Shown in pieces: positions 1 to 64,000 of a DNA stretch of 64,000 nt. The stretch is from the NCBI RefSeq assembly GCF_009848505.1, contig NZ_WWDL01000001.1, forward strand, positions 186,001 to 250,000, in the 5' to 3' direction. The notes under the pieces are model-generated. The model was not told the DNA's origin. It saw only the letters and a program-made list of their open reading frames with translations, and made no database searches. The translations under genes were made by a program, and so were the position numbers. Each line of letters begins with the position of its first letter. Position 1 is the stretch's first letter. The stretch is from Muricoccus harenae. GTDB lineage: Bacteria > Pseudomonadota > Alphaproteobacteria > Acetobacterales > Acetobacteraceae.

Positions 1-1409
1 GCCGCGCTGAAGCCCGCCCCGAACTCCACCCGCGCGCCCGCCGCCACGGCGCCCTGGTAGCGCAGCGTGCGGGATGGATCGCCGAGCTGGAGGCTGAGGC
101 GCGGTTCCACCACCCAATCCCAATGCGGGCCCGGCTCGGCGAAGGCGTCGGGCCAAGCGGTGCCCTCGGCGGGAAACAGCGTGGTGGCGGACCAGGCCTC
201 CTCTGCGCTGCCCCCCGGCGCCGTGCGATCGCCGGCTGCGGCCTCGATGGCGCGGCGCGGCACCATCATCGCTCCCATCTCGGCCCCGGCCTGCCACCAG
301 GACAGGCGAATCACTTCCACCTCGGGCGGCAGGATAGCGTTCACCGCACGCAGCACGCGGGACGCCACCTGCGGCAGGCTGCGGAAACGCCCTTCCGAGA
401 CGGCAATCCGCGCCTCCACCCCGCGCTCCTCATAGGCGATGGGCCGGAACCCCGCTTCGCGCAGCGCCTCGAAGGCCGCCACCGACCGGGGCTCCTCCCC
501 GGCGGCACGCCGCGCGGGCATGGGCGGGAGCGGGCGCAGCGGCGGGGCAGATGGCGGCGTCGCAGGGTCCATCCGCAGCGACAGCCGCGCCAGCAGGTCC
601 GTGCCGTGCACGAATTGCAGGCCGGCGTCGACGAATTCGGCGGACCATTGCAGCCCGAAGTTCACCGGGCTGCGTGCCGCCCCCCGCAGCGGGCCGCGCC
701 GCACCGGATAGCCGCCGCGCTCGTCACGCAGGGCGTCGCCCGACCATTCGATCTTGGCGCGCAGCCCCTCCACCTCGCCCCAGGGTGTCTCGAGCCGCGG
801 CAGGCTGTATTCGGCACCACCGAAGACCGCGACATTCTCTCCCCGGAAGAAGTCCAGCCGCAGCGTGCCGCCCCGGCCCACGTCTCGCGGGCGGGTGCGG
901 AAGCCATCGGAGAGGTCGGTCAGCGGATTGGCGAAGTCACCGCGCGTGCCCAGCCGCCCGAAACCGAGGCCGAGGGATACGTCCAGCGGCCCCCAGCGGC
1001 GGGAGGCCACCACATATTCCCCGCCATAGATCCCGGTGCCGATCAGGTCCTGCAGCCCGATGGCGAGCGCCGGGTTCCACGGCCCTTCCTCCAGAAGCCG
1101 CAGCTTCACGTCAAAGGAACGGTCGGTGGTGCTGCCCTGGCCAGTGGTGGCATTCAGCCGCTCGCTCAGCCGGAAGGTGGTCTCCAGGAAGGGCAGGGCC
1201 TGGAAGTTGAGGAACCAGAAGCGCCTCTGGTGGCGGTAGGAGCCGCCGGCCTCCAGCACCCCATCTTCGCGGAAGCGGGCGTTGCGCATCTCGATCAGCC
1301 CGGCGCCGCCGAAGTCGCTGCCCGTCGCCGGCACCTCCTCGGCCATGGCCGGAATGGGGATCGCGACGGCGGGAAGCAGCATCAGAAGGGCGAGCCTGAA
1401 GGCGCGCAT
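1..1409 (-). CDS. YjbH-like exopolysaccharide/envelope protein, N-terminal part (runs off the window)
   Basis: The frame is open from an ATG at 1409 (another ATG lies directly upstream at 1412) to base 1, so about 469 residues of a longer protein are present and the C-terminus is outside the window. Residues 1-22 (MRAFRLALLMLLPAV...AMA) form a signal peptide, so the product is exported. The following GLIEMRNARF segment and the beta-rich stretch with GTGIYGGEYVV and DVSLGLGFGRLG match the YjbH/DUF940 family, outer-membrane-type proteins linked to exopolysaccharide production in enterobacteria. No other yjb or EPS gene is visible here; partners could lie beyond the left edge. It is divergent from the DUF1028 gene. 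Family assignment is from recall of motifs; the substrate is unknown. Confidence 0.72.
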   Translation of the reverse strand, partial: MRAFRLALLMLLPAVAIPIPAMAEEVPATGSDFGGAGLIEMRNARFREDGVLEAGGSYRHQRRFWFLNFQALPFLETTFRLSERLNATTGQGSTTDRSFDVKLRLLEEGPWNPALAIGLQDLIGTGIYGGEYVVASRRWGPLDVSLGLGFGRLGTRGDFANPLTDLSDGFRTRPRDVGRGGTLRLDFFRGENVAVFGGAEYSLPRLETPWGEVEGLRAKIEWSGDALRDERGGYPVRRGPLRGAARSPVNFGLQWSAEFVDAGLQFVHGTDLLARLSLRMDPATPPSAPPLRPLPPMPARRAAGEEPRSVAAFEALREAGFRPIAYEERGVEARIAVSEGRFRSLPQVASRVLRAVNAILPPEVEVIRLSWWQAGAEMGAMMVPRRAIEAAAGDRTAPGGSAEEAWSATTLFPAEGTAWPDAFAEPGPHWDWVVEPRLSLQLGDPSRTLRYQGAVAAGARVEFGAGFSA

Positions 1410-1539
1410 CATGGTTCGGCAGGTAAGCTCTCGTTTTCGTGATCAGATGGGCACGCGCGTGGCGCGAAGGCAAGACCTCACACTCAACCAGATGCGGCGG
1501 ATGGACAGCGGCCCGATCCCGCCCAAGGATCGGGAGGTC

Positions 1540-2229
1540 ATGACCTTCTCCCTCCTCGGGCGCTGCAGGCGCACCGGCCAGATCGGCGCCGCCGGCGCCA
1601 CCTCCGACATCGGCGTCGGCGCGCGCATCCAGCACATCGCGGCCGGGGTGGGTGCGGTGCTGACGCAGCACCGCACCGATCCGCGCCTGGGCCCGCGCGG
1701 CATCGCGCTGCTGCGGAGCGGATGCTCGGCAGGGGAGACGGTGGCGGCGCTGGCTGCCTCCACCCCGCACCATGCCTGGCGCCAGCTGGCCGCGCTGGAT
1801 GCGCGGGGACGCACCGCCCATCACCACGGGGCGCGGGTGAAGCCCGAGCGCAACGACGCCCATGGCACGGATTGCGTGGCCATTGGCAACATCCTCTCGA
1901 ATGACGGCGTGCCCGCCGCCATGGTGCGCGCCTTCGAGGCCGAGCCCGACGCCCCGCTGGGCGACCGGCTGCTGGCTGCCCTCGCCGCCGGGGAGGCTGC
2001 GGGGGGCGAGCACGGCCCGGTCATCTCCGCCGTGCTGGAAGTGCATGGGGAGCACGACTTCGCCCTTGCCGACCTGCGCGTGGATCGCGCCGCCGACCCG
2101 ATCGACGAACTGGCCGCGCTGTGGCGCGACTACGCGCCCAAGATCGACGAATTCGTCCTGCGCGCCACCGATCCGGACCGGGCGCGGGGCGGGGCCTCGG
2201 GCTCCGTCGCCTTCGGAGCATCCGCATGA
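1540..2229 (+). CDS. DUF1028 family protein (predicted Ntn-type hydrolase)
   Basis: 229 residues. I start at ATG 1540 because it follows a GGGAGG ribosome site at 1532-1537 and gives the family's usual N-terminus MTFSLLGR; the frame is open further upstream but without family similarity. The pattern TFS-x-GR...GQIGAAGATS...AGVGAVLTQ, the conserved NDAHGTDCVAIGN segment and the acidic AVLEVHGEHDF/ALADLRVDRA tail are those of DUF1028, thought to share the Ntn-hydrolase fold; the Thr after the initiator Met would be the candidate nucleophile (inference). The gene lies 30 bases before a P1 peptidase gene on the same strand, which suggests a small hydrolase operon. The substrate is unknown. Confidence 0.8.
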   Translation: MTFSLLGRCRRTGQIGAAGATSDIGVGARIQHIAAGVGAVLTQHRTDPRLGPRGIALLRSGCSAGETVAALAASTPHHAWRQLAALDARGRTAHHHGARVKPERNDAHGTDCVAIGNILSNDGVPAAMVRAFEAEPDAPLGDRLLAALAAGEAAGGEHGPVISAVLEVHGEHDFALADLRVDRAADPIDELAALWRDYAPKIDEFVLRATDPDRARGGASGSVAFGASA

Positions 2230-2259
2230 GGCGCCGCCACTCCCGCCGCCGGAACCGCC

Positions 2260-3267
2260 ATGGCCCAGACCGTCCCGCCTCCGCCTTGGACCGGAGTTTC
2301 CGGCGGCGCGATCACCAACGTGCCCGGCATCAAGGTGGGCCATTTCACGGAGACGCGCCGCCCCACCGGCTGCACCGTCATCCTGACGGAGGAGGGCGCC
2401 ACCGCTGGGGTGGATGTGCGTGGCGCCGCCCCCGGCACGCGTGAGACGGACCTGCTGAACCCCGCCAATCTCGTGCAGCAGGTCCATGCCATTTTGCTGT
2501 CCGGCGGCTCTGCCTTCGGGCTCGAAGCCGCGACGGGGGTGGTGCGCTGGCTGGAGGAGAAGGGCATTGGCTTCCCCGCCGGCCCCGCCCGCGTGCCAAT
2601 CGTGCCCGCCGCGGTTCTTTTCGACCTGACGCAGGGCGACCACCGCATCCGCCCTGACGCCGCCGCCGGCTACGCCGCCTGTCAGGCCGCGGGCACCGAG
2701 CCGCCGGCCGAGGGCAGCGTGGGCGCCGGCACGGGGGCGACCGTGGGCAAGCTCTTCGGCATGGCCCGCGCCATGAAGGGCGGGATCGGCACGGCGTCGG
2801 TGAAGGTTGGCGCCATCACCGTCGGCGCCATCGTGGCGGTGAATGCGGTGGGCGACGTGATCGACCCCGCCACGGGGCAGGTGGTCGCGGGGGCGCGGGA
2901 TGCGGAAGGCCGCCGGCCTTTCGGCGCGACGTCCGGCATCCTGCGTGGCGAGCTTCCGGCGGCGATGCAGGCGGGCATGGCGACCACCATCGGCGTGGTG
3001 GCCATCGACGCCACCCTGACCAAGGCCCAATGCCAGCGCCTGGCCGGATCGGCGCATGACGGGCTGGCCCGCAGCATCGATCCCATCCACACCATGTCCG
3101 ACGGCGACACGATCTTCGCTCTGGCTACGGGCAAGAGCGGACTGCCGGGGAACATGATGGCGCTGGGGGCGATCGTGCCGCATGTCATGGCGGCGGCGGT
3201 GCTGCGGGCGGTTCGGGCCGCGAAGGCGATCGCCCCGAGCCCGCCCGGGGCGTCGGAGCTGGGCTAG
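2260..3267 (+). CDS. P1 family (DmpA/NylC-like) self-processing peptidase/amidohydrolase
   Basis: 335 residues, no signal peptide. The protein shows the P1/S58 landmarks: TNVPGIKVGH near the start, the SGGSAFGLEAATGVV block at 81-95, GGIGTASVKVG near 174-184, and ATTIGVVAID around 241-250 followed by KAQCQRLAGSAHDGLARSI. In NylC and DmpA the enzyme cleaves itself in the segment equivalent to 241-243 and the newly exposed Thr/Ser becomes the nucleophile, so Thr242 or Thr243 is the likely active residue. Members act as aminopeptidases, beta-peptidases or cyclic-amide hydrolases. It sits immediately downstream of a DUF1028 gene. The fold and class are secure; the substrate is not. Confidence 0.85.
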   Translation: MAQTVPPPPWTGVSGGAITNVPGIKVGHFTETRRPTGCTVILTEEGATAGVDVRGAAPGTRETDLLNPANLVQQVHAILLSGGSAFGLEAATGVVRWLEEKGIGFPAGPARVPIVPAAVLFDLTQGDHRIRPDAAAGYAACQAAGTEPPAEGSVGAGTGATVGKLFGMARAMKGGIGTASVKVGAITVGAIVAVNAVGDVIDPATGQVVAGARDAEGRRPFGATSGILRGELPAAMQAGMATTIGVVAIDATLTKAQCQRLAGSAHDGLARSIDPIHTMSDGDTIFALATGKSGLPGNMMALGAIVPHVMAAAVLRAVRAAKAIAPSPPGASELG

Positions 3268-3520
3268 GTCCGGGCTCCGGAGCGGCCCCGGCTGCACCGG
3301 CCATGCCTCGCGAGTGATTTGGCTCCAATACCGATCGGCGTCGAAATCATGAATGCAGGCCCTTCGCTGAAGACGTCGGCCTGAGGCTACTGCGGAAAAT
3401 CAGCCCCTCTTCTGTCCGCCTGACGCGTCGCCTCGTCGTTCCGCGTAGTAAACTACCTCGCCCTGTTTATGCTGAGCGCGTCTTCGGGCTTACGCGAGCG
3501 TGGGAAGGAAGGTCATCGAC
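3268..3520. other. Gene-free stretch of lower GC content
   Basis: About 250 bases between the P1 peptidase stop and the cupin start are visibly less GC-rich than their surroundings and contain no complete gene. A short open stretch near 3331-3383 could encode PIPIGVEIMNAGPS before a stop, possibly a remnant, but I cannot assign it. A GGAAGG ribosome site precedes the cupin ATG at 3521. Confidence 0.4.
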
Positions 3521-4004
3521 ATGAAGCCGACCACCATTGCCGCCTTGGCGGCGACCAGCGTTTTCATCCTGGCAGGAACGGCCAGCGCCCAGACGGCGCA
3601 TCCCGCCGGCCACCACCAGGTCGTCACGCCCCAGGAACATCCGATGGTCGCCCGGACCCGCCAGCGTTCCCAGGGGCGCCGAAATGGCAGTGCTGTATGG
3701 CGACCCGGCGAAGGAAGGGCCCTTCTCCATGCGGCTGCGCCTTCCGGCGGACTACCGCATCCCCGCGCATTCCCACCCGGTGCCGGAAATCGTGACCATC
3801 CTCTCCGGGACCTTCCGGCTCGGCGCGGGGAGCGAGGCCGACAAGGAAAAGACCCAGGCGCTTCCCGCCGGCAGCTTCTTCGCCGTCCAGCCGGGATCGC
3901 CGCATTTCGTCTATATCGACGAGGTGACGATCGTGCAGATCAACTCCAACGGTCCTTGGGGCATCAACTACGTCAACCCGTCCGAGGATCCGCGCCGGCA
4001 GTAG
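3521..4004 (+). pseudogene. Exported cupin-domain protein interrupted by a one-base frameshift
   Basis: ATG 3521 follows a GGAAGG site and encodes a signal peptide (MKPTTIAALAATSVFILAG...ASAQ) and the start of a mature protein, HHQVVTPQE. In that frame the family similarity then stops. One base further (skipping one base close to 3638) the next frame continues with IRWSPGPASVPRGAEMAVLYGDP, PGPF-type and YRIPAHSHPVPEIVTILSGTF motifs of a single-domain ChrR/cupin_2 protein to TAG 4002-4004. The two halves together make one normal protein of about 160 residues. So either the gene is a recent pseudogene, the base is a sequencing error, or translation slips. An internal ATG at 3684 could give a truncated, cytoplasmic cupin. 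Metal-binding HSH is present. Confidence 0.75.
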
Positions 4005-4034
4005 GAACCGCAGGTCGGGCCGGTGCCCGGCCTC

Positions 4035-4062
4035 GCCGGCGCGGCATCGGGCCTGCGCCGGC
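4035..4062. terminator. GC-rich hairpin between convergent genes
   Basis: The inverted repeat GCCGGCGC (4035-4042) and GCGCCGGC (4055-4062) with a 12-base loop lies between the cupin stop and the stop of the minus-strand dehydratase. There is no clear T run, so its role as a terminator is only inferred from position. Confidence 0.35.
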
Positions 4063-4086
4063 GCCTTCCGCCTGGGCTCGGCACGC

Positions 4087-5019
4087 CTATGCGGTCACGG
4101 AGCCCGGGTCGCAATTCCCGCCGCAGACCAGCACGCCCACCCGCGCCCCGTCTGGCGGCACCCAGGCGCCGGAGATGAGCGCGGCCAGCGCCGTCGCCCC
4201 GCCCGGCTCCGCCACCACGCGGCAGGCGGACCAGAGGCGGCGCTGCGCCTCGCGGATGGCGTCATCCGTCACGAGAACCGAGTCGCGAACCACCTCCCGC
4301 GCCACCTCGAACATCAGCGAGCCGACGCGCCGGGCGCCGAGGCTGTCCGCGGCCACCCCGCCCACCGGCGCATCCACGGGTGCCCCGGCCTTGAGCGCGG
4401 AGAAAAGGGTGGGGCAGCCCTCCGGCTCCACCGCCACCACCTGTGTGCCGCTGCCGGCGAACCAGGAGGCGACGCCGCCAATCAGCCCGCCGCCGCCCAC
4501 CGCCACCAGCACATGGGTCAGGCCAGGCGAATCGGCCTCGAATTCCCGCGCCACCGTGCCCTGGCCGGCCAGGACCTCCGGCTGGTCATAGGCATGGATG
4601 GAGACGGCGCCGGTTTCGGCGCGGCGCGACTCGCTGGCGGCGAAGGCCTCGGCATAGGTGTCGCCACCCTGCACCACCACCGCCCCGGCCTCCCGAATTC
4701 GAACCACTTTGGATGGGGCGGAGATGGCGGGAACGTAGATCTCCGCCCGGATGCCCAGCGCCCCGGCCGCATGCGCCACCGCCGCGCCGTGGTTACCGCC
4801 TGAGGCTGCGATCACCCCCGCCATGCCGGCACCGGATTGCAGCAGCGCGTTGAAGGCGCCGCGCGCCTTGAAGGAGCCGCTGACCTGCAATTGTTCCAGT
4901 TTCAACACTAATTCCCCTGGCGCGCCGAGGGCGGTTCCGGGCAAGACCAGGACCGGCGTGCGGCGGATGTGCGGGGCGATGCGGGCGGCAGCGGCTTCGA
5001 TGGCGGGACGGGTGGTCAT
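4087..5019 (-). CDS. Threonine/serine dehydratase-like PLP enzyme (no ACT domain)
   Basis: 310 residues from ATG 5019 (MTTRPAIEAA); the frame extends 13 codons further upstream but the family begins here. It is a fold-type II PLP enzyme: SGSFKARGA carries the cofactor lysine (Lys51), ASGGNHG is the substrate loop, and VGGGGLIGG the phosphate-binding glycine loop. These fit the threonine dehydratase/serine racemase group, which deaminates threonine or serine to 2-oxo acids. The protein lacks the C-terminal ACT regulatory domain of biosynthetic IlvA, so a catabolic or racemase-type role is as likely as isoleucine synthesis. It is transcribed away from the PTS operon. Substrate not decided by sequence alone. 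Confidence 0.82.
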   Translation of the reverse strand: MTTRPAIEAAAARIAPHIRRTPVLVLPGTALGAPGELVLKLEQLQVSGSFKARGAFNALLQSGAGMAGVIAASGGNHGAAVAHAAGALGIRAEIYVPAISAPSKVVRIREAGAVVVQGGDTYAEAFAASESRRAETGAVSIHAYDQPEVLAGQGTVAREFEADSPGLTHVLVAVGGGGLIGGVASWFAGSGTQVVAVEPEGCPTLFSALKAGAPVDAPVGGVAADSLGARRVGSLMFEVAREVVRDSVLVTDDAIREAQRRLWSACRVVAEPGGATALAALISGAWVPPDGARVGVLVCGGNCDPGSVTA

Positions 5020-5185
5020 GGGCGCGGCATGGCCCGGCGGCGGCCGGCTGTCCACCATTCGTCAAACGGGTCGTCAAATGGGCCGTCGGACCAGTCCCTT
5101 GATGGCACCGCCGAAGCCCCGGCTTCCGTCCTTGCCCGAATCCTGCCACGTTCCGCCCCCGTGTCCGGGGTGTTACCAGCCAACC

Positions 5186-5653
5186 ATGCTGCAACACGGC
5201 AGTTGTGCCGCGCGGGACGGAGCCGGTGGGCTCCTGGGGGTTCTGCTCCTGGGTCCACCCGGCGCCGGCAAATCTGACCTTCTCCTGCGCCTGACAGGGG
5301 AGGGATGGTGGCTCGTGGCCGATGACCAGGTGGTGCTGCGGGCCGAGGGCGATGCCCTCCACGCCTCGGCGCCCGCTTCCCTCCGCGGCATGATCGAGGT
5401 GCGCGGGTTGGGGCTGCTGTCCGGGCTCGATTCCGCCCCCGGCGCCACGCTGGCCCTGGCGGTGGATTGCGTCCCCCGCGAGGAGGTTCCACGCCTGCCC
5501 AGCCCCGCCGGCTTCCAGGCGCTGGGCCATCGCCTGCCCCGAATCGCCCTTCACGCGCCGGAGGCCTCCGCCCCGCGCAAGCTGGCCCTGGCGTTGGACG
5601 CCCTGTCCGGCCGCATCGCCTGCCGCGCCGGCGCCTTCGAGGCCGCAAGCTGA
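5186..5653 (+). CDS. hprK: HPr kinase/phosphorylase, short alphaproteobacterial form
   Basis: 155 residues from ATG 5186, about half the length of the Firmicutes enzyme because the N-terminal domain is absent, as is usual in alphaproteobacteria. Walker A GPPGAGKSD is at 23-31, LVADDQV follows at 43-49, and the signature RGMIEVRGLGL is present. It phosphorylates the regulatory serine of HPr and removes it again, so controlling how much HPr can carry the PEP-derived histidine phosphate. First gene of hprK-rapZ-EIIA-ptsH-ptsI; rapZ starts 11 bases after its stop. The 166-base gap to the divergent dehydratase should hold the operon promoter, but I see no convincing boxes. Confidence 0.9.
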   Translation: MLQHGSCAARDGAGGLLGVLLLGPPGAGKSDLLLRLTGEGWWLVADDQVVLRAEGDALHASAPASLRGMIEVRGLGLLSGLDSAPGATLALAVDCVPREEVPRLPSPAGFQALGHRLPRIALHAPEASAPRKLALALDALSGRIACRAGAFEAAS

Positions 5654-5664
5654 GCGCCCCCCCG

Positions 5665-6738
5665 ATGAATGGTCCTGGGCAGGTCCAGGCCGCCCCGCGC
5701 CGGGCGGTGGTGGTCACGGGCCTCTCAGGGGCCGGGAAGTCCTCCGTCCTGCGCGTGCTGGAGGATCTTGGCCATGAAACGGTGGACAACCCGCCGCTCG
5801 CCGTCCTGGGCGAGCTGATGACCGGTTCTGGCAATGGGGGAGGGGAGGCGCCGCTCGCGGTGGGGGTGGACACCCGCACCCGCGGCTTCGACGCCACCGC
5901 CCTCCTGGCCGGGCTGGACGCGCTGCGGGCCCGCGGCGCCGCGGCGCCCGAGTTGGTCTTCGTGGATGCGGCCGAGGAAATCCTGCTGCGCCGCTATTCC
6001 GAAACCCGGCGCCGCCACCCGCTTGCCCCTGCCGGGCTGCCGGGCACCGGGGTGGCGGATGGCATCGCCCGGGAGGCCGCCGCCCTGGCCCCGCTGCGCG
6101 AGGCGGCGGATTGGCTGATCGACACCTCCGGCCTACCCCTGCCCGAGCTGCGGCGGATGATCGAGCGACGCTACGGCGCGGCTGGCACGGCCGGGATGTC
6201 GGTCACGGTGCAGTCCTTCGCCTATCCGCGCGGCCTTCCGCGCGAGGCCGACCTGGTGCTGGACCTGCGCTTCCTGCGAAACCCGCATTACGATCCCGCC
6301 CTGCGCCCGATGACTGGCCGTGACGCGCCGGTCGCCGGCTACATCGAGGCGGATCCCGAATGGGGCCCATTCTGGGCACGCATGACGGCGCTGCTGGACC
6401 CGCTCTTGCCGGCCTATGAAACGGGGGGCAAGAAGTACCTGACGGTGGCGCTGGGCTGCACGGGCGGCAAACACCGCTCGGTTTTTGCGGCGGAGCGCCT
6501 CGCAGGCCATCTCGCGCGGGGTGGCTGGCCGGTGGAGTTGTCCCACCGGGAGCTGGCGGTCCGGGAGAGCCTTCCTGGAACCGGAACCCCAACGAACCGA
6601 CTCGTAGCGGCCCCCCCCGCACCCCATATCGATCCCAAGAGCATGAACGAACGCCCCCCGGCCGCGCCCTGCGCGGACCAATCCCCCCCTCATTCCCAGC
6701 CGCATTCTGCCAACGCGGCCTTGCCGGACCCCCGATGA
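5665..6738 (+). CDS. rapZ: RNase adapter / nucleotide-binding protein RapZ
   Basis: 357 residues from ATG 5665. GLSGAGKSS (19-27) is the P-loop; RNPHYDPALRPMTG and CTGGKHRSVFAAERLA are RapZ/YvcJ signatures. In E. coli RapZ links amino-sugar synthesis to small-RNA decay; in alphaproteobacteria it is typically encoded with hprK and PTS genes, and its role is less clear. After the last conserved segment (SHRELAVRE) the protein has an extra tail of about 50 residues, rich in Pro, Ala and Ser (PPAPHIDPKS, QSPPHSQPHS), that the family does not need. Its TGA overlaps the ATG of the EIIA gene (ATGA at 6735-6738), implying translational coupling. Confidence 0.9.
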   Translation: MNGPGQVQAAPRRAVVVTGLSGAGKSSVLRVLEDLGHETVDNPPLAVLGELMTGSGNGGGEAPLAVGVDTRTRGFDATALLAGLDALRARGAAAPELVFVDAAEEILLRRYSETRRRHPLAPAGLPGTGVADGIAREAAALAPLREAADWLIDTSGLPLPELRRMIERRYGAAGTAGMSVTVQSFAYPRGLPREADLVLDLRFLRNPHYDPALRPMTGRDAPVAGYIEADPEWGPFWARMTALLDPLLPAYETGGKKYLTVALGCTGGKHRSVFAAERLAGHLARGGWPVELSHRELAVRESLPGTGTPTNRLVAAPPAPHIDPKSMNERPPAAPCADQSPPHSQPHSANAALPDPR

Positions 6739-7184
6739 TCGGATTCGTCCTCGTTACCCATGGGCGCCTGGCCGAGGAACTTCGCCTCGCCATGGAGCAT
6801 GTCATGGGCCCCCAGAAATACGTCTCGACGATCTGCATCGGACCGGAGGACGACCTTGAGGGACGCCGCGGCGACATCCGTGCCGCGGTGGAGCAGGTGG
6901 ACCAGGGGGATGGCGTGGTGGTGCTGACCGATATGTTCGGCGGCACCCCCTCCAACCTGGCGGCCTCCATCAAGGATCGCTGCCAGGCGCCGGATTGCTG
7001 CGGGCGGCAGGTGGAAGTGATCGCCGGCGTCAGCCTGCCGCTGCTGGTGAAGCTGGCCAAGCTGCGCGGCACCGAGCCGCTGGCCCAGGCCGTGGACCAT
7101 GCGGTGAATGCCGGCCGCAAATACATGGCCACCGCCGGCGAGCTGCGCGGCGATGGAATCGTCAACGGGGGAGCGAAGCGATGA
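6735..7184 (+). CDS. manX: PTS EIIA component, mannose family (regulatory, no permease)
   Basis: 149 residues. MIGFVLVTHGRLAEEL carries the phosphorylated His9; VVLTDMFGGTPSN is the second family block. No EIIB, EIIC or EIID gene is in the window, so this EIIA is probably a phosphorylation-state sensor rather than part of a sugar importer, as in other alphaproteobacteria. An unusual short insertion, DRCQAPDCCGRQ at 81-92, brings three cysteines (83, 88, 89) just before the conserved VEVIAGVSLPLL strand. Overlaps rapZ upstream and ptsH downstream by ATGA, so the three are likely co-translated. Confidence 0.88.
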   Translation: MIGFVLVTHGRLAEELRLAMEHVMGPQKYVSTICIGPEDDLEGRRGDIRAAVEQVDQGDGVVVLTDMFGGTPSNLAASIKDRCQAPDCCGRQVEVIAGVSLPLLVKLAKLRGTEPLAQAVDHAVNAGRKYMATAGELRGDGIVNGGAKR

Positions 7185-7519
7185 GCCGCAACGCCGCGGA
7201 AGCGGAAATCACCCAGACGGCCGACACCCAGAAGCCGGAGGGCGCGCCCATGGCGCTGCGACGGAGCATCGTGATCCGCAACCAGCGTGGGTTGCACGCC
7301 AGGGCTGCCGCGAAGCTGGTGACCCTGGCGGAGAAGCATTGTTCCTGCCTCAGCGTCACGCATGATGGGCAGACGGTGCCGGCCTGCTCCATCATGGGGC
7401 TGATGATGCTGGGCGCCGGCCAGGGCGCGACCGTGGTCCTCGAAGCCGAGGGCTGGGATGCGCGCGAGGCGCTGGACGAGCTCGCCGCGCTGATCGAGGC
7501 TGGCTTCCACGAGGAGTGA
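7181..7519 (+). CDS. ptsH: Phosphocarrier protein HPr
   Basis: 112 residues, longer than classical HPr (about 88) because of a roughly 24-residue polar N-terminal extension; translation could alternatively start at the internal Met24. RNQRGLHARAAAK holds the PEP-dependent phosphorylation site His39, and CSIMGLMMLGA holds the regulatory Ser70 targeted by HprK. The residue before Ser70 is Cys69, where Gly/Thr-type residues are common, and Cys54 and Cys56 lie in the preceding loop. It receives phosphate from EI (ptsI, 58 bases downstream) and passes it to the EIIA encoded just upstream. ATGA overlap with the EIIA gene. Confidence 0.93.
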   Translation: MSRNAAEAEITQTADTQKPEGAPMALRRSIVIRNQRGLHARAAAKLVTLAEKHCSCLSVTHDGQTVPACSIMGLMMLGAGQGATVVLEAEGWDAREALDELAALIEAGFHEE

Positions 7520-7577
7520 ATCCGGCCCCGCCGGCAGGATTCGAGCCGCCGGCGCGCGGCCGGCAGGAGCGGACAGG

Positions 7578-9422
7578 ATGAAGACGGAGGCGCACGCTAC
7601 CCCCCGCGGCGCGGACGGCAAGAGCGCCGATTCGCGCAAGGGGCGCCGCGCGCGCGAGCTGTCGATCAAGGGGATCCCGATCTCCCCCGGCGTCGCCATC
7701 GGCCCCGTCTACGACACGGCCGAGGCCCCTGCCGCCGCCCCGCGCCGCACCATCACGGCTTCGAAGGTGGAGGCGGAGCGTGCCCGGCTGACCGCCGCCG
7801 TCGCGACCTCCCGCAAGCAGGTGAGCAAGCTCAAGGCCCGCCTCGCCATCCTGCCCGAGGAGGCGCAGGAGGAGCTGGAGCCGCTGCTGGACGCCTATGC
7901 GATGATGCTCGGCGAAAGCCGACTGATCCGCGGCGCGCGCAAGCGCATCGAGGCCGAGCTGCTCTCCGCCGAGACGGCGGTGGAGGACGAGGCGGAGGTG
8001 ATCGCCAACGCCATCCTCGCAGCGAAGGATGACGACAAGGCAGGGCTGCGCCGCCGCGCCGGCGAGGTGCATGAGATCGCCCGCCGCCTGACCCGCAATC
8101 TCACCCAATCCGGCTTCCGCTCCTTCAAGGACGTGCCCGAGGGCTCGATCCTGGTGGCGGAGGAGCTGACCCCGGCCGATGCCGCGCTGCTCGACCCCTC
8201 CCGCATCGCTGGGGTGGCGACCGAGGAGGGCGGCGCGGATGGCCACACCGCCATCATGCTGCGCGCGCTCGGCATCCCCAGCGTGCTGGGCCTGCCTGGC
8301 CTCACCAATGCAATCTCCCGCGGTGACGAGGCGGTGCTGGATGGCGGCGCCGGCACCATCGTGCTGCGCCCGGGCGCGGAGGCGCTGGAGGCGGGGCGCG
8401 GGGCCTCGATGGCCTATGCCAAGGAGCGCACCCGGCTCGGCAAGCTGCGCCGCCTGCCCGCCGTCACCACCGACGGGGAGGAGATGGAGCTCCAGGCCAA
8501 TCTGGAGATTCCGGCGGAGCTGCCGCTGATCGCCCAGGCCGGCGCCGCCGGCATCGGGCTGCTGCGCACCGAATTCCTGTTCATGAACCGCCAGGGCCTT
8601 CCGGATGAGGAGGCGCATTACGAAGCCTATCGCCAGATCGTGGAGGCCACGGACGGGGCGGGCGTGACCATCCGCGTGCTCGACTGGGGCGGCGAGAAGG
8701 ATATGGAGGCCCTCGCCGAGGGGGTGGAGCCCTTTCATGCCGGCCCCAACCCGGCGCTCGGCCTGCGCGGCATCCGCATGCTGCTGCGCCGCCCGGAGCT
8801 GCTGGAGGTGCAGTTCGCCGCCATCCTGCGCGTGGCCTCCCTCGGCCCGGTTCGCGTCCTGCTGCCCATGGTGACCATCCCGGAGGAGGTGCGCGAGGCG
8901 CGCGAGATCTATGAGCGCGTGATCAAGCGCGTGCGCCGGCGCGGCGTGACGCTGCCCGAGAAGCTGCCCTCCCTCGGTGTGATGATCGAGACGCCGGGCG
9001 CCGCCCTGGCCGCGGACGCCATCGCGCTGGAGGCGGATTTCTTCGCCATCGGCACCAATGACCTGGCCATGTACACGCTGGCGGTGGACCGGGGGGAGGT
9101 GGAGGTCTCCCACCTCTACGATCCCCTGCACCCCGCCGTGCTGCGCCTGATCCAGTTCGCCACCGAGGCGGCGCTGCGGCTGCGGATGCCCGTTTCCGTC
9201 TGCGGCGAGATGGCGGGGAACCCGCGGCTGGTGCCGCTGCTGATGGGGCTGGGGCTGCGAAGCCTCTCGATGAATGCCAGCGCCATCCCGCGGGTGAAGC
9301 AGATGGTGCGCGCGCTGAACGTGGACGACTGCGCCCGCTTCGCCCGCCGGGTGATGGAGCAGAGCGACCCGAAGCGGATCCAGGACCTGGTGATGAACTT
9401 CGTGCCTGGCGAGAAGCCCTGA
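7578..9422 (+). CDS. ptsI: PTS enzyme I (PEP-protein phosphotransferase)
   Basis: 614 residues, slightly longer than usual because of about 28 basic N-terminal residues before LSIKGIPISPGVAIGP. The phosphohistidine loop EEGGADGHTAIMLRALG has the active His223; the C-terminal PEP-binding barrel shows LLRTEFLFMNR, GTNDLAMYTLAVDRG and SVCGEMAGNP with the catalytic Cys. No GAF domain is present, so it is not the nitrogen-type EI-Ntr. It starts the phosphorelay PEP to EI to HPr to EIIA. Last gene of the PTS operon; a hairpin follows at 9448-9471. Confidence 0.95.
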   Translation: MKTEAHATPRGADGKSADSRKGRRARELSIKGIPISPGVAIGPVYDTAEAPAAAPRRTITASKVEAERARLTAAVATSRKQVSKLKARLAILPEEAQEELEPLLDAYAMMLGESRLIRGARKRIEAELLSAETAVEDEAEVIANAILAAKDDDKAGLRRRAGEVHEIARRLTRNLTQSGFRSFKDVPEGSILVAEELTPADAALLDPSRIAGVATEEGGADGHTAIMLRALGIPSVLGLPGLTNAISRGDEAVLDGGAGTIVLRPGAEALEAGRGASMAYAKERTRLGKLRRLPAVTTDGEEMELQANLEIPAELPLIAQAGAAGIGLLRTEFLFMNRQGLPDEEAHYEAYRQIVEATDGAGVTIRVLDWGGEKDMEALAEGVEPFHAGPNPALGLRGIRMLLRRPELLEVQFAAILRVASLGPVRVLLPMVTIPEEVREAREIYERVIKRVRRRGVTLPEKLPSLGVMIETPGAALAADAIALEADFFAIGTNDLAMYTLAVDRGEVEVSHLYDPLHPAVLRLIQFATEAALRLRMPVSVCGEMAGNPRLVPLLMGLGLRSLSMNASAIPRVKQMVRALNVDDCARFARRVMEQSDPKRIQDLVMNFVPGEKP

Positions 9423-9447
9423 GACCAAACCCCGAGACCAGGACCTG

Positions 9448-9471
9448 AGACCGGCCGTTCCGCCGGTCTTT
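9448..9471 (+). terminator. Hairpin after ptsI
   Basis: AGACCGGC (9448-9455) pairs with GCCGGTCT (9462-9469) around a six-base loop and is followed by a short T-containing stretch. It lies 26 bases after the ptsI stop and probably ends the PTS operon. Confidence 0.55.
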
Positions 9472-9586
9472 CGTCGCTGCAACGCTTCGCTCACCTCCTC
9501 CGCAAATCCGTGCCAAGCTGAGGGCCAGGAATCGCGGCCCCATGCCTCCGTGGTGCACCGGCCGGCTTCCGTGCAGGTGAGGGTGA

Positions 9587-10672
9587 ATGGATCAGCTCCA
9601 GCCCCTGTCCAGTAAGGCTGGTCGCACCGGCGATCCGGAACGCGACCTCCGCCGCGTCGGCATGCATCCGGACCATTGGTATCCCCTCGCCTGGTCGCGC
9701 GAGCTGAAGCCGGGCGGGATGCTTGCCGTGCGCTTCGCGGGTGATCCCATCGTGCTGGTCCGCCCGGAGCAGGGGCCCGTCTTCGCCCTCGAGGACCGCT
9801 GCGCCCATCGGCAAGTGCCGCTCAGCCGCGGGGTGGTGGAAGGCTGCGCCATTCGCTGCGGCTATCACGGCTGGGCCTATGACCTCTCGGGCCGGTGCAC
9901 GGACGTGCCCTATCTCGGCAAGGGCCGGCTGCCGAATGGCGTGCGCGCCTATCCCTGCCGCGAGGTGGAGGGGCTGATCCTGGTCTTTCCGGGGGATTCG
10001 GCGAAGGCGGAGGAGGTGCCGTTGCCCCGCCTCGGCTCGGTGGCGGACCCCCGCTACAAGACGCGGCGCTTCGGCCGCGAGGTCGCCTGCCATTACAGCT
10101 TCATGCATGAGAACCTGATGGACATGAACCATCAGTTCCTGCACCGGAAGCAGATGGGGAAGATGGTCCCGCGCTACATGGGCGGTGGGCAGGGCGAGGA
10201 TTGGGTGGAGGCGCGCTACACCTTCTCCCGCGCTGCCGGCAAGCAACCGCTCGGCGAGGCCGCGATCTTCGGCCAGCGCCGCGGGCCTGGCGAAAGTGCC
10301 GCCGAGAAGGATCTGATGACGATCCGTACGGAGTACCCGTACCAGACGCTGCGAATCCAAACGGGTGACGACGCGCCGGTGATGGACCTCTGGATCGCCT
10401 ATGTGCCGGTGGACGCGCAGCAGCGGCGCAACCGCACCTTCGGCCTGCTGTCGATCAAGCGCCCGAAGATCCCCGGGCTGCTGAAGGCCGGCTGGCCGTT
10501 GCTGGTGCTCTTCACCGAACGGATCTTCAAGGAAGACCGCGAGATCGTGGAGATGGAGCAGGCGGCGCATGACGCGCAGGGCGCGGACTGGAACCAGGAG
10601 GTCTTCCCGGTCATCCGCAGCCTGCGGAGCCTGTTGCGCTCCCGCGGGGGAGAGACGCTGGGCGCGGTGTAA
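9587..10672 (+). CDS. Rieske non-heme iron oxygenase, alpha-subunit type
   Basis: 361 residues, soluble. The Rieske [2Fe-2S] ligands are Cys72-x-His74 (CAHR) and Cys91-x2-His94 (CGYHGW). The mononuclear iron site is seen in NLMDMNHQFLHRKQ, with His182 and His186 and Asp179 as the bridging acid. This is the layout of aromatic ring-hydroxylating and related O-demethylase/PaO-type oxygenases. No ferredoxin, reductase or beta-subunit gene adjoins it, so it must borrow electron carriers, and the substrate cannot be read from sequence. It lies between the PTS operon and the ahcY region; a strong hairpin overlaps its stop codon. Confidence 0.85.
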   Translation: MDQLQPLSSKAGRTGDPERDLRRVGMHPDHWYPLAWSRELKPGGMLAVRFAGDPIVLVRPEQGPVFALEDRCAHRQVPLSRGVVEGCAIRCGYHGWAYDLSGRCTDVPYLGKGRLPNGVRAYPCREVEGLILVFPGDSAKAEEVPLPRLGSVADPRYKTRRFGREVACHYSFMHENLMDMNHQFLHRKQMGKMVPRYMGGGQGEDWVEARYTFSRAAGKQPLGEAAIFGQRRGPGESAAEKDLMTIRTEYPYQTLRIQTGDDAPVMDLWIAYVPVDAQQRRNRTFGLLSIKRPKIPGLLKAGWPLLVLFTERIFKEDREIVEMEQAAHDAQGADWNQEVFPVIRSLRSLLRSRGGETLGAV

Positions 10673-10706
10673 AAAGGCCAGGGAGAAGGAATTCTCCCCG
10701 GCCTTT
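10673..10706. terminator. Bidirectional terminator hairpin
   Basis: AAAGGCC-A-GGGAGAA (10673-10687) pairs with TTCTCCC-C-GGCCTTT (10692-10706) around a GGAA loop, with a single A/C mismatch. It begins directly after the oxygenase TAA and lies 22 bases beyond the stop of the convergent minus-strand gene. Read on the minus strand, the stem is followed by a T run, so it can serve both genes. Confidence 0.75.
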
Positions 10707-10728
10707 CATCCACTTCTACTTTTACCGC

Positions 10729-11226
10729 TCAGGCGGCCTGTTGCAGGGCCTTGGGGTTGATCTCGCTCTCGGCCAGGATGGTTAGCTTCTCGTCGGTCGC
10801 CTTCTCCTCCTGCAGCGTCTGCTCGAGAAGGGTCGCGATCTCATCCAGCCCCGAGGAGCGGGCGAGGGAGCGCATGGTGCCGTAGGCGGCAATCTCGTGA
10901 TGCTCGATGCCCTGGGCGGCCGCGATCAACAGCACATCCAGCATGGGGCCGGGCTTGTGCTCCGCGATAATGCGCTCGGCCTCGGCGGCCAACCCGTCCA
11001 TCGCCTCGCAAGGCTCGCCCTTGAGCTCCTGCTGCATCGCCTTGCCAGCCTGCTCCAGCCGCGAAATCTGCCCCTTCGTTTCCTCGACGTGCTGCTCGAA
11101 GGCTTGCTTGAGCTTCGGCGAAGTTGCGGCCTGCATGAGCTTGGGCAGGTTTACGAGAGCAAGCCTTTCGGCGGTGAGCGCTTGGTTCAGCTTCTCGGTC
11201 ATCATGCCCTTGATGCTCTCGGTCAT
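10729..11226 (-). CDS. DUF892 / YciF-like ferritin-fold stress protein
   Basis: 165 residues from ATG 11226, chosen over the ATG five codons upstream because GAGGAAG precedes it. The all-helical sequence with Glu/His pairs (NQALTAERLALVNLP, EQHVEETKGQISRLEQ, GIEHHEIAAYGTM, LEQTLQEEKATDEKL) matches DUF892, ferritin-like dimers related to E. coli YciE/YciF. These are often induced by osmotic or general stress; iron binding is presumed from the fold. The family link is good, the biochemical role is not established. Convergent with the Rieske oxygenase; the long upstream gap is shared with ahcY. Confidence 0.85.
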   Translation of the reverse strand: MTESIKGMMTEKLNQALTAERLALVNLPKLMQAATSPKLKQAFEQHVEETKGQISRLEQAGKAMQQELKGEPCEAMDGLAAEAERIIAEHKPGPMLDVLLIAAAQGIEHHEIAAYGTMRSLARSSGLDEIATLLEQTLQEEKATDEKLTILAESEINPKALQQAA

Positions 11227-11563
11227 GGCGGTCTTCCTCATCTTGGGGACGACCGCGGCCCATCTGCGCTCGGGGCCACGGCCGCGGGAGACCTACCGTC
11301 CACGAGCAAGACACCGCCCTAACCTGCGTTGGGCCGGTTGTTGACCTATCCGTGTGCTCGTCGGATGGGCCTCATCCCTGAATTTACCCATGCTTCAGGA
11401 CCAGTGCTTCAGGTGGCTGGGGACGGGTGGGGCAACCACCTACGCCACCTCATCGCTTCTGCTTCTGGCGCGCACATAAAGATATCCTGATATCGTTTAT
11501 CCCCTTGGCCTGCCAGCCTCCGGCGTGATAGGCGCCTTCGCACTCCCGGAAGGCTAGCCAGAC
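11227..11563. other. 337-base regulatory gap between DUF892 gene and ahcY
   Basis: No gene is seen. This divergent intergenic region contains the GATATC palindrome at 11476-11500, a lower-GC patch around it, and presumably the promoters of both flanking genes. I looked for a SAH riboswitch before ahcY and could not recognise one. Confidence 0.6.
11476..11500. promoter_or_regulatory. Symmetric GATATC-N2-GATATC operator-like element upstream of ahcY
   Basis: ATAAA, GATATC, CT, GATATC, G, TTTAT read in order from 11476 to 11500: two copies of the self-complementary GATATC two bases apart, flanked by ATAAA and its complement TTTAT. Such AT-rich symmetry stands out in this GC-rich genome. It lies 64 bases before the ahcY ATG. 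ArsR-family SahR regulators control ahcY in many proteobacteria through AT-rich palindromes, so a SahR-type operator is a reasonable inference; no regulator gene is in the window. Confidence 0.6.
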
Positions 11564-12979
11564 ATGCCCGATACCCTCCCCCCCAAGACCGACTACGTCA
11601 TCGCCGACCTCTCCCTCGCCCAGTGGGGCCGCAAGGAGATCGAGATGGCCGAGGACGAGATGCCTGGCCTGATGGCCACCCGCCGCGAATACGGCCCCGC
11701 CCAGGTGCTGAAGGGTGCCCGCATCGCCGGCTGCCTGCACATGACCATCCAGACCGCCGTGCTGATCGAGACGCTGAAGGCCCTCGGCGCCGATGTTCGC
11801 TGGTCCTCCTGCAACATCTTCTCCACCCAGGACCACGCAGCGGCCGCCATCGCCGCCACCGGCACGCCGGTCTTCGCCGTGAAGGGCGAGAGCCTCGAGG
11901 ATTACTGGCGCTACGTGCAGCGGACCCTGGAATGGGCCGATGGGGGCGAGCCGAACCTGCTGCTGGACGATGGCGGCGACATGACGCTGCTGGTCCATTA
12001 TGGTCTGCGCGCCGAGCAGGGCGATACGAAGTTCCTCGACGGCGCGACCAATGAGGAAGAGACCGTCTTCTTCGCGCTGATCAAGAAGCTGCTGACCGAG
12101 AAGCCGGGCTGGTTCGCCAAGCTGGCCGCCTCGCTCAAGGGCGTCTCCGAGGAGACGACGACGGGCGTGCACCGCCTCTACAGCATGGCGAAGGAGGGCA
12201 AGCTGCTCTTCCCGGCCATCAACGTGAACGATAGCGTCACCAAGTCGAAGTTCGACAACCTCTATGGCTGCCGCGAGTCCCTGGTGGACGCGATCCGCCG
12301 CGGCACCGACCTGATGATGGCCGGCAAGGTCGCCTGCGTCGCCGGCTTCGGCGATGTCGGCAAGGGCTCCGCCGCCTCGCTGCGCAATGCCGGCTGCCGC
12401 GTGATGGTGACGGAAGTCGATCCGATCTGCGCGCTCCAGGCCGCGATGGAGGGCTATGAGGTGGTCACGATGGAGGATGCGGCGCCGCAGGCCGACATCT
12501 TCGTCACCGCCACGGGCAATGTCGACATCATCACCATCGACCATATGCGCGCCATGAAGAACCGCGCCGTGGTCTGCAACATCGGCCACTTCGACAGCGA
12601 GATCCAGGTCTCGGCCCTGCGCAACCTGCAGTGGACGAACATCAAGCCGCAGGTGGACGAGATCCGCTTCCCTGACGGCAAGAAGATCACGTTGCTCTCT
12701 GAGGGGCGGCTGGTGAACCTGGGCAATGCCACGGGCCATCCCTCCTTCGTGATGTCGGCCAGCTTCACCAACCAGACGCTGGCGCAGATCGAGCTGTGGA
12801 CGAATGGCGCGGCCTACGGGAAGCAGGTCTACACCCTGCCCAAGCACCTCGATGAGAAGGTGGCTTTCCTCCATCTCGAGAAGGTGGGCGCGAAGCTGAC
12901 CAAGCTGACCCAGCAGCAGGCCGACTACATCGGCGTGCCGCCGGCTGGCCCGTTCAAGGCCGAGATGTACCGCTACTGA
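11564..12979 (+). CDS. ahcY: Adenosylhomocysteinase (S-adenosylhomocysteine hydrolase)
   Basis: 471 residues, full length for the bacterial long form. It splits S-adenosylhomocysteine into adenosine and homocysteine, removing the inhibitor of methyltransferases in the methionine cycle. [16 protein letters not shown] and [17 protein letters not shown] form the substrate domain; AGFGDVGKG (NAD-binding glycines at 261-268) marks the tight NAD site; the C-terminus ends in FKAEMYRY as is typical, contributing to the neighbouring NAD site. A palindromic element upstream probably regulates it and two hairpins follow. ahcY close to PTS genes is a recurrent alphaproteobacterial arrangement. Confidence 0.97.
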
Positions 12980-12986
12980 GCCGGAG

Positions 12987-13076
12987 GATCGCGGCCGGGG
13001 GAGTTCCTGGCCGCGATCACCGCGTTGAAGCGCCTGCCTGGGGGCGGCGCCGGTCCATAGCCGGCGCCGCCCCCAG
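12987..13076 (+). terminator. Tandem hairpins after ahcY
   Basis: Two inverted repeats follow each other: GATCGCGGCC (12987-12996) with GGCCGCGATC (13009-13018), and a very strong 16-base stem at 13038-13053 pairing with 13061-13076 around a seven-base loop, then CTTCTTT. The second is a convincing intrinsic terminator of ahcY. Confidence 0.75.
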
Positions 13077-13168
13077 CTTCTTTGTCGATTAGGTGGCGAC
13101 TGTGTCGCCCAAACCAATGCATTGCCGTGTAGTCTTTTCCCGCTGCATCAACCGCATCCGGGAAGACC

Positions 13169-15742
13169 ATGCCGCGCGCATCCGCGAACCGATCCACCAA
13201 CCCTCCGATCGACGCGGATGCCGGGATAAATCCCTTCGGGACCTCCGGCGGCATCCGGCGCTTCGCCTCCCCGGCGGTGAAGGCGGCGCTGAAGCGGCGC
13301 GGGGGGCAGCTTCTGGGCATGATCGCCGGCCTCCTGGGGCTGGCGGTGCTGGTGGCCCTGGTGAGCCACAATCCGGCCGATCCCTCTCTTTCCACCGCGA
13401 CCAACCGGGCGCCGACCAACCTGGCCGGGCCCTTCGGCGCCATGGTTTCGGACGTGCTGCTGCAAGGCTTCGGCTGGGCGGGGCTGCTGCCGGCGCTCTG
13501 CCTGCTGACCTGGGCGCTGCGGCTTTCCACCCATCGCGGCCTGTCGCCCTTTGCCGGGCGCGTCGCGGCGTTGCTCGCCGGCTTGCCGCTGCTGGCCGCC
13601 GCCCTCTCCACCAGCCTGCTTCCGGCGCCCTTCCCGGGCGGCTCGGCCGGCGGCGCTGTCGGTCCCATGGTGCGGGAGGCGGTGGACGAGACGATCGGCG
13701 CCCTGTTCGGTCCCCTGGGCACGGTGGCCGGCAACACCGCCATCGCCGGCCTTGCGGCGGTGGCCACCGTGCTGGCCCTGGCCATTCCCCTTTCCTCCTG
13801 GCGCCGCGCCGGGACAGCGGCCGCGCGGCAGAGCTCGGGCATGGCCGGCAACATCCTGCGCCGCCGCAACGAAGCCCGCGCCCGCGCCGCCGAGGCCCGG
13901 CAGGCGCGTGACCGTCTGGCCCTGCGCGAGGCCGATGCGGCAGAGCCTCGCCCCGGGCTGATGGCCCGTCTGCTGCGTGGGACACCCGGCGCCCTGGCCG
14001 GGCTGATGCGCCGCCGCGCCGAGCCCTCGCCGCAGCTTTCCGCCCTGCTGCGCGCCGCCGATGCCGCGGCGGAGATGGAGCCGCCCGCGCCCCGCCCCGC
14101 TGCGCCGCGCCGCACCCCACGCCTTCCCGAGGCACCGGCTGAAGCGCCGAAGGCGGACGGACCGCGCATCGCCGACCGGGTGGTGGCTCCGCGCCGCCTG
14201 CCGATCTCCGAGACGGTGAAGAAAGGCGATGACGGGAAGTTCCGCCTGCCGCCCCTCTCCCTCCTGGCCCCGGCGCCGGCCAAGCGCGACAGCGGCCCGT
14301 CCCAGGAGGCGCTGGAGGAGAATGCGCGGATGCTGGAATCCGTGCTGGAAGATTACGGCGTGCGCGGCCGCATCGCCGATATCCGCCCCGGCCCGGTGGT
14401 CACGCTCTATGAGCTGGAGCCCGCGCCCGGCACGAAATCCGCCCGGGTCATCGGCCTGGCCGACGACATCGCCCGCAGCATGTCCGTCCTCGCCGTCCGC
14501 ATCGCGACCGTGCCGGGCCGCAACGTGATCGGCATCGAGCTGCCGAATGCGAAGCGCGAGATGGTCTATTTCTCCGAGATGATGGAGGCCGCGGACTGGG
14601 CGCGGAATCCGGGCAAGCTGCCGCTGGCGCTGGGCAAGGACATCGGCGGTGCACCCGTCGTGGCAGATCTTGCGCGCATGCCGCATCTGCTGATCGCAGG
14701 CACCACCGGTTCGGGCAAGTCGGTCGGGATCAACACCATGATCCTGTCTCTGCTCTATCGCTTCGGGCCGGATGAGTGCCGCTTCATCATGATCGACCCA
14801 AAGATGCTGGAGCTGTCGGTCTATGACCGCATCCCGCATCTGCTGGCGCCGGTGGTGACCGAGCCGCCCAAGGCGATCGGCGCGCTGAAGTGGACGGTCC
14901 GCGAGATGGAGCGCCGCTACAAGGCGATGAGTCAGCTCGGCGTCCGCAACATCGGCGGCTACAACGAGAAGGTGGCTGCCGCCGCCGAGCGTGGTGACCA
15001 GCTGACCCGCCGCGTGCAGACCGGCTTCGACCCCGAGACCGGCAAGCCCGTCTTCGAGGACCAGCCGCTCAACTTGGCGGCCCTGCCCATGATCGTCGTC
15101 GTCATCGACGAGATGGCGGACCTGATGATCGTCGCGGGCAAGGAGATCGAGGCGGCGGTCCAGCGCCTGGCGCAGATGGCCCGCGCCGCCGGCATCCATG
15201 TCATCATGGCGACGCAGCGCCCCTCGGTGGATGTCATCACCGGCACCATCAAGGCGAACTTCCCGACACGCATCTCCTTCTCCGTCACCAGCAAGATCGA
15301 CAGCCGCACCATCCTGGGCGAGCAGGGCGCCGAGCAGCTCCTCGGCCAGGGCGACATGCTGCACATGGCCGGCGGCGGCCGCGTGAACCGCGTGCACGGC
15401 CCCTTCGTCTCGGACGAGGAGGTGGAGCGCGTGGTGGACTTCCTGCGCGAGCAGGGCGAGCCCGCCTATATCGAGGAAGTCACCGAGACCGATGACGAGG
15501 ACGAGGGCGGCGGCTCCATGCCCTCGCTCGACGGCGGCGGCGAGAAGGGCCTCTACGAGCAGGCCGTCTCCCTGGTGACGCGCGAGGGCAAGGCGAGCAC
15601 CAGCTTCGTCCAGCGCCACCTCAACATCGGCTACAACCGCGCCGCCAAGCTGATCGAGCAGATGGAGCGTGAGGGGGTGGTCGGCCCCGCCAACCATGTC
15701 GGCAAGCGCGAGGTCCTGGCCCGTGCCGGCGTCGATGACTGA
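13169..15742 (+). CDS. ftsK: DNA translocase FtsK
   Basis: 857 residues. Hydrophobic segments in the first 215 residues ([64 protein letters not shown]) form the membrane anchor at the septum; an Ala/Arg/Pro-rich linker runs to about 390; the motor has Walker A GTTGSGKS (511-518), Walker B-type [12 protein letters not shown] and [12 protein letters not shown]; the C-terminal gamma winged helix ([20 protein letters not shown]...[13 protein letters not shown]) reads KOPS sites. It pumps DNA during division and chromosome dimer resolution. The linker is short compared with E. coli FtsK. Its stop overlaps the following cupin gene by eight bases. Confidence 0.96.
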
Positions 15743-16211
15743 GGCGCACCGCTTCGCACCCTCCGGCGGCATCCCCAATTCGGGGCTGCCGCTGCTGATC
15801 TGGCGCGATGCCCTGCCCAGGACCGACGCCGCCATCACCGCCCGTTTCGCGCAGCATGGCTGGTCCAATGCCTGGACGAACGGCGTCTTCGACTACCACC
15901 ATTTTCACAGCATCGCGCATGAGGCGCTTGGCGTGTCCCGGGGCGAGGCACGGGTTCGTTTCGGCGGGCCGGGCGGCGAGGTCATTGCCCTGCAGGCCGG
16001 CGATGCGGTGGTGATTCCGGCCGGGGTCGGCCATTGCCGCGAATGGGCGAGCGAGGATTTCGAACTGGTCGGCGCCTATCCAGGGGGCGGCGATTACGAC
16101 ATCCGGCGCGGCGATCCGGCCGAGCGGACCGAGGTGGAGGCCCATATTGCGGCGGTGCCTACGCCGGGCGCAAACCCGGTGGATGGTGGGGTTTTGCCCG
16201 GGTGGAAATAG
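15735..16211 (+). CDS. YjlB-like cupin protein
   Basis: 158 residues from ATG 15735, which overlaps the end of ftsK and so suggests coupling. The sequence is a single beta-barrel cupin: [14 protein letters not shown] at the start, [26 protein letters not shown] with the metal-type His cluster, then [16 protein letters not shown]. It matches the Bacillus YjlB group of uncharacterised cupins. The cupin histidines needed for metal binding are present; the substrate is unknown. The link to ftsK is positional only. Confidence 0.8.
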
Positions 16212-16353
16212 TGGTCTGGGCCCTCGCGGCTTCTTCGGGTGTCGCGATCATGAACGGATGGTGACCGAGATACTGGCTTGGATTGCGGCGCCGAAATTGC
16301 CAAATGATAGCGCCCGGGCGGATGGTCGCCCGCCATCCAGGTCCGAAGCGAGG

Positions 16354-17217
16354 ATGATTTCACCACCCGTGCGGCCGTCCTTTGGCCGCGACTCCACGCT
16401 ACCTCGCCGGCTGGTCGAATTCCGTGGACGTTTCAGCAGCCCCCCGCTGTTTCACCACGGCCCGATTCCTGCCGATGCGCTCACGGTCGCATCCTACAAC
16501 ATCCACAAATGCATCGGCACGGATAAGCATTTCGATCCGGCGCGCGTGGCCGAGGTGATCGCGGAGCTGAATGCCGATGTCCTGGCCCTGCAGGAGGTGG
16601 ACCGCCGCTTCGGCCGGCGCATTGGCCTGCTGAACATGGCCACGATCGAGCGCCGCACCGGCCTCCGCCTCGTGCCGCTTTCCACCACGCCGCAAGGGCA
16701 TGGCTGGCACGGCAACGCCTTGCTGCTCCGCGCGGGCCAAGTGACGCATCTGCGCCGCCTGGCACTGCCAGGGGGCGAGCCGCGCGGCGCGGTCGTTGCC
16801 GATCTCCTCCTGCCGGCGGGGCCGCTGCGCGTGGTGGCGGCGCATTTCGGCTTGCTGCGGCGGCACCGGGCGCAGCAGGTGGCAGCCATCCTCGCCCTGT
16901 TGGCCGAGGCCGAGGACATACCCACGCTGATGCTGGGTGACCTGAACGAATGGCGCCCGGGTCCACGTTCCTCCCTCCGGGCGCTGGAGAGCCGGTTCGG
17001 CTCGGCCCATCCCGGTCCCGCCACCTTCCCGAGCCGCCTGCCCCTGCTGGCGCTAGACCGCATCTTCGGCCGCCCGCGTGGGCTGATCCGCGCGGTCGAA
17101 GCGCATGACACCACCCTCGCGCGCATCGCCTCGGACCACCTGCCCCTGAAGGCCATGCTGGATCTGAGGGCGGCGCATGCCGAACCGGCACCCACGGCCA
17201 TGGCGACGGCGGCCTGA
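16354..17217 (+). CDS. Endonuclease/exonuclease/phosphatase (EEP) family protein, YbhP-like
   Basis: 287 residues from ATG 16354; an upstream in-frame ATG at 16258 is possible. EEP-fold motifs are clear: VASYNIHKCIGTD, DVLALQEVD (metal-binding Glu), VVAAHFGLLRRHRAQQ, LMLGDLNEWRPG (catalytic Asp/Asn) and SDHLPLKAML (catalytic His). The family cleaves phosphodiesters or phosphomonoesters in DNA, lipids or inositol phosphates. It lies four bases before a phospholipase D-type cardiolipin synthase gene, the same pairing as ybhP-clsB in E. coli, so a role in phospholipid metabolism is more likely than DNA repair (inference). Confidence 0.82.
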   Translation: MISPPVRPSFGRDSTLPRRLVEFRGRFSSPPLFHHGPIPADALTVASYNIHKCIGTDKHFDPARVAEVIAELNADVLALQEVDRRFGRRIGLLNMATIERRTGLRLVPLSTTPQGHGWHGNALLLRAGQVTHLRRLALPGGEPRGAVVADLLLPAGPLRVVAAHFGLLRRHRAQQVAAILALLAEAEDIPTLMLGDLNEWRPGPRSSLRALESRFGSAHPGPATFPSRLPLLALDRIFGRPRGLIRAVEAHDTTLARIASDHLPLKAMLDLRAAHAEPAPTAMATAA

Positions 17218-17221
17218 ATCC

Positions 17222-18670
17222 ATGAGCGCGCTCGGCGAAGGCGGGGATGTGCTGAACGCCCCGCAGCGGCCTGCCGAGGCGCGGAGCGACGTCGCGCTGA
17301 TGCAGGGCGGGCTGACAGCCTTCGCGGCGCGGGTCGAGGCGGCGCGCGCCGCCACCACCAGCCTCGACCTGCAATATTACAACTGGCGGGACGATCTCAC
17401 CGGCCGCCTGCTGGCGCGCGAGGTGCTGCACGCGGCCGATCGCGGCGTGCAGGTGCGCGTACTGCTCGATGACATGTACGCCATCGGGCGGGAACGCCTG
17501 CTCGGCGCGCTGGACGCGCATCCGCGGATCGAGCTGCGCCTGTTCAACGCCACGCGCTGGCGCCGCTTCGGCCTGCTAGGCCTGTTGCTGGAGATGCTCT
17601 TCGGCGGCTGGCACCTGAACCGCCGGATGCACAACAAGGCGTGGATTGCCGATGGGCGTGTGGTCATTTGCGGCGGGCGCAACATCGGCGACGAGTATTT
17701 CGACGCCGCCGGCGAGATCAATTTCCGCGACCTTGACCTGGTGATCGCCGGTGCCGCGGCCGGTGAGGCGCGCGACATCTTCGAGCGCTACTGGCGCCAC
17801 CGCCTGTCGCGGCCCATCGCGGCCATCAGCCCCGCGGCCAACCGGCGCGGCGGATTCCGCGCCCTGTCCATGCGGCTCGATGCGGCCCGCCGGGCGCCGG
17901 AGGCCCAGCGCTTCTTCAACGGGCTGGGCGCCGATCCGGGGGTGGCGCGGGTGCTCGCGGGCGAGCTGTCCCGTCTGGCATCGGTGGCGCCGCGTGACAT
18001 CCGCGTCATGGCGGATCCGCCGGACAAGGTGACCGGCCTCGCCCCGGAGGCGGACTGCCTGGCGCCGGCCATCCTCCGCATGCTGCGCAGCGCCACCTCG
18101 GAGGCGCTGCTCATCTCGCCCTATTTCGTGCCGGGCGGCGAAGGGGCGGATCTGCTGGAGAAGCTGGCGCGGAACGGCGTGCGCGTCTCGGTCGTCACCA
18201 ATTCGCTGGCGGCGACGGATGTCGTCGCCGTCCATGGCGGCTATGCGCGCTACCGCGAGCGGCTGATCGAGGCCGGGGTCGCGCTGCATGAGCTCAAGCC
18301 ATCGGGCGAGGAGGGGGTGAGCGTCTTCGGCTCCCGCGGCGCGAGCCTGCATACCAAGGCCCTGGTGATCGACGGGGAGCGCGCCTTCGTCGGCTCCTTC
18401 AACCTCGATCCGCGCTCGGCCACGCTGAACACGGAAATGGGCACCTTCATCCGCCACCCCGGCATGGCACGGGACCTGCGCGAGGAGCATGCGCGGCTGG
18501 CCGAGCCGGGGCGGAGCTGGCGGGTGACGCTGGAAGGGCCGGGATGCCTGCTCTGGACCGCCGAGGAGCGGGGCGAGACGGTGACAAGCCGCACCGAGCC
18601 TGGCGCCTCACTCCGGCGCCGCCTGCTGGCGTGGCTCGTCGGCTGGCTGCCGATCGAATCGCAGCTCTAG
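17222..18670 (+). CDS. Phospholipase D-type cardiolipin synthase (ClsB/ClsC-like)
   Basis: 482 residues. Two HKD motifs are intact: HNKAWIADGR with His137 and HTKALVIDGE with His377, each followed by the Gly-x-x-Asn signature (GGRNIGDEYF, GSFNLDPRS). There is no N-terminal transmembrane pair as in ClsA, and the spacing resembles YmdC/ClsC. It probably transfers phosphatidyl groups to make cardiolipin or hydrolyses phospholipids at the membrane surface. Coupled to the upstream EEP gene (4-base gap). The ClsB/ClsC subtype is not resolved by eye. Confidence 0.85.
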   Translation: MSALGEGGDVLNAPQRPAEARSDVALMQGGLTAFAARVEAARAATTSLDLQYYNWRDDLTGRLLAREVLHAADRGVQVRVLLDDMYAIGRERLLGALDAHPRIELRLFNATRWRRFGLLGLLLEMLFGGWHLNRRMHNKAWIADGRVVICGGRNIGDEYFDAAGEINFRDLDLVIAGAAAGEARDIFERYWRHRLSRPIAAISPAANRRGGFRALSMRLDAARRAPEAQRFFNGLGADPGVARVLAGELSRLASVAPRDIRVMADPPDKVTGLAPEADCLAPAILRMLRSATSEALLISPYFVPGGEGADLLEKLARNGVRVSVVTNSLAATDVVAVHGGYARYRERLIEAGVALHELKPSGEEGVSVFGSRGASLHTKALVIDGERAFVGSFNLDPRSATLNTEMGTFIRHPGMARDLREEHARLAEPGRSWRVTLEGPGCLLWTAEERGETVTSRTEPGASLRRRLLAWLVGWLPIESQL

Positions 18671-18777
18671 CGGCAATCCCGGGTGGCGGGCCACACCAAG
18701 GCTTGAGCCCGCCCGCCCTTGCGCCGCCCGTCCGGCAGGACCTTCTTTCGACGTCAGAACTGGAGGCCGAACGCCCG

Positions 18778-19374
18778 ATGCGATGCCTGCTCCCCGCCCT
18801 GGCGCTGGCCGCATTCTCGGCCACCGCTCAGGCCCAGAGCCGCCCCGCCACCTTCCCCACGCGGGACGTGACCGTGTCCTACCGGGTGCTCGGCAACGCC
18901 TCCCCCCAGTCGCCGCGCGAATTCACCGTGGCGGCCCTGGCTGCCGAGGGACGGCTGCGGGTCGAATCGCCCTCCGTGCCGGGCTGGGGATTGATGGACC
19001 GCCGCACCGGACACACAGAGGTGGTGATGGATTCGATGCGCGTCGTGACCCCGAGCCCGCTGCGGCAGGAGGAGGCGACCCGCTACCTGCGGCTTGCCGA
19101 AACCGCCCGGCTGACGAGCGCGGGCAGCGCGTTCCAGGCCGGGCAGCGCTGCACCAACTACCGCTGGGAGCAGCAGGGGCAGCGCGGCACCGCCTGCCTG
19201 ACCTCTGACGGCGTGCTGCTGCGCGGCGTGAACGAGCGGGGCGAGGGGGTGGAGGCGGTGCGCGTGGAATACGCGCGCCAGGACCCCGCGCGCTTCCGCG
19301 TGCCGGAGGCCTACCGGCGCGTGGATCTCGGCGACATGGCGCGGAGCCTTGGGCTGGGGCTGCCGCGCCGCTGA
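18778..19374 (+). CDS. Exported protein of unknown function
   Basis: 198 residues from ATG 18778, preceded by GGAGG at 18762-18766. Residues 1-20 (MRCLLPALALAAFSATAQAQ) form a signal peptide with an AQA-type cleavage site. The mature part reads like a small beta-sandwich periplasmic protein: DVTVSYRVLG, REFTVAALAAEGRLRVES, LMDRRTGHTEVVMDS, and a Cys pair (CTNYRWEQQ...GTACLTSDGVLLRG) that could form a disulfide. I do not recognise a named family; DUF4412-type proteins have a similar plan. The gene stands alone between the lipid genes and a convergent small gene. Confidence 0.6.
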   Translation: MRCLLPALALAAFSATAQAQSRPATFPTRDVTVSYRVLGNASPQSPREFTVAALAAEGRLRVESPSVPGWGLMDRRTGHTEVVMDSMRVVTPSPLRQEEATRYLRLAETARLTSAGSAFQAGQRCTNYRWEQQGQRGTACLTSDGVLLRGVNERGEGVEAVRVEYARQDPARFRVPEAYRRVDLGDMARSLGLGLPRR

Positions 19375-19381
19375 GGCCTGC

Positions 19382-19540
19382 TCAGCCGAAGAACACCTTC
19401 AGGCAGATCAGCAGGAGGACCACGGCGCCGATCGTCCAGGTGGTGGCGCGCGTGAACATGGACCAGCTGGTCTGGCGTTCGGCGAGGATGTCCTTCGCCT
19501 TTACCTCAACATAGTCGATGTGCTGATGGGCCTCGGCCAT
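19382..19540 (-). CDS. Small membrane protein, candidate aa3-type cytochrome c oxidase subunit IV
   Basis: 52 residues from ATG 19540, with GAGG eleven bases upstream, ending at TGA 19382. The plan is a short polar N-terminus (MAEAHQHIDYVEVKAKDI) and one transmembrane helix near the end (WTIGAVVLLLICLKVFFG), with TRATTW before it. This matches the tiny single-helix subunit IV of alphaproteobacterial aa3 oxidases (COX4_pro_2), which often lies apart from the cox operon. Codon use is normal, and the frame is exactly gene-sized between convergent neighbours. purN follows on the same strand side 53 bases upstream of it. Family assignment is by resemblance only. Confidence 0.65.
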   Translation of the reverse strand: MAEAHQHIDYVEVKAKDILAERQTSWSMFTRATTWTIGAVVLLLICLKVFFG

Positions 19541-19592
19541 GGGTTCGCCTCGTGATGGGCCGCTGCTCCCGGAGATCGGGGCGGAGCGGCGG

Positions 19593-20279
19593 TCAGGCCA
19601 TTTCTGTAGGCAGGCCGGGCGGGCCGGGCAAGGGGTTCACGAAGGCGCCTTCCGCCATCGGCCTGTCCAGCACCACCCGTCCCTCCTCCAGCCGCGCGGC
19701 GCCGGAGGCGGCCCAGGCGAGGGCGGCGGGATAGATCCGGTGCTCCTGCGCCAGCACGCGGGCGGCCAAGGCGGGTTCGTCATCCTCCGGCAGCACGGGC
19801 ACGGCGGCCTGGGCGATGACCGGGCCCTCGTCCACGCCGGGCGTGACGAAATGCACCGTGCAGCCATGCAGCCGCACCCCCGCCGCCAAGGCGCGGGCAT
19901 GGGTGTCCAGCCCGGGAAAGGCGGGGAGGAGGCTCGGATGGATGTTCAGCATCCGGCCGGACCAGCGCGTCACGAAATCCTCGGTCAGCACGCGCATGAA
20001 GCCGGCCAGAGCGATCAGCTCGATTCCGGCCTCGTCCAGCCGGGCCTGCATCACGGCCTCGAAACCCGCGCGATCCCGGCCGAAGGGGCGGCTTTCCACC
20101 ACGGCGGTCGCGATCCCGGCCTCGCGCGCCCGGTCCAGCCCGGCGGCGTCGGCCTTGTTCGACAGCACCAGGGCAAGCTCGGCCGGATAGGCAGGGTGGC
20201 GCGCCGCCGCGATCAGCGCGCCCAGATTGCTGCCGCGGCCCGAGATGAGGACAGCGGCCCGCCGCTTCAGTTCGGCCAT
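19593..20279 (-). CDS. purN: Phosphoribosylglycinamide formyltransferase
   Basis: 228 residues. [18 protein letters not shown] is the nucleotide-binding start; [27 protein letters not shown] (catalytic Asn and His) and [16 protein letters not shown] are diagnostic of the 10-formyl-tetrahydrofolate-dependent enzyme. It performs the third step of purine synthesis, GAR to FGAR. The last 30 residues ([10 protein letters not shown]...[10 protein letters not shown]) are a little longer than in E. coli. It overlaps purM by 13 bases, so the two are translated together, as is common for this pair. Confidence 0.95.
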
Positions 20280-21340
20280 GCGGCGGAAAGCCCCTCCATC
20301 CGCACCTCGGCTTCCCCTGCGACCTCGCCTTCGCCCGCCTCGATGCGGCCGATGCGATAGGCGGTCTCGCCATGCTCCTTCAGCAGCGCAATGGCGGCCT
20401 CGGCCTTCTCCGGCTCGACCACCAGGGCCATGCCGATGCCGCAGTTGAAGACGCGCAGCATCTCCTCGGGCTCGACGCCGCCAGTGCGGGCCAGCCAGCC
20501 GAAGACGGGCGGCACGGGCCAGGCGGTGGCATCGACCACGGCCATGGTGCCGTCGGGCAGCACGCGGGGCAGGTTGCCCGGCAGCCCGCCGCCGGTGATG
20601 TGGGCGGCTGCCTTGAGCAGCCCGGCGCGATGCAGGGCGAGCACCGGCTTCACATAAATGCGGGTGGGCTCCAGCAGCGCCTCTCCCAGCGACTTGCCCG
20701 CGGCGAAGGGGGCGGGGTCACCAAGGCCGGCATTCCCCGCCTCCACGATCCGGCGGACGAGGGAGAAGCCGTTGGAATGAACACCGGAGGCACCCAGCCC
20801 CAGCACCAGGTCGCCCGGGCCGACATCGCCGGCCGGCAGCAGCGCCCCGCGCTCGGCGGCGCCGACGGAGAAGCCGGCCAGGTCGTAATCGCCCTTGTGG
20901 TACATACCCGGCATCTCGGCCGTCTCGCCGCCCACCAGGGCGCAGCCGGCCTGGCGGCAGCCTTCGGCAATTCCCGAAACCACCTCGGTCGCCTGGGTCA
21001 CGTCCAGCGCGCCGGTGGCGAAGTAGTCGAGGAAGAAGAGCGGCTCGGCGCCTTGCACCACCAGGTCGTTCACGCACATGGCAACGAGGTCGATACCGAC
21101 GGTCGTGTGGTGCTTCGCGTCGATCGCGAGCCGCAGCTTCGTGCCGACCCCGTCGGTCGAGGAGACGAGCACGGGATCCTGGAATCCCGCGGCCTTCAGG
21201 TCGAACAGGGCGCCGAAGCCGCCCAGCCCGCCCATGGTCCCGGTGCGGTCCGTGGAGCGGGCGAGGGGCTTGATCCGATCAACCAGCGCATCGCCGGCTT
21301 CGATATCCACCCCGGCATCGCGGTAGGTCAGTCTGGTCAT
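20267..21340 (-). CDS. purM: Phosphoribosylformylglycinamidine cyclo-ligase (AIR synthetase)
   Basis: 357 residues from ATG 21340 ([17 protein letters not shown]); 12 codons further upstream are open but lack similarity. [39 protein letters not shown] and [11 protein letters not shown] are PurM signatures for the ATP-dependent ring closure of FGAM to AIR. Followed by purN with a 13-base overlap. The 123 bases between it and the divergent exported-protein gene must contain both promoters. Confidence 0.96.
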
Positions 21341-21463
21341 GGCGGTCCTTGATCGGCTATCCCAGGGGCGGTCCACGGGGAGCGGCTTATGCCCAGTTCA
21401 GACGGTCGCGCTACCCATCATGTCCGGCGCTTCGGCGCAATCCGCCCGCCGCGCAATCCGGGG

Positions 21464-22201
21464 ATGCGGGCGATGATTCGCGCCACGACCCTCGCTGCGG
21501 CACTGCTGGCCGTGCCCGCCCTGGCCCCGCAGGCCATGGCGCAGGACGATCCCAACGTCCAGCGCGGCGTACCGGCCGAGGCCACGGCGGCAAATGCCGT
21601 GGTGGCGAAGGAGCGGGCCATCGCGAATGCCCAGCGCCTCGCCTACCAGCGCTATGCGGCCGCGACGGGGGCAAATCCCAATGCCTCGCCGTCCCAAATC
21701 GAATCGATGATCTCCAGCATGGTGGTGGAGCAGGAGCGCTCCACCCTGAACGGCTATTCCGGCCGGTACACCATCCGCTTCCGCGGCGGCCGTGCCCCGA
21801 GCGGCGGTGGCGGGGACACGGCCACGGCGGGTGGGGCCCTGCCGTCCCTCGGTGGCCCGGCGGCGCCCCAGCCGCCAGCCAGCTTCCCGGCAGGCACCCC
21901 GCCGGTCATGCCGCTGACCTCCTATCTGGAGGCCGGCACGAATTTCCGCTCGATGGACGAGTGGCTGGCGCTGCGGCGGCGGCTGCTCTCGCAGCCCTCA
22001 GTCGGCAGCGTGGATATCCTGGCCATTTCGACCGAGGGGGCGCGGCTCCGCATCGGCCTGCGCAGCGTGCCCAATGTGGCGGCGCAGGAATTGGCCGCGG
22101 GGGGGATCATGCTGGCCCCGAGCCAGCCCCCCTCCGCCAGCGGGCTGCCAAGCCCCACCACCGGCCCCGGCTGGCGAGTCGGCCTTGCCGGAGGGGCTTG
22201 A
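21464..22201 (+). CDS. Exported DUF2066-like protein
   Basis: 245 residues from ATG 21464; Met at 21473 or 21389 are alternatives. MRAMIRATTLAAALLAVPALAPQAMAQ is a signal peptide. The region VVAKERAIANAQRLAYQRYAA followed by IESMISSMVVEQERSTLNGYSGRYTIRF resembles the N-terminal part of DUF2066 proteins, which precede a CDP-alcohol transferase and an AI-2E transporter in many alphaproteobacteria, exactly as here. A Gly/Ala/Pro-rich linker (about 115-150) separates a second domain with SMDEWLALRRRLL and VDILAISTEGARLRIGL. Function unknown. Confidence 0.6.
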   Translation: MRAMIRATTLAAALLAVPALAPQAMAQDDPNVQRGVPAEATAANAVVAKERAIANAQRLAYQRYAAATGANPNASPSQIESMISSMVVEQERSTLNGYSGRYTIRFRGGRAPSGGGGDTATAGGALPSLGGPAAPQPPASFPAGTPPVMPLTSYLEAGTNFRSMDEWLALRRRLLSQPSVGSVDILAISTEGARLRIGLRSVPNVAAQELAAGGIMLAPSQPPSASGLPSPTTGPGWRVGLAGGA

Positions 22202-22253
22202 CCCTGGGCCTGCCCCCGATGCTGGAGGGCCGGGAGGCCCTGACGTCCCGCCT

Positions 22254-22799
22254 GTGCAGAGCGTCCTTTTCACCCTGCCGAACGTCATCACCCTGGCCCG
22301 GCTCTGCGCCGTGCCCGCCGTGGTGTGGCTGGTGATCCAGCACCGGCTGGACATCGCCTTCCTTGTCTTCGTTGGCGCCGGGATATCGGATGCGCTGGAT
22401 GGCTGGCTGGCCCGGGTGCGCAACGCCCGCTCCGTCATCGGCGCCATGCTGGACCCGGTGGCGGACAAGGCGCTGCTCGTCTCCGTCTATGTCACCCTCG
22501 CCTATATCGACGTGCTGCCGGACTGGTTGGCGATCCTGGTGGTCTTCCGGGACCTGCTGATCGTCGGCGGGCTGATCATGCTGTCCTTGATGGGTTCCAC
22601 CCCGGCCATCCAGCCGCTCCTCGTCTCCAAGCTGAACACGCTGATGCAGATCGCCCTGGCCGGCGTTGCCCTGCTGCTGGCGGGCTTCGGGCTGGATGGC
22701 GGCTGGCTGCTGCCGGCGCTGATCACCTGCGTGACACTGACCACTATCGCGTCCGGCGCGGCCTATGTGCGCGATGCCTCGCGCAAACTATCCGCATGA
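22254..22799 (+). CDS. CDP-alcohol phosphatidyltransferase family membrane protein
   Basis: 181 residues if the GTG at 22254 is used, which places FTLPNVITLARLCAVP near the start as in PgsA-like enzymes; the frame is open upstream to 22074 without similarity. The catalytic motif D-G-x2-A-R-x8-G-x3-D-x3-D is complete at 49-71 (Asp49, Gly50, Ala53, Arg54, Gly63, Asp67, Asp71). About five hydrophobic helices. It joins a CDP-activated lipid to an alcohol; whether this is glycerol-phosphate or another head group is not determinable here. Its TGA overlaps the start of the AI-2E transporter gene (ATGA). Confidence 0.8.
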   Translation: MQSVLFTLPNVITLARLCAVPAVVWLVIQHRLDIAFLVFVGAGISDALDGWLARVRNARSVIGAMLDPVADKALLVSVYVTLAYIDVLPDWLAILVVFRDLLIVGGLIMLSLMGSTPAIQPLLVSKLNTLMQIALAGVALLLAGFGLDGGWLLPALITCVTLTTIASGAAYVRDASRKLSA

Positions 22800-23959
22800 G
22801 CCTTCGTTCGGGCGAGCTTCCGCCCCGCCCTCCCGAGCCCGCGCCGATCCGCGCCGCCCTGCCGCCATCCCCCGGCCGTCGCAATGCGACCCGGGCGCAG
22901 CGGCTGGGGCTGGTCTTCGGCATGCTGGCGGCGATCATCTTCGCGCTGTGGTTCTTCTCGGCGATCCTGACGCCCTTCGTGCTGGCGATCTGCGTCGCCT
23001 ATTTCCTCGATCCGGTGGCAACGCGGCTGTCGCGCATAGGCGTGCCGCGCTGGCTGGGCGCTGGGCTGCTGGTGCTGGGGCTGATGGCCCTAGCACTGAT
23101 CGCGCTGCTGCTGCTCTATCCGCTGCTGATCTCGCAGATCGGCGTGCTGCTGGCGCGGCTGCCGGCCTATGTCACCACCATCGGCAGCATGCTGCAGCAG
23201 GCCCTGGCCTCCATCGAGGAGGCGATGGCGCCCCGGGTGCTCGATCCGCGGCTGAAGGACCTCGCGGTCTCACAGGCGGGCTCCATCCTCGTCTGGCTCG
23301 GCACCTCGGCCACGCGGCTGATCGGCGGCGGCTATGCGCTGTTCAACGTCTTCACATTCGCGGTGGTGACGCCGATCGTCGGCTTCTACCTGCTGCGCGA
23401 CTGGCCGCGCCTGATGGCGCGCATCGAATCCTGGCTGCCGCGCCGCAACGCCGCCGTGCTGCGGCAGCTTGCCCATGACACGGACCGGGTGCTCTCCGCC
23501 TGGATGCGCGGACAACTCCTCTGCTGCGCACTGCTGGCGGTCTATTACGCCCTGGCGCTTTCGGCTGTTGGGCTGGAGCTTGGCCTGCTGGTCGGGCTGC
23601 TGGCGGGCATCTTCACCTTCATCCCCTATGTCGGCTCCATGACCGGCATGGGCACCGCCATCCTGCTCGCCACTGGCCAGTTCGGCAGCTGGCGGGACGT
23701 GGCCGTGGTGGTGGGCGTCTTCCTCGTCGGACAAATCGTCGAAGGGTATATCATCTACCCTCGCCTGCTCGGGGACCGGGTGGAGCTGCACGCGGTCTGG
23801 GTGATTTTCGCCCTTTTCGCCGGCGGCGTGGCCTTCGGCTTCCTGGGCGTGCTGCTGGCGGTGCCCATCGCCGCGGCGATCGGGGTGCTGGCCCGGTACT
23901 GGCTGCGGCGCTATCTCGAAAGCCCCCTCTATCTCGACCCTCCCCGGACCGGGGGCTGA
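22796..23959 (+). CDS. AI-2E/PerM family transporter
   Basis: 387 residues. A proline-rich cytoplasmic N-terminus (about 35 residues) precedes hydrophobic segments such as LVFGMLAAIIFALWFFSAILTPF, LGAGLLVLGLMALALIALLLLYPLL, GLLVGLLAGIFTFIPYVGS and AVVVGVFLVGQIVEGYIIYPRL. FIPYVGS, GQIVEGYIIYPRLLGDRVELHAVWVIFALFAGG and GFLGVLLAVPIAAAIGVL-type blocks are hallmarks of the family of putative permeases (PerM/TqsA). The transported substrate is unknown. hdaA begins six bases after its stop; this order recurs in alphaproteobacteria. Confidence 0.88.
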   Translation: MSLRSGELPPRPPEPAPIRAALPPSPGRRNATRAQRLGLVFGMLAAIIFALWFFSAILTPFVLAICVAYFLDPVATRLSRIGVPRWLGAGLLVLGLMALALIALLLLYPLLISQIGVLLARLPAYVTTIGSMLQQALASIEEAMAPRVLDPRLKDLAVSQAGSILVWLGTSATRLIGGGYALFNVFTFAVVTPIVGFYLLRDWPRLMARIESWLPRRNAAVLRQLAHDTDRVLSAWMRGQLLCCALLAVYYALALSAVGLELGLLVGLLAGIFTFIPYVGSMTGMGTAILLATGQFGSWRDVAVVVGVFLVGQIVEGYIIYPRLLGDRVELHAVWVIFALFAGGVAFGFLGVLLAVPIAAAIGVLARYWLRRYLESPLYLDPPRTGG

Positions 23960-23965
23960 TCCGCC

Positions 23966-24721
23966 ATGGCCGCCAGACAGCTTCCCCTGCCGCTGCTTCC
24001 GCGCGCGGAGATCGAGATCGACCCGATCCCGGATTCCTCCAATGCCGTGGCACGCACCTGGCTGGGCGATCCCGGCAGCTGGCCGGCGGGTCGGCTGGCG
24101 CTGCATGGGCCGGAGGGAAGCGGGAAATCGGCCTTCCTCGGCCAGGCGGCGCGGCGGCTGGGCCTGCGCCGCCTTTCCGGCCCCCTGCTTCGCGGCGTGC
24201 CGCAAGGGGCGCCCACCGCGCTGGACGACGCCGATTGCGCGGCGGAGGAAGCCGCCCTGTTCCACCTCATCAATGCCTGCGCCGCCGGTGGCCATCTGTT
24301 GCTGATGGCGGGGCGCGAGCCGCCGGCCCGGTGGAAGGTGGCGCTGCCGGACCTCGCCAGCCGGCTGCGGGCCACCGCCGCCGCGCCCCTGGCCCAGCCG
24401 ACCGATGGGTTGCTGCGCGCCCTGCTGGCCCGGCATTTCGAACGGCGCCAGCTTCGCGTTGAACCCGCCATCCAGGACTGGCTGCTGGCCCGCCTGCCGC
24501 GGGAGGCCGCGGTGCTGGCGGAGGTCGCCGCCCGGCTGGACCGCGCCGCCCTGGCGGATGGCGGCGCCGTCACCCGCGCCCGCGCCCGGGTCGCCCTGGC
24601 AGGGTTGATCGACGGCAGCGGGGATGGGCTGCCCGAGGGCGCCGGATGGGATGACGGAGCCGGTGACGATTCCGTGGCAAGTGCTTCGTCGGCCTCCGCC
24701 TCCATGGGCCGATTGCTGTAA
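23966..24721 (+). CDS. hdaA: DnaA-regulatory ATPase homologue HdaA
   Basis: 251 residues. The N-terminal QLPLPL (5-10) is the sliding-clamp-binding motif of Hda, followed by a DnaA-like AAA+ domain with Walker A GPEGSGKS (48-55), GHLLLMAGREPPARW, and LPDLASRLRATAAAPLAQPTDGLLRALLARHFERRQL. With the clamp, HdaA stimulates ATP hydrolysis by DnaA after initiation so that replication starts once per cycle. Walker B is degenerate-looking (TALDDADCAAEEAALFHLIN). The last 35 residues are Gly/Asp/Ser-rich and unconserved. Ten bases to ppk. Confidence 0.88.
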   Translation: MAARQLPLPLLPRAEIEIDPIPDSSNAVARTWLGDPGSWPAGRLALHGPEGSGKSAFLGQAARRLGLRRLSGPLLRGVPQGAPTALDDADCAAEEAALFHLINACAAGGHLLLMAGREPPARWKVALPDLASRLRATAAAPLAQPTDGLLRALLARHFERRQLRVEPAIQDWLLARLPREAAVLAEVAARLDRAALADGGAVTRARARVALAGLIDGSGDGLPEGAGWDDGAGDDSVASASSASASMGRLL

Positions 24722-24730
24722 CCTCCGCCA

Positions 24731-27166
24731 ATGGACGCCAACTCAGACCCCGCCAAGACCGACACCCCTCGCACGGCCGCGCCCCGTGCCCAGGCACGCC
24801 GCGAGCAGGCGCGCCCGTCCGCCAGTCGGCCAGACGCGGGCGGCGAGGCGCCCCCGAAGGAGGTGGCGGCGCCCAAGGACGTGGTGGTCCGAGAAGCACC
24901 TGGCCGCGAAGTGCCTGGGCGAGAAGTGGCGACGAAGCAGCCGATCGATGCGTCGCTGCGGGGGGCCGCGCCCGATCCCGTCGTGCCCGCGCCGGCGGAG
25001 ACGGCGGATTCGCCCCTGAGCGATTCGAGCCGCTTCATCAACCGCGAGCTTTCCTGGCTGGCCTTCAACGAACGCGTGCTGGAGGAAGCCTCGAACCCCG
25101 CCCATCCGCTGCTCGAGCGGCTGCGTTTCGTTGCCATCTCCTCGGCGAATCTGGATGAGTTCTACTCGGTCCGCGTGGCCGGGCTGGTGGGGCAAGAGCG
25201 CGCGGCCATTGTCGCCGTCTCGCCGGACGGGCTGACGCCGGCGCAGCAGCTCGCCGCCATCCATGAACGCGCGGGGCGCCTCCTGGCGCAGCAGCAGCAG
25301 CGCTGGCTCGATCTGCGCGAGCAACTGGCCGAGGCGGGCATCCGCGTCAGCGATCCGTCTGAACTGTCCGAGTCCGACCGGGAGTGGCTGTCCAACTGGT
25401 TCATGGAGCGGGTCTTCCCGGTGCTGACGCCGCTGGCGATCGACCCGGCGCATCCCTTCCCCTTCCTGGCCAACCTCGCGCTCTGCCTGATCATGAAGCT
25501 GGTGCGGGAGGAGGATGGCGGCACCATGCGCGCCATCCTGCCGCTGCCGCCGCAGCTGGAGCGCTTCATCCGCCTGCCGCCGGGCGGCCCACGCGCGGAT
25601 GGCACGCGGGAGCCCGTGCGCTTCGTGCTGCTGGAGGAGGTGCTTCTCCTTAACCTCAAGCGCCTGTTTCCCGGCTTCATCCTGGCCGAGCGCGGGCTGT
25701 TCCGCCTGATCCGCGACACCGATGTCGAGTTCGAGGAGGAGGCGGAGGACCTGGTGCGCTCCTATGAGAGCGCGCTGAAGCGCCGCCGCCGCGGCCGCGC
25801 CATCCGCCTGACCGTTACCGACGACACGCCGGCCGACATGGTGGAGCTGGTGGCGGAGGAGCTGGACGCGCCGCGCGGGGAGATCTTCTCGCTGGAAGGA
25901 CTGCTGGGCCTTTCGGACCTGAAGCAGCTGATCCTCGACGACCGGCCTGACCTGCTCTTCAAGCCCTACACGCCGCGTTTTCCGGAACGCATCCTCGATT
26001 TCGGCGGCGACTGCTTCGCGGCAATCCGCGCGAAGGACATCGTCGTCCACCACCCGTATGAATCCTTCGACGTGGTGGTGCAGTTCCTGCGCCAGGCGGC
26101 GCGCGACCCGGCGGTGGTGGCGATCAAGCAGACGCTCTACCGCACCAGCCGCGACAGCCCGATCGCCCGTGCGCTGATCGAGGCAGCCGATGCCGGCAAG
26201 TCTGTCGCCGCCATGGTGGAGCTGAAGGCGCGCTTCGACGAGGAGCGCAACATCGCCCTCGCGCGCGAGCTGGAAGCCGCCGGCGTGCAGGTCGTCTATG
26301 GCTTCGTGGACCTGAAGACACATGCGAAGGTGTCGCTGGTCGTGCGCCGCGAAGGCGGCGTGCTGCGCTCCTACGCGCATTTCGGCACGGGCAACTATCA
26401 TCCCGTCACCGCGCGCATCTACACGGACCTGTCCTTCTTCACCGCCGATCCCGGGCTGACGCGCGATGCCGCGCGGTTGTTCAACTACATGACCGGCTAT
26501 GCGCGGCCGGAGACGATGGAGAGCCTGGCCTTCTCGCCGCTCACCATCCGCCCGGCGCTGATGGGGCTCATCGAGCAGGAGATCATCAACGCGCGGGAGG
26601 GACGGCCCAGCGGCATCTGGCTGAAGATGAACTCGCTGGTGGACGAGACACTGATCGACGCGCTCTATCGGGCGAGCCGGGCGGGGGTGAAGGTGGACTG
26701 CATCGTGCGCGGCATCTGCTGCCTGCGCCCCGGGGTGGAGGGCCTGTCCGAGAATATCCGGGTGAAGTCCATCGTCGGGCGCTTCCTGGAGCATTCGCGC
26801 ATCTGCGTCTTCGCCAATGGCCACCGCCTGCCCAGCCGCCGCGCCCGCGTGTTCATCAGCAGTGCGGACTGGATGGCGCGCAACATGGACTGGCGCGTGG
26901 AGACGTTGGTGCCGGTGGAGAACCCGACCGTGCATGCGCAGATCCTTGATCAGATCATGGTGGTGAACCTGAAGGACCGCGACCAGTCCTGGGAGCTGTA
27001 TCCGGACGGCAGCTACCGCCGCATCGAGCCGGGGGCGCATCCGCTCTCGGCGCATGAGTACTTCATGACCAATCCCTCCCTTTCCGGCCGGGGCAGCGCA
27101 TTGCATCGCGCGCCACGCACGCGCGGCCCGGTGCGCCGCCGGCCGGACCGCGTGGCACAGGACTGA
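24731..27166 (+). CDS. ppk: Polyphosphate kinase 1
   Basis: 811 residues, about 100 longer than typical PPK1 because of an Ala/Pro/Arg/Glu-rich N-terminal extension (1-97) containing [10 protein letters not shown]. The conserved part begins at [21 protein letters not shown]. Two phospholipase D-type histidines are visible: His531 ([16 protein letters not shown]), the autophosphorylated residue, and His688 ([13 protein letters not shown]). ATP-binding and head domains are complete to [12 protein letters not shown]. It makes polyphosphate from ATP reversibly, used for stress tolerance and phosphate storage. ppx follows after five bases, giving a synthesis/degradation pair. Confidence 0.96.
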
Positions 27167-27171
27167 GACGC

Positions 27172-28695
27172 TTGGATCTGCACAACGAAGCCGAATATGC
27201 CCCGCCGCGCGCCCATCCGCAGCGGCTGGGCGTCGTCGATCTCGGCTCCAATTCCGTCCGCCTCGTCGTCTTCGAAGGCCGCTGCCGCAACCCCGTCGCA
27301 ATCTTCAACGAGAAGGCCGTGCTCGGCCTCGGCCGGGGCCTGCAATCCACCGGCAAGCTCAATGCCGCGGCGGTGGAGGGCGCGCTCACCATCATGGGGC
27401 GGTACCTCGCCATTGCGCGCGCCATGGGCGCCGATCCGGTGGAGGTGCTGGCCACGGCCGCCATGCGGGACGCCGCGAACGGCCCCGCCTTCGCCGAGGC
27501 GCTGCGCGCCCGGATGCCCGGGGTGCCGCTCCGCATCCTGACCGGCGAGGAGGAGGCGGCGATGTCGGCGGAGGGGGTGCTGCTCGGCGTGCCCGGCGCG
27601 GACGGCATTCTCGGCGATATCGGCGGGGGCAGCCTGGAACTGGTCGATCTTTCGGCAGGGCGGCCGACCGAATCCGTCAGCCTGCCGCTCGGCGTCATCC
27701 GCCTTGCGGAGCGTTCGGGCAACGATCCGGCGCGCGCGCGGGCCATTGCGGAAGATGCGCTTTCGGCCGTGCCTTGGCTGCGGCGCGGGCTAGGGAGGGA
27801 CCTCTATCTCGTCGGCGGCGCCTGGCGCGCCCTGGCGAAGATCCACATTGCGCAGACCGGCTATCCGCTCTCCATCGTCCACCACTATGTGTTGCGGAAG
27901 GAGGAGGCGCGCGACCTCTGCGCCGCTGTCATCGCCGCCGGGGACCGACCGAACCGCCTGCCCGGCACGCCGGCCAAGCGCGTCGCGGACCTGCCCTATG
28001 CGGCCGTAGTGCTGCGCCGCCTGCTGCGCCTGACCGGGGCGCGGCGGGTCGTCTTCTCGGCGAATGGCCTGCGCGAGGGGTGGTACGCCCGGCACCTTCC
28101 CGATGTGGTTCGGACGCAGGATTCGCTGATGGCGGCGGGAACCGACCTGGCCGACCGCTTCGGCCGCGATCCCGACATGCCGCGGGCGCTGATGGACTGG
28201 ACCGCGCCGCTCTTTCCCGGCGAGGTCCCGGCCGAGGCCGCGCTGCGCCGCGCTGCCTGCCAGGTTTCCGACACTGGCAGCCACGACCATCCGGATTATC
28301 GCGCCGAGCAGGCTTTCCTGCGCGTGCTGCGCCAGCCCGGCGTGGGGCTGGACCACCATGCGCGCGCCTTCCTCGCCCTCGCCACCGCGCTCCGCTACGA
28401 CGCGGAGGATCCGGCGCTGCTTGCCCCCGCGCGCGCCCTGCTGGGTACCGCCGCGCAGCAGCGGGCGGAGCGGATCGGGGCGGCGCTGCGCCTGGCCTAT
28501 ACGCTATCGGGCGGCACGCCGGCGCTGCTGGCCGGCACGGCCCTCCGGCTGCGGGGCGGGCAGCTCGTCCTGCGGCTGGTGGAGGGCAGCGGCGTCTTCG
28601 CGGGCGAAAGCGTACGGCGCCGCGTGGACAGCCTGGCCACCGCCATGGGGCTGGAGGCCGCGGTGGAACTTACGCCCCAGGCCGCGGCGGGGTAG
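27172..28695 (+). CDS. ppx: Exopolyphosphatase / guanosine pentaphosphatase (Ppx/GppA)
   Basis: 507 residues from a TTG at 27172; an ATG-led alternative would cut into the ASKHA domain, so the TTG is preferred. GVVDLGSNSVRLVVFEG is the phosphate-1 loop, VLATAAMRDAANGPAF and RILTGEEEAAMSAEGVLLG follow, GILGDIGGGSLELVDL is the second phosphate loop and FSANGLREGWYAR a Ppx signature. A C-terminal HD-like helical domain spans about 320-500. It releases phosphate from polyphosphate chain ends and may hydrolyse pppGpp. Paired with ppk immediately upstream. Confidence 0.93.
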   Translation: MDLHNEAEYAPPRAHPQRLGVVDLGSNSVRLVVFEGRCRNPVAIFNEKAVLGLGRGLQSTGKLNAAAVEGALTIMGRYLAIARAMGADPVEVLATAAMRDAANGPAFAEALRARMPGVPLRILTGEEEAAMSAEGVLLGVPGADGILGDIGGGSLELVDLSAGRPTESVSLPLGVIRLAERSGNDPARARAIAEDALSAVPWLRRGLGRDLYLVGGAWRALAKIHIAQTGYPLSIVHHYVLRKEEARDLCAAVIAAGDRPNRLPGTPAKRVADLPYAAVVLRRLLRLTGARRVVFSANGLREGWYARHLPDVVRTQDSLMAAGTDLADRFGRDPDMPRALMDWTAPLFPGEVPAEAALRRAACQVSDTGSHDHPDYRAEQAFLRVLRQPGVGLDHHARAFLALATALRYDAEDPALLAPARALLGTAAQQRAERIGAALRLAYTLSGGTPALLAGTALRLRGGQLVLRLVEGSGVFAGESVRRRVDSLATAMGLEAAVELTPQAAAG

Positions 28696-28831
28696 CGGGC
28701 GCCGGCCGCAGCGCTGGTTGCGTGTCGCGGGCTTTCGGGCTGGGGGCGGAAGCCGCCGATTAAAGGGCTGTGACCGCGGCGAGTCTGGCGCCCGGCTGCC
28801 GCCCGGTGCAGGTTGCTCCCGGCGCCAGACC

Positions 28832-31800
28832 TTGGGGGACGTCATCCAGACGCAACGATCCTTGCGCGGCACCCTGCCCATTGCGGGAATCCGGGCACGG
28901 CTGTTGCTGCTCGTGCTGGCGACCGTGCTGCCCGTCCTGATCTTCGCCGGGCTGGCCCTCTGGCGTTTCGCCGAGGCGCGGAGCGCCATGGTGGAGCGCA
29001 ACGTGCTCGCGCGCGCCGAGGGACTGGCGCGGATGGTGGACTCCGAGTTCGAGGCGCTCACCTCCACCCTCCAGGCCATTGCCGCAAGCGGTCCCTTCCA
29101 GGCGGGCGACATGGAGGGCGTGCACCGTCACCTCATCGCCATGTCGCGGGAACTGAAAGCCAGACTCTCCCTGCGCGACGCGGAGGGGAATCTTCTCCTG
29201 CACAGCGCGATCCCCTTCGGGCAGGCCCATCCGGAGCACGCGGCGCGTCCGGAATGGGCGATCCCGTTGGAGGGGCTTCCGGATGGCCCACGCGTGACGG
29301 ATCTCGTCCGCAGCATGGTCAGCGGGGTGCCGATCTACGGCATGATCCTGGTGGTCCGGGATGCCGGCGGGCGCCGCATGCTGCTCTCGGCCGCCTTCCC
29401 GGCGGCGCGGCTGACGGAGCGGCTGCGGCACGAGGTGCCGGAACCCCATTGGACCACCTTCGTGGTGGACCGGGCCAACCGCATCGTCGCCCGCAGCGCA
29501 TCGGCCGAGGCGGTGGTGGGGCGCGATGCGGGCCCGCGATTCCGGCATCCGGCGGCCAGCTACTGGCGCGGCACGAATTATGAGGGCCGGCCGGTGGTGG
29601 TGGCCCATGCCCCTACCAAGATAGGCTGGACCGTCGGCGCCAGCCTCGCCGCCGAGGTGGTGGACGCGCCGGTCCGTCGCGCCGTCTGGGCCCTCGGGGC
29701 GCTGGGCGTGCTGCTGCTGACCTGCGGCATGCTGCTGGCGCTCGTTGCCGGAACCCGCATCTCGCGCGCGACGCGCAGCCTCTCGGAGGCCGCCGCCGCC
29801 CTAGGGCAGGGGAAGCCCGTGCCGCCGGTCCAGACCGCGCTGCAGGAGGTGAACGCGGTCGGCGCCGCCCTCTCCCAGGCCGCGGCCATCATCGCGGCGC
29901 GCGACGCGGCGCTGCGGGAGCGCGAGGCGCAACTGGCCCAGACCCAGCGCCTGGCGCGGGTGGGCGGCTTCGAGATCACCATCGAGCACCCGCCCGGCGG
30001 AAAGCCGCGCTTCCACAACTACCGCTCCCCGGAATACTTGGTGCTGCACGGCCTCGGCCAGGAAGCGGCGGAGGAGCCGCATGGTGCCTGGGAGGACCGC
30101 ATCCACCCCGATGACCGCGCCCGCACCGCCGCCAACTATGCCGCGGCGGTGGAGGGTGGTGGTTCCGACTATGTTGCGGAATACCGGGTGCTGACACCCT
30201 CCGGGGAGACGCGCTGGATCTCCGCCCTGGCCGAGATCGAGCGCGACGCGCAGGGCCGCGCAATCCGGATTCACGGGGTGCATGTGGATGTCTCCGCACT
30301 CCGCCGCACCGAGGCCCGGCTGGCCGAGAACCAGGCCGCGCTGGCCGCCGCCGAGGAGCGCCTGCGCCTGGCGCTGGAGGCCGGCGGGCTGATCGCTTTC
30401 GACCTCGACGTGGCGACGCGGGAGGGCGTCTTCTCCCCCCGCCACTTCGCCCTGCTCGGCCTGCCCACGCCGCCGGACCTGCGAAGCGACCTGGCCACCT
30501 GGCAGCGCATGATGCACCCCCACGACCGGCCGATCACGCCCGAATCCTGGGCGGAGGCCGTGGCGAACGGCAGCACCATTCTGCTGGAGCATCGCCTCCT
30601 CACGCCCCAGGGCGAGCGCTGGATCGCCGCCACCGGCCGGGTCCTGGCGCCGTCCCCCTCCTCACCGATGGGCCGCTTCGTCGGCGTCTATGCCGATGTG
30701 ACGGAGCGCCGCGCCGCGCAGGCGGTGCTGGAGGCGCGGGTGGGCGAGGCCGTGGCCGCCGCCGAGGCCGCCCAGGCGCAGCTGGCCCAGGCCCGCAAGC
30801 TGGAGGCGCTGGGCCAACTCACCGGCGGGGTGGCGCATGATTTCAACAACCTCCTGCAGGTGGTGGCCTCCGGCGCCGCACTGCTCGGCCGGCGCCCGGC
30901 GCTGTCGGCCGATCCGGGCGCGCGCCGCCTGTTGGATGGCGTGGCGGGGGCCGCCGAGCGGGGGGCTGCACTGACGCGCCGCATGCTCGCCTTCGCACGG
31001 CGGCAGGAGCTGCGCATCGGCGCGGTGGACACGGCGGCGCTCATCGCCTCGCTGCATGAGATCCTGGCCCGCAGCCTGGGGCCGGCCACGACGCTGGAGA
31101 TCGATGCGCCGGAGGGGCTGTGGTGGGTCCAGGCCGACCCAAACCAGCTTGAGCTGGCCTTGCTGAACCTCTGCGTGAATGCGCGCGACGCCATGCCGCC
31201 GGAGCGATTCCCCCATGGCGTCGTCCACATCTCCGCCCGCAACGAGCCCGCGCGCCGGGTACCCGTGGCGGATGAGGGCACGAGCGCGAGGGAGATGCCG
31301 GCGGGCGACTATCTCGTCATCGCCGTGTCGGACCAGGGGGCTGGGATGGATGCCGAGACGCTGGCCCGCGCCACGGAGCCCTTCTTCACCACCAAGGGGG
31401 TGGGACGCGGCACCGGCCTCGGCCTGTCGATGGTGCATGGGCTCTGCGCCCAGTCCGGCGGTGCGCTGCGCCTGATCAGCACTCCGGGCCGGGGAACCAC
31501 GGCCGAGATCTGGCTGCCGCGCGCCGCGCCTGGGAGCGCCCCCGCCCCTGATCCCATCCCGCAGCCGGCCGCGAGGCGGACCGGGACCGGGCTGGTCGTC
31601 CTCCTGGTCGATGACGATCCATTGGTGCTGTCCAGCACCGCCGCCCTGCTTGCGGATCTCGGCCATGCCGCCTGGGAGGCGGGCTCCGCCGCCACTGCCC
31701 TGGAGATGCTGCGCAGCGGGCCATTGCCGGACCTGGTGGTGACCGATCATGCGATGCCCGGCATGACCGGGGCGGAACTCGCAGGGCGCATCGCGGCCCT

Positions 31801-31972
31801 GCATCCGGGACTGCCGGTAATTCTTGCCTCCGGCTATGCCGATCTGGCGGCGGGCGAGGCGCCGGGCGTGCCTCGGCTGGACAAGCCCTTCGGCCGGGAC
31901 GCCCTGGCCCAGGCGATCGCCTCCGTAATGCCGCCAGGGGAGAGGCAGGAGCAGGGGCGCGGCGCCGGCTGA
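28832..31972 (+). CDS. Membrane hybrid sensor histidine kinase with two PAS domains and receiver
   Basis: 1046 residues if TTG 28832 is the start; no ATG precedes the first membrane helix, and TTG 28862 is an alternative. Order: helix 22-45, extracytoplasmic CACHE-like sensor 46-283, helix 284-308, coil, PAS near 375-490 (with [17 protein letters not shown]), PAS near 505-625, H-box [20 protein letters not shown] with His669, ATPase with [19 protein letters not shown] and [11 protein letters not shown], receiver 922-1035 with phosphoacceptor Asp972 and LDKPFGRD. The signal is unknown; the output likely passes to a separate phosphotransfer or regulator protein. It precedes the glucan operon by 142 bases but is unlikely to be part of it. 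Confidence 0.88.
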
Positions 31973-32007
31973 CGCGGCAGGCGGCGCGTTCAATGCACCG
32001 TTGGCAT

Positions 32008-32035
32008 GGAACCTTCGCAGACATCACGCCTTGTT
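32008..32035 (+). promoter_or_regulatory. Possible EcfG (general stress sigma) promoter before the trehalose/glucan operon
   Basis: GGAAC at 32008-32012 and TGTT at 32032-32035 are 19 bases apart. The EcfG consensus in alphaproteobacteria is GGAAC, 17-19 bases, CGTT, so one position of the -10 box differs. It would start transcription about 70 bases before glgE. Trehalose genes are frequent EcfG targets, which supports it; a single near-match is weak on its own. Confidence 0.4.
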
Positions 32036-32114
32036 GCGGCGCGGCACGCTTGGCCGCATCCGGAAGGGCTGCGATCCCCTTCCATCCCAATCGACGATGC
32101 CGGAGCCGGGAACC

Positions 32115-35100
32115 ATGACCGCCGACCACCGTTCCTCGCCGATGCGCCCCATCGCCCTGTACCACCTGAATCCGCTGCTGCTCGGTCCGTTGTCGCGCTG
32201 GGCGGCGGAACTGGAGCGGATTGCGGCGCTCGGCTTCGGCGGCGTCTGCATGCCGCCGCCCCTGTCCCCCGGCCGTTCCGGCAACCTGCTGGAGGTGGCG
32301 GATCATGACCGCCCGCATCCGATGCTGGAGATGGGCACGGATGGCACCGGGGCGATCGCCACCCTCGCACGCGTCTGCCAGGCCGCGGGGCTGGAGCTGT
32401 GGCTGGACCTGCTGCCGCAGCATATGGCGGCGGAGGGCGCGCTGCCCGCCAGCCACCCGGAGTGGTTCCATCAGCCTGGTGCCAGCCTGCCCGACCCGCG
32501 CGCTACCGCCGCCCCGCTCGGGTTGGCACGGCTGGACCTGACGGCCGAGGGGCCGCTGGCCTTCTGGGAGGCGCGGCTGCGTGACTGGATGGCGGCGGGG
32601 GTGTCCGGCTTCCGCGCCCTCCGCCCGGGCGAGGTGCCGGTTCCCGCCTGGAGGCGGCTGATCGGCGCCGCCGGATCCGGCGCGGGCTTCATTGGCTGGA
32701 CCACGGGCATGGGCTGGGCCGAAGCAGCCGCGCTGCGCCAGGCGGGCTTCGGCTGGCTGGCCTCCTCCCTGGCCTGGTGGAACGGGCGCGATCCCTGGTT
32801 CGCGGCGGAGCGCGAGGCGCTGGGCGCGCCGCTCATCGGCTTCCCCGAGGTGCCCTTCGGCCAGCGCGCGGCGGTGGACGAGGGAGACGAGGCCGCGCGG
32901 GCGCGTGCCGCAGGCCTGTCCCTGCATCTGGCCGCGACGCTCTGCGATGCGCTGCTGGTACCACAGGGCTTCGAATACGGCGCCCGCCGCCCATCAGACC
33001 CCGCGCAGGACCGGCCGGGCGACTGGGCCTGGCTGCACGGGAATGCGCCCTACGACCTTTCCGGCGAGATCCGGGACGCGACCGCGCTGGTCAAGCGGCT
33101 TGCGCCCCTGTCGGGGCAGGCGATGCGGCCGCTGACCGGACCAGGGGGCACGGTGATGGCCATGCTGCGGGCCTCGGAGGATCCGCGCTTCGCGGAATCC
33201 GCCACTCTCGTCATCGCCAATCCGGACCGCCACGCCTCCGCCAGCCTGGCGCCCGAGGCGATCCTGCCGGCCATCGGCGGCGGCCCCGGCCCGTTCCTCA
33301 ACGCCGATGGCACCCAGACGCTGACGCCGGGCGTGCCTGTCCTGCTCTCGCCCGGAGAGGTGCGGGTGATGCAGGCCGGGCGCTCCAGCCCCATTCTCCG
33401 CCCCGCCGCCGCCCGCATGCCGCCGGAGCAGGGCGTGGTGATCCCGCGCATCGGCATCGAGGCGGTGACGCCCCTGGTGGAGGGCGGCCGCTTCCCGGCG
33501 AAGCGCATCATGGGCGAGGTGGTGACGGTGGAGGCCGATATCGTGGCCGACACCCATGCCACCTTCGGCGTGGCCCTGCTCTGGCGCCCTGTCGATGACA
33601 AGGCGTGGCGCGAGGTGCGGATGGAGCCGCTCGGCAATGACCGCTGGACCGCGAGTTTCCCGCTGGAGCGGATGGGCCGCCATGTCTTCGCGGTGGAGGC
33701 CTGGCTCGACGTTTTCGAGGGCTATCGCGACGAGCTGTCGAAGAAGCACGCCGCAGGCGTGCCGGTGACGCTGGAGCTGGAGGAGGGGCGGCGGCTGGTG
33801 GAGAAGGCCGCCAAGCGCATTGGCGCCACGAAGCGCCCGCTGACCCTGTTGGCGAAGTCGCTGGAGGGGGCGCCGGAATCGGAGCGGCTCGCGGTGCTGA
33901 TGTCGCCCGAGACGGCGCGGCTGATGGCCCTGGCCGATGACCGCCCGCATCGCGTGCGTCAGAACCCGCCCGGCGGCATCGAGGCCGAGCGCATCGCCGC
34001 CCGCTTCGCCTCTTGGTACGAGATCTTCCCGCGCAGCCAGTCGGGCGATCCCGCGCGCCACGGCACGCTGGAGGACGTGATCGGCCAGTTGCCGCGCGTG
34101 AAGGCGATGGGCTTTGACGTGCTGTATTTTCCCCCGATCCATCCGATCGGGCGGAAGAACCGCAAGGGGCCGAACAACACGCTGACGCCCGGCCCGGATG
34201 ATCCCGGCAGCCCCTATGCCATCGGTTCGGACGAGGGCGGGCATGACGCGCTGCACCCCGCGCTGGGCACCATGGCCGATTTCCACCGGTTGCGGGACGC
34301 AGCCCATGCGCATGGGCTGGAACTGGCGCTGGACTTCGCCATCCAGTGCTCGCCCGACCATCCCTGGCTGCGCAAGCACCCCGAATGGTTCGACTGGCGG
34401 CCCGACGGCACGATCAAATACGCCGAGAACCCGCCGAAGAAATATGAGGACATCGTCAACGTCGACTTCTACGCGCCGGGCGCCAAGCCTTCGCTCTGGG
34501 TGGCGCTCTACCAGACGGTGAAGTTCTGGGTGGAGCAGGGGGTGAAAACCTTCCGGGTGGACAACCCGCACACCAAGCCGCTTCCCTTCTGGGAATGGAT
34601 GATCGGCGAGATCCGCGCCGAGAATCCGGAGGTGCTGTTCCTCTCGGAAGCCTTCACGCGGCCGAAGGTGATGTACCGTCTGGCGAAGTGCGGCTTCAGC
34701 CAGTCCTACACCTACTTCACCTGGCGCGAGACGAAGGCGGAGATGGAGGAATACCTGACGGAGCTGTCGACCACTGCGCCACGCGAGTTCTTCCGCCCGC
34801 ATTTCTTCGTCAACACGCCGGACATCAACCCGCGCCACCTGCAGACCGGCGGGCGGCCGATGCATCTGGCGCGCGCTGCGCTGGCCGCGACGCTTTCGGG
34901 CCTCTGGGGCGTCTACCAGGGCTTCGAGCTGTGCGAGGCGACGCCGCTGCCGGGCAAGGAGGAGTATCTCGACAGCGAGAAGTACCAGATCCGCGCCTGG
35001 CCGGCCCGCCGGCCCGGCGACATCGTAGACGAGGTGACGCGGCTGAACATGATCCGCCGCGCCAACCCGGCGCTGCAGACGCATCTCGGTGTCACCTTCC

Positions 35101-35378
35101 TGACCGCCTGGAACGACAACATCCTGTATTTCGAGAAGGCAACGGAGGACCGCTCCAATGTCGTGCTGGTGGCGGTGAGCATGGATCCGTCCCGGGTGCA
35201 GGAGGCGGGATTCGAGCTGCCGCTCTGGCGCTGGGGCCTGCCCGACCAAGCCGGGCTGGATGCCGAGGACCTGATGCGCGGCCACCGCTTCGCCTTCCAC
35301 GGGAAGGGGCAGCACATGCGCCTGGACCCGGCCGACCTTCCCTTCGCCATCTGGCGCGTCCGCCCCTTCGGCGCCTGA
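32115..35378 (+). CDS. glgE: Alpha-1,4-glucan:maltose-1-phosphate maltosyltransferase GlgE with N-terminal pseudo-amylase half
   Basis: 1087 residues (ATG 32115; 32097 and 32001 are possible earlier starts). GlgE proper, about 435-1087, has [21 protein letters not shown], nucleophile Asp816 in [12 protein letters not shown], acid/base Glu845 in FLSEAFTRP and Asp903 in [11 protein letters not shown]: it extends alpha-glucan with maltose units from maltose 1-phosphate. Residues 1-430 look like a second, degenerate GH13 barrel: [10 protein letters not shown] keeps region I only partly, GVSGFRALR has Leu169 where the nucleophile Asp belongs, and [11 protein letters not shown] lacks the catalytic Glu. 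It is therefore probably structural or glucan-binding. First gene of the operon; treS follows after 17 bases. Confidence 0.92.
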
Positions 35379-35395
35379 CACAGTAAGAGATCGAC

Positions 35396-38649
<3,254 letters not shown>

Positions 38650-38653
<4 letters not shown>

Positions 38654-40806
38654 GCGACGCCCCCTTCGACGCTGCCCTGGACGCCATCGCCGAGGGCCGC
38701 CATGGCGATCCCTTCGCCGTGCTTGGCCGGCATGAAGGTATCCTCCGGACCTTCCAGCCCGGCGCTCTGGCTGTGGAGGCAGTGCCGCGCGGCGGCACGC
38801 CGGTGCCGCTGCGGCAGGTGCACCAGAATGGCCTGTTCGAGGGGGAGTTGCCTCCCGGCCCCTATACGCTGCGGATCACCTGGCTCGGCGGCGTGCAGGA
38901 GACGGAGGACCCCTATTCCTTCGGCCTGCTGCTGGGGGAACTGGACCTCTACCTCTTCGGCGAAGGGCGACACCGGGAGATGGGCCGCGTCTTCGGTGCC
39001 CATGCCATGGTGGTGGATGGCGTCGCCGGCGTGCGCTTCGCCGTCTGGGCGCCGAATGCGCGGCGCGTTTCCGTGGTGGGCGAGTTCAACTCCTGGGACG
39101 GGCGTCGCCACCCGATGCGGCTGCGCGGAAGCACGGGTGTGTGGGAGATATTCGTCCCGCGCATCAGCCCGGGAACGCGGTACAAATACGAAATCCTGGG
39201 CGCGCATGGCGGGGTGCTGCCGCTGAAGGCCGATCCGGTCGCCTGGGCCTCGGAGCTGGCGCCCGGCACCGCCTCCATCGTGGCCCAGCCCACGGCGTAT
39301 CCGTGGAATGACGCCGGTTGGATGGACCGCCGCGCTGCGCTGCAGGACACCAACGCGCCGATCGCGATCTACGAGGTGCATCCGGGCTCCTGGTGGCGGG
39401 CGGAGAATGGCCAGGCGCCTGATTGGGACGGGCTTGCGGCGCGGCTGATCCCCTATGTCACCGGCATGGGCTTTACCCATGTCGAGCTCCTGCCGATCAT
39501 GGAGCATCCCTTCGGCGGCTCCTGGGGCTACCAGCCGCTCGGGCTTTTCGCCCCCACCGCACGTTTCGGCACGCCGGAAGGTTTTTCCCGCTTCGTGGAC
39601 CACTGCCATGAGGCCGGGATCGGCGTGATCCTGGATTGGGTGCCGGCGCATTTCCCGTCCGACGCATATGGCCTTGCCCAGTTCGACGGCACGGCGCTCT
39701 ACGAGCATGCCGATCCGCGGGAGGGATTCCACAAGGATTGGAACACGCTGATCTACAACTTCGGCCGGACCGAGGTGCGCGGGTTCCTGATCGCCTCCGC
39801 GCTGCACTGGCTGGAGCATTATCACGTCGACGGGCTGCGCGTAGATGCGGTGGCGTCCATGCTCTACCGCGACTACTCCCGCAACCACGGCGAATGGGTG
39901 CCCAATATCCATGGCGGGCGCGAGAACCTGGAGGCGGTGACCTTCCTGAAGGAGCTGAACGAGGCGGTGCGGGCGCGCTGCCCCGGCGCCATCATGGTGG
40001 CGGAGGAAAGCACCGCCTGGCCCGGCGTCTCCAAGCCTGTTTCCGAAGGCGGGCTGGGCTTCCACTACAAGTGGAACATGGGCTGGATGCACGACACCCT
40101 GCACTACATGCAGGAGGATCCGATCAATCGGCGCTGGCACCACGGCCAGATGACCTTCGGCCTTGTCTACGCCTTCTCCGAGCATTTCATGCTGCCGCTT
40201 TCCCATGACGAGGTGGTGCACGGGAAGGGCTCGCTGCTCGGCAAGATGCCGGGCGATGCTTGGCAGAAGCGGGCGAATCTGCGGGCCTATCTCGCCTTCA
40301 TGTGGACCCATCCGGGCAAGAAGCTGCTCTTCATGGGCATTGAGCTGGGGCAGCCCACCGAGTGGAACCATGATTCACAGTTGCCCTGGCACTTGCTGGA
40401 CGATCCAGGACATCGGGGCATGCAGGCCTTGGTGCGGGACCTGAACCACGCCTATCGAGAACACCCCGCCCTGCATGTGAAGGATGCCGATCCCTCCGGC
40501 TTCGCCTGGGTGGTGGGGGATGACGCGGGCAACAGCGTCTATGCCTTCCTGCGAATGGGAGCGGATGGCACCCCGCCGGCGCTGGTGATCTGCAACCTCA
40601 CCCCGGTTCCGCGGGAGGACTATCGGGTCGGCGTGCCCTTCGGGGGATGGTGGAAGGAAATTTTCAACAGCGATGCAGTCGAGTATGGCGGTTCCGGCGT
40701 TGGGAACGGCGGTGGCGTGGAAGCACAGATCGAGGGTTCGCACGGGCAGCCGGCATCGCTCATCCTGACCCTGCCGCCGCTGGCGACGCTTATCTTTTCC
40801 CCGTAA
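38650..40806 (+). CDS. glgB: 1,4-alpha-glucan branching enzyme
   Basis: 718 residues. The N-terminal CBM48-type domains include [11 protein letters not shown] and [29 protein letters not shown]; the GH13 barrel has [26 protein letters not shown], nucleophile Asp399 in [18 protein letters not shown], acid/base Glu452 in [12 protein letters not shown] and [15 protein letters not shown]. It introduces alpha-1,6 branches into chains made by GlgE. Slightly shorter than E. coli GlgB (728). Within the C-terminal part an unusual Gly-rich stretch ([18 protein letters not shown]) is found. Translationally coupled to treS. Confidence 0.97.
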
Positions 40807-40821
40807 GGACCATCATACCCG

Positions 40822-42933
40822 ATGCCGACTGCGCCAGCCCGACTCGAAACCGGGAAGCCCTATCCGTTGGGCGCTACCTGGGACGGGTTGGGGGTGAATT
40901 TCGCTGTTTTCTCCGCCCATGCCGAGCGGATCGAGATTTGCCTCTTCAATGCCAATGGCCGGCGCGAGATTGCCCGCTACGACCTGCCGGAATGCACGGA
41001 TGAGGTATGGCACGGCTACCTGCCCGATGCCGGCCCCGGAACCGTCTATGGCTACCGCGCGCACGGCCCGTACGAGCCCACGAAGGGGCATCGCTTCAAC
41101 CCGACCAAGCTGCTGCTCGATCCCTATGCAAAGCAGCTGGTGGGTAACGTCACCTGGTCGGACGCGCTGTTCGGCTATCGCGTGGGCAACCAGCGCGCCG
41201 ACCTAACCATGGATCGCCGCGACAGCGCCGCCGCCATGCCTAAGGCGCTGGTGGTGGATGACCGCGTCTTCCAATGGGGCGGCGACCGGCGTCCGGAGCG
41301 GCCCTGGGGCGACACGATCATCTACGAGGCGCATCTGAAGGGCCTCACGAAGCAACACGAGGAAGTCCCCGGTCCCATCCGCGGCACCTTCCAGGCGCTG
41401 GGCCATCCCGCCGTGATCGATCACCTGCTGAAGATCGGCGTGACGGCGGTGGAGCTGCTGCCCATCCATGCCTTCCTGCAGGACCGCTTCCTCGTCGAGA
41501 AGGGCCTGACCAACTACTGGGGCTACTCCACCCTTTCCTTCTTCGCGCCCGAGCCGTCCTACCTCGCGACCAACAGCTTGAACGAGGTGCGCGCCGCGGT
41601 GCGGCGCCTGCACGATGCCGGGATAGAGGTCATCCTGGACGTGGTGTACAACCACACCTGCGAAGGATCGGAGATGGGCCCGACCCTCTCCTGGCGCGGC
41701 CTAGACCACGCCTCCTACTATCGTCTCGTCCAGGACAATCCGCGGCACTGCATCAACGACACGGGCACCGGCAACACGGTGAACATGTCGCATCCGCGGG
41801 TAATCCAGATGGTCATGGACAGCCTGCGCTACTACGTGGAGCAGTTCCATGTGGACGGCTTCCGCTTCGACCTGGGCAGCGTCCTCGGCCGCGAGACGAC
41901 GGGCTTCGATCCGGGATCGGGCTTCTTCGACGCGCTGCGGCAGGACCCGGTCCTGTCCCGAACGAAGCTCATCTCCGAACCCTGGGACATTGGCCCCGGC
42001 GGCTACCAGCTCGGCAACCATCCGCCGGGCTTCGCCGAGTGGAACGACAAGTTCCGCGATGGCGTGCGGCGCTTCTGGAAGGGTGACGAAGGGCTTCGCC
42101 CCGATCTCGCCGCCCGCCTCACGGGCTCGGCCGAGCTGTTCGACCGGCGCCGGCGCCAGCCCTGGGCGAGCGTGAACTACATCGCCTCCCATGACGGCAG
42201 CACGCTGCAGGACATCGTTTCCTACAACGAGCGCCATAACGAGGCGAATGGCGAGGACAATCGCGACGGACACGGCGAGAATTACAGCTACAACTGGGGT
42301 GTCGAAGGTGAGACGGATGACGAGGAGATCATCGACATCCGCGAGCGGCTGAAGCGCGCCATGCTCGCCACCGTCTTCTTCTCCGCGGGCACGCCCATGC
42401 TGCTGTCGGGCGATGAGATGAACCGCACCCAGCTTGGCAACAACAATGCCTATTGCCAGGACAACGAGATTTCCTGGGTGGACTGGAAGCGGGCTCAGTC
42501 GGAATCCGCGCAAACGCTGATCCGCTTTACCGGCCGCCTGGCGCGGCTGCGCCACCGGCTTTGCCCGCTGCGCCCGCCGCGCTTCCCGCATGGCCGGTCG
42601 GAGCCGGTGCCGGGCATCTCGGACACCCAGTGGTTCGGCCAGGACGGCGAGCCGCTGACGCCTGACGCCTGGGGCGATCCCGTGGCCAAGACCTTCGCCA
42701 TGCTGCGCGCGGACAACGCCGCGGAAGGCGGCGCCGATACGGTGCTGCTTCTTATCAACGCCGATAGCGCCGACCAAACCTTCGTCCTGCCGGGCGTTAC
42801 CCGGAACTGGACCATCCTGCTCGACAGCGCCGATCCGGATGCGGATGAGCGCATGCTGGATGAAGGCGAGGATACGGTGCAGGTGGGTTCCCGCTCCGTC
42901 GTGCTCCTCTGGAGCCGATTGGACCAGGCATGA
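40822..42933 (+). CDS. glgX: Glycogen debranching enzyme (isoamylase type)
   Basis: 703 residues. GKPYPLGATWDGLGVNFAVFSAHAERIEICLF is the CBM48 start; barrel motifs are VELLPIHAFLQDRFLVEKGLTNYWGY, VVYNHTCEGSE, nucleophile Asp350 in DGFRFDLGSVLGRE, acid/base Glu386 in LISEPWDIGPGGYQ and YIASHDGSTLQD. NERHNEANGEDNRDG is typical of GlgX/TreX. It cleaves alpha-1,6 branches, giving linear malto-oligosaccharides for TreY. Like TreX of archaea, it is encoded together with treY and treZ. Fifteen bases after glgB, with an AAGGA site; treZ follows after ten bases. Confidence 0.95.
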   Translation: MPTAPARLETGKPYPLGATWDGLGVNFAVFSAHAERIEICLFNANGRREIARYDLPECTDEVWHGYLPDAGPGTVYGYRAHGPYEPTKGHRFNPTKLLLDPYAKQLVGNVTWSDALFGYRVGNQRADLTMDRRDSAAAMPKALVVDDRVFQWGGDRRPERPWGDTIIYEAHLKGLTKQHEEVPGPIRGTFQALGHPAVIDHLLKIGVTAVELLPIHAFLQDRFLVEKGLTNYWGYSTLSFFAPEPSYLATNSLNEVRAAVRRLHDAGIEVILDVVYNHTCEGSEMGPTLSWRGLDHASYYRLVQDNPRHCINDTGTGNTVNMSHPRVIQMVMDSLRYYVEQFHVDGFRFDLGSVLGRETTGFDPGSGFFDALRQDPVLSRTKLISEPWDIGPGGYQLGNHPPGFAEWNDKFRDGVRRFWKGDEGLRPDLAARLTGSAELFDRRRRQPWASVNYIASHDGSTLQDIVSYNERHNEANGEDNRDGHGENYSYNWGVEGETDDEEIIDIRERLKRAMLATVFFSAGTPMLLSGDEMNRTQLGNNNAYCQDNEISWVDWKRAQSESAQTLIRFTGRLARLRHRLCPLRPPRFPHGRSEPVPGISDTQWFGQDGEPLTPDAWGDPVAKTFAMLRADNAAEGGADTVLLLINADSADQTFVLPGVTRNWTILLDSADPDADERMLDEGEDTVQVGSRSVVLLWSRLDQA

Positions 42934-42943
42934 GCACGGAAGG

Positions 42944-44707
42944 ATGACGGAGATGCTCTGGGGTCCGGTACTGCGTGAGAACGGTGTGACATTCCGGCTC
43001 TGGGCACCATCCAGCGAGGCGGTGTCGCTGGAGGTGGAGGGGATGGAGCCCATCCCCATGCAAGCCGTGGGGGAGGGGTGGTATGCCGCCGATGCCCCCG
43101 CAAAGCCCGGGGCGCGCTATCGCTTCCGCGTCTCAGCCGATCTGCTGGTGCCCGATCCCGCCGCCCGCGCGCAGGCGGAGGACGTGCATGGCGCCTCCGT
43201 GCTGATCGATCAAGGCAGCTACCAGTGGCGCAACACCGAATGGCGTGGGCGTCCCTGGCATGAGACGGTGCTCTATGAGCTGCATGTGGGCGCCTGCGGC
43301 GGCTATGCCGGGGTGCGCGCCCTGCTGCCGCGGCTACGCGACCTCGGCATCACCGCCGTGGAGCTGATGCCCCTGGCCGCGTTCCCCGGCGGCCGCAACT
43401 GGGGCTATGACGGCGTGCAGCCCTTCACCCCCGATCCGAGCTACGGCACGCCGGATGAGCTGAAGGCGCTGGTGGACGAGGCGCATGGGCTCGGCCTCTC
43501 CATTTTCCTCGACTGCGTCTTCAATCATTTCGGGCCGGACGGCGCCTATCTGCACGCCTATGCCAAGCCCTTCTTCGACGAAGGCATCCACACGCCCTGG
43601 GGTGCCGCGATCGACTTCAAGAAGCCGCCCGTGCGCGCCTATTTCGAGGAATGCGCGCTCATGTGGCTGCGCGACTACCGCATCGACGGGCTGCGGCTTG
43701 ATGCCGTGCATGCCATCGCCGACCAGTCCTGGCTGGACGTGCTGGCCCGCCGCATCCGCTCGGAGATCACGGGGCGCGAGGTTCACCTCGTGCTGGAGAA
43801 CGAGGGCAACACGGCGTCCAAGCTCACCCCCGGCCTCTATGACGCGCAGTGGAACGATGACGGGCACAACACCCTCCACCCGCTGCTGACCGGCGAGCGG
43901 GAGGGGTATTACGAGGACTTCGCCGATAACGGCGCGAAGAAGCTCGCGCGCGTGCTGGGCGAGGGCTTCCTGTTCCAGGGCGAGGAGATGCCGCATCTCC
44001 ACCGCCCGCGCGGCGAGCCTTCCGCACATCTGCCGCCCACCGCCTTCGTGCTCTTCCTGCAGAACCACGACCAGGTCGGCAACCGCGCCATGGGGGAGCG
44101 GCTGAACGCCCTGGCCGATCCCGCGGCGCTGCGTGCGGCGACGGCGCTGCTGCTGCTCTGCCCGCAGATCCCGATGCTTTTCATGGGCGAGGAATGGGGT
44201 GCCACCGTGCCGTTCCTGTTCTTCACCGGCTTCCGCGATCCGGAACTGGCCAAGGCGGTGCGCGAGGGGCGGCGCAAGGAATTCGCCCATTTCGCTGCCT
44301 TCCAGGACGAAGCCGCGCGCGAGCTCATCCCCGATCCGAATGACCCGGCCACCTTCGAACGCTCCCGCCCTGATTTCGCCGAGGCCGGGCGCCCGCCGCA
44401 CGACGCCATCCTCGCGCATCACAAGGCGTTGCTGGCGATCCGCCGTGCCGAGATCATCCCCCGGCTGCAGGGCGCCATGGCCCAGGGCGCCGAAGCCGTG
44501 GGCGAGGCCGCGGTGCTCGCGCGCTGGCGCATGGGGGATGGCGCGGTGCTGACCATCGCCACGAATCTCGGAGCCGGGCCAGCACAGGTTATGGCGCAAG
44601 GTGCCCGCATTCTGTTCGAGAGCGCTTCCGGCGCCGCCGCCTCCCTGGCCGCCGGCACCTTGCCGCCGCACACCACCATCGCCCTGCTGGATCCGACCAC
44701 ACGATGA
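42944..44707 (+). CDS. treZ: Malto-oligosyltrehalose trehalohydrolase
   Basis: 587 residues from ATG 42944; a second Met at 42953 has better spacing to GGAAGG and could be the true start. FRLWAPSSEAVSLEV is the N-terminal domain; YELHVGACGGYAGVRALLPRLRDLGITAVELMPLAAFPGGRNWGYDG, nucleophile Asp253 (DGLRLDAVHAIADQSW), acid/base Glu285 (LVLENEGNT) and LQNHDQVGNRAMGERL identify TreZ. It hydrolyses the bond next to the trehalose unit that TreY forms at the reducing end, liberating trehalose. The usual AEDDRN is ENEGN here. ATGA overlap with malQ. Confidence 0.95.
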   Translation: MTEMLWGPVLRENGVTFRLWAPSSEAVSLEVEGMEPIPMQAVGEGWYAADAPAKPGARYRFRVSADLLVPDPAARAQAEDVHGASVLIDQGSYQWRNTEWRGRPWHETVLYELHVGACGGYAGVRALLPRLRDLGITAVELMPLAAFPGGRNWGYDGVQPFTPDPSYGTPDELKALVDEAHGLGLSIFLDCVFNHFGPDGAYLHAYAKPFFDEGIHTPWGAAIDFKKPPVRAYFEECALMWLRDYRIDGLRLDAVHAIADQSWLDVLARRIRSEITGREVHLVLENEGNTASKLTPGLYDAQWNDDGHNTLHPLLTGEREGYYEDFADNGAKKLARVLGEGFLFQGEEMPHLHRPRGEPSAHLPPTAFVLFLQNHDQVGNRAMGERLNALADPAALRAATALLLLCPQIPMLFMGEEWGATVPFLFFTGFRDPELAKAVREGRRKEFAHFAAFQDEAARELIPDPNDPATFERSRPDFAEAGRPPHDAILAHHKALLAIRRAEIIPRLQGAMAQGAEAVGEAAVLARWRMGDGAVLTIATNLGAGPAQVMAQGARILFESASGAAASLAAGTLPPHTTIALLDPTTR

Positions 44708-46737
44708 GCGACCACGACCTCCGCGATCTTGCCCAGGCCGCCGGCATCGCGGTGGAATGGCGGGATGTGAACGGACGCGACAACACCGTCGGCCCGGATG
44801 CCATGCGGGCGATCCTGACGGCCCTGGAACTGCCGGCGGGCAGCGAGGCAGAGATCCGGGAAAGCGGCGAGAAACTGCGAGAAGGCGAGCGCGGCCTGCC
44901 ATCGCTGTGCACGGCCATCGCGGACCGCCCCGTCCTGCTCGGCCTGCCGGGAGAGCCCGGTTTCCGCCTGCGGCTGGAAAGTGGCGAAACGCGGGAGGGC
45001 CGTGCTTGGCAGCAGGACGGCCTCTGCACCCTGCCGCCCGTGAGCGAGGTAGGATACCACCGGCTGGAGATCGCCGGGCATGAGACGACCCTCGCCGTCT
45101 GCCCGCAACGCTGCCACGGCATCGCCCCGGGCACGCGGCCATGGGGGCTGGCGGTGCAACTCTACTCGCCGCGTCGCAAGGGCGATGGCGGGATCGGGGA
45201 TTTCACCGGCCTCTCGCAGCTGGCCGGCTCCGCGGCGCGGCATGGGGCGGATGCCATCGCCATCTCGCCGGTGCATGCGCAGTTCTCGGCCGATCTCGAG
45301 CGCTTCTCGCCCTACGCGCCCTCCTCGCGCCTGTTCCTCAACGTGCTGCATGCCGATCCCGCAGCACTCGGCGCGGATACGCTGCGCGCGGCGCTCGCCG
45401 AAACCGGGCTGGCCGATGAGTTCGCGCGGCTGGAGGCGCTGGACCTCGTGGATTGGCCCGCCGCCTCGCGGCTGCGGCTCCGCCTGTTCCGCGCCATCTT
45501 CGACCGTTTCGCCGGCACCGCCGAGTTCGACCGCTTCCGTGCCGAGGGTGGCGAGGCGCTGGAAAGCCATGCCCGCTTCGAGGCGCTGCATGCCGCCCTC
45601 TATGGCCGTGACCCGTCGCTCTGGCACTGGAGGAACTGGCCGGAGGAGTTCCGCACGCCCCAGGCACCCGGCGTCGCCGGCTTCGCGCGGGAGCATGAGC
45701 GCGAGGTGGCCTTCCACGCCTTCCTGCAATGGCTCGCGGATCGCGGGCTCGGCGCCGCTCAGGCGGGGTTCAAGGACGCAGGCGCGAAGATCGGGCTGAT
45801 CGCCGATCTCGCGGTGGGCACGGATGGCGGCGGCAGCCATGGCTGGTCGCGGCAGGACCAGATCCTGTCCGGCGTCGGCGTCGGCGCGCCGCCCGACATC
45901 TTCTCGCCGCTCGGCCAGTCCTGGGGCATCGCGGCCTTCTCGCCACGCGGGTTGCGGAAAGGCGGTTACGCTGCCTTCCTCGAGATGTTGCGCGCGGCCA
46001 TGCGCCATGCAGGCGGCGTGCGAATCGACCATGCGATGGGCCTGGCGCGCCTCTGGCTCGTGCCGGAGGGGCAGGATGCAACACAGGGCGCCTATCTTCA
46101 CTTCCCCGTGCAGGACATGCTGCGCCTCGTCGCGCTTGAATCGCGGCGGAACGAGGCCATCGTGGTAGGCGAGGACCTCGGCACCCTTCCCGAAGGCTTC
46201 CGCGACCGGCTGGATGAGACGGGCGTGATGGGCCTGCGCGTGCTGTATTTCGAGCAAGGAAAGGATGGCCGCTTCACCCCGCCCGCGCAGTGGTCTCCGG
46301 GCGCCGTGGCCGTCACCACCACCCATGACCTGCCCACCGTCGCGGGCTGGTGGAAGGGACGCGACATCGATTGGCGCGTGAAGCTCGGCCGCCTGGGTGA
46401 AGGCGCCGATGGCAGCGAGCAGCGGGAGGAGCGCGCGCGGGACCGCGCCAATCTCTGGGATGCCATGCGCGCCAGCGGCGCGGCGCAGGGCGACATGCTC
46501 GGTGAGGAACAGGGGGCCGAGGTCGCGACCGTCGCGGCGCGCCATGTCGCCTCCGCCGCCTGCGCCCTGGCTCTGCTCCCGCTGGAGGACGCGATGGCGC
46601 TGGAGGAGGCGCCGAACCTGCCCGGCACCACCGATGGCCATCCCAACTGGCGCCGCCGCCTGCCGGGCGAAGCCACCACCCTGCTAGACGCGCCCGATAC
46701 CGCGGCGCGCCTGCGCGCATTCTCCGAGGCCCGCTGA
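44704..46737 (+). CDS. malQ: 4-alpha-glucanotransferase (amylomaltase)
   Basis: 677 residues, GH77. The N-terminal helical/beta extension (1-135) resembles that of E. coli MalQ; the catalytic part begins at WGLAVQLYSPRRKGDGGIGDFTGL. Key residues: nucleophile Asp442 in VRIDHAMGLARLWLVPEG, Glu490 in VVGEDLGTLPEGF and Asp542 in TTHDLPTVAGWW. It rearranges malto-oligosaccharides, letting short chains left by GlgX/TreZ be rebuilt to lengths TreY or GlgB can use. Its TGA shares a base with the ATG of treY (TGATG), so translation is coupled on both sides. Confidence 0.94.
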   Translation: MSDHDLRDLAQAAGIAVEWRDVNGRDNTVGPDAMRAILTALELPAGSEAEIRESGEKLREGERGLPSLCTAIADRPVLLGLPGEPGFRLRLESGETREGRAWQQDGLCTLPPVSEVGYHRLEIAGHETTLAVCPQRCHGIAPGTRPWGLAVQLYSPRRKGDGGIGDFTGLSQLAGSAARHGADAIAISPVHAQFSADLERFSPYAPSSRLFLNVLHADPAALGADTLRAALAETGLADEFARLEALDLVDWPAASRLRLRLFRAIFDRFAGTAEFDRFRAEGGEALESHARFEALHAALYGRDPSLWHWRNWPEEFRTPQAPGVAGFAREHEREVAFHAFLQWLADRGLGAAQAGFKDAGAKIGLIADLAVGTDGGGSHGWSRQDQILSGVGVGAPPDIFSPLGQSWGIAAFSPRGLRKGGYAAFLEMLRAAMRHAGGVRIDHAMGLARLWLVPEGQDATQGAYLHFPVQDMLRLVALESRRNEAIVVGEDLGTLPEGFRDRLDETGVMGLRVLYFEQGKDGRFTPPAQWSPGAVAVTTTHDLPTVAGWWKGRDIDWRVKLGRLGEGADGSEQREERARDRANLWDAMRASGAAQGDMLGEEQGAEVATVAARHVASAACALALLPLEDAMALEEAPNLPGTTDGHPNWRRRLPGEATTLLDAPDTAARLRAFSEAR

Positions 46738-49538
46738 TGCCTGCCCCCGCCACGCCGCGCGCCACGGCCCGGCTCCAGTTCCACAAGGATTTCCCGCTGG
46801 ATGCGGCGGTGCCGCTGGTGCCGTATTTCCGGAAGCTCGGGATCAGCCATCTCTACGCGTCGCCGATCCTGAAGGCGCGCACCGGGTCGACGCATGGCTA
46901 CGACATCGTGGACCCGGAGCGCATCAACCCGGAACTGGGCGGGGAGGATGCGCTGCAGCGTCTCGTCGCCGCGTTGCGCGCCCATGACATGGGCCTCATC
47001 CTCGACATCGTGCCGAACCACATGGGCGTGGGCGGTTCCGATAACGGTTGGTGGCTGGACGTGCTGGAATGGGGGCGCCAGTCGCCCTTCGCGCATTTCT
47101 TCGACATCGACTGGAACCCGCCCGATCCTGCGCTGCAGGACCGGATGCTCGCGCCCTTCCTCGGCGGCCCCTATGGCACCGTGCTCGAATCCGGCGATCT
47201 CGCTCTGCATTTCGAGCCGGAGAGCGGCAAGGTCTACGCCCAGTACTTCGAGCACCGCTTCCCGCTCGCGCCGCGAAGCTATGCGACGCTGCTTTCGGCA
47301 ACGCATGAGGCGAAGCTGATCGGCATCGCCCAGATCTTCCGTTCCCTGGATCGCAGCGGCAACCGCGACGCCACGCGCGCCGCCGCGGGCCTCGCGCTCG
47401 ACATGCTGGCGCAGCACGCCGCCAGCAGCCTTGACGGCCGCGCGCAGATCGATGCGGTGATCGCGGCCCATGATCCGAAGGATGAGGCCGGACGCGCCCG
47501 GCTGCACGCGTTGCTGGAGGAACAGAACTACCGCCTCGCCTGGTGGCGCGCCGCGACGGATGAGATCAACTGGCGCCGCTTCTTCGACGTCACCTCCCTC
47601 GGTGGGCTGCAGGTGGAGCGGCCCAGCGTCTTCGAGGCGACGCATGCGCTCATCTTCCGTCTCTTCGCGGAAGGGCTGATCGACGGCGTGCGCGTGGACC
47701 ATGTGGACGGGCTTGCCGATCCGCGCGGCTATTGCCGCAAGCTGCGACGGCGCCTGCAGGCGTTGGAGGCGAAGCGCCCGGCCGATGCGCCGAAGGGCAA
47801 GCCGCTGCTACTGGTCGAAAAGATCCTTGCGCCGCATGAAAAGCTGCGCCGCGACTGGTTTGTGGACGGCACCACCGGCTACAACTTCATGGACGAAGTC
47901 TCCGCCGTCCTGCACGACCCCGCGGGCGCGGAGCCGCTGGCGGAAATCTGGCATCTCCAGACCGACCGTCCGCGCGACTTTGGCGAGGAGGCGCGCGAGG
48001 CCCGGCGCCAGATCCTGCGCTACAACTTGGCATCAGAACTGAACGGCACATCCGTCGCGCTGCAGCGCATCGCCATGCGCGACTTCGCGACGCGCGATTT
48101 CACTCTGACCGCCATCCGCCGCGCGCTGACCGAGGTGCTGGTGCATTTCCCGGCCTACCGCTCCTATCTCGGCATTGCCGGGCGCAGCGAGGCCGATCGG
48201 CGCCTGCTGGACTGGGCCATGGCAGGCGCGCGCCGCACGGTGCGCGCCACCGAGCGCCCGTTGCTGGAGCTGCTGGATTCCTGGCTCGGCGGCGATCCGC
48301 CGCGCAGCCTGCCGCATGCCCAACGGCGCGAGCGGCAGCGGGCCGCCGTACGCTTCCAGCAACTTTCCGCTCCCGTTGCCGCCAAATCCGTGGAGGACAC
48401 GGCCTTCTACCGCTACGGCCGCCTGATCTCGCGCAACGAGGTGGGCTCCGAGCCTTCGCATTTCGCCATCACCCCCGCCGCCTTCCATGCGACCTGCCGC
48501 GAGCGCGCGAAGTATTTCCCGCGCGAACTGCTGGCCACCGCCACCCATGATCACAAGCGCGGCGAGGACACGCGCGCGCGGCTCGCGGTGCTGTCCGAGC
48601 TTCCCGAGGAATGGGCGAACACCCTCACGCGCTGGACGCGGCTGAACGCGGTGCTGAAGAAGGAGGTGGATGGCGATCCCGCGCCGGACGCCGCCGACGA
48701 GATCATGCTGTACCAGTCATTGATCGGCGCCTGGCCGCTGGAGCTCGATCCGGCGGATGAGAAGGGCGTTGAGACGCTGATCGCCCGCCTCGCCGCCTGG
48801 CAGGAGAAGGCGTTGCGCGAGGGCAAACGCCGTTCCGAATGGGCGGTGCCGAACGAGCCCTATGAGGCGGCCTGCCGCGATTTCCTCACCGCCATCCTGG
48901 CCGCCGACCGCCCCTCCCGCCTGCGGGAGGAGGTGGCCAGCCTCGTGCAGCGCCTCTCCCCTGCCGGCGCGGCCAATGGCTTGGCCCAGACGCTGATCCG
49001 CTGTACCGCGCCAGGCATTCCAGACCTCTACCAGGGCACCGAGTTCTGGGACTTCTCACTGGTCGATCCCGATAACCGGCGCCCCGTGGACTTCGAGGCA
49101 CGCAAGGCAGCGCTGGAGGCAGGGGAGGCCCCGGCCGCCCTGCTGCCGCATTGGAAGGACGGGCGAGTGAAGGCCGCGATCCTCGCCCGTGCCCTGGCCC
49201 TGCGCACCCGGCTTCCGGCGCTATTCGCGGAGGGCGAGTACATCCCCCTGGAGGCGGAGGGGAAAATGGCGCCGCATATCCTCGCCTTCGCGCGGCGCCT
49301 GGGCGATGCCGCCAGCATCACCGCCGTCACCCGCCTGCCGGCGAAGCTGCTGGGGGAGGGAAACCAGCCCCTCCTCTCGCCCGAGGCCTGGGGCGACACC
49401 GCCCTGATCCTCCCACCTGCCTTGTCCGGGTTGTCCTTCCGCGATGCCCTCGGCGAAGGAAAGGCCATGGGCGGCGAGCGCCTGGCGGCGGCCAGACTGC
49501 TGGCGGGCCTGCCGGTGGCCCTTGTAGCGGCGGAATGA
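46737..49538 (+). CDS. treY: Malto-oligosyltrehalose synthase
   Basis: 933 residues, GH13 subfamily 26. TARLQFHKDFPLDAAVPLVPYFRKLGISHLYASPIL and GSTHGYDIVDPERINPELGG are TreY hallmarks; DIVPNHMGVG, nucleophile Asp321 (GVRVDHVDGLADPRGY), Glu361 (LLVEKILAPHEKL) and DTAFYRYGRLISRNEVG follow; the end shows GIPDLYQGTEFWDFSLVDPDNRRPVDFE. It converts the reducing-end bond of malto-oligosaccharides to a trehalose linkage. Last gene of the operon; only 35 bases separate it from the next gene and I see no terminator there, so read-through into the HWE kinase is possible. Confidence 0.96.
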   Translation: MPAPATPRATARLQFHKDFPLDAAVPLVPYFRKLGISHLYASPILKARTGSTHGYDIVDPERINPELGGEDALQRLVAALRAHDMGLILDIVPNHMGVGGSDNGWWLDVLEWGRQSPFAHFFDIDWNPPDPALQDRMLAPFLGGPYGTVLESGDLALHFEPESGKVYAQYFEHRFPLAPRSYATLLSATHEAKLIGIAQIFRSLDRSGNRDATRAAAGLALDMLAQHAASSLDGRAQIDAVIAAHDPKDEAGRARLHALLEEQNYRLAWWRAATDEINWRRFFDVTSLGGLQVERPSVFEATHALIFRLFAEGLIDGVRVDHVDGLADPRGYCRKLRRRLQALEAKRPADAPKGKPLLLVEKILAPHEKLRRDWFVDGTTGYNFMDEVSAVLHDPAGAEPLAEIWHLQTDRPRDFGEEAREARRQILRYNLASELNGTSVALQRIAMRDFATRDFTLTAIRRALTEVLVHFPAYRSYLGIAGRSEADRRLLDWAMAGARRTVRATERPLLELLDSWLGGDPPRSLPHAQRRERQRAAVRFQQLSAPVAAKSVEDTAFYRYGRLISRNEVGSEPSHFAITPAAFHATCRERAKYFPRELLATATHDHKRGEDTRARLAVLSELPEEWANTLTRWTRLNAVLKKEVDGDPAPDAADEIMLYQSLIGAWPLELDPADEKGVETLIARLAAWQEKALREGKRRSEWAVPNEPYEAACRDFLTAILAADRPSRLREEVASLVQRLSPAGAANGLAQTLIRCTAPGIPDLYQGTEFWDFSLVDPDNRRPVDFEARKAALEAGEAPAALLPHWKDGRVKAAILARALALRTRLPALFAEGEYIPLEAEGKMAPHILAFARRLGDAASITAVTRLPAKLLGEGNQPLLSPEAWGDTALILPPALSGLSFRDALGEGKAMGGERLAAARLLAGLPVALVAAE

Positions 49539-49573
49539 GGATTAACCTGAGCATTTGACGTCCTGCCTCCGGC

Positions 49574-51052
49574 ATGGCGTTAAGCTCCTCTGACACCGCG
49601 TCGGAACACCGCTTGTCTGCCACCCCTTCCACCGTCGCCGCGCGTCGCACCTGGGCCGAGGAGCGCCTCGCCCTGGCGCTCGAGGCTTCGGGCATCGCGG
49701 GGGCCTGGGACTGGGATGCGGAGACCAACCTCATCCATGGCGATGCCCGCGCCTGCACCCTGCATGGCATGGACCCGGCTCTCGGCGAGCGGGGCGCGCC
49801 CGGCCCCGTCCTTCTTGCCCATGTGGTGCCGAAGGATCGCCCGGCGCTGGACCGGGCGCTGGCCGCGGCTCTGGCCGGTCGCGCGGCGCTGAACATCGCC
49901 TATCGCGTCTGGCCGCCAGGCAGGGATTTCGTCTGGGTGCTGCTGCGCGGCAGGGTGCTGCGGAACGAGTCCGGCACCGCCACCCGCCTGGCAGGGGTGG
50001 CGCTGGACATTTCCGAGCAGAAGGACACCGAGGCCGCCCTGCGTGAGAGCGATACCCGCTTCCGCGCCATCGCCGACACCATGCCGCAGGCCGTCTGGTC
50101 CACCCTGCCCAATGGCCACCACGACTACTTCAACCGCCGCTGGTACGATCTGACCGGCATGGTGGAGGGGGCGACGGATGGCGACTCCTGGTCCCGGGTC
50201 GTCCATCCGGACGACCGGCCGGTTGCGGGCGAGCGCTGGCGCAATTCCCTGGCCACAGGCGCGCCCTATGAGGTGGAGTACCGCCTCCGCATGGCCGATG
50301 GCTCCTGGCGCTGGTTCCTGGCCCGGGCCCTGCCGGTGCGGGATTCGCAGGGGCAGATCACGCGCTGGTTCGGCACCTGCACCGATATCCACGACCTCCG
50401 GCTCCTCGCCGAGGAGCGCGAGGTGCTCAGCCATGAGCTGAGCCACCGGATCAAGAACATCTTCTCGGTCATGGCCTCGCTCATCTCCCTCTCGGCCCGT
50501 GGCCACCCGGAGGCGGTTCCCTTCGCCGAGGAATTGCGCGGGCGGATCAACGCGATGGCCCGTGCCCATGATTTCGCCCGCCCGCATAGCAGGAACGGCC
50601 ACCTGGCGGCCGGCCGGACCACCCTGTTTGACTTCCTGCGCGACCTGCTCTCCGCCTATGCCCCAACGAGCGGACAGGAGGAGCGCATCGTGATCGAGGG
50701 CGAGGACCAGACCTTCGACGATTCCGCTGCTACGCCCCTTGCGCTGCTCTTCCATGAGCTAGGGACGAATGCGGCCAAATACGGCGCCCTGTCTCTCTCT
50801 GGCGGGCGCGTGTTCATCACGGTGGCGCGGGATGAGGAGGCGGTGATCCTGCGCTGGCAGGAACGGGGCGGACCAGTCCTCGCTGGCCCGCCCGAGCGGG
50901 AGGGCTTCGGAACCCGCCTCGCCATGCTCAGTACCCAGGGCCAGCTCGGCGGCACCGTCACAAGGCACTGGCCGCCCGAGGGGCTGGAACTAGAGGCACG
51001 CCTCCCGCCGGACGCCCTGAACCGCCGCCGCCGCATCGGACAGGAGCCGTAG
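49574..51052 (+). CDS. HWE-family sensor histidine kinase with two PAS domains
   Basis: 492 residues, no membrane segment, so cytosolic. PAS domains cover about 30-150 and 155-275 (DSWSRVVHPDDRPVAGERW; WRWFLARALPVRDSQGQITRWFGTCTDIHD). The kinase core is the HisKA_2/HWE type: LSHELSHRIKNIFSVMASLISLSAR with phosphoacceptor His291, then ATPase motifs LALLFHELGTNAAKYGALS and GFGTRLAMLSTQGQLGGT. HWE/HisKA_2 kinases commonly feed the alphaproteobacterial general stress response through PhyR-like regulators. It follows treY by 35 bases, and its 3' end overlaps the convergent response-regulator gene by 63 bases. Confidence 0.9.
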   Translation: MALSSSDTASEHRLSATPSTVAARRTWAEERLALALEASGIAGAWDWDAETNLIHGDARACTLHGMDPALGERGAPGPVLLAHVVPKDRPALDRALAAALAGRAALNIAYRVWPPGRDFVWVLLRGRVLRNESGTATRLAGVALDISEQKDTEAALRESDTRFRAIADTMPQAVWSTLPNGHHDYFNRRWYDLTGMVEGATDGDSWSRVVHPDDRPVAGERWRNSLATGAPYEVEYRLRMADGSWRWFLARALPVRDSQGQITRWFGTCTDIHDLRLLAEEREVLSHELSHRIKNIFSVMASLISLSARGHPEAVPFAEELRGRINAMARAHDFARPHSRNGHLAAGRTTLFDFLRDLLSAYAPTSGQEERIVIEGEDQTFDDSAATPLALLFHELGTNAAKYGALSLSGGRVFITVARDEEAVILRWQERGGPVLAGPPEREGFGTRLAMLSTQGQLGGTVTRHWPPEGLELEARLPPDALNRRRRIGQEP

Positions 51053-51436
51053 CTCGGAGGGAGGGACCGCGGAGCGCCCCGCGCGCAGCGAGATGGCGAA
51101 GCCCACCGCCTGGGCGAGCGCGGCATCGGTGAAGGGCTTGGAGAGGATCCCGACCGGTCCGGTGATCCCAGGGCCGATCTGGTAGGGCATGGCGGTGAGA
51201 TAGATCACGGCCGCCCCCCATTTCCGCGCCAGAGCCTCGCCCAGCCGGGGGCCCGTGAGGCCGTCCCGCAGGTCCAGGTCCACCAGGGCGAGGTCGATGC
51301 CCTGCGCTGCCGCCTCCAGGGCCTTTGCAGACTCCGCGGCGGTTGCGACCACCTCATGGCCGAGCGCTTCGAGCTTGTAACTGAGGTCGAGGGCAATCAG
51401 AGCTTCGTTCTCAACGATCAGGACACGCTGCGACAT
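50990..51436 (-). CDS. Single-domain response regulator
   Basis: 148 residues from ATG 51436; the frame also has an upstream GTG at 51508. Receiver residues are present: Glu9/Asn10/Glu11 in VLIVENEAL (where Asp is more usual), phosphoacceptor Asp53 in LALVDLDLRDG, Thr81 in YLTAMPYQ and Lys100 in ILSKPFTDAA. There is no output domain; about 30 residues follow the receiver. Single-domain receivers next to HWE kinases act as modulators or phosphate sinks in stress signalling. It is transcribed toward the kinase gene and overlaps its 3' end by 63 bases, so the two mRNAs are complementary at their ends. Confidence 0.88.
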   Translation of the reverse strand: MSQRVLIVENEALIALDLSYKLEALGHEVVATAAESAKALEAAAQGIDLALVDLDLRDGLTGPRLGEALARKWGAAVIYLTAMPYQIGPGITGPVGILSKPFTDAALAQAVGFAISLRAGRSAVPPSELRLLSDAAAAVQGVRREACL

Positions 51437-51537
51437 AGACGAGGGACATCCGCTGGGAAGAACCTGGCAGAAACTGGTGGCGGAGCCGGAGGTTTCCCCG
51501 CGCGGCACGCGTTACCCTGCACCGTGTCTTCGGCGCA

Positions 51538-52221
51538 TCAGCCCGTGACGCGGTACAGGATCACCTCGCGCTCCTCCCGGTCCTCCAGCTCCCGTGTCAC
51601 CGGAACCTGGAAACGGGCGGCGGATGCCAGCCCCTCGCGCGGGACATAGGCGCGGCCCGGATCAGCCAGGATGACCTCCGCCCCTGCCGCGGCCAGCCGG
51701 CGCAGCCAGGGCATGATGTGCCGGGTCATCGGCGCCTCGTAGCAGACATCCCCGGCCAGCACCGTGTCCCAGCGGTTCGCAGTGCCCACCACGTCACCCG
51801 GTGCCTCGTCCACCCGCACGCCGTTCAGCCGCGCGTTCAGCCGCGTGGCCGCATGGGCCAGCGGGTCGATCTCCGCGGCCTCCACCGTGGCGGCGCCGGC
51901 CAGGGCGGCGGCGATGGCGGCCAGCCCGCCGCCGGCGGCGAAATCCAGCACGCGCCGTCCGGCCACGCGCGAGGGATCGTCCAGCACCCAGCGGGCAAGG
52001 GCCTGGCTGCCGGGCCAGGCGAAGGCCCAGAAGGGCGGCTCGATCCCCTGTTCCCCCAGCCATGCCTCGGTGGCCTGCCAGATGGGAGTGATCTCGGTGG
52101 CGAGATGCAGCGGGATCTCGGGCACCAGAGCGGGGCGGGCGATGGTGGTGTTCGCGGCGACGAAGGCATCCGCCGCGGCGCCGGTCCTCGGGGGAAGGCC
52201 TGGGGAAGTTGCCCCCGTCAC
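51538..52221 (-). CDS. SAM-dependent protein methyltransferase, ETF-beta lysine methyltransferase-like
   Basis: 227 residues. FWAFAWPGSQALARWVLDDP, then SAM motif I VLDFAAGGGLAAIAAAL, EIDPLAHAATRLNARLN and LAGDVCYEAPMTRHIMPWL match the PrmA-related group that includes ETF-beta lysine methyltransferase (METTL20 homologues). ILADPGRAYVPREGL near the end supports this. It would methylate lysines of electron transfer flavoprotein beta or a similar protein. No etf gene is nearby. Start ATG overlaps the ubiA stop (ATGA), so it is expressed with ubiA. Confidence 0.75.
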   Translation of the reverse strand: MTGATSPGLPPRTGAAADAFVAANTTIARPALVPEIPLHLATEITPIWQATEAWLGEQGIEPPFWAFAWPGSQALARWVLDDPSRVAGRRVLDFAAGGGLAAIAAALAGAATVEAAEIDPLAHAATRLNARLNGVRVDEAPGDVVGTANRWDTVLAGDVCYEAPMTRHIMPWLRRLAAAGAEVILADPGRAYVPREGLASAARFQVPVTRELEDREEREVILYRVTG

Positions 52222-53153
52222 AGGCGGCCCAGGAGCAGCGCCAGCGCGATCAGCAGCCCGGCATCACGGTTCGACTTGAAGAGGCGCAGGCACAGGCCCG
52301 GGTCATGGATGTCCAGCCGCCGCACCTGCCAGGCGAAATGCGCGGCCGGCAGCGCCAGCCCGGCGAGGAAAAGGGGGGCCAGTCCGGCCAGCAGCCCGGC
52401 CGCCGCCAAGAGAAGGATGACGAGCCCATAGGCGATGACGAGGAAGGGCCGCGTCCGCTCGCCGAGTGTCAGGGCGGAGGAGCGGTTGCCGACCAGCGCA
52501 TCGTCCTCCCGGTCCTGATGCGCGTAGATCGTGTCATAGGCCAGGGTCCAGAAGAACCCGGCGGCCCAGAGCAGCAGGGCAGGGGCCCCCAGCGCCCCGG
52601 TGCTGGCAGCCCAGCCCATCGGCGCCGCCCAGGTGAAGACGATGCCCAGCATGGCCTGTGGCCAGTCCGTCACCCGCTTCGCCAGCGGGTAGAGGACGAT
52701 CGGCAGCAGCGAGGCCACGCCGAGCCAGATGGCCGCCGGCGGCAGTTGCAGCAGGATCACCAGCCCGAGCAGCGACAGCCCGACCAGGAAGGCGAGGGCC
52801 TGCCGCGTGGTGACGGCGCCCGAGGCCAGGGGGCGGCCGGTGGTGCGCTCCACCTGCCGGTCCAGGTCGCGGTCCCACAGGTCGTTTACCACGCAGCCCG
52901 CGCCGCGCATCACCACGGCCCCGACCCCGAACAGCAGCACCAGCCACAGCCCCCGCCCCCAGGAGGGCGCCACGGCGGCGAAGGCCCAGAGGCCGGGAAG
53001 GAAGAGCAGCCAGGAGCCGATCGGCCGGTCCAGCCGCATCAGCAGCGCATAGGGGAGCAGCGCGGGCGGCAGCCAGCCGGAGAGGCCTTCTCGGCGAATA
53101 TCGGTGTAAGGAGCCACGGCCTTCCTGTCCGACGGATCATCGCCCGTGTCCAT
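52218..53153 (-). CDS. ubiA: 4-hydroxybenzoate polyprenyltransferase
   Basis: 311 residues from ATG 53153 (a GTG at 53120 or the frame start at 53198 are alternatives). The first Asp-rich motif NDLWDRDLDRQVERTTGRP and the second DTIYAHQDREDDALVGNRS are the Mg-prenyl-diphosphate sites; eight or so hydrophobic helices follow (WLLFLPGLWAFAAV, LWLVLLFGVGAVVM, ALAFLVGLSLLGLVILL). It attaches the polyprenyl tail to 4-hydroxybenzoate in ubiquinone synthesis at the inner membrane. Its start lies inside the 5' end of the divergent rsmE. The methyltransferase downstream is coupled by ATGA. Confidence 0.94.
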   Translation of the reverse strand: MDTGDDPSDRKAVAPYTDIRREGLSGWLPPALLPYALLMRLDRPIGSWLLFLPGLWAFAAVAPSWGRGLWLVLLFGVGAVVMRGAGCVVNDLWDRDLDRQVERTTGRPLASGAVTTRQALAFLVGLSLLGLVILLQLPPAAIWLGVASLLPIVLYPLAKRVTDWPQAMLGIVFTWAAPMGWAASTGALGAPALLLWAAGFFWTLAYDTIYAHQDREDDALVGNRSSALTLGERTRPFLVIAYGLVILLLAAAGLLAGLAPLFLAGLALPAAHFAWQVRRLDIHDPGLCLRLFKSNRDAGLLIALALLLGRL

Positions 53154-53904
53154 CCCGCGCCTCTTTACAGACCACGACCTCCGCGAAGCGACCGCCATCC
53201 CCGCCGCCCCGGGCCAGGGCCGCTATCTCGGCGCGGTGATGCGGAAGAAGGAGGGGGACGCCGTCACCCTGTTCAACGGGCGCGACGGGGAGTGGCGCGG
53301 GCGCATCACCTCCATCCGCAAGGACGAAGCGGCCCTGGTGCCCGAAGCCCTGCTCCGCCCCCAGCCACCCGCGGGCGGCCCCATCCTGCTGGTCGCCGCC
53401 CTGAAGCGGGAAGCGATGGAATGGGTGGTGGAGAAGGCGACCGAGCTGGGTGCCCGCGCCATCCGCCCGGTGCTCACGACCCGTGCCGTGCCGGACCGGG
53501 TGAACCGTGCCCGCCTCTCCCTCATCGCCCGTGAGGCCGCCGAGCAATGCGAGAGGCTGGACGTGCCGGAACTGGCCGAGGCCATGCCGCTCTACGCCGC
53601 GCTGGACGGCTGGAACGCCGCCACCCCCCTCATCGTGGCTGCCGAGCGGCGCGGGGCCGCCCCGCTCGCCGCCCGCCTGGAGGCCGACCCGCCCGGCCCG
53701 ATGCCGGCCCTGCTGGTCGGTCCGGAGGGAGGCTTCACGGGACCGGAACTTGACGCCCTGGCACGGTATCCCTTTGTTGCGATGGCTGGCCTCGGCCCTC
53801 GAATCCTGCGGGCGGAGACGGCGGCGGTTTCGGCCCTGGCGGTGGTCCAGGCGATCCGCGGCGACTGGGCCCACCACAGCCCAACAAACGGAATGGGCGA
53901 GTAG
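53146..53904 (+). CDS. rsmE: 16S rRNA (uracil(1498)-N3)-methyltransferase
   Basis: 252 residues from GTG 53146, giving the family start (V/M)SIPRLFTDHDL. The SPOUT knot is visible in LLVGPEGGFTGPELDAL and GLGPRILRAETAAVSALAVVQA; ALKREAMEWVVEKATELGARAIRPVLTTRAV is also diagnostic. It methylates U1498 of 16S rRNA in the 30S subunit. The start region overlaps the ubiA start by eight bases on the opposite strand. gshA begins seven bases after its stop, so they are likely cotranscribed, an arrangement found in other alphaproteobacteria. Confidence 0.95.
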   Translation: MSIPRLFTDHDLREATAIPAAPGQGRYLGAVMRKKEGDAVTLFNGRDGEWRGRITSIRKDEAALVPEALLRPQPPAGGPILLVAALKREAMEWVVEKATELGARAIRPVLTTRAVPDRVNRARLSLIAREAAEQCERLDVPELAEAMPLYAALDGWNAATPLIVAAERRGAAPLAARLEADPPGPMPALLVGPEGGFTGPELDALARYPFVAMAGLGPRILRAETAAVSALAVVQAIRGDWAHHSPTNGMGE

Positions 53905-53911
53905 CAACAGC

Positions 53912-55255
53912 ATGTCGAATCCTGGCGAGGCCGATCTCACGCCGATCCACTCCGTGCGTGACCTCGCCGGCTGGTTCGCGGCCGGCAGCAAGCCGCGGGA
54001 CCAATGGCGGGTCGGCACCGAGCACGAGAAGATCGGCTTCCGCCGCGAGGGCCACACCCCACCCCCCTATGAGCCCGCCGGCATCGCGGCTCTGCTGGAG
54101 GGGCTGACGGCGAAGGGCTGGGAGCGGATCGAGGACACCGGCAAGCTGATCGGGCTGAAGCGTGGCGCGGCGAGCGTCAGCCTGGAGCCCGGCGGCCAGT
54201 TCGAGCTGTCCGGTGCCCCCGTCGCCACGATCGGCGAGACCGAGGCGGAGCTGGACGACCACCTGCGCGACCTGCGCGAGGTGGCGGAGCCGCTGGGCAT
54301 CGGCTTCGCGGGGCTGGGCTTCCACCCGATGGCGACGCGGGAGGCCATGCCCTGGATGCCCAAGACCCGCTACGCCATCATGCGGAACTACATGCCGCGC
54401 GTGGGCGACATGGGCCTCGACATGATGCTGCGCACGGCGACGGTGCAGGCCAATCTCGACTTCGGCGACGAGGCGGACATGGTGGAGAAGCTCCGCATCT
54501 CCCTCGCCTTGCAGCCCCTTGCGACGGCCCTTTTCGCCAACTCGCCCTTCCGCGAGGGCGAGGCCACGGAATACCGCACCCTGCGCGGCCTGGTCTGGAC
54601 CCGCACCGACCCGGACCGCACCGGCATTCCCGCCGTGGCCTTCGAGGATGGCTTCGGCTTCGAGCGCTTCTCCGACTGGGTGCTCGACGTGCCGATGTAT
54701 TTCGTCATGCGCGAAGGCCGCTTCGTGGATGCGACGGGCACCACCTTCCGCGACTTCATGGCCAATGGCCTGCCGAGCGATGCCTCCATTCGCGCCACCA
54801 TGGGCGACTGGGCGGACCATGTGACGACGGTCTTCACCGATGTCCGTCTCAAGCGCTTCCTGGAGATGCGCGGGGCGGATATGGGATCGGCCGCCATGGT
54901 CACGGCGCTGCCCGCCTTCTGGGTCGGGCTGCTCTATGACGATGCGGCGCAGAAGGCCGCGGCCAGCCTCGTGCGCGGCTGGTCCGTGGCCCAGTTGCAG
55001 GCACTGCGCGCCGACGTGCCGAGGCGGGCGCTGGATACGATGATCGGCGGCGTGCCGCTGCATGAGGTAGCGCGGGACGTGCTCGCCATTGCCCGCGACG
55101 GGCTGAGCGCACGGGGCCATGGCGAGGAACGCTTCCTCGCGCCGCTGGAGCGCATTGCCGCCAGCGGCGAAACCCAGGCCGACCACTGGCTGCGCCGCAA
55201 CGCCGAGGAATGGGCCGGCGACGTGTCGCGCGTATTCGGCGAGGCGGAGCTGTGA
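53912..55255 (+). CDS. gshA: Glutamate-cysteine ligase, plant/alphaproteobacterial type
   Basis: 447 residues from ATG 53912. WRVGTEHEKIGFRR at the start, SLEPGGQFELSGAP, GLGFHPMATREAMPWMPKTRY, RTATVQANLDFGDEADM and ANSPFREG are GCS2-type motifs of the class shared by plants and alphaproteobacteria. It joins glutamate and cysteine with ATP, the first step of glutathione synthesis. The gene follows rsmE directly and ends 14 bases before the stop of the convergent chemoreceptor gene. No gshB in the window. Confidence 0.95.
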   Translation: MSNPGEADLTPIHSVRDLAGWFAAGSKPRDQWRVGTEHEKIGFRREGHTPPPYEPAGIAALLEGLTAKGWERIEDTGKLIGLKRGAASVSLEPGGQFELSGAPVATIGETEAELDDHLRDLREVAEPLGIGFAGLGFHPMATREAMPWMPKTRYAIMRNYMPRVGDMGLDMMLRTATVQANLDFGDEADMVEKLRISLALQPLATALFANSPFREGEATEYRTLRGLVWTRTDPDRTGIPAVAFEDGFGFERFSDWVLDVPMYFVMREGRFVDATGTTFRDFMANGLPSDASIRATMGDWADHVTTVFTDVRLKRFLEMRGADMGSAAMVTALPAFWVGLLYDDAAQKAAASLVRGWSVAQLQALRADVPRRALDTMIGGVPLHEVARDVLAIARDGLSARGHGEERFLAPLERIAASGETQADHWLRRNAEEWAGDVSRVFGEAEL

Positions 55256-55269
55256 TCGCCGCCTGAGCT

Positions 55270-56880
55270 TCAGCCGGGAGGGCCCGCGCTCTCCCGGTTC
55301 TCCGCCGCCACGCTTTCCACCGCGCTTCGAGTCTCATCCGCGAGGCGCGAGAGGTCGATCATCGTCACGGTGATCTCCTCGGCCGAGGTGGCGTTGGACT
55401 GGCCGATCTGCGTCAGCACCTGCACGCGCTCGGCAATGCTGGAGACGGTGGCCTCCTGCTGCTCCATGGCGATGGCCGTGGCGCCGGAGAGCCGCGCGCT
55501 TTCCCCCACCACCCGCTCCAGCTCGTCCATGTCCGTGCCGACGGCGGCAGCGCTTTGCCGCCCCTCCCGCGCGCGGATGCCGGCCTGGACCACGACATCG
55601 GCGATCTCCTGCGCCAGTGCCTCGGTGTTCGCCGCCAGCATGCGCACCTCCTCGGCCACCACCGCCAGGCCGCGGCCATGCTCGCCAGCGCGTGCGGCCT
55701 CGATCGCGGCGTTGATGGCCAGGATGTTCGTCTGGGTCGCGACCTTGCCGATGGTGCCGGCGATGCGCGTCACCCGTTCCGTATCCTCGCCCACCGCATC
55801 CACCACCTCCAGCAGCGTCCCGATCCGGCGCAGGCTTTCGGCCAGCAACCGGCGCGCGGCCTTGGTCTGCTCATGCGAATCCAGGGTGATGCGGCCAACC
55901 TCGCGCACGGCCTCGCTGCTCTGCTCCAGCGCCTCGCCCAGGTGCCGCAGCTCGGCCAGCTGCGTCATCGCGCCGTCGGAGATCTGGCCGATGGCGTGGG
56001 AGGCCTGGGTGGTGGCGATGGCGGTGCGCCGCGCCCCGTCCAGCGCCTGCTCGCCGAGGCGCTGCGTGGTGCGCAGGTTCTCGCGGAAGACCAGCAGGGC
56101 GCGCGCCATCTCGCCCACCTGGTCGCGGCGATCCGTGCAGGGCACCTCGGCCTCCGCCTGGCCATGCGCCAGCCGCTCCATCGCCCCCGCCACGGCGCCC
56201 AGCGGCCGCGCGGTGAGCCGCACCAGCACCAGCCAGGTCAGCAGCAGCCCCAGCAGGCCGAGCGCGAGGCCCGCCATGTTCACCCAGCGCCCCTGGTCGG
56301 ACAGGCGGCCTGCCTCGGCGAGGTTCTGCGCCGTGTCCTCCCGCACCAATCGCCGCGCCTCGCCGACGAGGCTGTTGAAGGTGACGGCGCGCACCCGCCA
56401 GGCATCGTTCAGCGCGCCGTAGCGGTCCCGCTGGTCGGCGGCGAAGGCCTGCTGCATTTCCTGCCCCAGGGCCGGCATGCGCCCGATCATGTCCCGCGTG
56501 ATGCTGACGAGGACCGGATCCAGCCGCGGCCCGATCCGCGCCAGCAGCGCATCGTGATAGCCGACCAGCAGCTCGACCTGCCGCGTCACCCGCCGCGCCG
56601 CGACGCCCGGCCGCACCTCGCCGAGGATGACGTTGGTCAGGAAGCCGCTGAAGGAGAAGAGGCTGGTGGCGAAGTCGTCCACCGCCTCGGTCTGGCCGCG
56701 CTGGTGCACGCCCAGCTCGCCGATGATGCCCGACTGGCGCGCGCCGATCAGCGCGGAGCCACCGGCGAGCACGCCGAGCACCAGCAGCATCAGCAGCACG
56801 ATTCCGGCGGCACGGGTGCCGATCCGGCCGGTCCATTCGCCCAGGCGGCCGCGCCGCACCGTTCCGGTCTGCGGGGCCAT
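55270..56880 (-). CDS. Methyl-accepting chemotaxis protein
   Basis: 536 residues from ATG 56880; an ATG at 56904 would overlap the upstream gene by 11 bases. Order: short basic N-terminus, helix [20 protein letters not shown], helical periplasmic sensor of roughly 170 residues, helix [26 protein letters not shown] ([18 protein letters not shown]), then the signalling coiled coil with [20 protein letters not shown] and [15 protein letters not shown]. It signals to CheA/CheW, none of which is encoded here. Directly downstream of a DctP-type binding protein, so it may sense that protein's ligand-bound form. Confidence 0.9.
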
Positions 56881-56893
56881 GCCCTCCGCCACC

Positions 56894-57973
56894 TCAGCGC
56901 GCATGGGCCTGGATGCCGAGGGAGGGGGCGAGGGTGCGGTTCCAGGCATCGGCGCAATCGGGCCCGCAGCGGTCGATCCAGCGGGGCAGCACCATCCAGA
57001 CGAGCAGGCCACGGCGGCGGGCATCGTCCTCCGGCGACATCGGCACGATCGTCACCTTGCCCTGCGGGCCGCCCGGGCAGGCGGGGCGCCCGGCGGCGCA
57101 TTGGATCCCATCCACCGTCTCCTGCTCCACGCCGCTCCAGATGGCGCCCTCCAACTCGGCCAGGCCGCGCCGCATGCCGCTGCGGACATCCTCCGGCAGG
57201 GCGTTCCAGGCCGCGCGGTTGGCGCCGAACATCGAGACGCCCCAGCTCAGCGCCATGTCCTGCACATGCGTCGCCACCTCCTGCAGCCCGATGGCATTGC
57301 CCGACAGCGCGCCGGTCACGGCGCATTCCACCGATCCGTCGCGCATCGCCGGGACGATTCCGGCGAAGGGAATGACCACCGGCGTGGCGCCCAGCGCCTC
57401 GAACACTTCCATCTGACCGACGGAGGAGGTGCGGATGCGGCGCCCCGCGAGATCCGCCAGTCCCGCGAAGGGGCGGCGGCACCAGGTGACCTGCGCGGGA
57501 TAGGTGTAGATGGACAGCAATTCGATGCCGTAGCGCTCCTGCAGGATGCGCTGGAGATGCGGCCGGTACAGCCGCACCGTCTCGCGCAACGTGGCGAGAT
57601 CCGGATTCTGCAGGGGCAGGTCGAGCGCCTGGAACTCCGGTTCGTCCACTGCCGCGAGGGCGAGCAGCACGGTGCCGAAGGGCACGGTGCCGGCACCGAT
57701 GAGCTGCAGCATTTCCGCGGCCCGGAAGCCGGAGCGGTCGGAGGGAACGATCTCGGCCGTCGCGCGTCCGTTCGTCAGCGCCGGAAGGCGGTTGCGCCAG
57801 AACGGCTCCTCATGGCGGACATATTGGGAGACATTCGCGAGCCCGCCGACGATCCGCAGGTGGATGGGCTCCTCCGCGACCGACATGGTGGGAAGGGCTA
57901 GCATCGCCATGGCCGCCAGGCGCAGCGCGGCACCGTATTGTTTGAGCGCGTGGCAAAGAAGTCGGCCGGGCAT
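56894..57973 (-). CDS. DctP-type periplasmic solute-binding protein without TRAP permease
   Basis: 359 residues from ATG 57973 ([14 protein letters not shown]...); the N-terminus to about 31 ([11 protein letters not shown]) is a signal peptide. [42 protein letters not shown], the ligand-binding region [32 protein letters not shown] and [22 protein letters not shown] match TRAP DctP receptors. The C-terminal part has an extra cysteine-containing segment ([23 protein letters not shown]) likely forming disulfides. There are no dctQ/dctM genes beside it; instead it precedes a chemoreceptor gene by about 13 bases. Ligand unknown, probably a small carboxylate. Confidence 0.85.
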
Positions 57974-58171
57974 CGGGTGTCCTAATCGCGTGCCGGCCGC
58001 CACCCGGATCGACGGAGTATCGCCAGCCGGTCGGGAATCGCCGATGCGGCCAGACCGGCCCGGCAACATATCCCGCCAAGATCGCAGCCGGCCAGGGGCT
58101 ATTCCCCTGCAGCGACGCCGCACCGGGAGGGCTGGCGCGATGTTCCGCTACTTCGAACCCGCCAGCGGTTT
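57974..58171. other. Intergenic region upstream of the binding-protein gene
   Basis: About 200 bases between the DctP-type gene and the GNAT stop. I see no gene, RNA or clear terminator; it presumably holds the promoter of the DctP-chemoreceptor pair. CCAGGGGCTATTCCCCTG (58093-58110) can form a small hairpin. Confidence 0.4.
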
Positions 58172-58624
58172 TCAGGGCGATAGGCTGCGCGCCATGTAGA
58201 CGCGGCGCAGGCCATTCTCTTCCCGCCGCTCCGTCTCGACGAAACCGGCCTTCGCGTAGATTACGCGGTTCCGTTCCATGCGCTCATTGGTCAGCAGCCG
58301 GAGCTCGCGCAGCCCGCGGCGGCGTGCCTCCTCCTCCGCGAAGGCGAGCAGCGCGCGCCCGGTGCCGCTGCCATGCAGCGTCGGCTCCACGGCCAGGTTA
58401 TCGATCCACAGATGGTCCCCGCGGTCCTCGAGCACCGCCAGGGCGACGATGGCGCCGTCCCGTTCCAGCACATAGGCCTGGGCATGCGCGACGCGCAGCG
58501 CGAAGTCGTCGTCCATCGGCGCCGGGCGGCGGCCGAGCAGCGGGACGTATTGGACATAGGCCTGCTGCACCAGCGCGGCGATGGCCTCGGCCTCTTCGGG
58601 CCGCGCGAGGCGGAGGGCACTCAT
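58172..58624 (-). CDS. GNAT family N-acetyltransferase
   Basis: 150 residues from ATG 58624, which overlaps the TauE/SafE stop (ATGA). LRLARPEEAEAIAALVQQAY starts the fold; LWIDNLAVEPTLHGSGTGRALLAFAEEEARRRGL is the acetyl-CoA-binding signature (H-G-x-G-x-G/A-like), and NERMERNRVIYAKAGFVETERREENGLRRVYMAR the C-terminal strand. It transfers an acetyl group to an amine; the target is unknown. Last gene of the ctaA-tldD run. Confidence 0.88.
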   Translation of the reverse strand: MSALRLARPEEAEAIAALVQQAYVQYVPLLGRRPAPMDDDFALRVAHAQAYVLERDGAIVALAVLEDRGDHLWIDNLAVEPTLHGSGTGRALLAFAEEEARRRGLRELRLLTNERMERNRVIYAKAGFVETERREENGLRRVYMARSLSP

Positions 58625-59331
58625 CCTGCCATCACCAGCGCGATGCCGCCAGCCGCCGAGATCGCCAGGATCGCCCAGCGCGGCCGCGGCCCCTGCAGCC
58701 AGCGCCGTGCCGGGCCGGACAGCGCCGCCCCCAGGGCGATGCCAGGCAGCAGCACCAGGGCCAACCACAGCTCCGCCCAGCCCAGCCGTCCGGCCGGGAT
58801 CGCCGTGATCAGCAGGGTGATATAGGCGAGCAGCCAGAACAGCCCGAGGAAGCCGCGCACCGCCTGGGCCGGCAGATGCGAGACGGCCAGACCCATCAGT
58901 GGACCATGCACGCCGGAAAACCCTCCCATCACGCCCGAGACCAGCGCCGCGCCGGCCAGCATGGGCGGAGTCGCCCGCAGCCGCGGCATCGCGACCGCCA
59001 GTCCCACCGCCAGCAGCACCACGATGCCATAACCTTGCCGCGTCGCAAGCTCGGGCCGGTAGACGGCCAGTGCCATCCCCGCTGCCGTGCCGGCTGCGAC
59101 GCCCAGCACCGCCGGGCGCAACAGCCCCGGCGGCACAGCGCCCGCATCCGCACGCCACTGCCCGAAGAGCAGCAGCAGCGCCGAGAGGATGAAGGGCACC
59201 GGCACCAGCCGGGGATCGATGAGGAGCAGCATCGGCACGCCCACGAGACTCATCCCGATCCCCGCCGCCAATTGCACGATGGTGGCGAGCCCGATCGCCA
59301 GGTTGACCAGTAGGAGCTCCCCGATCCCCAC
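58621..59331 (-). CDS. TauE/SafE family membrane exporter
   Basis: 236 residues from GTG 59331, five bases after the tldD stop. Seven to eight hydrophobic segments are seen (LLLVNLAIGLATIVQLAAGIG, FILSALLLLFG, GIVVLLAVGLAVAM, GFLGLFWLLAYITLLITAI, LAISAAGGIALVMAG). The paired glycine-rich AAGIGMSLVGVPMLLLI and SGVMGGFSGVHGPLMGL repeats are typical of the TauE/SafE family, which exports sulfite or organosulfur anions. The substrate here is unknown. Coupled to the GNAT gene by ATGA. Confidence 0.85.
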   Translation of the reverse strand: MGIGELLLVNLAIGLATIVQLAAGIGMSLVGVPMLLLIDPRLVPVPFILSALLLLFGQWRADAGAVPPGLLRPAVLGVAAGTAAGMALAVYRPELATRQGYGIVVLLAVGLAVAMPRLRATPPMLAGAALVSGVMGGFSGVHGPLMGLAVSHLPAQAVRGFLGLFWLLAYITLLITAIPAGRLGWAELWLALVLLPGIALGAALSGPARRWLQGPRPRWAILAISAAGGIALVMAG

Positions 59332-59336
59332 CAGCG

Positions 59337-60781
<1,445 letters not shown>

Positions 60782-60785
<4 letters not shown>

Positions 60786-63025
60786 GCCGAAATCTCCTCT
60801 GCCGGCGGCAGGACCAGCCTTGCGGTGGTCCCACGGCCGGGCTCGCTCTCCAGGGTCAGGGTCAACCCCATGGCGCCCGCCAGGGCTCGTGCGAGATATA
60901 GGCCGAGTCCGGAGCCAGGGTAGCGGCGGGTGTGACCGGCCTCGAGCTGGGTGAAGGCCTCGAAGGCGCGGGGGATGTCCTCGGTCGCCATGCCGATGCC
61001 GGTATCGCTGACGGTGGCGATGCTTCCGCCCTCGGGAGTGGGGACCGCCGAAAGCGCTACCTGCCCGCCGAGGGGCGTGAACTTCACGGCGTTGGAGAGC
61101 AGTGCCTCCACCACCTGCCGCATCCGCGCCTGATCCCCCCGCATGGGCGGCAGCATGTCCGGCACGTCGATGCGGAGCTCGATCTGTCCTTCCTTCGCCG
61201 CCAGGCGGGCCGAGGCGGCGGCAGCGCGCAGCAGCGAGGCGGGATCGAAGACTGAACCGCGCAGGGAAAGGGTACCGGATTCGATCCGCGTCGCCTCCAG
61301 CAGCCCGTCCACCAGCCCCAGAAGCTGACGGCCGGCGGCCAGCACCTCCTCGGCATGGGCCTGCATCCGCTCCGGCTTCTTCTCCTCCAGGATTGCCTCC
61401 GAGAAGCCGATCACGGCGTGCAGTGGCGTGCGCAGCTCATGCGTCATGGTCGCCAGGAAGCCGGACTTGGCGCGGGAGGCCGCCTCGGCCGCATCGCGCG
61501 CCGCTTCCAACTCGGCCCGGGCGCGCCGCTCCTCGGTGACGTCGCGATAGGTGCGGATGAAGCCGCGATCGGGGGTGAGATCGGTCCGCACCTCCAGGAT
61601 CGTGCCGTCCGGGCGGCGGCGGATATAGCGCTTGCCGGTCTCAAGGGCCCGCTCGCCGCGCGAGTGGACGAAGACGCGCTCGTCCTCCTCGCCAAGCTCG
61701 TGCACGGCCAGCTGGCGGGCGCGGAGGTCCAACAGGTGGCGCCCCGGCACCATCTCCTTCTCAGTCAGGCCGGTCATCCGGGCCGCCAATGCATTGGCGG
61801 CGATCAGGAAGCCCGCGCTGTCGAACAGCGCGACGCCGTCGGGCTGGTTGTCCAGCATGGCGCGCAGCGTCGCGGAGTGGCGTACCGCCTCGGCCTCCGC
61901 CTCGGCGCGGGCGGTGACGTCGGTGATCACCACCACCTGCCCGCCATCCTGCAACGGCGCAATGCGGACGGAGACAACGGTGCCGTTCGGCCGCGTCCGG
62001 CTCTGCTCATAGGCCTCGGAGAGGACGAATTCGGGCTGCATCATGCGCACCGCGTCCTCGGTCATGTTGCCGTATTCGCCCGCGGCGAGGCGGCGGATGG
62101 TGATGTCCGTCTGGTGGTCCCCCACCGCCAGCTCGGCGCCGGCCATGATCCGCTGGTAGGACGCATTCACCAGCCGCACGCGCCGGTCTGGCCCATAGAC
62201 GCAGACGCCATGTGGCAGGGCGGAGAGCACGCCGTCCAGCAGCGTCGCCCGCTCCTGCGCCGCCTGCTCCGCGTGTGCCAGGGCGGTGACGTCGTTCACC
62301 TCGGTCAGCAGGCCGCCTTCCGCAATTGGGCGGGCCCAGACCCGCAGCACCGAGCCATCCGGCCGGCAGCGGGTGAAACTGGCGGTTTCCAGGAGCCCGA
62401 GGCGGTGGACTTCTTCCAGCTCCTCCGGGGTAAGGCCACTCAGCGCGTTCGTGTCGTGCAGGTCTTCGGACAGCGCGTAGCGCGTCATGCCGAGGTGCAG
62501 CACGCCGGGCTTTGCCCCGAGGAGCTTTCCATAGGCCCCGTTGAAATAAGTCAGGCGAGCACGCTCGTCGCTGACCGAAACGCCGGTATCCAGGCGCTGC
62601 AGGATGGCGTCGAGCAGAGCGGCATGTTCCACCGCCTCCGCCTCGGACCGCCGCACGTCGGTGACATCCACCGAAAGGCTCACGAAGCCGCCGCCGGGCA
62701 GCGGCATGCTACTCAGGTCGTGCCAGCGGCCGAACTCATTGCGGGCCAGGCGCCGGTGCGGCCGTCGCCGGTCCAGTGCGGCGGCGCCCGCGGCGTGCTC
62801 GGCGGGGTCGCCCGGGCCGTAATGCCCGCTACGGGCCAGCAACTCGGCCACCGCGGCCACCGGTGTGCCGGGCGGCAGTGGCGCCAGATCCTGCTGTGCC
62901 TGCGCCCAGAGCGCGGGGTTGGCATAGACCAGCCGCGCCTCGCCGTCATAGATCGCGATGCCGGCCGGCAGCACATCCAAGACGGCGCTTGGCAGGGAAT
63001 CGCGGGGCGGTTGGGGCTTGCTCAA
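60782..63025 (-). CDS. Soluble sensor histidine kinase with four PAS domains
   Basis: 747 residues from TTG 63025, which overlaps the ctaA stop (TTGA). Four PAS-type repeats start near 14, 140, 266 and 391 (each with a VLP/LDTG-type opening such as DVLPAGIAIYDGEARLVYAN and NQPDGVALFDSAGFLIAAN). HisKA: KSGFLATMTHELRTPLHAVIGFSEAIL with His529; ATPase: VEALLSNAVKFTPLGGQV, VSDTGIGMA, GSGLGLYLARALAGAMG. No transmembrane segment or receiver. Its place between heme A synthase and tldD suggests sensing of a redox, heme or respiratory cue (inference). No partner regulator nearby. Confidence 0.88.
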
Positions 63026-64000
63026 GCGGGTAGTCGCATGCGGGGCCGGCGCAGCGCGTGCAGCAGGATCAGCGCGGCGCCTAGCACGGCCACGGCCACC
63101 GTCTGGTGCAGCGTGCCGAGCCAGACGGGCACGACATGCAGCAGCGTGGCGACCCCGAGCCCGTATTGCAGCATCACCACCCCCGTGAACCCCATGGCAG
63201 CCGCCCGCGCGGTGCCGGCGGGCAGCCGAAGCAGGGCAAGGACGCCCAGCGCCAACACCGCCAGCCCGGCCAGCGTCGCGAGCAGACGGTGGTTGAACTG
63301 CACGGCAGCGACGTTCGCAACAAGGTTGCGCGAGAATGGCGTCAGCGCGCCATAGCCTTCCGGCACGATCCGGCCGCCCATTAGCGGAAAGGTGTTGTAG
63401 TCGAGCCCCGCCTTGATCCCGGCGACGAAGCCGCCGGCCAGCATTGCCAGCACGACGAGCCCCGCGGCAGCATGGGCGAGGGGGCGCAGCGCCCGCGCAC
63501 CGGGCAGGTCACCCCCCGATTCGGGCCGCGGCCGCAGCAGGGAGAGGGCGGTCCAGAGCAGCATGGCGAAGAGCAGCAGCGCCAGGCCCAGATGGATCAC
63601 CAGCCGCCAAGGGGAGACCGCGGTCCGGTCTGCCTCAAAGCCAGAGGCGACCATGAACCAGCCCACCGCTCCCTGCAGCCCGCCCAGCGCCAGCAGCAGC
63701 AGGAGCCGCTTGCCGTAGCCCTTCGGAATGGCGCCGCGCAGCCAGAACCATGCGAGCCCAACCGCATAGACGAGGCCGATCAGCCGCCCCCAGAGCCGGT
63801 GGGTCCACTCCAGCCAGAAGATGCCCTTGAAGCCCTCCAGCCCGAAGCCGCGGTTCACCAGCTCATATTGCGGGATGGTGCGGTACAGCTCGTAGAGGCG
63901 GTGCCACTCCGCCTCGCTCATCGGCGGCAGGGTGCCGCGCAGCGGGGCCCATTCCATGATGGACAGGCCTGAGCCGGTCAGGCGCGTTGCGCCGCCGAGC
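63022..64000 (-). CDS. ctaA: Heme A synthase (CtaA/Cox15), N-terminus outside the window
   Basis: About 326 residues are visible; the frame continues unbroken to base 64000 with GGATRLTGSGLSIMEW, the CtaA signature that follows the first helix, so the Met at 63957 is internal and the true start lies beyond the edge. FWLEWTHRLWGRLIG, RLVIHLGLALLLFAMLLW, FNHRLLATLAG and LGTLHQTVAVAVLG hold the conserved heme-ligand histidines. FNTFPLM-type (DYNTFPLMGGRIVPEGY) segment is also typical. The enzyme oxidises heme O to heme A for aa3 oxidase at the inner membrane. Stop overlaps the kinase start. Confidence 0.94.
   Translation of the reverse strand, partial: LGGATRLTGSGLSIMEWAPLRGTLPPMSEAEWHRLYELYRTIPQYELVNRGFGLEGFKGIFWLEWTHRLWGRLIGLVYAVGLAWFWLRGAIPKGYGKRLLLLLALGGLQGAVGWFMVASGFEADRTAVSPWRLVIHLGLALLLFAMLLWTALSLLRPRPESGGDLPGARALRPLAHAAAGLVVLAMLAGGFVAGIKAGLDYNTFPLMGGRIVPEGYGALTPFSRNLVANVAAVQFNHRLLATLAGLAVLALGVLALLRLPAGTARAAAMGFTGVVMLQYGLGVATLLHVVPVWLGTLHQTVAVAVLGAALILLHALRRPRMRLPA

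Follow-up and report, generated by a model that had tools for sequence, protein, structure and literature searches.

The locus described here raises the question of what an additional N-terminal half is doing in a GlgE whose remaining part already looks like a complete maltosyltransferase. The gene lies in the window, the whole 64,000-nucleotide stretch of Muricoccus harenae DNA that was analysed. In an earlier note on this DNA, the half was described as GH13-like with its catalytic residues replaced, and as the N-terminal part of a protein of unusual length. GlgE serves as the polymerase in one of the major bacterial routes to glycogen, and its hold on the acceptor is covered only in part by the available text of one account (PMC4526890). 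A GH13 module maintained in non-catalytic form, together with intact and converted homologues in similar operons, would make the acceptor question directly testable.

Results

The long GlgE and its operon

The start of the gene at position 32115, the length of 1087 residues and the residue numbers of the earlier note (Leu169 in FRALR and Trp195 in FIGWTTG) were all confirmed, and the features of the locus are collected in Table 1. On its sequence, the region from residue ~437 to residue 1087 is an ordinary maltosyltransferase, catalytic triad included. The N/S domain was matched by PF11896 at residues 444-626 (E 2e-53, 181.7 bits against a cut-off of 25), followed by a Pfam alpha-amylase match at residues 637-764 and by the C-terminal domain (GLGE_C at residues 997-1081; PF21702, 52.7 bits, cut-off 27). 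The GlgEs in PDB align from residue 433-510 onward, and the triad Asp816/Glu845/Asp903 is invariant in all 77 aligned full-length proteins. Glycogen synthase and phosphorylase are also present in the genome, on a different contig. The idea that the gene is an isolated broken one was rejected, as there is no stop in frame, the N-terminal half is under purifying selection and homologues are widespread.

Table 1. Positions in the window of the long GlgE, its parts and the genes that follow it
Feature	Position	Strand	Basis or remark
Long GlgE, 1087 aa	32115..35378	+	ATG at 32115, stop codon counted in
Predicted non-catalytic GH13 domain, residues 1-425	32115..33389	+	AlphaFold2 pLDDT 91.2; fold matches GlgE and alpha-amylases
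Sub-parts of residues 1-425: barrel ~13-328, C-terminal beta domain ~330-425		+	AlphaFold2
Asp98, region I Asp, retained	32406..32408	+	111/116 non-intact, 12/12 intact domains
Leu169 at nucleophile position	32619..32621	+	Motif, model, alignment
Trp195 at acid/base position	32697..32699	+	Trp 94/116 non-intact; Glu 12/12 intact
Trp221-Trp222, loop after beta6	32775..32780	+	Retained in intact and Trp-type domains
Pro247-Phe248 replacing region-IV His-Asp	32853..32858	+	Pro 105/116, Phe 99/116 non-intact domains
Linker joining both halves	33390..33443	+	Low confidence at 436-445 in full-length model
GlgE maltosyltransferase part: N/S domain, catalytic barrel, C domain	33444..35375	+	PF11896, PF00128, GLGE_C; PDB 4u2y, 3zss
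Asp816, GlgE nucleophile position (FRVDN)	34560..34562	+	Invariant 77/77
Glu845, GlgE acid/base position (LSEAF)	34647..34649	+	Invariant 77/77
Asp903, GlgE transition-state stabiliser position (NTPDI)	34821..34823	+	Invariant 77/77
TreS-maltokinase fusion, gene directly after GlgE	35396..38653	+	TIGR02456 and TIGR02457
GlgB, GlgX, TreZ, MalQ, TreY	38650..49538	+	Pfam/NCBIfam; operon context

Fold of the N-terminal half

Searches of Pfam and NCBIfam with residues 1-435 yielded nothing at E 1 or better, and comparison with PDB sequences gave a weak match only (4gkl, E 0.028). Within the protein itself, the N-terminal half aligns to the GlgE barrel over 188 columns at 27% in blastp (E 5e-9 when searched against that one sequence) and over 262 columns in hhalign. 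The AlphaFold2 model of residues 1-425, built from 78 sequences (pLDDT 91.2, pTM 0.91), consists of an eight-stranded barrel and then a beta domain. Among 1000 PDB chains compared, its closest folds were the GlgEs 5cgm (Z 32.5) and 3zss (32.4) and the amylase 3dhu (32.4), and Foldseek concurred with GlgE 4u2z (E 1.2e-21, TM 0.74). As modelled, the N-terminal part has the (beta/alpha)8 barrel and the C-terminal beta domain of the GH13 fold. This upholds the GH13-like half of the earlier note and rules out the absence of a TIM barrel, which that note had named as an outcome that would overturn it. The full-length model has a pTM of 0.58 and does not fix the placement of the two halves relative to each other.

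Catalytic positions in the N-domain

GH13 enzymes have conserved regions that are named I-IV by convention. In the model, Leu169 stands directly after strand beta4, Trp195 directly after beta5 and Pro247-Phe248 just past beta7, and by model and alignment these three spots correspond to the GH13 positions for nucleophile, acid/base and region IV. The replacement of catalytic residues that had been noticed in the sequence therefore stands, with Leu169 after beta4 and Trp195 after beta5. The earlier note did not include region IV (FPEVPFGQR), where Pro247-Phe248 stand for His-Asp. The window's N-domain has neither the Asp nucleophile nor the Glu acid/base nor the Asp stabiliser of a catalytic GH13, as Leu169, Trp195 and Phe248 occupy these positions, and with Leu, Trp, Pro and Phe it has hydrophobic residues at four sites of the former active centre. 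As all three triad residues are replaced, we strongly infer from the sequence that GH13 chemistry has been lost in this domain.

A shared replacement signature

N-domains from 145 proteins were aligned, of which 128 were distinct once duplicates and one locus with a broken GlgE frame (L171) had been dropped. No GlgE frame was obtained from L120 (6,273 bases) or L129 (6,419 bases), and L100 is a 100-base filler region. The scan of named genomes used an alignment of Trp-type domains as its query, therefore the 116 non-intact domains out of 128 and the related proportions are biased and do not give frequencies in nature. The triad was intact in 12 domains, with motifs such as FRCDAAY, AETLG and ESHDT; 20 domains keep at least one of its residues and 96 keep none, so that loss of the catalytic residues is conserved across the lineage in a sample that leans to the Trp type.

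Among the 116 non-intact domains, the acid/base position is occupied by Trp in 94 (Tyr 5, Gly 4, Glu 3, Asp 3, Ser 3, others 4). In region IV the His position is Pro in 105 and the stabiliser position Phe in 99. The nucleophile position is Leu in 60, Asp in 17, Val in 9, Glu in 7 and Ile in 6, with the rest fewer, and the region-I His position is Arg in 75, while the window retains His103. From these counts, the acid/base and region-IV changes are shared and Leu169 is not universal. Conservation of the substituted positions, which the earlier note had proposed to look for in homologues, was thus found at Trp195 but not at Leu169, where the residue drifts. Ranked by majority frequency among 427 positions in the 116 rows, Pro247 is 22nd, Phe248 31st, Trp195 49th and position 169 only 166th. 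The most conserved positions include Trp222, Trp221, Ser218, Asp127, Arg129, Glu245, Phe248 and Glu287 at the barrel mouth.

In 54 Trp-type representatives of less than 70% identity, Trp222 and Asp127 are invariant and position 195 is Trp in 50, in rows chosen for an aromatic residue at that site. Mouth loops carry 1.86 bits of information in these representatives, helices 1.56, strands 2.47 and short bottom loops 2.30; the 12 intact domains, a smaller set, have higher values in every class (3.36, 2.59, 3.79 and 3.09, respectively). Where the acid/base position is aromatic (100 rows), Arg129 is near-invariant (0.99) and position 232 is Glu in 0.97; all 12 intact domains have Gln at position 232. 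Asp98, Asp127, Arg167, Trp222, Glu245 and Glu287 are retained in intact and converted forms alike. The earlier note had allowed for a conserved catalytic Asp or Glu elsewhere in this half; Asp98, Asp127, Glu245 and Glu287 are indeed conserved, yet none of them varies among the 12 intact relatives either, and they need not be new catalysts.

The signature has exceptions. Gly, Ser, Val, Asp or Ala replaces Trp195 in some rows, and the signature is less steady outside the class, with Ala in L188 and Gly in L190 and in Hydrocarboniphaga. In addition to the 12 intact domains, plasmid copies from Azospirillum thermophilum and A. lipoferum 4B have an N-domain with an intact triad. The catalytic positions of a plasmid copy from Caballeronia sp. 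SBC2 are occupied by Glu, Trp and Pro-Tyr. A protein from Cupriavidus sp. EM10 (L238), with Trp at the acid/base position, gaps in region IV and a frame of 821 aa, was left out of all counts. With a modelled GH13 fold, a replaced triad and conserved acid/base and region-IV replacements, the description of the protein as a probable pseudo-amylase fused to GlgE is supported.

Distribution of the long GlgE

Long GlgE is usual in Acetobacteraceae, with long frames in nearly all of the GlgE-bearing genomes sampled. In the same-family sample PF11896 was found in 88 of 200 genomes, and 82 of these 88 frames have at least 913 aa (81 at least 986), a count made by frame length. Three of the six shorter frames start 70 bases or less from a contig start, one comes from a partial domain match, and two have 686 and 744 aa. 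In the class sample, PF11896 was present in 41 of 385 genomes; 22 of the frames are long (1010-1261 aa), 16 are short (664-839) and 3 are fragments. This sample was not chosen by the N-domain, and there the N-domain triad is intact in 7 of the 22 long GlgEs and not intact in 15; eight of these 15 have Trp at the acid/base position, five of the eight coming from two genera. The phylum sample gave PF11896 in 63 of 398 genomes, with 19 frames of at least 1036 aa and one of 965. The implied rarity of a 1087-residue GlgE was therefore rejected, as 22 of the 41 PF11896 genomes of the class sample carry long frames. The earlier note contained neither this wide spread nor the intact-triad relatives nor the conserved signature.

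Named genomes with the N-domain include Roseomonas, Belnapia, Rhizobium, Neorhizobium, Lichenibacterium and Hydrocarboniphaga, and the closest named relatives of the window's N-domain are in Roseomonas and Pararoseomonas (71-81% N-domain identity). On plasmids, 159 records matched the N-domain, 145 of them covering at least 80% of the query, with carriers in Rhizobium, Azospirillum, Burkholderia, Caballeronia, Sinorhizobium, Cupriavidus, Bosea and Tistrella. Where the plasmid matches listed carry a product, it reads 'maltotransferase domain-containing protein' or gives a GlgE name. The Trp form spans Alpha-, Beta- and Gammaproteobacteria (Caballeronia sp. SBC2 and a Sinobacteraceae MAG being examples), and no N-domain homologue was found in the viral contigs searched.

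Selection and evolutionary history

The ratio of tree distances between the N-domain and the GlgE barrel has a median of 2.20 in 45 intact pairs versus 4.51 in 595 non-intact pairs, which are not independent; constraint on the non-intact N-terminal halves is therefore relaxed. In 20 chosen pairs, all of the non-intact type, Nei-Gojobori dN/dS of the N-terminal half was 0.045-0.317, above that of the GlgE half in 17. Together, these values indicate that the N-domain is maintained by purifying selection, though under relaxed constraint. Shortened N-domains occur at five loci (L048, L035, L051, L054 and L084).

In a tree of 113 barrels, the N-domains form one clade and the GlgE barrels another (support 100 each). 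A single clade (support 99) holds 33 of the 35 non-intact N-domains, and for 32 of these 33 proteins (the 33rd locus being cut short) the GlgE barrels likewise group together in a single clade (100), which fits a fusion inherited as a unit. The non-intact N-domain of L048 lies outside the converted clade as sister to that of intact L040 (support 100), firmly a separate loss of the triad. L044 adjoins the converted clade with a support of only 75, and may or may not be a loss separate from the main conversion. The tree is consistent with one main loss of the triad and at least one more that was separate. As relatives of the same architecture have an intact triad, the N-domain was once an enzyme. 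Some short GlgEs are nested among long ones with intact N-domains (supports 89-99): L038, L046 and L052 near L049, and L032 and L034 near L041. These placements are consistent with losses of the whole N-domain. The converted group takes in Gammaproteobacteria, namely the Sinobacteraceae MAG (Trp) and Hydrocarboniphaga (Gly). It also takes in a family outside the class (f216), with Trp, Ala and Gly in three rows; at one of its loci (L187) the catalytic-region motifs are nearly those of the Betaproteobacterium Caballeronia sp. SBC2.

The N-domain could have come either from duplication of the GlgE barrel or from fusion of a GH13_48-like amylase. The free tree places it beside GlgE (96/85), at a point where long branches come together, and in the AU test neither N-domain plus amylase (p 0.335) nor amylase plus GlgE (p 0.144) was rejected. 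By profile score, intact N-domains are nearer to amylases (288 vs 201 for GlgE), and non-intact ones to GlgE by a slight margin (136 vs 125 for amylases).

Operon context among relatives

TreS-maltokinase, counted whether fused, split or part-detected, and GlgB are beside GlgE in all 30 same-family loci counted, a set that excludes three shorter ones, as well as in all 6 of the other non-intact loci and in both loci of family f216. The same was found at 9 of 12 loci with an intact N-domain, where the other three have GlgE alone (one being a 5.3-kb contig end), and at 5 of 6 short-GlgE loci. As short, intact-N and non-intact-N GlgEs have nearly the same neighbours, the operon does not explain the N-domain and gives no special support to docking of TreS-maltokinase, which the earlier note had put forward as a possible role besides binding of acceptor chains and control of chain length.

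Discussion

A putative glucan-holding module and the alternatives

The explanation that we favour, and to which we give an even chance, is that residues 1-425 are a formerly complete enzyme fused to GlgE that is now non-catalytic and acts in cis as a glucan-holding module for acceptor docking. On the replacements described above, the N-domain probably no longer cuts or transfers glucan, and the retention of an apparently inactive domain in many relatives suggests that it has another job, for example gripping the growing sugar chain. A cleft that holds glucan is favoured because the aromatic replacements are conserved and because Trp221/Trp222 and the residues of the mouth have been kept; the aromatic-rich cleft made by Trp195, Phe248 and the retained Trp221/Trp222 would then be the putative holder of an alpha-glucan chain. 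In such a mechanism, a fused GH13 enzyme would have lost its triad and gained Trp at the acid/base position and Pro-Phe for the region-IV His-Asp, the rebuilt aromatic cleft would hold an alpha-glucan chain, and the N-domain would in cis keep the growing glucan close to the maltosyltransferase. Docking of the acceptor by the N-domain may in turn affect processivity or chain length. The more specific proposal, that a glucan-active enzyme was turned, mainly once and anciently, into a glucan-binding 'dead amylase' in cis that sets chain length or processivity, is tentative and seems to us possible at about one chance in three.

The relaxed constraint on the N-terminal half, its shortening in several lineages (L048, L035 and L084) and the exceptions to the Trp195 replacement count against the glucan-holding reading. 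The Trp and Pro-Phe replacements could equally plug the cleft, and a filled-cleft scaffold is the main rival to that reading. Here Trp195 and Pro247-Phe248 would fill the old cleft, and the domain would serve in structure or protein docking, as a dimer contact or a contact to TreS-maltokinase or GlgB, without binding sugar. We regard this as rather unlikely. The four former active-site positions are hydrophobic in the window, GlgE is a homodimer (PMC4526890, available part), and TreS-maltokinase and GlgB accompany GlgE at all 30 same-family loci; however, 5 of 6 short GlgEs without the N-domain are in the same operon, so the operon partners do not need it, and many of the top-conserved positions, Trp221/Trp222 among them, surround the old mouth. 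Slow decay would make the N-domain a useless fused remnant that is eroding and has been kept because in-frame loss is hard or because it aids folding. Faster evolution of the non-intact N-terminal halves (ratio 4.5 vs 2.2), the shortened domains and the short GlgEs nested among long ones, which are consistent with losses of the whole domain, all point that way. Decay is nevertheless improbable, as dN/dS remains at 0.05-0.32 in the 20 pairs, the replacements are conserved (Trp 94/116, Phe 99/116), the Trp form is found in Alpha-, Beta- and Gammaproteobacteria, and 82 of 88 same-family frames are still long.

The domain could also be an altered but active enzyme that uses Glu245, Glu287, Asp98 or Glu232, or the nucleophile-position Asp that is kept in 17 of the 116 non-intact domains. 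The acidic residues are still conserved, the change from Gln232 to Glu is a lineage-specific switch, and BmaN1 has published activity with an aberrant triad (PMC11239784, available part). However, Asp98, Asp127, Glu245 and Glu287 are equally conserved in the intact enzymes and therefore need no new role, and the acid/base and stabiliser positions are both hydrophobic in the window; this is the least probable of the explanations, with very little chance in our view.

If the glucan-holding reading is true, the GlgEs of a large proteobacterial group would carry a built-in, acceptor-holding 'dead amylase', and the coexistence of intact forms, intermediate forms (with Asp kept and Trp plus Pro-Phe present) and converted forms would be a readable series from enzyme to lectin. 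There is also a caution for annotation, as naming a protein by its length or GH13 content can mask whether a domain is an enzyme.

Comparison with known systems

The solved GlgEs resemble the window's protein in its C-terminal 650 residues (E down to 2e-167), with the triad kept, and the fold of the N-terminal half is itself GlgE-like; they differ in having 663-723 residues and no extra GH13 half. The available text of PMC4526890 describes a low-affinity acceptor surface on GlgE, with maltohexaose bound ~26 A from the donor site. As this known acceptor site is weak and distant, an extra glucan site in cis is plausible.

Other long proteobacterial GlgE records, from Rhizobium, Azospirillum, Burkholderia, Caballeronia and others, also have the extra half, but the listed product names are silent on the GH13 half and its catalytic state; in those of Azospirillum thermophilum and A. 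lipoferum 4B the extra half, unlike that of the window, is intact. Among the open-literature matches listed, with subscription papers mostly outside them, we found no description of an inactivated GH13 half in GlgE, and the available parts of the pathway reviews and surveys PMC11046441 and PMC6686919 do not mention one. The long protein is thus already known under GlgE-type database names, and both its enzyme family and this kind of pseudo-enzyme are familiar; it is the combination and its conserved signature that were not found described in the open literature searched.

GH13_48-type maltogenic amylases such as Thermotoga neapolitana AmyB (4gkl) are the top PDB sequence relatives of an intact N-domain (4gkl 75 bits, 3dhu 67, GlgE 40). 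According to the available part of PMC11239784, a Cys before the nucleophile is a feature common to GH13_48 and GH13_49, and it is seen (FRCD) in 6 of 7 intact N-domains of the class sample; the window's domain differs in lacking the triad and in having Ala168 ahead of Leu169. The same part of that source reports some GH13_48 members without catalytic residues, the activity of BmaN1 (GH13_45) despite its aberrant triad, and the GH13-fold transporter heavy chains rBAT and 4F2hc. The case of BmaN1 illustrates that absent textbook residues are no proof of inactivity. rBAT and 4F2hc share the GH13 fold (rBAT 6li9 is at rank 39 in the Foldseek list for the N-domain), but they are subunits of membrane transporters with another role.

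The closest working analogy is plant ISA2, although the comparison is a functional one and loosely drawn. ISA2 is a non-catalytic GH13 protein of alpha-glucan synthesis that lost its catalytic residues early and has been kept (PMC12510319, available part). It is, as the window's domain appears to be, a retained non-catalytic GH13 inside an alpha-glucan synthesis system. The two differ in that ISA2 belongs to a debranching complex as a subunit of its own and the window's domain is fused to the polymerase. If it does hold glucan, the N-terminal half of the long GlgE would be a bacterial, fused counterpart of the plant non-catalytic isoamylase.

Variation among long GlgE proteins

Loss of the intact catalytic triad in the N-terminal GH13-like domain was a separate event, and apparently a later one, in one of the homologous GlgE loci, L048 (genome G073). 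This locus shares a genus code with L040 (G205), in which the domain is intact; in L048 it is not, the nucleophile Asp having been replaced by Asn and the region-I His segment being absent. The acid/base position also varies in family f216, outside the class, where it is occupied by Trp, Ala and Gly in the long GlgEs L187, L188 and L190, respectively. Despite this difference, the three were grouped together in the tree within the converted clade, the main group of N-domains with replaced triad residues.

At L181 and L216 (both G402), an intact N-domain stands alone in a 513-aa frame, and the match to the GlgE N/S domain (PF11896) begins in a different short frame just downstream; either the gene is split or the draft genome contains a frameshift. 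The GlgE frame of L171 (Rhizobium sp. G21) is broken, with 570 aa open and the N-half out of frame, perhaps because of a sequencing error.

Genomic context of the long GlgE

Features around the long GlgE gene of Muricoccus harenae
Feature	Coordinates	Remark
Polyphosphate kinase-like and exopolyphosphatase-like frames	24731-28695	Upstream of cluster; judged from translations
GlgE-pathway cluster (GlgE, TreS-maltokinase, GlgB, GlgX, TreZ, MalQ, TreY)	32115-49538	
Overlap of longest TreZ frame with GlgX end	42839-42933	

The longest TreZ frame overlaps the 3' end of GlgX by 95 bases, and the true TreZ start probably lies downstream of the start of this frame. As glycogen synthase and phosphorylase are encoded on another contig (C48) of the same genome, the presence of the GlgE-pathway cluster means that two glycogen routes exist side by side.

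The frames upstream of the cluster read, in translation, like polyphosphate kinase and exopolyphosphatase. An annotated polyphosphate kinase gene is likewise located just upstream of the long GlgE, on the opposite strand, in both of the two Azospirillum plasmid copies.
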